Below, piece after piece: positions 1-27,483 of a stretch of 27,483 bases of DNA (its first letter is position 1; every line of letters begins with the position of its first letter). The stretch is from Gemmatimonadota bacterium (GTDB lineage Bacteria > GCA-2686955), in contig NYZA01000167.1 of the NCBI GenBank assembly GCA_002686955.1, positions 1-27,483 on the forward strand. Direction: 5' to 3'. A program made the position numbers and the translations under genes. The notes under the pieces were generated by a model. It saw nothing but the letters and a program-made list of their open reading frames with translations. It did not search any database and was not told where the DNA came from.

Positions 1-88
1 GCTGGTTGCCTTTCAAGGACTTACCGACGCAGAGATCGGAACGAAGACGGATGTTGGGCGAAGCGAAGACTATGCGCAACAGGTTCCT
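1..88. repeat. Right part of a small inverted-repeat element (copy 1, left end outside the window)
   Basis: These 88 bases match 5768-5855 at 79 of 88 positions by eye, in the same orientation. In the complete copy at 5691-5855 the match ends at the terminal inverted repeat (CTATGTGAAACAGGCTCCT there, CTATGCGCAACAGGTTCCT here), so this is the right end of a second copy. Its outer end at base 88 interrupts the FG-GAP reading frame that follows, and the element itself supplies the TAG stop of that frame. No transposase is visible, which fits a non-autonomous MITE or REP-like element. Confidence 0.8.
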
Positions 89-587
89 AATCGCCGTCAT
101 TGTGGGCATCGAAGGCGACGATGCCACGGCCGTCGCGACGGTCGTCGAGCCCGGCTCGTATGCCGATCTCGGTGAATCCGGCGTGTCGGTCGTTGCGCCA
201 GAGCCGTGTCGCCTCTTTTCCAGAGAAGCTCTTGCCGCCGATCGGCGGCCGGTTGGTGGCATCGGTGACCTCTTTTCTGATCAACCTCCAACCCTGGAGG
301 TCTCGCCAGTAGGAATCGTCGCCCGCGGTGATGAAGCCGTTCGCCGACACGATGTCGAGGTCGCCATCGTCATCGAAGTCAAAGACCTTCGATCCCCAGC
401 CCCGACCCCCGTCGCTGGTCCGCTTTTCTCTGGAAATACTCCTGAAAACCGGCGCGCCGGCGCCGTTCGAGCCGGCATTGTGCCAGAGCATGTTGCCCTC
501 GTTCAGGTAGCCCTCCGAGGTAATGTTGGCGACTCGGACGAAGACCGCGTCCCCGGAATTCCGCGTGAGATATCTCCGCTCATTCAC
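87..587 (-). pseudogene. FG-GAP/VCBS repeat protein remnant, 3' end cut by the repeat element
   Basis: The 166-residue frame holds two recognisable FG-GAP/VCBS (integrin-like propeller) calcium-loop signatures: FDFDDDGDLDIVSANG at about residues 69-84, and FDAHNDGD at the very C-terminus. LWRND and GRGIVAFD spacing is typical of the FG-GAP portion of ASPIC/UnbV proteins. Such proteins are normally secreted, several hundred residues long, and end in an ASPIC/UnbV domain. This one has no signal peptide, starts at a GTG with no obvious ribosome site, and stops inside the second calcium loop where the inverted-repeat element begins (its TAG lies in the terminal repeat). The frame stays open about 60 bases upstream, but that stretch is Arg-rich and does not look like the family. 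I read it as a gene fragment left after insertion and 5' loss, not a working protein. Confidence 0.75.
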
Positions 588-654
588 CCGCCGCCCCGGA
601 CGGCGGTTCTCGCAGGGGCGGATGCCCCGGCGTGAGGACGTGAAGTTCGTCAGC

Positions 655-1473
655 CTATTGGTGGCTCACGGGATCGACTTCGTCTTCGATCGGATTCACT
701 CCAACACGGTTGCGCGCGTGGATCGCGGCGCAAAACCCACCCGCCGCGAGCAGGGCGATCGGAACGATCCAAACGAGATAGAGGGCCGCGCGCTCGAAGC
801 TGGCATCATCCCCGCGATAGTCGACAGCACTTTCGTAAGCGGTATTGTCGTCTCGCGTTGCGAAGATCTCCCGCCACCCCTCCGCCTCGTCGTGGGGTCG
901 TCCCCAGGCCCTGTAGACTTCATAAACCGTTTCGGGCGAACGCTCCAGTGCCTCCAGAGAGTGGTCGAAGACGATCCCATAATCGGGATCGCAGACCCGC
1001 CACCTCTCATCGATCCTCGCCTCGTTGACCACGTGGCCGCTCAAGGCGAGGATGCGCGACTCGATCCCCTGGTCATTGAGGATGTTGTCGAAAACGATCG
1101 CGTGCTGTGAGCAGAACCCTCCGCCGAGTCGCACGGCCCTCCGCGTATCGGTCCACTCGTATTCGCCTCGGGATCGGGCGCGGTTCCAGAGAAGCCAGTT
1201 CTCGAAGAAGGTGGGCTTCGTGTGCGCCGAGTCGGCCAGGAGGAAGCGATCGCTGATCAGGTCGGTCAAGCGCCGCACGTAGGAGTCCTCCGACTCATCC
1301 GGCCCCCGGCGCGCTTCCTCCCAGAACTCATCCGCCGACAGGGTTCTCGGTCGGCTGTCGAAGACGACCCAATCGCCGTTCTCGATCTCGGTGTGGTGGA
1401 CGAAGCCAAGGAGGTTCGTACCCAGCAGGGCCGCGCCGGTCGCGAAGAGGATTATGGCGAAGCGTTGTGCCAT
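655..1473 (-). CDS. Membrane-anchored transglutaminase-like (papain-fold) protein
   Basis: The 272-residue protein has an N-terminal membrane segment (about residues 4-24), an extracytoplasmic domain, and a second membrane segment (about 230-252) followed by a short charged tail. The middle part carries the transglutaminase-core triad pattern: Cys121 in GGGFCSQHAIVF, His147 in LSGHVVNEA, and an Asp in CDPDYG (162 or 164). Proteins of this superfamily are proteases, amidases or cross-linking enzymes, and the substrate cannot be told from the sequence. The ATG lies 12 bases after the stop of the upstream glycosyltransferase-like gene, so the two are probably one operon. A role in processing a cell-surface product together with that gene is inference. 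All three triad residues are present, so it may be active. Confidence 0.8.
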   Translation of the reverse strand: MAQRFAIILFATGAALLGTNLLGFVHHTEIENGDWVVFDSRPRTLSADEFWEEARRGPDESEDSYVRRLTDLISDRFLLADSAHTKPTFFENWLLWNRARSRGEYEWTDTRRAVRLGGGFCSQHAIVFDNILNDQGIESRILALSGHVVNEARIDERWRVCDPDYGIVFDHSLEALERSPETVYEVYRAWGRPHDEAEGWREIFATRDDNTAYESAVDYRGDDASFERAALYLVWIVPIALLAAGGFCAAIHARNRVGVNPIEDEVDPVSHQ

Positions 1474-1485
1474 GGGCGGAGGATT

Positions 1486-4281
1486 CTATTTGCGCGAGCC
1501 CTCGAGTTGGGCATCCATTTTCTGCCACTCCTCCCCCGGATTCAGAGCCACTGCGCGCAACACGGCGAGCCCGCGGGCACGCGGCGCCTCTTCGAAGACC
1601 GGTCGCAGCTCGATAGAGACGAATCGGCCGCCCGTCGCGGGGTCGCTCCGCTCCAGCGCGAAGACGACCCGGTTCCACCGCCGGCCGGGGCGGATCCGTC
1701 CCACCGGCTCCCCATCGAAGAGGATCTCGTAAGGAGGGGCCGTGCCCGATGCACCGGCATGCCCCAACTCGAGCCCGAGCGCGCCGGGTCGGGTGCCCGA
1801 CCACGGAATTCGGATCTCCGCCCCGGGGGGAACGAGCCTTCCCTCCTGAACGATATGAGAGGGGGGGGCGAAACCGCGAATGAAGGCGCCGTCTCCCTCT
1901 CCGAGCCGGAGCGACCAGCTCTCTCCTTCGGTGCCGGGAATGCCCGCCCGCGCCCGGGCTCCCCGGAGGTGGTGAACCCGCACGCCTCCCTCGAGCTCGA
2001 TCGACTCGGTTTCTTCGAAGGCGGCCAGGAGGTCGGAGATCGCCGAATCGGCGCGGGCGAACGAGAACTCGGGCCGGCCGAAGAGCAGGGGCCGCGCATC
2101 GACCACCCAGACATCACCCACGAAATGGCTCTCGACGACACTGCGGTAGCTCCCCATCAGGTCGGTGACCGGCTCCCAGAGCAGCACCCGGTCGGGTCCG
2201 CTCGGGCGTTCGAGCGACCGCCACATCGGTGTCTGCGTCAGGCCGCTGCCGTCGGCGATCGATTCGGGCGCCAGGTAGGGCTGCAAGGGCAGGGCGAAGT
2301 AGGCGGCGGGGGTGACGACGATCGCGTCGGCATTGGCGGCGTTCGCGAGGATGTGCCGGGCGGCCCCGCGCAGGTCGGTTTTGTCGAGCCGGCGCTGCTG
2401 CGACACGAACGCGGTCAGGGTGGCCGCGCCCAAGAGGAGGGCCGCGATGAGGCGGATGCCGGCGAGACGGCCACGCGGAGCACCCGCGGCACCCTTTCCG
2501 GTTCCCGAAAGGAGCCCTCCCCAGATGAAGAGTAGGAGCAAAGGCACGAAATGAAGCCAGTAGCGGACGGCGACATAGTGGCCCCCGTAGAGCTCGGCCC
2601 GCGCGGTCGCGGTGAGCACGGTTTCGGTGGCCGCGGCATAGAGGATGCAGATGCCGAGAAGGACCGATCCGCGGCACGGCCGGAAGCAGAGGAGGGGCAG
2701 GGCCGCCACCGGCAGGGCGATCCAGATGATCGCCCAATCATCAATCCCCGTCCCCAATGCCGTCGAAAAGAGGTAGAGAGCGGCTCCGGCGTAGTCCCAA
2801 TCGGCGAAGTAGGTTCCGACCCTCTGCTGATAGGCGAGGGAAAGGTCGGTCGCCTGGCCAGAGCTGATCCAGAGCAGCCCGGCGACCGGCATGAGCATCA
2901 GGGCGGCCACGGCGAGGGAGAGGGCGAGGGAGGCGAGGAAACGCGTGCGGTCGGCGGGTGAGCAGTCGCGCGCAGTCCACACGAAGGCGAAGGCGATCTG
3001 GCAGGAGATCAGATGCACGCCGTAGTAGTGGGTCGCGCCCGCGAGGCCGAGGCAGGCGCCGTTCGCGATCGCCCAGGCGAGCGCTCCGCGTCGCCGTCGC
3101 ATCTCGGCCAGTAGCCAGAGCGACGCGGGGCCCAGCGCGGTGAGCAGCCCGTAGGGGGAGACATCTTGGGCGTAGTAGACGGCGACGGGAGAGATCGCCA
3201 CTGCAGCCGAGGCGGCGGCGGCGGCCCGGCGGTCGAAGAGCCGGATCCCCAGCAGATAGGTGAAGGGGACGGCGAGCGTTCCGCTCAACGCGCCCGGCAG
3301 GCGTGAGATCGCCTCGTCCAGTCCGAAGGGGGCGATGGTGTATTTGAGGAGCAGCCTCCAGAGCGGTGCGTGCCACTGCGCGCTGCCGGCGGTTTCCAGC
3401 AGGGTGTGCCAGAAGTCGTGGGGATCGAGACCGGCGATCAGGTAGGTGAACTCGTTGAGCTCGAACGATTCATGGCTCAGGCCGATCAGCCGCAGGGCCG
3501 CGCCCAGAGCGCAGAGCAATGCGATGATCGTGAGGTCGTGGTGGTCGGCGATCGGTGGAGGCTTCGCCGTGTCGTTCTCGGCGGCGGAGGCGGCGCGCAA
3601 GGTCCGCCCGTGCCAGGCCAGTGCGCCCGCCAGGAGCAGCAGCGCGAGGGCGAGCGCCCATGCCGCCTGCGGCCCCGCGACCCGCAGCAGCTCCCGCGGA
3701 GAGAATTGCGTCGCCTCGAAATCGAAGACCGGCTCGGCATCGGCTCCCGGTTCCGCGGACGCCGCCACCGGCGCTTCGCCCGGACGGCGCTGGATCGACT
3801 CGCGCAAGCCGACGCAGGCGATCCTCCAGGTCTCGACGAAGGTTTCGCACTCGGTGATCGGGACCGGCATCAGCCGAAGATCGACGGTCCAGCCCGCCCG
3901 CGGACGGATCGGCTCCCGCGCCGGCCCGAAGAGATCTCCCGAGGTCGGATCACTGCTGCCGTCCCGGTCGACCAGAGCGGCGACCCAGAGCCCGACTCCG
4001 GCGGGGATTCCATCGACCCGGAATCGGCCCTCGGCGTCGATCGGCGCGCGGGCCAGCGGAGGCCCGCCCGGGAAGGGCTGGTCGGCATCGATCGCCGGGT
4101 AGATCCACACCTCGCCGGCCGTCGCTGGGGCGCCCCGCGCAAGGGCGCCACGGATCGACGCCCTCGACTCGGTTGCTTCTTGCCGCGCCCGGAGCACCAC
4201 CCCCTCGATGGCGAACCCGATCGCGAGAAGGAGGAGAGCGATCTGAACCGCAGAACCGAGCCGGGTCGGGTGTTTGCTCAT
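1486..4281 (-). CDS. GT39/ArnT-like multi-pass membrane glycosyltransferase with extra beta-domains
   Basis: The 931-residue protein has an N-terminal membrane segment (about 12-30). A predicted beta-sandwich follows (about 40-140; DAEGRFRVDGIPAG is typical of carboxypeptidase-regulatory/CnaB-like domains). A second helix lies near 206-222, then many membrane helices from about 250 to 620. The region HESFELNEFTYLIAG...WHAPLWRLLL...RLPGALSGTLAV...YYAQDVSPYGLL matches the first luminal loop and early helices of PMT/ArnT-type (GT-C) enzymes, which use polyprenyl-phosphate sugars. The usual catalytic pair here is DE; this protein has LNE (Asn about 276). The last 150 residues look like a soluble beta-rich domain (FDGEPVGRIRPGRRWNRVVF). 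The ATG overlaps the stop of the small upstream frame (ATGA). Acceptor and sugar are unknown, and with Asn at the catalytic position activity is uncertain. Confidence 0.75.
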   Translation of the reverse strand: MSKHPTRLGSAVQIALLLLAIGFAIEGVVLRARQEATESRASIRGALARGAPATAGEVWIYPAIDADQPFPGGPPLARAPIDAEGRFRVDGIPAGVGLWVAALVDRDGSSDPTSGDLFGPAREPIRPRAGWTVDLRLMPVPITECETFVETWRIACVGLRESIQRRPGEAPVAASAEPGADAEPVFDFEATQFSPRELLRVAGPQAAWALALALLLLAGALAWHGRTLRAASAAENDTAKPPPIADHHDLTIIALLCALGAALRLIGLSHESFELNEFTYLIAGLDPHDFWHTLLETAGSAQWHAPLWRLLLKYTIAPFGLDEAISRLPGALSGTLAVPFTYLLGIRLFDRRAAAAASAAVAISPVAVYYAQDVSPYGLLTALGPASLWLLAEMRRRRGALAWAIANGACLGLAGATHYYGVHLISCQIAFAFVWTARDCSPADRTRFLASLALSLAVAALMLMPVAGLLWISSGQATDLSLAYQQRVGTYFADWDYAGAALYLFSTALGTGIDDWAIIWIALPVAALPLLCFRPCRGSVLLGICILYAAATETVLTATARAELYGGHYVAVRYWLHFVPLLLLFIWGGLLSGTGKGAAGAPRGRLAGIRLIAALLLGAATLTAFVSQQRRLDKTDLRGAARHILANAANADAIVVTPAAYFALPLQPYLAPESIADGSGLTQTPMWRSLERPSGPDRVLLWEPVTDLMGSYRSVVESHFVGDVWVVDARPLLFGRPEFSFARADSAISDLLAAFEETESIELEGGVRVHHLRGARARAGIPGTEGESWSLRLGEGDGAFIRGFAPPSHIVQEGRLVPPGAEIRIPWSGTRPGALGLELGHAGASGTAPPYEILFDGEPVGRIRPGRRWNRVVFALERSDPATGGRFVSIELRPVFEEAPRARGLAVLRAVALNPGEEWQKMDAQLEGSRK

Positions 4282-4499
4282 TCGGTCGTCCGACGATCCG
4301 CGTTCATCGCGTAGCGTTTCCTCCTGGATCGCACGATGCTAATGCACTCGCGTGCGACTTGCCGCACGACGCGGTCGAGCTCGGCGAGGAGGTCCGATCG
4401 GTCGAGAGCCCGTTCCAGGAGTCCGAGCGTGTGGCGGATGAGGCCGAGATCGAGGGTGTCCCTCCGCCTCGGCTTCCCCGGCGGCCGATCGGCGAGCAT
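4278..4499 (-). CDS. Small helical protein of unknown function, coupled to the GT39-like gene
   Basis: This 73-residue frame starts at an ATG and ends in a TGA that overlaps the ATG of the glycosyltransferase-like gene (ATGA). That overlap is the main reason to take it seriously. The sequence is highly charged and predicted helical (LLERALDRSDLLAELDRVVR), ends in an Arg/Lys-rich tail, and has no signal peptide. It faintly resembles the C-terminal part of four-helix-bundle proteins of the S23/TIGR02436 kind, but I cannot assign it. It lies just downstream of a broken regulator gene and could be a leftover of a longer gene. Confidence 0.4.
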   Translation of the reverse strand: MLADRPPGKPRRRDTLDLGLIRHTLGLLERALDRSDLLAELDRVVRQVARECISIVRSRRKRYAMNADRRTTE

Positions 4500-4578
4500 A
4501 TCGAATCCCCCGAACGCGACGCCCTTTCAGCCGCTGGAGCGATGCGCTTCGGCACGCGCCCCACTCCGCTCGAGCAGC

Positions 4579-5690
4579 TCAATCGCCGGCCAGCGCATAC
4601 GTTGTGCCTTTCGTTGTCCCCAGCCTGCGCAGGAGGCGGCGCTCGACTAGCCCGCATATCTCACCAACTTTCGTCGCGAGGCGGCGCAGATTCGTACCCT
4701 GGCGGTGTTTCGCGCCGTTTCGCGCGGAGGCGTGCTGGTGGCACGTCGCACGAAGCGAAACGGGGGGAAGCGCCGCCAGGGTGCGGAGATGCGCCGCCAC
4801 AGCAGAAAGTTGGTGAGATATGCGGGCTAGAGATGCAAGGCGGCTGCGCGCCGTGCGAATGCTGCAATTGCAGTGTGTCGCGACTGCCGCGGATGACACG
4901 CTTTCCTTGAGCGCCACGAATCGGAGAATCATCGTCTCATTGTTGCTGAGGTCGGTCGGCCATCGCCACACCGAGGACACCTGCGTAAAGAAGCCCTTCT
5001 GGGTTATCCGCGCTCGGGGCAGTTGGTTGTCGGCGAGCTCCTGAAAAGCCAGCCGGATTCCGGTGCCCCAGGCCTCGATCAGGCCCAGCTCGTTGAGGGC
5101 GCGCAAGGATCGGATTGCGCAGCACCGAGATCCCGGTCCCGAGATCAGAGAGCTCCAGCCCTTCAGGCAAGGGCCCGGAGTTCGTGATCTCGATCAAGTC
5201 GTCGAATACCGCCAATCTCACGGGTCCCGTGCCCGGCTCGTAGCTGCGGTGGCAGACGGCGTTGATCATGAGCTCGCGGAACGCCAATACCGAGTATGCC
5301 AGCCGCTCCGTGCGTCCCTTCTCTTCGCGCACGGCCTGAACGGGCAGATGTTTGTGAATGAACGTGAGTGCCTCGCCATACAGCTTCCAGGCCGGCAGGT
5401 CTACAGAGCTCTTGTCGAGAAACTCGCCGGTCCTCGTGCCGCGAAATCGGGCCATCTCCAGCCCCACCTGAGGCAGGATTTCACCCGGTCGGGCATGGAA
5501 GAGGAGAACACCCGCATACTGCCGAATAGAATAATTCGGCGAGATCCGGCACGCACGCATCCCGACGACCTCGGTTCTGATCAAGGCCAGAAACACCCCC
5601 AGGATCCGCCACCAAATGCGTGTCCGAGCAGTGCGAATCTTGGTCCTAGTCGAGGAACCGCACCGACTTGAGCGCAGGCGTTGTGGAGCT
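4579..5690 (-). pseudogene. Broken ATP-binding / winged-helix regulator (AlbA_2-HATPase_c_4 type)
   Basis: Two overlapping minus-strand frames together read as one protein of the Schlafen/AlbA_2-associated, GHKL-like ATP-binding regulator type. The first frame has FRELMINAVCHRSYEPGTGP, then LAVFDDLIEITNSGPLPEGL and GISVLRNPILA. The second continues with ALNELGLIEAWGTGIRLAFQEL and a C-terminal winged helix. The frames switch at about 5097-5106, where RNPILAR...ALNELG needs two extra bases. The N-terminal AlbA_2 domain is missing: recognisable sequence begins near 5560, and the upstream end abuts the inverted-repeat element at 5691-5855. The winged helix is split by a 180-bp palindromic element, in frame. 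Three lesions (5' loss, frameshift, insertion) make this a pseudogene. The small frameshift alone could be a sequence error. Confidence 0.75.
4647..4830. repeat. 180-bp palindromic (foldback) element with CTAG target duplication, inserted in frame
   Basis: The outer 26 bases at each end are a perfect inverted repeat (4647-4672 and 4805-4830; CTAGCCCGCATATCTCACCA... inward). The arms stay similar almost to the centre near 4738, e.g. ACCCTGGCGG in both arms and a CGTGC/GCACG core. CTAG is present at both edges. Removing 180 bases and one CTAG restores an uninterrupted winged-helix reading in the minus-strand gene (...RLASL|VERRLLRRLGTTKG...). The element is 60 codons long and stop-free in the host frame. 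It encodes no transposase. It resembles in behaviour the Rickettsia palindromic elements found inside genes, but no sequence relation is claimed. Confidence 0.85.
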
Positions 5691-5855
5691 AGGAGCCTGT
5701 TGCGCATGGACTTTCGAGCCCGGTATTCGAGCTCGTTTCGAGATCAAGGAGCCGAGTCCGCGGTAAGGCTGGTTGCCTTTCAAGGACTTGGCGACGCAGA
5801 GATCGGAACGAAGGCGGATGCCGGGCGAAGCGAAGGCTATGTGAAACAGGCTCCT
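5691..5855. repeat. 165-bp inverted-repeat element (copy 2, complete)
   Basis: Terminal inverted repeats of 19 bases, AGGAGCCTGTTGCGCATGG at 5691-5709 and CTATGTGAAACAGGCTCCT at 5837-5855, are imperfect complements of each other. The right 88 bases recur at 1-88 of the window. No coding capacity or clear target duplication is seen, although the flanks allow a 2-3 base one. It abuts the 5' truncated end of the ATP-binding pseudogene. The two copies are in direct orientation and bracket about 5.6 kb. It looks like a MITE or REP-type element mobilised in trans. Confidence 0.8.
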
Positions 5856-6114
5856 GGGTTGAGCATCGAATCGGTGCGGGTGACGAGGGATAAGGCCAAG
5901 AGGCGCAAAGCGAAGCGCGTACTTAGGTGGCGGATCCTGGCACCCGGGGCGTGCCTGGGGTGTTGCCCGTGCCGTCGCTGCCGTGGTTTCCTCTCGGCAT
6001 GTTCGCAGTCGGAAGCCGGACGCGCCGAGTCATCGTAAGGAGCCCGCGCATTGGGCACGAATGCCGGTGCGTTCTCTCGCCATCGGCGGAGCGGTGGACG
6101 CAGAACGACACTCG
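5856..6114. other. Non-coding stretch upstream of the FGE-like gene
   Basis: I see no convincing gene here. Frames through it are short, Arg-rich and end or start arbitrarily. The 15-mer GGTGGCGGATCCTGG at 5926-5940 recurs inverted at 5599-5613, so the 165-bp element sits between two inverted copies of it. This may be debris of older insertions. The promoter of the 6115 gene should lie in the 3' part, but no clear -35/-10 pair stands out. Confidence 0.5.
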
Positions 6115-6942
6115 ATGCTGACGGCTTCGATCGCGCTCCTCTGCGCCCTCCTGGCCGGTCCGCCCGCCGAAGACGGCGGAGAGATCGGCCTCGAGATGCT
6201 TAGGGTCCCCGCGGGCAGCTTCATGATCGGCTCGCCGCCACTGGAGCGTGGCAGGGGAGAAGACGAGACGCAGCGTCGCGTGACGTTTTCGTCCGATTTC
6301 CTGATCGCGGCCCACGAGCTGACGCAGGCACAGTGGAAGGCCGTCATGGGGACCGAGCCCGGGAGCTTCCGCGGGGGGGCCGATCTGCCGGTCGAGAATG
6401 TGAGTTGGCTCGACGCGCTTCACTTTTGCAACGAGCTCTCGGCCCGCGCCGGACTCGATCGCGCCTACACGATCATAGGCACGAGCGCGCGGTGGAATCG
6501 AAACGCCAATGGCTACCGCCTGCCGACCGAGGCGGAGTGGGAGTACGCCTGTCGCGGCGGCACGACCACCCATTTCTGGCCCGGAGATCGCGATGGGGTT
6601 TTGCGCCGGATCGGATGGTACAGCGACAATTCCGCGAATCGGACCCACGCCGTCGGGAGAAAGGTGGCCAATCCCTGGGGCCTTTATGACGTTCACGGCA
6701 ACGTATGGGAATGGTGTTGGGACCTCTATGGGGACTATCCATCGGATCCGGCAGTCGACCCCGCGGGCCCTTCGGACGGGAGCGCGCGAACGATTCGCGG
6801 AGGCGGCTGGAATACTGTCGCTCGCCAGTGCAGATCGGCGAGCCGTCATCACTACGATCCCGATAACTACTGCAACATAATCGGGTTTCGGGTCGCCAGG
6901 TCGACCAGTGGGAGCTCGGTGCCCGCGGCCGAGAAGAAATGA
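6115..6942 (+). CDS. Formylglycine-generating-enzyme-like (SUMF1/FGE-sulfatase domain) secreted protein
   Basis: I chose ATG 6115 because it gives a short hydrophobic signal-like N-terminus (MLTASIALLCALLAG) directly before the FGE fold; the frame is open further upstream but with Arg-rich sequence. Family landmarks are LEMLRVPAGSFMIGS, AHELTQAQWKAVMG, PVENVSWLDALHFCNELS, YRLPTEAEWEYACRGG, NPWGLYDVHGNVWEWCWD, and RGGGWNTVARQCRSASR...IGFRVA. Catalytic FGEs have a Cys pair in the segment after the RGGS motif. Here that segment reads GGGWNTVARQC and the pair is not evident, as in many FGE-like proteins that are not sulfatase activators. The stop overlaps the start of the MBOAT gene (ATGA), so the two are coupled. 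Confidence 0.8.
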   Translation: MLTASIALLCALLAGPPAEDGGEIGLEMLRVPAGSFMIGSPPLERGRGEDETQRRVTFSSDFLIAAHELTQAQWKAVMGTEPGSFRGGADLPVENVSWLDALHFCNELSARAGLDRAYTIIGTSARWNRNANGYRLPTEAEWEYACRGGTTTHFWPGDRDGVLRRIGWYSDNSANRTHAVGRKVANPWGLYDVHGNVWEWCWDLYGDYPSDPAVDPAGPSDGSARTIRGGGWNTVARQCRSASRHHYDPDNYCNIIGFRVARSTSGSSVPAAEKK

Positions 6943-8249
6943 GCATGTTCTCAGCGGAAAGCTGGACGCGCCAGGCCATCGAACGGAGCCTGCGGATCGA
7001 GCTCGACTACCTAGGCGCCTTCGTCTTGTGGGTGGCGGCGGCGTTTGTGCTGTATCACCTGTGCCCCGATCGACATCGGAAGACGGTTCTGCTCGTTTCA
7101 GGGATCGTTTTTCTGGCTGTCTTTCTCGATCCACGCGCCACGCTCTTCATGCTCGCCTTCTCCCTCGTGTTCCACTACGCGACAATGGGGGGGGGGCATG
7201 GGCGAGGGGTGCGTCTCTGGGGCGGTGCCGCGCTTCTGATCGTCGTTTTCGTGCCGGTCTGTCTAGAGGGCTGGATCTTCGACTACTATGTCAACGGGAT
7301 GAAGGTCAAGAGTGTCGTGGCGGCCTGGGCCCTGGTCGTGTTTTCGACGAAATCGGTCTACGTCTTACACGAGATCCGGATCGGGCGTGCCGAGCGGGTG
7401 TCGTTGGAGGATTATCTCATCTACATGTGGGGGCTCCCGGTTGGTCTGGGACGAAGCGCCATCGTCCCCTGTTCCCATTTCTGGGAGCGCTATCGCGCCC
7501 GGCCTACGGCCCAGCTCATGACAAAAGGTGTCACTACCATCGCGATTGCATTGTTGCATCTGCTCGCGGTCCCGATCATCGGCCTGGAGATGGCGGCGTA
7601 CAGACCGGACGGAAATTTCGCGCTCAGGCTCGAGGAACAAAGCTGGTTGGCTGTGTGGCTCGCCCTCAATCTCTTCCATCTACAGATCTACCTTGCCAAG
7701 TACGGCTATGAGCAGTTCGGCATCGGCATCGCCCGGCTCTTCGGGTTCGACATCAAGGACAACTTCGCCAATCCGCTGGCATCGAACACCTACGCCGCGT
7801 ACTGGAGGCGTTGGAACATCTACTTCCGCGACATGCTTGTGTCGATGGTCTACTTCCCCACCCTGCTCGCCCTGTCTCGGGCGATGCCGAAGTCGAAGTG
7901 GCTCAATCTCAGCCTCGCCTGTATTGCTACCTTCGCCGCGAACTACGTCTTTCTGCTTTTCGCCCACCTGCTTTTCGCTCCCCCAACGAGCCAGTCGGCG
8001 CGCTACGATGTCATGTGGACGCTGGCCATATTCGACCTCTGCCAAGCTCTGCTCGTAGTTTTTTCTCTGGTGGTGGAGTCTCGTTTCCCGCTCCGGCGCG
8101 GTCGATTCGCCTCTTGGCCGGCGGCGCTCCTGGGCATCGCCATCACATTTCACCTTCGATCCGCTCTCGTGCTCTTCTTCCGCGTCCACGGCGGGTTCAG
8201 CGCCGAGGATCTGTTCTCAATCCTCGGTGTGGCGTTCTTCATCGGTTAA
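6939..8249 (+). CDS. MBOAT family membrane-bound O-acyltransferase-like protein (paralogue 1)
   Basis: The 436-residue polytopic membrane protein has the MBOAT/AlgI layout: N-terminal helices with RHRKTVLLVSGIVFLAVF, a middle region with YGYEQFGIGIARLFGFDIKDNF, then NPLASNTYAAYWRRWNIYFR, then C-terminal helices. In alginate O-acetylases the signature is WRRWH; here it is WRRWN (Asn about residue 293). That is also the form seen in DGAT/ACAT-type MBOATs. The start overlaps the FGE-like stop by ATGA; a second ATG two codons later is possible. The stop is 3 bases before the cytochrome gene. It is clearly related to the minus-strand gene at 14691-15992. Likely role is acyl transfer to an exported glycan or other envelope molecule; substrate unknown. 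Confidence 0.8.
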   Translation: MSMFSAESWTRQAIERSLRIELDYLGAFVLWVAAAFVLYHLCPDRHRKTVLLVSGIVFLAVFLDPRATLFMLAFSLVFHYATMGGGHGRGVRLWGGAALLIVVFVPVCLEGWIFDYYVNGMKVKSVVAAWALVVFSTKSVYVLHEIRIGRAERVSLEDYLIYMWGLPVGLGRSAIVPCSHFWERYRARPTAQLMTKGVTTIAIALLHLLAVPIIGLEMAAYRPDGNFALRLEEQSWLAVWLALNLFHLQIYLAKYGYEQFGIGIARLFGFDIKDNFANPLASNTYAAYWRRWNIYFRDMLVSMVYFPTLLALSRAMPKSKWLNLSLACIATFAANYVFLLFAHLLFAPPTSQSARYDVMWTLAIFDLCQALLVVFSLVVESRFPLRRGRFASWPAALLGIAITFHLRSALVLFFRVHGGFSAEDLFSILGVAFFIG

Positions 8250-8252
8250 GCC

Positions 8253-8786
8253 ATGCGAATGGTGCAAAGCTCATCCGGGCGAGGTTGGAGCATCTTGGCT
8301 GTTGTTCTGTGGGTCCCAACAGCGGCGGTTCTGGTCTGGGCCGATCGAGGCAGTGCGCCGCCGGCCGACGAGCCCATCGCCGGTGATACTCGAGAGGAAG
8401 TGCGAATGCTCCCGGAGGAGCGAGAATTCGTTCTCTGGAGAATGCGCGAGAATCTCGTGGCGATGCACAAGATCCTCGAAGCCGCGGCGCGTGACGATAT
8501 GCGCGAGTTGGCCCGCCTGGCCGACGAGACGGCGAAGGTCCCCTTCATCAATATTCAGATGCCGAGCTTGCGTGGCGTCATTCCGCCCCCCTGGCGCCAG
8601 CTCGGCAAGCTCGTGCATGGCGAGCTCGGCGATCTGGCGAAAGCCGCCGAGCGAGACCTGCCGAAATCGGAGCTACCCGAGCGATTGGCCAAGATCACGG
8701 CGGGCTGCGTCTCCTGCCACAACACCTACCGCATCGGCCCCGAAGATCCGGAGCGCCCCGCGGACGCTCGACGGCGATTTCCATGA
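8253..8786 (+). CDS. Class II-like c-type cytochrome (c'/c556-like), membrane anchored or secreted
   Basis: The 177-residue protein has an N-terminal hydrophobic segment (about residues 11-30), a helical body rich in charged residues (EFVLWRMRENLVAMHKILEAA), and a single haem-binding CVSCH (Cys152-His156) near the C-terminus. A C-terminal CXXCH after a four-helix bundle is the arrangement of cytochrome c'/c556 proteins. It therefore probably sits in the periplasm and carries one haem c. The ATG is 3 bases after the MBOAT stop, with no separate promoter visible, so it should be co-transcribed. A second ATG at 8259 is an alternative start. It may exchange electrons with the multihaem cytochrome encoded convergently at 9335-11443, but that is inference. 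Confidence 0.75.
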   Translation: MRMVQSSSGRGWSILAVVLWVPTAAVLVWADRGSAPPADEPIAGDTREEVRMLPEEREFVLWRMRENLVAMHKILEAAARDDMRELARLADETAKVPFINIQMPSLRGVIPPPWRQLGKLVHGELGDLAKAAERDLPKSELPERLAKITAGCVSCHNTYRIGPEDPERPADARRRFP

Positions 8787-8844
8787 CAACCCATCCGGCA
8801 TGTCCTAAGCTTATCCTTGCGATCGTCCACGCCTAGGAACCGCC

Positions 8845-9369
8845 ATGAACTCCATGTACCTGTCCGCGAGCCTGCTCTTCCTGACACCACCTCCGAGCCA
8901 GGCTCCAGTCGACACTAGAACCTGTATCGAGTACTGCTCGCAAGAGGTTTGCAGCGGGATCGAAGACGAGCAGGAGTACAAGAAGTGTATGCGCGAGTGC
9001 CACCACAACGAGTCGGTCGTGAGGGTCGAGAAGTGGAAGAAGACCGGGCTGCCCAAGGCGAGAATATCGTTTATTACGAACCGGCTTCGTGGCGTCGTCG
9101 CGAAAAAGGCGAGATCGATCGAGAAGCTCGAGAGATCGGTGAGGGCTTCTGAAGAATCGATCCGTGTGCTGGAGGAGCAGATCTCAGCGGCGAAGGAGGG
9201 GGATATCGGGAACAAGGAACCGGAGATTCGCGCGGCCAAGGCGCGCGTCGAGCCGATGCGGAAGAAATTGAAGATGCAACGGGAAGATGTCGATGTCTTG
9301 AAGCTTCAGTTGACCAGAATGAAGGAGATCCCGATCATCGACCAAGCGACGCCTCCAGCTTCTCAGTGA
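8845..9369 (+). CDS. Secreted Cys-hairpin / coiled-coil protein of unknown function
   Basis: The ATG is preceded by AGGA at 8835-8838 (6-base spacing). The 174-residue product has a weak signal peptide (about 1-20). A Cys-rich section follows, with CX3C and KKCMRECHH spaced so that two CX3C motifs (CIEYC and CMREC) could form a disulfide-linked helical hairpin. A long coiled coil (about 75-160) comes next with heptad-like Leu/Val/Ile spacing (VVAKKARSIEKLERSVRASE). I do not recognise a family. Its last 35 bases overlap the 3' end of the convergent cytochrome gene. A structural or scaffolding role in the envelope is a guess. Confidence 0.65.
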   Translation: MNSMYLSASLLFLTPPPSQAPVDTRTCIEYCSQEVCSGIEDEQEYKKCMRECHHNESVVRVEKWKKTGLPKARISFITNRLRGVVAKKARSIEKLERSVRASEESIRVLEEQISAAKEGDIGNKEPEIRAAKARVEPMRKKLKMQREDVDVLKLQLTRMKEIPIIDQATPPASQ

Positions 9370-11443
9370 TCGCGGCTGTTTCCGTTGACGCTAGACCATC
9401 CTCGTCCCTCGGCTCCGTCTTCGTCAACTTGAACCCCGGCGGGAGCACGAAGGCGCTTTTCCGAAGTCCCTCCTCGATCTCGGCTCCGTTCTTCGAGTAG
9501 ACCGGCCGCTCATCCGATGTCAGCGCCTCCTTGACGGCGATCTCGAACGACTGCGTCGCAACGTCGGTAATGCGCACCTTCTTCTCTCCTCCGTAGTAGA
9601 AATCGGCGAAGGCCTTGCTAACGGATCTGTACCTTGCGACCGCTTCGATCGAGATCTTGTTGGTTCGGAGCTCCGCCAGATCGAACTCGAAATCGTACTC
9701 GTCGAACTCCTTCGGGTGAATGACGAACTCTTCATGACTCCGGAACAGCCATGAATGGTGCACTGTGTAGCCAAGTGGATCCCCGTTCGCATCGAAGGGA
9801 GCAATGCGGTAGATATAAGTCGCATCTTCGTCCAAATCCCCCTCTGCATCGGTCGTCCCATACTGCATCACCGTTCGATTCTCGTCGTCGATGAGCCTCA
9901 CCTCCAACCACGATTCGACGATGTCCGCCGAGGCGCCCGCGGGATAGGTGTGCCCCACACCGATATTCGCCATGCGAACGGCGAATCTCACCTTGCTCCC
10001 TGGAACGACCTCGTCTGGCGCCAGAATCGAGAGAGCGATCTTCTCGTCTTTCATGAACTCCTCTTGCAGAGCGACCATCTCATCCAATCCGTATAGCCCG
10101 GGGATGAAGACATTGCCCGCAAGATATCGATGGTCCGCAACCGTTCCCTCTTCATCGGCCGAGATATCGTCGCTCACTGCGACCCGTTTCATATGACAGT
10201 CGCTGCAGATCTTCCTGTCTTCGGGGTGCTTCCTGTCGTTGTAGACACTGTTCGACCAGGATGTATAGACCAGCTTCTTGTGACATGCCGTGCAGAAATC
10301 GACCTCTTTGTAGAGGTCTTTCATGTAGGTCTTCTTGTGGAACTCCGGCTTTGCGTTGATGAGGGTGCTGTTGATGAAGGTCCCGAGGGGCGAATCCGAG
10401 AAAGCAAATGGGTACCGTGAGGGTGGCTCCAGAAACGCCCAGTTCCGTTCGCCCTTCATCTTCGTGACACTCTGTATCGCATGACAGTAGATACAGGAAA
10501 CCCCTTCGAACTCATCGAAGCTCTTTCGGCGTTCGCCGGTTTTTACAATGCCGGCCACGAACTCGACCGGCATATGGCACCCTCCACAAAGAGGTACTTT
10601 GCCGTTGGCCGCCAACCTCTCGCGCTCCATCAGAGCTGTTTCCGGTCCGCGAAATACCGGGTTGGGCGTTCGGTAGTGTATGGAATCCTTCCATTGGTCG
10701 AAAATGTCTGGATGGCAACCCGAGCGGCCGCACGATTTGGAATTGACGAAATACTCCTCGTTGAGGATCTTCCCATCTTCAGTAACCACGGTCGAGCCTA
10801 CGCCCCAGTTGCTACCGAAGTTCTTCTCACGGGTCAGCGCGTAGGCGCCCCCAAAAGCGGCGCGATCTTTGAATTTGGGAGGCTCGGTGTGAAGATAGAC
10901 CGACATTCCTGTAGCCAGCAGTATCGTTCCACAAACGCCGACGACTTGGTACGAAACCGGCCAGATCTTCTTTCTGAGTATCGTCCTCAGCTGGAGTCTC
11001 GAGTTGTCGAGCACCAGCGTGACCGTTCGGGTGATGTAGTACAAGAACCCGAGAACCGTCAGAGCTGATGCAATGATATGCGACCACCAAAAAAGGCGGT
11101 GTTTGGTGACCCCGACAAATGTCAGTATGATCCCCGAAAAGAAAGTGTAGAGCATGACCACCGACGTAGCGATCAGGACCGTGGAGTAGAGGGCCTGGGC
11201 GAAGATTCTTCGATACTGCGTCGACCGAATCAAAAACATGATGCAGGGAATGGCGAAGAGGAAGCCGCAGGCGATATGGCCGAACAGGGTCATCATGTCG
11301 AACATGTTCAGCTCGTCGACGAAGAAGAGGTAGGTTCCGCCGATCGTCTCGTAGGCGAGCAGGCCTAAGCCGAAACGAAATAGACCGGTCTCGATCGGCC
11401 GCTCGGTTTCGATATCGAAGAGCTCGGTTGCCAGGTTCTTCAA
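9335..11443 (-). CDS. Cytochrome b-like / pentahaem cytochrome c fusion
   Basis: I place the start at TTG 11443, not at the farther upstream frame opening. The related pseudogene upstream has an ATG at exactly this position, after the same AGGAAC, and the similarity begins there (LATELFDIETERPIETGLFR vs VLTELFDIETKRPIETGLFR). The 702-residue protein has four or five membrane helices in the first 185 residues with potential haem-b His residues (LFGHIACGF, TKHRLFWWSHI). A periplasmic c-type part carries CGRSGCH (a CX4CH form, about 238), CGGCH (286), CIYCH (317), CTACH (384) and CSDCH (413). A beta-rich C-terminal domain follows (GSKVRFAVRMANIGVGHTYP). Such fusions move electrons between the quinone pool and the periplasm, related to the cytochrome c554 type. 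Partner and substrate are unknown. Confidence 0.8.
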   Translation of the reverse strand: MKNLATELFDIETERPIETGLFRFGLGLLAYETIGGTYLFFVDELNMFDMMTLFGHIACGFLFAIPCIMFLIRSTQYRRIFAQALYSTVLIATSVVMLYTFFSGIILTFVGVTKHRLFWWSHIIASALTVLGFLYYITRTVTLVLDNSRLQLRTILRKKIWPVSYQVVGVCGTILLATGMSVYLHTEPPKFKDRAAFGGAYALTREKNFGSNWGVGSTVVTEDGKILNEEYFVNSKSCGRSGCHPDIFDQWKDSIHYRTPNPVFRGPETALMERERLAANGKVPLCGGCHMPVEFVAGIVKTGERRKSFDEFEGVSCIYCHAIQSVTKMKGERNWAFLEPPSRYPFAFSDSPLGTFINSTLINAKPEFHKKTYMKDLYKEVDFCTACHKKLVYTSWSNSVYNDRKHPEDRKICSDCHMKRVAVSDDISADEEGTVADHRYLAGNVFIPGLYGLDEMVALQEEFMKDEKIALSILAPDEVVPGSKVRFAVRMANIGVGHTYPAGASADIVESWLEVRLIDDENRTVMQYGTTDAEGDLDEDATYIYRIAPFDANGDPLGYTVHHSWLFRSHEEFVIHPKEFDEYDFEFDLAELRTNKISIEAVARYRSVSKAFADFYYGGEKKVRITDVATQSFEIAVKEALTSDERPVYSKNGAEIEEGLRKSAFVLPPGFKLTKTEPRDEDGLASTETAAITEKLEASLGR

Positions 11444-11599
11444 GTTCCTAGTCCACGCCGCAGGTTCTTGAGAGCCGGGGCCCCTGCCTCCGCGGCCCCG
11501 AAGCACGGACGGATGCCATGATAGGACAGCAAGGGGGGAGCCGTCACTGACCAGCAGATAGGGGGCGGTGGCGTGGAGCTGCGCCTTCGTCGACCCTCT

Positions 11600-12386
11600 C
11601 TACGAGGACACTCTCGTAAGCGTGTACTTCGAGGTGAGACCGACCGCGATCTCGAACGACTTCTCGGCCATTTCGGTTATGGGAACCGTCCTCGAGCCCT
11701 TGAAATAGAAATCGGCCGTGGACTTGCTGAGGCACCTGTACTTGACCGCAGCATCGATGGAGATCTTCTCGGTGTCGAAATCGGCCAGATCCACCTCGAA
11801 TTCGTACTCGTCGAATGCCTTCGGGAAAAGAACGAATCTCTCATGCTTCCTGAAAGCCCAAGGTTGGTGTTCGTTGAAGCCGAGAGGATTCCCGTCGATG
11901 TCGTAAGGCGAGACACGGTAGATGTGTGTGGTCTCGTCGTCAACATTCGCCTCTTCGTCGGCCAGCCCATACTGCAACATCATTCGGTTCTCATCGTCAC
12001 TGACCCTCACCTCGAGCCACGATTCAACCAAGTCCGCCGCGGCGCCGGACGGGAAGATATGCCCCACGCCGACATTCGCCATCCGCACGGTGAATCTGAT
12101 TTTGCTCCCGTGGTGACAACAATCGTGGAGTATCGCTTCTCCTGGAAGACCGCCCGATACTGCATCGAACGGATCAGGAATAGAATGCATGGAACAACGA
12201 AAAGAAAGCCGAGCAAGATCTGTCCGAGCAGAGACATCATGTCGAACTTGATCAGCATGGCGATGCGGCGGAGGTACAGCCCCCCAAGGTCTCGTAAACG
12301 ATCAGTGCGGAACCGGAGCGGAAGAGGCCCGTTTCGATCGGGCGCTTGGTTTCGATATCGAAAAGCTCGGTCAGTACCTTCCTCAT
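11600..12386 (-). pseudogene. Gutted paralogue of the cytochrome b/c fusion (all haem-c motifs deleted)
   Basis: The N-terminal part starts at ATG 12386 after AGGAAC and reads TELFDIETKRPIETGLFR, closely matching the neighbour downstream. Frame is lost in a G run near 12284-12289 (one G short), then continues as KFDMMSLLGQILLGFLFVVPC up to YSTIVVTT. There it jumps, in one frame, to GSKIRFTVRMANVGVGHIFP. In the intact paralogue these two points are about 390 residues apart, and the missing part contains all five haem-c sites. The C-terminal domain then matches to EIAV and ends early. The G-run frameshift could be a sequencing error, but the large deletion cannot. Confidence 0.85.
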
Positions 12387-12478
12387 GTTCCTGTCTCCAT
12401 GACGAGAGGTCCCAAGAGAAGGCGCCTCGACGGCGAGGAGAGAACCGCTTCCAATATGGCAAATGGGACGGCTCGAAG

Positions 12479-14734
12479 TCACCTTAGCCGAGATCGATCG
12501 GTTGCCGCTCCACGCCTTCCCCCATTCCGGCCGATCCAAGAATCGAGATCCGCCAGCATGGCGTCGGCCCGGGATCGCTCCCGCCGCGCAAGATCGCGAG
12601 TCTCCGATCGATCGGACCGGAGGTTGTAAAGCTCCAGAACAGGGGATCGATCTCTCCACCTCGTTGAGATCAGCTTCCAGTCCCCCCGCCTGATGGTGCT
12701 GACGAGATGCCCGTGGCCCACCGCCTCGGCGAGGATCAGCCGGTTCGAATCCTCCGGCTCCTCTCCTCGAACGACACCGAGCAGGCTTCTCCCCTGCATC
12801 CCTTGCGTGCTCCCGTCTATCGGAATTCCGACCAGCTCGAGCAGGGTCGGCATCAGATCGACGAGCATCACCGGCTCACGAACCACCCGCCGGACCGGCT
12901 CGAGCCACTGCGGCGGCGCGCTCATGATCCAGGGCACATGGCTGATCTCCTCATAGAGCCGCGGAGGGTTGGTGTTGTGCAGAAAGACCCCGTGATCCCC
13001 CAGCGCCTCACCATGGTCGCTGATCAATACGACGACCGTATTCGATCGAATCTCGGCAAGTCGGTCGAGAATCAGACCCACATGATCGTCGGTGAAGGTC
13101 ACGCCCGCGTCGTAGCGATTCCTCAAGTAGTCGATGTCCTCCTGATCGAGCCGGCAGTCGGTTTGGCCGGGAGGCAGCTCGAACGATTCGTCCGGCCAGC
13201 CTCCCCTCTTCGGCGGAGGTTCGCTCAGAGACAGGCGCCAGCCTCCGCGATCGCGATCGATTCCCAAGAGCAGATCCCTCGACATTCCGATCTCGGAGAA
13301 AAAGCCCGTATATCGTCTCACGTGGGGCTTCCGGTAGGCCAGGGGCGGCAGATAGGGTCGATGGGGATCGGCGGGATTGAGCAGAACGAAGAAAGGTCGC
13401 GCGTCGGAAGATTCGATCCACGCGAAGACATCGGGCAGAAACTGCGGAAACGAGCTCTTCGCGTGGCGGACCGGATCGGAGTGCATCCGATAGCTCCGGT
13501 AGAGGTCGAATCCCCTGCCGAAGCCATACGCCTCTTCGTTGTAGTGCCCGGTGAAGAATCCTGCCGTGCGGTAACCCGCCCTCCGCAAGACCTCGGGCAG
13601 CACCGTTTCCCAGCGATTCAGAGGTGGGTCGACATATGCGAAAGACGAAGTCCTGCGCGAGTCGTCGAAAAGCCCGAGCGTTCGAGGATGCTTCCCGGTC
13701 AGGATCGAAGCGAATCCGGGAAGCGTCCAGCAAGATGGAGCGCTCGCCGACTCGAACAGAACCCCACGGTCGGCGAGTCCATCGATATTCGGAGTGGTTG
13801 GCTTCGAATACCCGTAGACCGAGAGACGGTCCGCACGAAGAGTATCGACGACGATCAGGAGGATATTTGGGAGGGTGCGTGCGGCGGGCGTCACCTCGGG
13901 GGGCTGCTCGCGAACGCTCGATGGCGCCCCTGCGCTCTCCCTCGCACGCGCCGTCGCCGAAGCCAAATCCCCGTCGTTTGTTGCGAGGAACCTCGTCACG
14001 CCCCCAGACCCTCCCGCAACGTACAGCCGTGCCCGGTCGCTCGAGCCGAGGATCCGCAGCGCCGTGCGAAGCGTTCGCAACGCCGCGTCGGCCTCCAGCA
14101 ACTGCTCGTGCTCCGAAGCCCGGTAGCGGATGAAGACCGTCGTGCTCTCCTCGGCGAGATCGGTCACGCAGGCCACGGCCTTCTCGGTGATTCCGTCGTT
14201 ACTCCAGCCGCCGGTATCCACCAGAAGATCAAGATCCCAATCCCGAGCGCCCCTATCGGCATCGTCCATGGCGACCCTCTTCACCCTCGGGTCGTCTTCT
14301 CTCACAGCGGCGAAGAAAGCGCCGCTCGAGGACACGGAACGATCCCCGGCCATCCCCGGATCGGCCCAAGGCACGTCGGTCCAGACCGATCGAGCCCCGG
14401 TGAGCTCCATGTACACACCTTCGGCCGCCAACCTCGCGAGATTCGGCAGCTCGCCTTCGGAGAGCATCGACGCCACGCGCACCGGATCGGCCCCATCCCA
14501 TTCGATGAGCAGTAGGGTGCGGACGGGCGATCCCGGCGACGTGGTGGAGGTCCTCGTCGGTTCAGCGGGCTTACCCATCTCGCCGCAGCCGCCGAGGATG
14601 CCGAGGAGGGCGACCAGGCATCGAATTCCGGATGGGCGAAGAGTGGGCAACGCTTTGACCTGATAGAGAGTCGGCGGATCGATCGCCGTATTAGAATAGC
14701 AGCGAGGAGTAGAGATCGAAGGCCTCGGAAACAC
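12479..14734 (-). CDS. Sulfatase-like (alkaline phosphatase superfamily) lipoprotein with two AP-type domains
   Basis: The frame opens at GTG 14734, inside the MBOAT 3' end. TTG 14650 is an equally good start because it places a compact signal peptide ending in LGILGGC (Cys50 of the long form), a lipobox. Residues about 70-280 resemble a degenerate phosphodiesterase domain (LLLIEWDGADPVRV...LPNLARLAAEG). Residues about 288-740 form a sulfatase domain: NILLIVVDTLRADRLSVYGY (metal Asp residues), APSCWTLPGFASILTGKHP, FFVLLNPADPHRPYLPP, and VVVLISDHGEALGDHG. Counting back from LTG in the C/S-x-P-S-R consensus puts Thr337, not the nearby Cys335, at the nucleophile position, as in Thr-type relatives such as phosphoethanolamine and LTA transferases. 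It would therefore not need formylglycine. It lies directly after the MBOAT gene. Confidence 0.8.
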   Translation of the reverse strand: MFPRPSISTPRCYSNTAIDPPTLYQVKALPTLRPSGIRCLVALLGILGGCGEMGKPAEPTRTSTTSPGSPVRTLLLIEWDGADPVRVASMLSEGELPNLARLAAEGVYMELTGARSVWTDVPWADPGMAGDRSVSSSGAFFAAVREDDPRVKRVAMDDADRGARDWDLDLLVDTGGWSNDGITEKAVACVTDLAEESTTVFIRYRASEHEQLLEADAALRTLRTALRILGSSDRARLYVAGGSGGVTRFLATNDGDLASATARARESAGAPSSVREQPPEVTPAARTLPNILLIVVDTLRADRLSVYGYSKPTTPNIDGLADRGVLFESASAPSCWTLPGFASILTGKHPRTLGLFDDSRRTSSFAYVDPPLNRWETVLPEVLRRAGYRTAGFFTGHYNEEAYGFGRGFDLYRSYRMHSDPVRHAKSSFPQFLPDVFAWIESSDARPFFVLLNPADPHRPYLPPLAYRKPHVRRYTGFFSEIGMSRDLLLGIDRDRGGWRLSLSEPPPKRGGWPDESFELPPGQTDCRLDQEDIDYLRNRYDAGVTFTDDHVGLILDRLAEIRSNTVVVLISDHGEALGDHGVFLHNTNPPRLYEEISHVPWIMSAPPQWLEPVRRVVREPVMLVDLMPTLLELVGIPIDGSTQGMQGRSLLGVVRGEEPEDSNRLILAEAVGHGHLVSTIRRGDWKLISTRWRDRSPVLELYNLRSDRSETRDLARRERSRADAMLADLDSWIGRNGGRRGAATDRSRLR

Positions 14735-15992
14735 CGATCCCGTTGGCGCTTCTCAGCAGGACCAGCAGCAAGGAGCGCACGAAGAAGGTGATGGCGATTC
14801 CGACTCCGGTCCAGAACCAGAGGGCTCGTCCCCCTCCGCGCCACCTCTTGTCCAACAAGAGAAGCGACCCGATCACCAGCGGAATCTGCCCTGCTTCGTA
14901 CAGAAGGCGGAGCTCGCCGAGCTGCAACCAACCCTCGAAACCAAGGGGGGGATGAACGAGTCCGTAGAGAAGAGCGCCGAAGAGCCCTTGACAGAGAAAA
15001 GTCACCGCGCACGCGGCGCTGACATTCAGAGCTCTCCGTTCCGGGTGGGAGCGGCTGAGCCTGAGCACGATCGGCATGTAGAACATCGAGACCATCATCT
15101 CGCGGAAATGGACATTCCACCGTCTCCACAAGTCGGCGTAGTCCCGTGCCGCGAGTGGATTCTCGTAGTTGTCCCGGATGGCGAAGCCGTGCAGTCGGGC
15201 CACTCCCACCGAGAGCTGCTCCGTGCCGAAGCGGAGCGCGTAGAAGGCCAGGTAGTTCAATACCAGCGCGAGAACGATCGAGCCCCGTGTTTCGGCGAAG
15301 GCCGAGAGCGCGAACACCTCGTCGAGCCGCGAGTCGACGACGTATTTCACGAAGGCCACTCGGGCGAGGAGGTGGAGCGTGGCGATGGCGATCGTTCGAA
15401 GCCCCGAGCGTGCCGAAGAGGCGCCGCTCTCCGCCAGGTGGGAGGCGTGGAAATGGGAGTACGACACCACCGGTGCCTTCCCCATGAGGAAGGCCAGAGA
15501 GAGGAAATAGACGAGGACATCGCTGAGATCGGCCGGATCGATGCGCCGGGAGCGGAGCTCGTAGAGGAAGTAGACGAGCTTTTTGAAGTACGTGATCAGA
15601 AGGAAGATGGCGACGTAGCCACGGGCGTGGTCGACCGGCCCTCGCGGACCCATCTCCACCATCACTCCGCCGAAGCCGATCGGGAGGAAGAGGGTCAGCA
15701 GAAATCCGGCGGCGAGGAGAAAGCGCAATCGCTGCGCGCGCGCGAATCGAACGCTCACTCCGTGGACCAAGCTCGAGAAAACGAGAAGGAAGAGACTCAG
15801 CTTCGGGGCGAAGAACACCGCCAGAAACACCAGACTCGCGACCAGAAGCGTCTGCTTTCGATGTCGCTCCGGCAGGGCATGGAGAAGGGCGGCTACTCCC
15901 GCGCTGTACGCCAGATATGAGATCAGAAGGGAAAACTCGAAGTGGAGGCCATTCAGAAAGTCGCCCGTTGTCGGCCACGCCGGATCGGACAT
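14691..15992 (-). CDS. MBOAT family membrane-bound O-acyltransferase-like protein (paralogue 2)
   Basis: I chose ATG 15992 because GAGGGGG lies 8 bases upstream, an excellent ribosome site. An ATG at 16058 would add 22 unlikely residues overlapping the previous gene. The 433-residue product is polytopic and parallels paralogue 1: PERHRKQTLLVASLVFLAVFF near the N-terminus, GTEQLSVGVARLHGFAIRDN in the middle, then DLWRRWNVHFREMMVSMFYMP, then C-terminal helices (VGIAITFFVRSLLLVLLR). The WRRWN form with Asn instead of the AlgI-type His is shared with the paralogue. It is 31 bases after the LytM-like gene and overlaps the start region of the sulfatase-like gene by up to 44 bases, so the three are probably one operon. 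Confidence 0.8.
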   Translation of the reverse strand: MSDPAWPTTGDFLNGLHFEFSLLISYLAYSAGVAALLHALPERHRKQTLLVASLVFLAVFFAPKLSLFLLVFSSLVHGVSVRFARAQRLRFLLAAGFLLTLFLPIGFGGVMVEMGPRGPVDHARGYVAIFLLITYFKKLVYFLYELRSRRIDPADLSDVLVYFLSLAFLMGKAPVVSYSHFHASHLAESGASSARSGLRTIAIATLHLLARVAFVKYVVDSRLDEVFALSAFAETRGSIVLALVLNYLAFYALRFGTEQLSVGVARLHGFAIRDNYENPLAARDYADLWRRWNVHFREMMVSMFYMPIVLRLSRSHPERRALNVSAACAVTFLCQGLFGALLYGLVHPPLGFEGWLQLGELRLLYEAGQIPLVIGSLLLLDKRWRGGGRALWFWTGVGIAITFFVRSLLLVLLRSANGIGVSEAFDLYSSLLF

Positions 15993-16023
15993 TTCTATCG
16001 CCCCCTCGCCGGAACCGTCGACA

Positions 16024-16557
16024 TCACTGCGTGTCGCCGGCTTTACGCCAAGCAGCACTCAGACCGAGCGAGAGCGGGTCGATCGGACTGTTGTCCCGCC
16101 GCACCTCGAAGTGGAGATAGGGCGGAATCGATGGATCTCGGGCATTGCCCGTCTTTCCCACTCTGCCGATCAACTCGCCCTGCCGAACCCGATCCCCCTT
16201 TTTCACGTTTGTCTTCCGCAGGTGCGCATAGCGGCTCATCAGCTGGTCCCCATGGTCGAGGTCGATGAAGAGTCCTCGATTCGGATGGGTGCCGACCTCC
16301 GCCACCCGCCCGCCGCGAACCGCCCGGACGGGGCTCTCCAACAGAGCAGCGAAGTCGATCCCGTTGTGGCGATGGTCGGCGCGACGGGGCGTACGAAAGC
16401 GGCCATCCCGTTGCGGATGGTTCAGGATGACGAGTGGTCGGGTGTCCACCGGCGCCACCGCCGGCCGCCAGTCGACGTATGAAAGCTGCGTTCCGGCCGC
16501 GACCAGCGCGCAGATTCCTACGATCCATCCGATCTTTCGTCCGATCTTAGGGTCCAC
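16024..16557 (-). CDS. M23/LytM-like peptidase domain protein with altered HxH motif
   Basis: The 177-residue protein starts at GTG, has a membrane or signal segment (about 9-26), then a complete LytM domain: HNGIDFAAL (His64, Asp68), SRYAHLRKTNVKKGDRVRQG (His112) and a final PPYLHFEVRR (Tyr147, His149). In M23 endopeptidases that act on peptidoglycan cross-bridges the last motif is HxH, the first His being catalytic and the second a zinc ligand. Here the first is Tyr, so the zinc ligands remain but the catalytic His is missing. It may be a non-catalytic LytM-like regulator or a weakened enzyme. It is the first gene of the minus-strand run and is divergent from the Tat-protein array. Confidence 0.75.
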   Translation of the reverse strand: MDPKIGRKIGWIVGICALVAAGTQLSYVDWRPAVAPVDTRPLVILNHPQRDGRFRTPRRADHRHNGIDFAALLESPVRAVRGGRVAEVGTHPNRGLFIDLDHGDQLMSRYAHLRKTNVKKGDRVRQGELIGRVGKTGNARDPSIPPYLHFEVRRDNSPIDPLSLGLSAAWRKAGDTQ

Positions 16558-16660
16558 GCAAGAATGACTTGCTGGTTTGGCATCCCATCTTCGCCACGTC
16601 TCCGGGCGATCGCCGCCCTGACGATGGCCGCGCGGCCCCTTTCCAGGGGTTCCCGCAGGA

Positions 16661-16669
16661 TGCTAGATT
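16661..16669 (+). promoter_or_regulatory. Candidate extended -10 promoter of gene A (TGCTAGATT)
   Basis: TGCTAGATT matches an extended -10 (TGn followed by TAnnnT) and lies 53 bases before the chosen ATG at 16722. The same TGCTAGNNT is found at similar distance before genes D and E. At 17-base spacing the -35 position reads TTCCAG, a poor match. Confidence 0.4.
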
Positions 16670-16721
16670 ATATTGAAGCGCAGCGGGGGCCGAAGCGATG
16701 AAACGGGCCGAGCCAGATATC

Positions 16722-18134
16722 ATGAAGCGTCGATCGGGGGGGATCAGTCGTCGGGGTTTTCTCGCCTGCGCGGGAGCACTTGGGGCATTCGCGGCTCTGA
16801 GTTCCAAGGGTTGCGCGGCCGACTACGACTATTCGCCCCTCATCGCCCTCTGGCGGCGGCGTCAAGCCCTCGAGGCGCGGCATCTGAAGCTCCTTCGCTT
16901 CACACTCTCTCCCAACCAGATCTCGGCCGGCACGATCCTCAAGCTCGGTCTTCGTGATCAGGGAGGCGAAGACTGGATCTTTAAGGTGGGGCCCGTCGCA
17001 TGTTGTGGAGCACGAACGGTCTACGAGCTCGGCACCCTCTTCGGCTGGGAAACGCCAGAGATCCATCACACCAGCGTCGTGGTGAACGGCAAGTCCGTGC
17101 GTGGAACGTTGCAGCGCCTTGTCCCCGATGCTCAGCGCATCGTCGGCTTCGTCAAGCAGACCCGTCGAGGCATCGACCGCCTTACTCCGCGGGCCTGGCG
17201 CGATCTGCTCGAGAGCCAGCTCTTCGGCTGGATCAGCGTAAACCACCATCTGCACATCATGCAGTTCATCGGGACCATGTCGGCTGGACGGGTCGCGCGG
17301 GTCCAGCGCATCGACAACACGGTCGAGTGGTACCTGGTTGGCCACGACCGCCTCGACGAGAGCTTCATGACGCCGATCTTGGCGGTCCGCATGGAGCACC
17401 ATCTGCTCGGCTACGGATGGATGTGGGATCTCTTCCGGAGAGGATTGACGCAGCTTCCCCTGGCCGAGGTGTACGCCCTCGCATGCTTCATCGCCGCGGC
17501 TCCCGACGAGATCTACGCCGAACGATTCGCGAGAGGGATCGACAACGACTTCGACCGTTTCGCCAATGTCTCGACGAAAGTGCTGCGCGAGCTGGTTCCC
17601 GATCTGGTGGAGGCTTTCGACACGGCCGCATTCGTGCCGACGATGGTGGCCCGCAAGAAGGAATTGCCCGAGGCGATCGCAGCCCTCTTCGAGACCGAGC
17701 TCGCCAAGCTGGGCCAGCGAGCGGGCTTCCATGACGGCCCATCCCCGCACGAGATCGGCGAGCGAATCGGCCATGGCCTCGAAGAGCGAATCGCCGAGCT
17801 CGATGCACGTCTCGGGCGACTCGATCCCGGGCCGCCTCCTCAGCAGTCGATCAACGCCGTCACTTCGGTCGAAGCCTACGGGATCATCAGCCAGGTCCTC
17901 GCGAGCTCCAACATCCCGAAATCGGCACGAAAGCAGAGAGAGTTATTCTCCGAGGCGATCGCCTCTCTGGTCGACCTCGCGCAACACGCCCACAACCCTC
18001 TCGAGACGAGGGGAATCGAGCACGCCGTCGCCCACCTGGAAGGGCTGATCGAGAAGCCCTTGAGCGAGGTCGAGGCCCGGGTCCAGGTCTGTTGCCACAA
18101 CGCGATCTTCCCGGTCCTTCCGGGCTCTTCCTGA
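16722..18134 (+). CDS. Tat-exported lipoprotein-like array protein A (subtype 1), kinase-like fold suspected
   Basis: I chose ATG 16722 because genes D and E start at the matching MKRRS. The 470-residue product has a twin-arginine signal (ISRRGFLACAGALG) followed by a possible lipobox Cys (SKGC). A conserved core follows: LKLGLRDQGGEDWIFKVG with Lys88, ARTVYELGTLFGWETPE, GTLQR (128-132), LFGWISVNHHLHIMQF (Asn174-His178), and RVQRIDNTVEWYLVG with Asp198. A helical C-terminal half ends in CCHNAIFPVLP. Order and spacing (Lys strand, Glu/Gly helix, Gly-x-x-Gln hinge, catalytic-loop-like NHHxH, then IDN) recall PI3/4-kinase, HipA and Fam20-type kinases, but the catalytic Asp is His/Asn. I cannot name the family. 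Its TGA overlaps the ATG of gene B (TGATG). The protein should act outside the cytoplasmic membrane. Confidence 0.7.
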   Translation: MKRRSGGISRRGFLACAGALGAFAALSSKGCAADYDYSPLIALWRRRQALEARHLKLLRFTLSPNQISAGTILKLGLRDQGGEDWIFKVGPVACCGARTVYELGTLFGWETPEIHHTSVVVNGKSVRGTLQRLVPDAQRIVGFVKQTRRGIDRLTPRAWRDLLESQLFGWISVNHHLHIMQFIGTMSAGRVARVQRIDNTVEWYLVGHDRLDESFMTPILAVRMEHHLLGYGWMWDLFRRGLTQLPLAEVYALACFIAAAPDEIYAERFARGIDNDFDRFANVSTKVLRELVPDLVEAFDTAAFVPTMVARKKELPEAIAALFETELAKLGQRAGFHDGPSPHEIGERIGHGLEERIAELDARLGRLDPGPPPQQSINAVTSVEAYGIISQVLASSNIPKSARKQRELFSEAIASLVDLAQHAHNPLETRGIEHAVAHLEGLIEKPLSEVEARVQVCCHNAIFPVLPGSS

Positions 18135-19555
18135 TGCCGGGGTCGCCCCGCATGCCCTCTCGACGGGGGTTCGTCGGGCTCGCCGCCGCTCTCGGCGCCG
18201 GCGCCCTCATCGGACTCCGCCTCGGCCGGCGCCCGGACTACGAGCGCCTGATTCGACTCTGGCGCCAGCGCCTCGAGCTGGAAGAGGAGCTCTTCAGGCG
18301 TTTGCGTTTCACACTGGCCCCCACGCAGCTACGCAAGGGCATGACGCTCAAGCTGGTGCTCCGCGACCAGCTCGGCGACGACTGGCTCTTCAAGATGGGC
18401 GATACCGCGGTGGATGGTGCCGAGGCGGTCTACCGCATCGGCTGTCTTTTCGGATGGGAGACCCCGGAGCTACAGCGGGCCACACTGCCGATCAACGGCT
18501 TGATGGTGTCCGGCACCCTCCAGCGCTTCATCCACGACGCCGAGGAGCTCACCGAACATGTGTACGGACCGAAGACCGAGCGCCGGCGCTTCAGCGAATC
18601 GGCGCTGGAGTATCTGCTCACCGCCCAGCTCCTCGGTTGGATCACGGCCAATCACCATGTCCACACCAGGCAGTTCATCTTCTCGAGAGGGAGCGATCCC
18701 ATCGACCGAATCCACCGCATCGACAACACCGTCGAGTGGTTTCTGGTCGACCGCGACACGCTGGCCGCCGGCTATGTCACCCCCTTTCTCTCGCACAGGA
18801 AGCCTCGATCGGCGCTCGGCTACGACTGGATGTGGCGCAGATTCCGCGAGTCACTCATCGACCTGCCCCTCACGGACGCCTACGCCTACGCCCGCTTCAT
18901 CGCCGGCTTCCCCGACGAGGTCTTCGCGGAGAGCTTCCTGTCGGGGATCGAAAACGACTTTCGCTTTCTGCCCAACGCCAACGAGCTGATCGTGAGCCAG
19001 CTGTCGCGCATGATCGCCATCGAAGGGAACAAGGAGCGTTTCCTCGAACGGCTGGTTGCCCGCAAGCACCGCCTGCCGGAGGATACGGCGGCGCTCTTCG
19101 ACCGACAGATCGCTCACCGAGGTAGATGGCGGGATTATCGTGACGGCCCCTCGCCCCGGGCGGTCGGCGAAGGGCTCTGCGCCCACCTGGAAGCGCGTAT
19201 CGCGAAGCTCGAGCTGCGCTCCGTAGAGCTTCCGCCGCAATCGAGCTCGCAAGAGGCGATCCGCGCACTCACCTCGTTCGCGGCCTACTCGTTGCTGCTG
19301 CGCGCCTTCACGCCCGGCGGTCTCAGATACGATCGGGAGAGTCGGATCCAGAACTTCAGGAACACGATCGAAGAGCTCCGCGCTCTGGGTGCGGAAGCCG
19401 AGGACGCGAACGAGCGGGCCGCCATCGACATCGCGATCGACGCCGTCCGCGTCGAGCTCGCGACTCCCAGAGAGCACGACGAGCAGGTCCGCTATGTTGC
19501 GCATTTGAACGAGCTCTTCCCGGTCCTTCCGGTCCTTTCGGGCTCCTCCCAATGA
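18134..19555 (+). CDS. Tat-exported array protein B (subtype 2)
   Basis: The ATG shares one base with the stop of gene A (TGATG), which implies coupled translation; a second ATG at 18152 lies directly before SRRGF. The 473-residue product has a twin-arginine segment (PSRRGFVGLAAALGAGALIG) without a lipobox Cys, so it is probably cleaved or anchored through this helix. The core matches gene A in order: RLRFTLAPTQLRKGMTLKLV, DWLFKMG (Lys about 87), AEAVYRIGCLFGWETPE, GTLQRFI, GWITANHHVHTRQF (Asn about 173), and RIDNTVEWFLV. A helical half with FIAGFPDEVFAESFLSGIEN and LVARKHRLPEDTAALFD follows, ending in HLNELFPVLP. Subtype 2 has VDGAEA where subtype 1 has CCGART. Function unknown; kinase-like fold is an inference from motif order. 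Confidence 0.7.
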   Translation: MPGSPRMPSRRGFVGLAAALGAGALIGLRLGRRPDYERLIRLWRQRLELEEELFRRLRFTLAPTQLRKGMTLKLVLRDQLGDDWLFKMGDTAVDGAEAVYRIGCLFGWETPELQRATLPINGLMVSGTLQRFIHDAEELTEHVYGPKTERRRFSESALEYLLTAQLLGWITANHHVHTRQFIFSRGSDPIDRIHRIDNTVEWFLVDRDTLAAGYVTPFLSHRKPRSALGYDWMWRRFRESLIDLPLTDAYAYARFIAGFPDEVFAESFLSGIENDFRFLPNANELIVSQLSRMIAIEGNKERFLERLVARKHRLPEDTAALFDRQIAHRGRWRDYRDGPSPRAVGEGLCAHLEARIAKLELRSVELPPQSSSQEAIRALTSFAAYSLLLRAFTPGGLRYDRESRIQNFRNTIEELRALGAEAEDANERAAIDIAIDAVRVELATPREHDEQVRYVAHLNELFPVLPVLSGSSQ

Positions 19556-20994
19556 CACGATCGCCTGGCATGCCATCTCGAAGGAGCTTCATCGGGCTCG
19601 CCGGTGCTCTCGGTGTCGGTGCCTTCTTGGGGCTCCGTATCGACCGTGACCCGGATTACGAGCGTCTGATCCGACTCTGGCGCCGGCGCCTCGAGCTGGA
19701 GAAGGAGCTCTTTCGACGCTTGCGTTTTACCCTCTCCCCCACCCAGATGCGATGCGGCATGACACTCAAGCTGGTGCTCCGCGACCAGCTCGGAGACGAC
19801 TGGCTTTTCAAGATGGGCGACACCGCGGTGGATGGCGCCGAGGCCATCTACCGCATCGGCTGCCTTTTTGGATGGGAGACCCCGGAGCTTCATCGGGCCA
19901 CACTGCCGATCAACGGTCCACTCATTTTCGGGAGCGCTCAGCGCCTCATTCCCGAATCCACGGAGCTCGCCATTCACATCTTCGGCCCGAACGCCGAACC
20001 TGCGCGTCTGACCGACGAAGTGCTCGAGTACTTGCTGACCGCCCAGCTCTTGGGATGGATCACGGCCAACCACCACGTACACTCACGGCAGTTCGTCACC
20101 ACCCGGGTGGGCGATTCGATCGACCGGATCTATCGCATCGACAACACCGTCGAATGGTTCCTGGTCGGCCATGATGAGCTGAGCGCCAAATACTGCACAC
20201 CACTGCTCTCTCGCAAGTTGCCGGTTTCGAAGCTGGGCTATGGCTGGATGTGGGGCGGATTTCGAGCATCGAAGCTCGATCTGCCCCTCGCCAGAGCCCA
20301 CGCATTGGCCCGCTTCATCGCCGGCTTCCCCGACGAGGTTTTCGCGGAGAGCTTCCTGTCGGGGATCGAGAACCGATTCCGCTACTTCCCAAATGTCGAT
20401 CAGATGACCCTGAGCCTGGTTTCGTCCACCTTCCTCGCGGAAGGCAACGAAGAGCTCTTCCTCCAGACTCTCTTGGCCCGCAAGCGCCGGTTGGCCGCAG
20501 ACATTGAGGTGCTGTTCGACGAGCAGCTCTCCCTAAGGGGAGTGGAGCGAGAGTACCGAAACGGCCCTTCGCCCCGGGTGATCGGCCGGCAGCTTTCCGA
20601 GCGGCTGGAGATCCGCATCACGGAGCTCGAGGAGCGCGCCAAGGAGCTGCCGCCACGAGTGAGCCCCCAAGAGCCGATCCGCGCCATCACCTCCTTTGCC
20701 GCCTATTCGGTGCTGAAACTCGCTCTCTCGGCTGGCGACGTCTCCCGGGATCGGGCGATCCCGGTCGAGCGCTTCGAGGCGACGATCGAAGAGCTTCACG
20801 GCATGTTCGCGCGGGCCGAAGACCCCCACGAGCGGGCCGGGATCGACGTGGCGATCGACGCGCTCCGTGGCGAGATCGAGAATCCAAAGACTCCTCTGGA
20901 GTACCTCTCCTATATCGTTCACCTCAATAGCCTCTTCCCGGTCCTCCCGGGGGCGGTCGAGGGCGCCCACGCCGAAGCTACGGAAGGGTCGTAG
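19552..20994 (+). CDS. Tat-exported array protein C (subtype 2)
   Basis: The ATG overlaps the stop of gene B (ATGA). The 480-residue product is very close to B through most of the first half: MPSRRSFIGLAGALGVGAF (Tat signal), LVLRDQLGDDWLFKMGDTAV, IYRIGCLFGWETPEL, GWITANHHVHSRQFVTTR, RIDNTVEWFLVG, PDEVFAESFLSGIEN, LLARKRRLAADIEVLFD, and HLNSLFPVLPG at the C-terminus, followed by a short Ala/Glu tail. No lipobox is present. It is the last gene of the A-B-C unit and its final 17 bases overlap the 3' end of the convergent SGNH-TPR gene. The close likeness to B points to tandem duplication. All family landmarks are intact, so it is likely functional. The role is unknown. Confidence 0.7.
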   Translation: MTRSPGMPSRRSFIGLAGALGVGAFLGLRIDRDPDYERLIRLWRRRLELEKELFRRLRFTLSPTQMRCGMTLKLVLRDQLGDDWLFKMGDTAVDGAEAIYRIGCLFGWETPELHRATLPINGPLIFGSAQRLIPESTELAIHIFGPNAEPARLTDEVLEYLLTAQLLGWITANHHVHSRQFVTTRVGDSIDRIYRIDNTVEWFLVGHDELSAKYCTPLLSRKLPVSKLGYGWMWGGFRASKLDLPLARAHALARFIAGFPDEVFAESFLSGIENRFRYFPNVDQMTLSLVSSTFLAEGNEELFLQTLLARKRRLAADIEVLFDEQLSLRGVEREYRNGPSPRVIGRQLSERLEIRITELEERAKELPPRVSPQEPIRAITSFAAYSVLKLALSAGDVSRDRAIPVERFEATIEELHGMFARAEDPHERAGIDVAIDALRGEIENPKTPLEYLSYIVHLNSLFPVLPGAVEGAHAEATEGS

Positions 20995-22606
20995 CGAAGA
21001 GCTCTTTCAAGATGACCCGAGCGGTATTTCTCGCGATCAGCGTGTGCCCCGCCCGCGTGGTATGACCGAAGTCGGAAGCGAAGTGGTCGATAAAGAGCGC
21101 GTTGTACCCCTCGCGCGCGATCGCCTCTTTGAAGACGCGCTCATTGTCGACGAAGACGACCCCCTCCCGTTCGGGGATCATCGCCTTCAGCGGCGCCAGG
21201 GTACGCACGGGGTACTGGATCACGACGAGCCGCCCGACCCGCGCCATGACCTTGTCGACCAAACGCTGGTAGTTGTGGAAAGTCATGCGGTTCGGCTCGA
21301 TCCGGTCGATCACGCGGCGGGCGCTCTCCCGATCGCCCTTGTGTTGGTAGATGCGGGCCAGCTCGACCGCGGCGAGGTAGGGATCGAGGGGCCGCGCGTC
21401 CCACGAGTAACGGGCGATCACGTAGAGCGGAGAGCTGTGTTCCGCCTGTGCCGCCGCATCAACGAGCAATCGCTCGGCTTCGTCGAGGCGCTCGGTGCGC
21501 ATGCAGAGCCGTGCGAGCTCGATACGGGAGCGGGGGCCGGCGCCCACCATCGCGACCGCGGCGCGGAGCAGCGCTTCCGCCTCTTCGATCCGACCCATAT
21601 CGAGCAGCATCGAGCCGAGATCGGTGCACGCGTAGGGACTCCGCTCGATCTCGAGCGCCTTTCGATAGGCCGCTTCGGCCTTCTCCAGCCGCCCATCGCC
21701 GCGGTGGTGCTTGGCGACCTCGACGTACGATCTGGCGTCCGCCCCGGCGGCCAAGAGGTCGTCGAAGAGGGGCTCGATCTCATTGTCCCGCCCCAAGTAG
21801 CGCAGCAGCCGGATCAACCAGCGGAAGGCGGGTTGGTACCCGCGGAACCGCTCGATCGCCGCGCGGTAGTGCCGCTCCGCGTCCTCCAGTCGGTTCTGAT
21901 CCTGATAGAGCTGGCCCAAGTCGGCATGCGCCGTCGCGATCGGCTGCCGGGCTATCAGCTCGAGGAGCACCTCTTCCGCCTCGTCGTTTCGATCCTGGCG
22001 GCGATAGAGCATCGCGAGCACGATCGAGTCCATCGCCTCGCCCCGGTCCGCGATCGCCCGGCGGTAGTTCTTCTCCCGCTCGTCGAGATGGCGCTCTTGG
22101 CGCGCTTGCTCGTCGAGAGCGCCGAATGAGATCGCGAGATATCGGCCCAGGCGATACACCTTGATCCGCAGCAACAACCTTCGCCATATCGGCTTCCGCC
22201 GGTACTGGTTCAGATCCACGAAACTGTGCATACCGTCGTTTATGCCCATCATCACTGTGACGATGTCCGGGTTCCAGCGATCCAGATTCTTCCTAAGATC
22301 TCGGACGATGACCGAGGAGTCGATTCCGGGCCGGCCGGCGTTCACGACCTCGAAGCGCAGCCCGGCGGGACCGTTCTCGTTCAGCAAGTCCTCGAGCTGG
22401 TGGGGGTAGGCGTCTTTCCCCCCGACCGCGGTGCTCGACTCCCCAAGGCAGAGAATCCTCACCGATTCCGTCCCGTCAGAGCCAGTGGGCAGCGCGTTCC
22501 GTTGCTTCTGGAGCTCCACGAAGACGAGGCCGGTGAGGCGAAGCCCGATTTCGAGCGCCACCACGCCGACCGCGCAGCCCAGGATTGCGCTGATGAGCCT
22601 GCTCAT
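20978..22606 (-). CDS. SGNH/GDSL-type hydrolase with TPR repeats inserted before its last catalytic block
   Basis: The 542-residue protein has an N-terminal membrane/signal helix (about 4-28). Block I is CLGESSTAVGG (Ser57), block II VVNAGRPGIDSS (Gly91), and block III MMGINDGMHSF (Asn123). Then comes a long tetratricopeptide section (about 200-440; e.g. AEEVLLELIARQPIATAHAD, DAERHYRAAIERF, KAEAAYRKALEI). The final block SDFGHTTRAGH (Asp512, His515) completes the SGNH quartet. The TPR array is thus inserted inside the esterase domain. Proteins of this superfamily deacylate or transfer acetyl groups, often next to MBOAT proteins; the MBOAT genes here are several kb away. It lies on the opposite strand between array genes C and D, starting about 100 bases from D. 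Confidence 0.8.
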   Translation of the reverse strand: MSRLISAILGCAVGVVALEIGLRLTGLVFVELQKQRNALPTGSDGTESVRILCLGESSTAVGGKDAYPHQLEDLLNENGPAGLRFEVVNAGRPGIDSSVIVRDLRKNLDRWNPDIVTVMMGINDGMHSFVDLNQYRRKPIWRRLLLRIKVYRLGRYLAISFGALDEQARQERHLDEREKNYRRAIADRGEAMDSIVLAMLYRRQDRNDEAEEVLLELIARQPIATAHADLGQLYQDQNRLEDAERHYRAAIERFRGYQPAFRWLIRLLRYLGRDNEIEPLFDDLLAAGADARSYVEVAKHHRGDGRLEKAEAAYRKALEIERSPYACTDLGSMLLDMGRIEEAEALLRAAVAMVGAGPRSRIELARLCMRTERLDEAERLLVDAAAQAEHSSPLYVIARYSWDARPLDPYLAAVELARIYQHKGDRESARRVIDRIEPNRMTFHNYQRLVDKVMARVGRLVVIQYPVRTLAPLKAMIPEREGVVFVDNERVFKEAIAREGYNALFIDHFASDFGHTTRAGHTLIARNTARVILKELFATTLP

Positions 22607-22652
22607 GGAGAGATACGCTAGCTGCGCCGCGTCCGCCCTACAAGAGACGAGA

Positions 22653-22661
22653 TGCTAGGAT
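22653..22661 (+). promoter_or_regulatory. Candidate extended -10 promoter of gene D (TGCTAGGAT)
   Basis: TGCTAGGAT fits TGn-TAnnnT and ends 48 bases before ATG 22709 in the short divergent interval between the SGNH-TPR gene and gene D. Genes A and E have the same motif at comparable distance. No convincing -35 is seen. Confidence 0.4.
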
Positions 22662-22708
22662 CGCGGCGAGCCATTGAAGGCGAGGCGAGAGGAGAGTCGA
22701 GAGCCGTC

Positions 22709-24067
22709 ATGAAGCGCCGATCCGGGGGGATCAGTCGTCGCGGATTCCTCGCCATCGCTTCCGCTCTCGGAGGGAGCGGCATCATCGGACTCCGCCTCGG
22801 TCGCCGTCCCGAGTACGAGCGCCTCGTTCGACTCTGGCGCCGACGCCTCGATCTCGAGGAGCAGCTCTTCCGCCGCCTGCGCTTCACTCTCTCACCCACG
22901 CAGCTTCGAAGCGGGTTGACGCTCAAGCTGGTGCTCCGCGATCAGCTCGGCGACGACTGGCTCTTCAAGATGGGCACGACGGGGATCGATGGCGCGGAGG
23001 CGATCTACCGCACGGGCTGCCTCTTCGGCTGGGAGACCCCGGAGCTGCATCGAACCACACTGCCGATCAACGACCAGATGGTGTTTGGAAGCGCCCAGCG
23101 CTTCATTCGCGACGCCAGTACGCTCAGTGTGCAGGTGGCAGGCCAGAACGCCGATCCGCGTCGCCTGACCGACTCCGCCCTGGAGTATCTGCTGACGGCC
23201 CAGCTTCTCGGGTGGATCACGGCCAACCACCACGTCCACACCCGGCAGTTCGTCACCACGCGGAAAGGCGAATCGGTCGACCGGATCTATCGCATCGACA
23301 ACACCGTCGAGTGGTTCCTGGTCGGCCACGACACGCTTTCCGCTCGATACGTAACGCCGCTTCTCTCTCGCAGGATGCCCGCAGCGAAGCTGGGCTACGA
23401 CTGGATGTGGCGCTCTTTCCGGGAGTCGGTCATCGACCTCCCTCTCGCCAATGCCTATGCCCACGCACGCTTCGTCGCCGGCTTCCCCGATGAGGTTTTC
23501 CTCGAGAGCTTTCTGCCGGGGATCGAGAATGACTACCGATTCTTCACCAATGCCGCGGAGATGGTCCTGCGCCATTTGACGCCCCTTGTAGTTCCCAAGG
23601 GAGAAAGGGAGCGCTTCGTGGAGAGGCTGGTTGCCCGAAAACGCCGATTGCACAAAGACGCCGAAGCACTATTCGACGAGCAGATCGCCGAACGGGGCGT
23701 GGAGCAGGAGTACAAGGACGGCCTCTCGCCTCGCGCCACGGAGCTGCCCCCGGAATCGAGTCCACAAGAGCCGGTCCACGCCATCACCTCCTCCGCGGCC
23801 CACTCGGTGCTGCTGCGCACCTTCTTGCCGAGCAACGTCTCCGACGATCCGGCGACCCAGATCCTGCGTTTCCAGGCCTCCATCGACGAGCTGCGCGGCC
23901 TGCGCGCGGGGACCGAAGACGTGCACGAGCGCGCCGCCGTCGACATTGCGATCGGCGCCCTTCGCTCCGAGATCGACAATCCCAAGGCCTCCAGCCAGTA
24001 CCTCCCCTACGTTTTCAATCTGGACGGGCTCTTCCCGGTCATCCCTGAGGGCGAAGGCCCACGTTGA
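22709..24067 (+). CDS. Tat-exported array protein D (subtype 2, with a small internal deletion)
   Basis: ATG 22709 gives MKRRSGGISRRGFLAIASALGG, a Tat signal whose leader matches the start of subtype-1 genes A and E although the body is subtype 2. Core landmarks are LVLRDQLGDDWLFKMGTTGI, IYRTGCLFGWETPEL, GWITANHHVHTRQFVTTR, RIDNTVEWFLVG, PDEVFLESFLPGIEN, and LVARKRRLHKDAEALFDEQ; the C-terminus is NLDGLFPVIPEG. At 452 residues it is shorter than B and C because about 20 residues after SPRA (the LExRIxELExR helix of B and C) are missing, without a frameshift. GGAGAG lies 12 bases upstream of the ATG, an unusually long spacing. The hybrid leader suggests recombination between subtypes. Confidence 0.7.
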   Translation: MKRRSGGISRRGFLAIASALGGSGIIGLRLGRRPEYERLVRLWRRRLDLEEQLFRRLRFTLSPTQLRSGLTLKLVLRDQLGDDWLFKMGTTGIDGAEAIYRTGCLFGWETPELHRTTLPINDQMVFGSAQRFIRDASTLSVQVAGQNADPRRLTDSALEYLLTAQLLGWITANHHVHTRQFVTTRKGESVDRIYRIDNTVEWFLVGHDTLSARYVTPLLSRRMPAAKLGYDWMWRSFRESVIDLPLANAYAHARFVAGFPDEVFLESFLPGIENDYRFFTNAAEMVLRHLTPLVVPKGERERFVERLVARKRRLHKDAEALFDEQIAERGVEQEYKDGLSPRATELPPESSPQEPVHAITSSAAHSVLLRTFLPSNVSDDPATQILRFQASIDELRGLRAGTEDVHERAAVDIAIGALRSEIDNPKASSQYLPYVFNLDGLFPVIPEGEGPR

Positions 24068-24079
24068 CGAGGGCCGGGA

Positions 24080-24088
24080 TGCTAGGCT
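24080..24088 (+). promoter_or_regulatory. Candidate extended -10 promoter of gene E (TGCTAGGCT)
   Basis: TGCTAGGCT lies in the 61-base gap between genes D and E, ending 41 bases before ATG 24129. It matches the motif before A and D. TTGACG at 24064-24069 is a fair -35 but only 13 bases away, so it is probably not used. Confidence 0.4.
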
Positions 24089-24128
24089 CTCGTGGGAGGG
24101 AACGAGAAGAGGAGTATCGCAAGTCACC

Positions 24129-25544
24129 ATGAAGCGTCGATCAGCGGGGATCAACCGCCGTGCATTCCTCGCGGGGGCCGGGGCGACGGGAGCCTGGGCG
24201 CTGCTCGGTTTGCCCGGCTGCGGAGGCGGTGGCTACGATTACGCCCCTCTGGTTGCTCTCTGGCGGCGGCGGCACGCGCTCGAGGCTGAGCATCTAGAGG
24301 CCCTCCGTTTCACTCTCTCCCCCAACCAGATCTCCGCCGGCAAAGTCCTCAAGCTCGTACTCCGCGATCAGCAGGGTGGCGACTGGCTCTTCAAAGTGGG
24401 CGGAGTTGCGAGCTGCGGCGCACGCGCGATCTACGAGCTATGCACCCTTTTTGGCTGGGAGATTCCGGAGCTCCAACGGGCCAGTGTCATCGTCAACGGC
24501 AAAGAGGTGCGTGGAACGCTGCAGCGCTACATTCCAGACGCTAGGAACCTCGTCGGTTTCGTGAAAGAGGCACGGCGAGGCAACGATCGCCTCACACCAC
24601 GGGCCTGGAGCGATCTGCTGCAGAGCCAGCTTTTTGGCTGGATCACCGCCAACCACCATCTACATATCTTGCAGTTCATCGCCACCATCAAGTGGGGTGA
24701 GGTGACGAGGGTTCAGCGGATCGACAATGCGGTCGAGTGGTATCTGGTTGGGCACGATCGCCTCGATGAGAGCTTCATGACGCCGATCCTCGCCTCCCGA
24801 GTAAAGCACTCTCTTCTCGGTTACAGGTGGATGTGGGACCTCTTTCAAAATGGCCACGCGCCCCTTCCCCTGGCCGAGGTCTACGGCCTGGCTCGTTTCA
24901 TCGCGGCGGCTCCAGACGAGCTCTACGCGGAGCGTTTTCGAGAGGGGATAGAGAACGAATTCGATTGCTTCGGCAACAACTCGAAGGCGGTGCTGCGCGG
25001 GCTCGTTCCCGATCTGGTGGAGAGCTTCGACGAGAGCTCCTTCCTGCCGACGATGATGGCCCGCAAGAACACGTTGCCGACCGATATCGCGGCGCTCTTC
25101 GAGACTCAGCTCGAGAAGGCCGGGCGGAGGGTGGCCTTCTTCGACGGACCGTCCCATCGAGAGACCGGCGAGCGCATCATCCGAGGCCTCGAAGCGCGAA
25201 TCGCCGAGCTCGAAGCGCGCCTCGTGCAGCTCGGCGGGCATCAACCGCCTCGGCGGTCGATCGAAGCCGTCACCTCGGTCGAGGCGTATGGGATCATCCG
25301 CCAGGTGCTCGAGAGCGCCAACATTCCAAAGTCGAGAGTGGAGCAGAAGGTCGTGTTTTCAGATGCAATCGTCGCTCTGACCGAGCTTCTGCCGCACGCC
25401 GACAACCCTTTCGAGAGACAAGGGATCGGCCACGCAATCACCCATCTCGAAGGCCTGATCGAGAATCCTCTGAGCGAGGCCGAGGCTCGCGCCCAGGTCT
25501 GCTGCTTCAACTCGATCTTTCCGGTTCTTCCAGACGCCTCTTGA
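24129..25544 (+). CDS. Tat-exported lipoprotein-like array protein E (subtype 1)
   Basis: I chose ATG 24129 because MKRRSAGINRRAFLAGAGATG is a clean Tat leader; the frame is open far upstream only as a shadow of gene D. A lipobox follows (GLPGC). The 471-residue product closely matches gene A: LSPNQISAGKVLKLVLRDQ, GDWLFKVGGVASCGARAIYE, GTLQRYIPDA, LFGWITANHHLHILQF, RVQRIDNAVEWYLVGHDRLD, FIAAAPDELYAERF, and CCFNSIFPVLPDAS at the end. Cys in VASCGAR and the C-terminal CC pair are shared with A and absent from subtype 2. AGGAG lies 14 bases before the start. Its TGA overlaps the ATG of the broken gene F (TGATG), repeating the A-B arrangement, which points to duplication of a two-gene unit. Confidence 0.7.
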   Translation: MKRRSAGINRRAFLAGAGATGAWALLGLPGCGGGGYDYAPLVALWRRRHALEAEHLEALRFTLSPNQISAGKVLKLVLRDQQGGDWLFKVGGVASCGARAIYELCTLFGWEIPELQRASVIVNGKEVRGTLQRYIPDARNLVGFVKEARRGNDRLTPRAWSDLLQSQLFGWITANHHLHILQFIATIKWGEVTRVQRIDNAVEWYLVGHDRLDESFMTPILASRVKHSLLGYRWMWDLFQNGHAPLPLAEVYGLARFIAAAPDELYAERFREGIENEFDCFGNNSKAVLRGLVPDLVESFDESSFLPTMMARKNTLPTDIAALFETQLEKAGRRVAFFDGPSHRETGERIIRGLEARIAELEARLVQLGGHQPPRRSIEAVTSVEAYGIIRQVLESANIPKSRVEQKVVFSDAIVALTELLPHADNPFERQGIGHAITHLEGLIENPLSEAEARAQVCCFNSIFPVLPDAS

Positions 25545-26133
25545 TGTTTCCGTCTCCGCGTATGCTGTCACGACGAGGGGTTCTCGGGCTCGCTATCGCC
25601 TTCGCCACGGGTGCCCTCATCGGGCTTCGATACGGCCGCGGCCCGGATCATGAGCGACTGGTCGGACTCTGGCGCCGCCGCCTCGAGCTGGAGAAGGAGC
25701 TCTTTCGGCGCCTGCGCTTCACCCTCTCACCCACCCAGCTCCGAAGCGGCATGACACTCAAGGTGGTGCTTCGCGACCAGCTCGGCGAAGACTGGCTCTT
25801 CAAGATGGGCGAAGCGGCGGTCGACGGCGCGGACGCCATGCTGTCACTTCCTTCGCGGCCCGCGAAGTGCTGCTGCAAGCCTTCATTCCTGGCAACGTCT
25901 CCGACGATCGGGCGATTCAGGCCGAGCGCTTCCGATCCGCCGTCGGCGAGCTCGATGCCTTGCGCGCGAAGACCGATGACCCAAACGAAGAGGCCGCCAT
26001 CGCCCTCGCGATCGGCGCCCTTCGCACCGAGATCCGCAAGCCGAAGGCTCCCCACGAGTACCTCCAGCATATCCCCCATCTGAACGAGCTCTTCCCGGTC
26101 TTCTCGACCCGAGAATCTCCACGAAAGGACTGA
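25544..26133 (+). pseudogene. Array protein F, subtype 2, with the whole core deleted
   Basis: The ATG overlaps the stop of gene E (TGATG). The first 102 residues are ordinary subtype 2: Tat leader (MLSRRGVLGLAIAFATGALIG), RLRFTLSPTQLRSGMTLKVV, DWLFKMGEAAVDGADAM. At about 25838-25850 the sequence jumps to the C-terminal part, in another frame: VTSFAAREVLLQAFIPGNVSD and then HLNELFPVF near the end. Comparison with gene C shows about 275 residues are missing, including the GTLQR, NHHxH and IDN motifs. In gene C both break regions contain GCCAT, so short homology may have guided the deletion. As written the protein shifts frame at the junction. It mirrors the gutted cytochrome pseudogene. Confidence 0.8.
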
Positions 26134-26142
26134 AGCAGAAGC

Positions 26143-27012
26143 ATGTCCGCCGCCTACATCGCTCTCGCCGTCGCCGCCATCACCGCGATTTCGCGGATCT
26201 TCCTCAAGCGCGGGCTCGAGGCCTCCAATCCCCTCACCGGAATGTTCGTTTCGTTGGCGGTCTGCGGAGCGGTCATCACTGCCCTTGCCCTTGCTACCGT
26301 CCCGGCCACCGAGGTCACGCTCCAGGGTGTGGCCATCTTCGCGGGGATCGGCCTTTTCGCTCCACCTGTCGTGCGGTACCTCACCTATGTCGGCATCGAC
26401 AAGGTCGGCGCGGCGCGCTCCTCTCCCATCCGTTCTCTCACCCCCTTTTTCGCGATTCTCCTGGCGATCACCTTCCTGGGTGAAGAGGCGCGTCCGAACG
26501 TTCTCGGTGGGGCGGTACTGATCGTCGGCGGCGCGTTCCTGCTTTCGAAGAAGCCGACCAAGAAGAGCCCGCAAAGGTCCTGGCGAAAATGGGACCTGCT
26601 CTATCCCTTCTCGGCGGCGATCCTGGCCGGTTGCGCGGCCAACCTGCGCAAGGCCGGCTTTGCGTTCCTCGATTCCCCCATCCTCGCCGCGGCATCGACC
26701 GCCATCGCCGCCCTGATCGTCTTTTCCACCTACATGCTCTCAGCCGGACGCCGCGGTGAGCTCGACTTCAACCCCGCCTCGATCGGATGGTTCCTGGTGG
26801 CGAGCGCATGCACCAGCGTCAGCATCGTGCTCAATCTCGTCGCCCTCAAGCTGGGTGATGTCTCGGTCGTTTCGCCGATCCTCGCCTCGAGCCCTCTCTT
26901 CGTCATCCTCTTCTCGGCCATCTTCCTGCGAAAGATCGAAAGGGTGACCATTACACTGGTCGCGGGGGCTTTGCTCACTTTCGCCGGGGTCGAATCGATC
27001 ATTTTCTTGTAG
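26143..27012 (+). CDS. EamA/DMT-family membrane transporter
   Basis: The 289-residue protein is almost wholly membrane helices (about ten) in two similar halves, the EamA (DUF6) layout of drug/metabolite transporters. Typical features are GAARSSPIRSLTPFFAILLAITFLGE at the end of the first half and the counterpart LGDVSVVSPILASSPLFVILFSAIFL in the second. A Lys/Arg-rich cytoplasmic loop (SKKPTKKSPQRSWRKW) separates the halves. It begins 9 bases after the stop of broken gene F, so it may be transcribed with the E-F unit. No ribosome site stands out. The transported substrate cannot be inferred. Such exporters are common and may have no link to the array. Confidence 0.8.
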   Translation: MSAAYIALAVAAITAISRIFLKRGLEASNPLTGMFVSLAVCGAVITALALATVPATEVTLQGVAIFAGIGLFAPPVVRYLTYVGIDKVGAARSSPIRSLTPFFAILLAITFLGEEARPNVLGGAVLIVGGAFLLSKKPTKKSPQRSWRKWDLLYPFSAAILAGCAANLRKAGFAFLDSPILAAASTAIAALIVFSTYMLSAGRRGELDFNPASIGWFLVASACTSVSIVLNLVALKLGDVSVVSPILASSPLFVILFSAIFLRKIERVTITLVAGALLTFAGVESIIFL

Positions 27013-27016
27013 TCCC

Positions 27017-27483
27017 ATGCCCGCCATCGAAACCGAAACCCGCGCCACCGGTGCGCGCTCCGACTGGAGACCCGCGCGCCCGTGGCTCGATCGGCTGATT
27101 CGGCGCGATTCGATCGCGCCCGAAGATCCGATCCATCCCTGCGGATGCAATGTCAAGCTCGACTTGCGCGAAGTGATCTATCCGGTGCTCGGAGAGCTCG
27201 GGCGCACTGAGAGAGGCATTCGAGACCGGCGCGTCGATGCGCACCTCAACGCCGGCCGGCTCACCGATCTGATGCGGCTTTCACTGCCCCATGACGCGCT
27301 ACTGGCCGACCCGGAGGCGCTTGCCGGGCAATTGGCCGGTGCCGACTGCGACAGTGTCATCGAGCTTTTCATCTCCGGAGACGAGCCGGCCGAAGAGCAG
27401 CGTCGCCGATTCGAAAAGGTGTCGGCCGCGAAGGCGGCGCTGCTGCGGGCGGCGAGCGCGACCTTGCACCGGCGGGGGCGCCC
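27017..27483 (+). CDS. Unidentified protein, N-terminal part (runs off the window)
   Basis: An ATG 4 bases after the transporter stop opens a frame that stays open to the window end (155 codons seen), with codon usage like its neighbours. The visible part is soluble and acidic/Arg-rich. It has a CGC motif in DPIHPCGCNVKLDLREVIYP (Cys42, Cys44), then ELGRTERGIRDRRVDAHLNA, and a helical region with LFISGDEPAEEQRRRF. CGCxxK recalls the Cys motif of selenophosphate synthase (GCGCK), but the surroundings do not match and I do not assign it. Tight spacing suggests cotranscription with the transporter. Confidence 0.55.
   Translation, partial: MPAIETETRATGARSDWRPARPWLDRLIRRDSIAPEDPIHPCGCNVKLDLREVIYPVLGELGRTERGIRDRRVDAHLNAGRLTDLMRLSLPHDALLADPEALAGQLAGADCDSVIELFISGDEPAEEQRRRFEKVSAAKAALLRAASATLHRRGR

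Follow-up and report, generated by a model that had tools for sequence, protein, structure and literature searches.

To our knowledge, very few kinase-fold proteins act outside bacterial cells; extracytoplasmic proteins of this fold are well studied in animals, as exemplified by Fam20, and are hardly known in bacteria. Fam20A, Fam20B and Fam20C, which belong to the secretory pathway, are a pseudokinase, a xylose kinase and a protein kinase, respectively. Fam20A is a secreted pseudokinase that acts through heterodimerisation (PMC7948968). Other kinase folds have exchanged the Asp of the HRD motif and kept the remaining site: it is Val in SelO and Gln in SidJ, and these Asp-less sites are able to transfer AMP or glutamate (PMC3281104, PMC6858067).

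How does the present locus compare with these systems? It lies in a stretch of 27,483 nucleotides from a Gemmatimonadota bacterium, analysed whole and referred to below as the window, and sequence comparison within the window identifies five intact genes (A to E) and one broken gene (F), all of them homologous. The original prediction described six homologous genes, with stop/start overlaps at three junctions, arranged as two alternating subtypes. Its coordinates, the homology and the A-B, B-C and E-F junctions were all correct, but the subtypes do not alternate: their order along the array is 1-2-2-2-1-2. The features discussed below are as follows.

16659..16666, plus strand: GATGCTAG element preceding A, perhaps an extended -10
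16722..18134, plus strand: gene A, subtype 1, with RR leader, predicted kinase-fold domain and C-terminal helical region; alternative ATG at 16698
18134..19555, plus strand: gene B, subtype 2, overlapping the A stop by 1 base; its mature protein was modelled, and K87, E97, Q130, H175, Q180 and D197 are cleft positions
18650..18676, plus strand: predicted catalytic loop of B, NHHVHTRQF, residues 173-181, with His175 at the Asp position
18716..18727, plus strand: RIDN of B, residues 195-198, with the putative metal-binding Asp197
19552..20994, plus strand: gene C, subtype 2, overlapping the B stop by 4 bases
20978-22606, minus strand: GDSL/SGNH hydrolase fused to TPR repeats, between C and D
22651..22658, plus strand: GATGCTAG element upstream of D
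22709..24067, plus strand: gene D, subtype 2 body, start of leader subtype-1-like, with ~20 residues missing from the linker past the kinase domain
24078..24085, plus strand: GATGCTAG element upstream of E
24129..25544, plus strand: gene E, subtype 1
25544..26133, plus strand: gene F, broken subtype 2, in which 25544-25843 (leader, start of the N-lobe) is out of frame with 25831-26133 (C-terminal part)

The intact proteins are ~450-480 residues long. A and E are 74% identical as DNA, the B, C and D proteins are 63-64% identical to one another, and identity between the subtypes is ~41%; for example, B is 63% identical to C and to D, 40% to A and 42% to E. The A-B and E-F junctions overlap by a single base (TGATG) and the B-C junction by four (ATGA), and 61 bp separate D from E. 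Translational coupling of type-1 with type-2 genes is thereby supported. The 8-mer GATGCTAG occurs three times only in the window, against 0.42 copies expected, and every copy stands 51-63 bases before A, D or E. Judging from this placement, the array may be transcribed in three units, A-B-C, D and E-F; a promoter scan found no sigma-70 site. Gene F retains residues ~1-100 and 375-466 in two frames and has lost ~101-374, and its damage is thus an internal deletion, more than a mere frameshift.

The family had been described as unrecognised, and this stands insofar as it is absent from Pfam, NCBIfam, PHROGs and PADLOC, where the window proteins gave only leader-level or sub-threshold matches (HipA_C was not matched by any window protein even at E 10). 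The fold, however, becomes recognizable as a kinase of the PI3K/PI4K-HipA-Fam20 type once relatives are added. We sought these with a profile of A-E across ~390 genomes, nearly all from other phyla, and obtained two kinds of distant relatives; close relatives were found neither in the genome contigs searched with the window alignment nor in plasmids. The first kind consists of phage-type proteins, which in the genome set are 1300-1550 residues long. In a Mycobacterium prophage protein the kinase domain sits between VG15 minor-capsid and ADP-ribosyltransferase parts, and the domain is also present in many IMG/VR phages. In these minor-capsid polypeptides (L016:2315-5857 and many IMG/VR loci, L033-L064) we observed a kinase-fold domain with the signature NHDxHxxQF...GIDKG that is unnamed in the annotated records seen. 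The second kind consists of tandem arrays of Sec-exported TPR-kinase proteins in two metagenome-assembled genomes (MAGs) of an unrelated genus, CSMAG_496 and RS_13_36. One RS_13_36 protein of 1249 residues (L040:3133-6879) has a hydrophobic N-terminus, TPR repeats, the kinase domain and further TPR. Since tandem arrays exist elsewhere, homologues of the family are more than unrelated singletons, the distribution that the original prediction had named as contrary to it.

Profile-profile comparison is, at the level of sequence, decisive for homology to both groups: the family aligns with the phage head-fusion kinase domains at an hhalign E of 7e-24 over 241 columns, NHH opposite NHD and RIDN opposite GIDK, and with the MAG arrays at E 6e-22, the pre-kinase helix included. 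The C-terminal region is only weakly homologous to that of the MAG arrays, with HMMER i-E values as low as 1e-6 and an hhalign E of 0.006 at a probability of 6%. Among the 35 aligned relatives, 12 match HipA_C, down to 6.5e-06, and weak scores appear to PI3_PI4_kinase and Fam20C, the latter at a best E of 0.051 in 2 of the 35 members, neither of them a window protein. When the PDB was searched by profile, window rows only returned noise, and neither the phage rows alone nor the MAG rows alone returned a kinase. The best PDB sequence matches of the combined profile are FAM20B, FAM20C and PI4KII, in the correct register and weak (E 0.04-0.5), with the FAM20B xylosylkinase first; because kinases emerge from the combined profile only, we treat these matches as supporting, not decisive.

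An alignment of five rows was too shallow for AF2 (pLDDT 50), and mature B was therefore modelled from 35 rows, at pLDDT 86.7 and pTM 0.87. The model has the two lobes of a kinase. The best of the VIA-align matches listed is PI4KII-beta (Z 15.3, 234 residues, rmsd 3.5); PI4KII-beta and -alpha lead at Z 14.7-15.3 over ~235 residues, followed by VPS34 and PI3K-gamma at ~13 and by H. pylori CtkA at 12.5, and no Fam20 structure is among the matches listed, an absence that does not count against a relationship. The matches cover residues 10-303 of the model, and the C-terminal helical region lies after ~335. Foldseek alone placed nothing in the PDB below 1e-3 for the B model; in the viral library a mycobacteriophage protein with the annotation ADP-ribosyltransferase was its best match, at E 7e-08, and proteins labelled PI3K/PI4K came next. 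A predicted fold of the PI3K/PI4K-HipA-Fam20 kinases is well supported by profiles and model together, as is the altered catalytic site by the alignment described next. The family varies a fold class that is already known; its fold is not new in kind.

The joint alignment allows the motifs to be read as a kinase cleft: the beta3 Lys falls in WLFK and the metal-binding Asp in RIDN, with GTLQR as hinge strand and NHHxHxxQF as catalytic loop. The ATP-anchoring beta3 Lys (K87 in B) is invariant in 35 of 35 rows, the hinge Gln (Gln130 in B) is also invariant, and every window and MAG row has the metal-binding Asp (D197), as do 16 of the 17 phage rows. The catalytic position itself is His (His175 in B) in all five intact window copies, so that NxDxHxxN/QF has turned into NHHxHxxQF. 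Among the relatives, the MAG arrays carry either Asp or Glu there, and of the 17 phage domains 16 have Asp and the remaining one Asn. Where Fam20 has its catalytic DRH, the window proteins have HVH or HLH. The likely position of the alpha-C Glu is Glu in B, C and D (E97 in B) and Arg in A and E. Across A-E, 15 of 17 cleft positions, which we chose ourselves from the motifs, are invariant, as compared to 120 of 415 in the background (P 3e-7). Invariance so far above background points to selection on the pocket, contrary to plain decay, and the cleft appears to be in use.

We propose that these are probably Tat-exported, nucleotide-dependent proteins of the kinase fold, with non-canonical or lost phosphotransfer, that are produced as coupled type-1/type-2 pairs. 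A possible alternative, to be taken seriously though it would not be our choice, is that they are exported pseudokinases with no catalysis at all, whose type-1 and type-2 subunits form either a scaffold at the surface or a ligand receptor, and whose amplification raises dosage. The loss of the catalytic Asp in every copy and of the likely alpha-C Glu in subtype 1 is what such proteins would display, tandem amplification is seen in two unrelated lineages, and Fam20A sets a precedent (PMC7948968). An unused cleft should drift, however, and here the Lys, the metal-binding Asp and the entire loop are invariant far over background. The converse, that they are active extracytoplasmic kinases of glycans, lipids or proteins in which His175 or another residue stands in for the Asp in the manner of Fam20B, strikes us as unlikely. 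The weak FAM20B match would favor it, as would the genes for PMT_2-type membrane glycosyltransferases that stand among the MAG array genes and another that lies in the window; the PMT_2 gene of the window, however, is 12 kb from the array and on the opposite strand, the Asp is replaced, and there is no known source of ATP.

Export is a well-supported prediction from the leaders. RR is invariant in all of them, RRxF or RRxx followed by a hydrophobic stretch is found in six of six proteins, the S/T-R-R-x-F-L pattern of Tat substrates is present, and the source genome encodes TatC. The cut-off of the Tat model TIGR01409 is passed by C and E only (2 of 5), A, B and D falling under it with RRxF retained, and Pfam TAT scores of the window proteins lie under the gathering cut-off. 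These scores are what one would expect if the leader were non-functional and the proteins were cytoplasmic HipA-like or PI4K-like kinases, a reading we regard as very improbable given the motif in all six proteins. Moreover, the leaders at the equivalent position of the MAG homologues are of Sec type and unrelated to these, and export thus seems to have been retained via two different routes. Subtype 1 had also been credited with a lipobox-like Cys. Lys or Pro at position -2 from the Cys is at odds with the lipobox of lipoproteins, and we rejected SKGC in A (within SSKGC) and LPGC in E (within GLPGC), and with them a bacterial lipoprotein, on this ground.

The array grew by duplication. Self-comparison of the window shows that A and the start of B (16721-18426) are 74.7% identical as DNA to E and the start of F (24128-25836); A and the start of B were therefore duplicated as one unit, giving E and F. 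Gene D is a chimera, the start of a subtype-1 leader on a subtype-2 body: its first 45 nucleotides are subtype-1 leader, 40 of 45 identical to A. Within subtypes, dN/dS is 0.23 (A/E) and 0.34-0.37 (B/C/D), and the intact copies are therefore under constraint. The kinase domains of window, MAGs and phages form three separate supported clades in the tree, from which it follows that each array expanded inside its own lineage; the pre-kinase helix is common to both exported groups, and the phage domains are without it. In the CSMAG_496 array a kinase-TPR gene is split into two frames (L068:6882-8985) with an intact copy after it, so that amplification followed by decay is recurrent. The array genes are absent from a sister genome of the same family, the phylum being represented by two genomes in the set searched. 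The family is rare and patchily distributed, and export and tandem amplification arose in two unrelated lineages. That the window proteins are phage head-fusion kinase domains, domesticated with no host role, is extremely improbable and already disfavored, clear as the homology to minor-capsid fusions is, given the separate clades, the added leader and C-terminal region, the purifying selection, and a window in which we recognized no gene for portal, terminase or capsid.

Elsewhere in the window, a multihaem cytochrome (C554/C7) gene and an adjoining broken partial copy (9335-11506 and 11600-12462, minus strand; ~72% identical DNA in two blocks) are another case of duplication then decay. Positions 1-88 and 5768-5855 form an 88-base direct repeat, 90% identical, and comparing a 187-base stretch at 4647-4830 with its reverse complement gives a 78% match. 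Two membrane proteins, 6939-8249 (plus strand) and 14691-16058 (minus strand), match no Pfam family; they look MBOAT-like to us.

Returning to Tat-exported, nucleotide-dependent pairs, we infer activity, substrate and type-1/type-2 pairing as follows. First, the proteins would fold in the cytoplasm, where nucleotide could be loaded, which would explain the Tat route. Second, they would be exported folded, perhaps nucleotide-loaded, and act outside the inner membrane as type-1/type-2 heteromers; the array may thus encode a single extracytoplasmic complex, as had been suggested. Third, the pocket could support non-canonical transfer, in which either His175 would serve as base or acceptor or AMP would be transferred as it is by SelO; we see about an even chance for this. 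It could instead have a ligand-dependent role as scaffold or activator, comparable to that of the pseudokinase Fam20A toward Fam20C, with a chance somewhat short of even. The target would probably be a cell-surface glycan or protein, a weak suggestion from the neighborhood in which the PMT_2 genes of the MAG arrays and the distant one of the window are only a hint. Taken to its full extent, as an envelope enzyme of paired paralogous kinase-fold subunits in which His replaces the near-universal catalytic Asp and which acts on glycans or proteins of the surface, so that bacteria would have their own equivalent of Golgi Fam20, the proposal is tentative and rather doubtful. Several points count against our main reading: little ATP is to be had beyond the inner membrane, a kinase that has lost its catalytic Asp has usually lost phosphotransfer too, and the likely alpha-C Glu is confined to subtype 2. 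The source genome, 84.5% complete, yielded no paralogue with the Asp, which leaves no obvious active partner to regulate. The weak PDB profile E-values and the lack of a PDB match below 1e-3 with Foldseek alone also weigh on this side.

In this family, from a barely sampled phylum, His has naturally taken the place of Asp at the residue that kinases conserve most. The family offers a direct test of whether a kinase fold is able to function outside the cell and to do so with His at the catalytic position. It is also linked to an unannotated kinase domain of phage head proteins; given such a domain in minor-capsid polypeptides, capsid-delivered kinases merit study.

Among known systems, PI4K2A/B (PI4KII) are the closest in fold (~235 residues, Z 15), and the positions of their NxD loop and ID motif match in the profile alignment; the window family differs in having His for the catalytic Asp, an export leader and a helical C-terminal region, and a lipid-kinase role is not indicated. 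HipA and CtkA are linked by the HipA_C similarity of the aligned relatives and by the CtkA fold match; unlike them, the window proteins are without a HipA_C match and are predicted to be exported, and no HipB-like neighbor was seen. The phage minor-capsid/ADP-ribosyltransferase fusions share a homologous kinase domain but embed it in capsid-type polypeptides of 1200-2200 residues, nearly always retain the Asp and have no leader. Like the window family, the MAG arrays have a leader, the pre-kinase helix and the kinase domain, and their tandem copies include a broken one; resemblance in the C-terminal region is weak. They differ in that their leader is of Sec type, their tail consists of TPR, their loop residue is Asp or Glu, and they expanded independently. 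SelO and SidJ are families different from this one that have likewise replaced the catalytic Asp and retained the rest of the site. Finally, Fam20A/B/C resemble the window family in a kinase fold outside the cytoplasm (predicted here), in having paralogues of which some retain key acidic residues and others lack them, and in weak profile matches. The window proteins are not significant members of Fam20 by sequence, and Fam20 proteins are animal Golgi proteins; the window family has lost the loop Asp, whereas Fam20A has lost a different acidic residue (PMC7948968).
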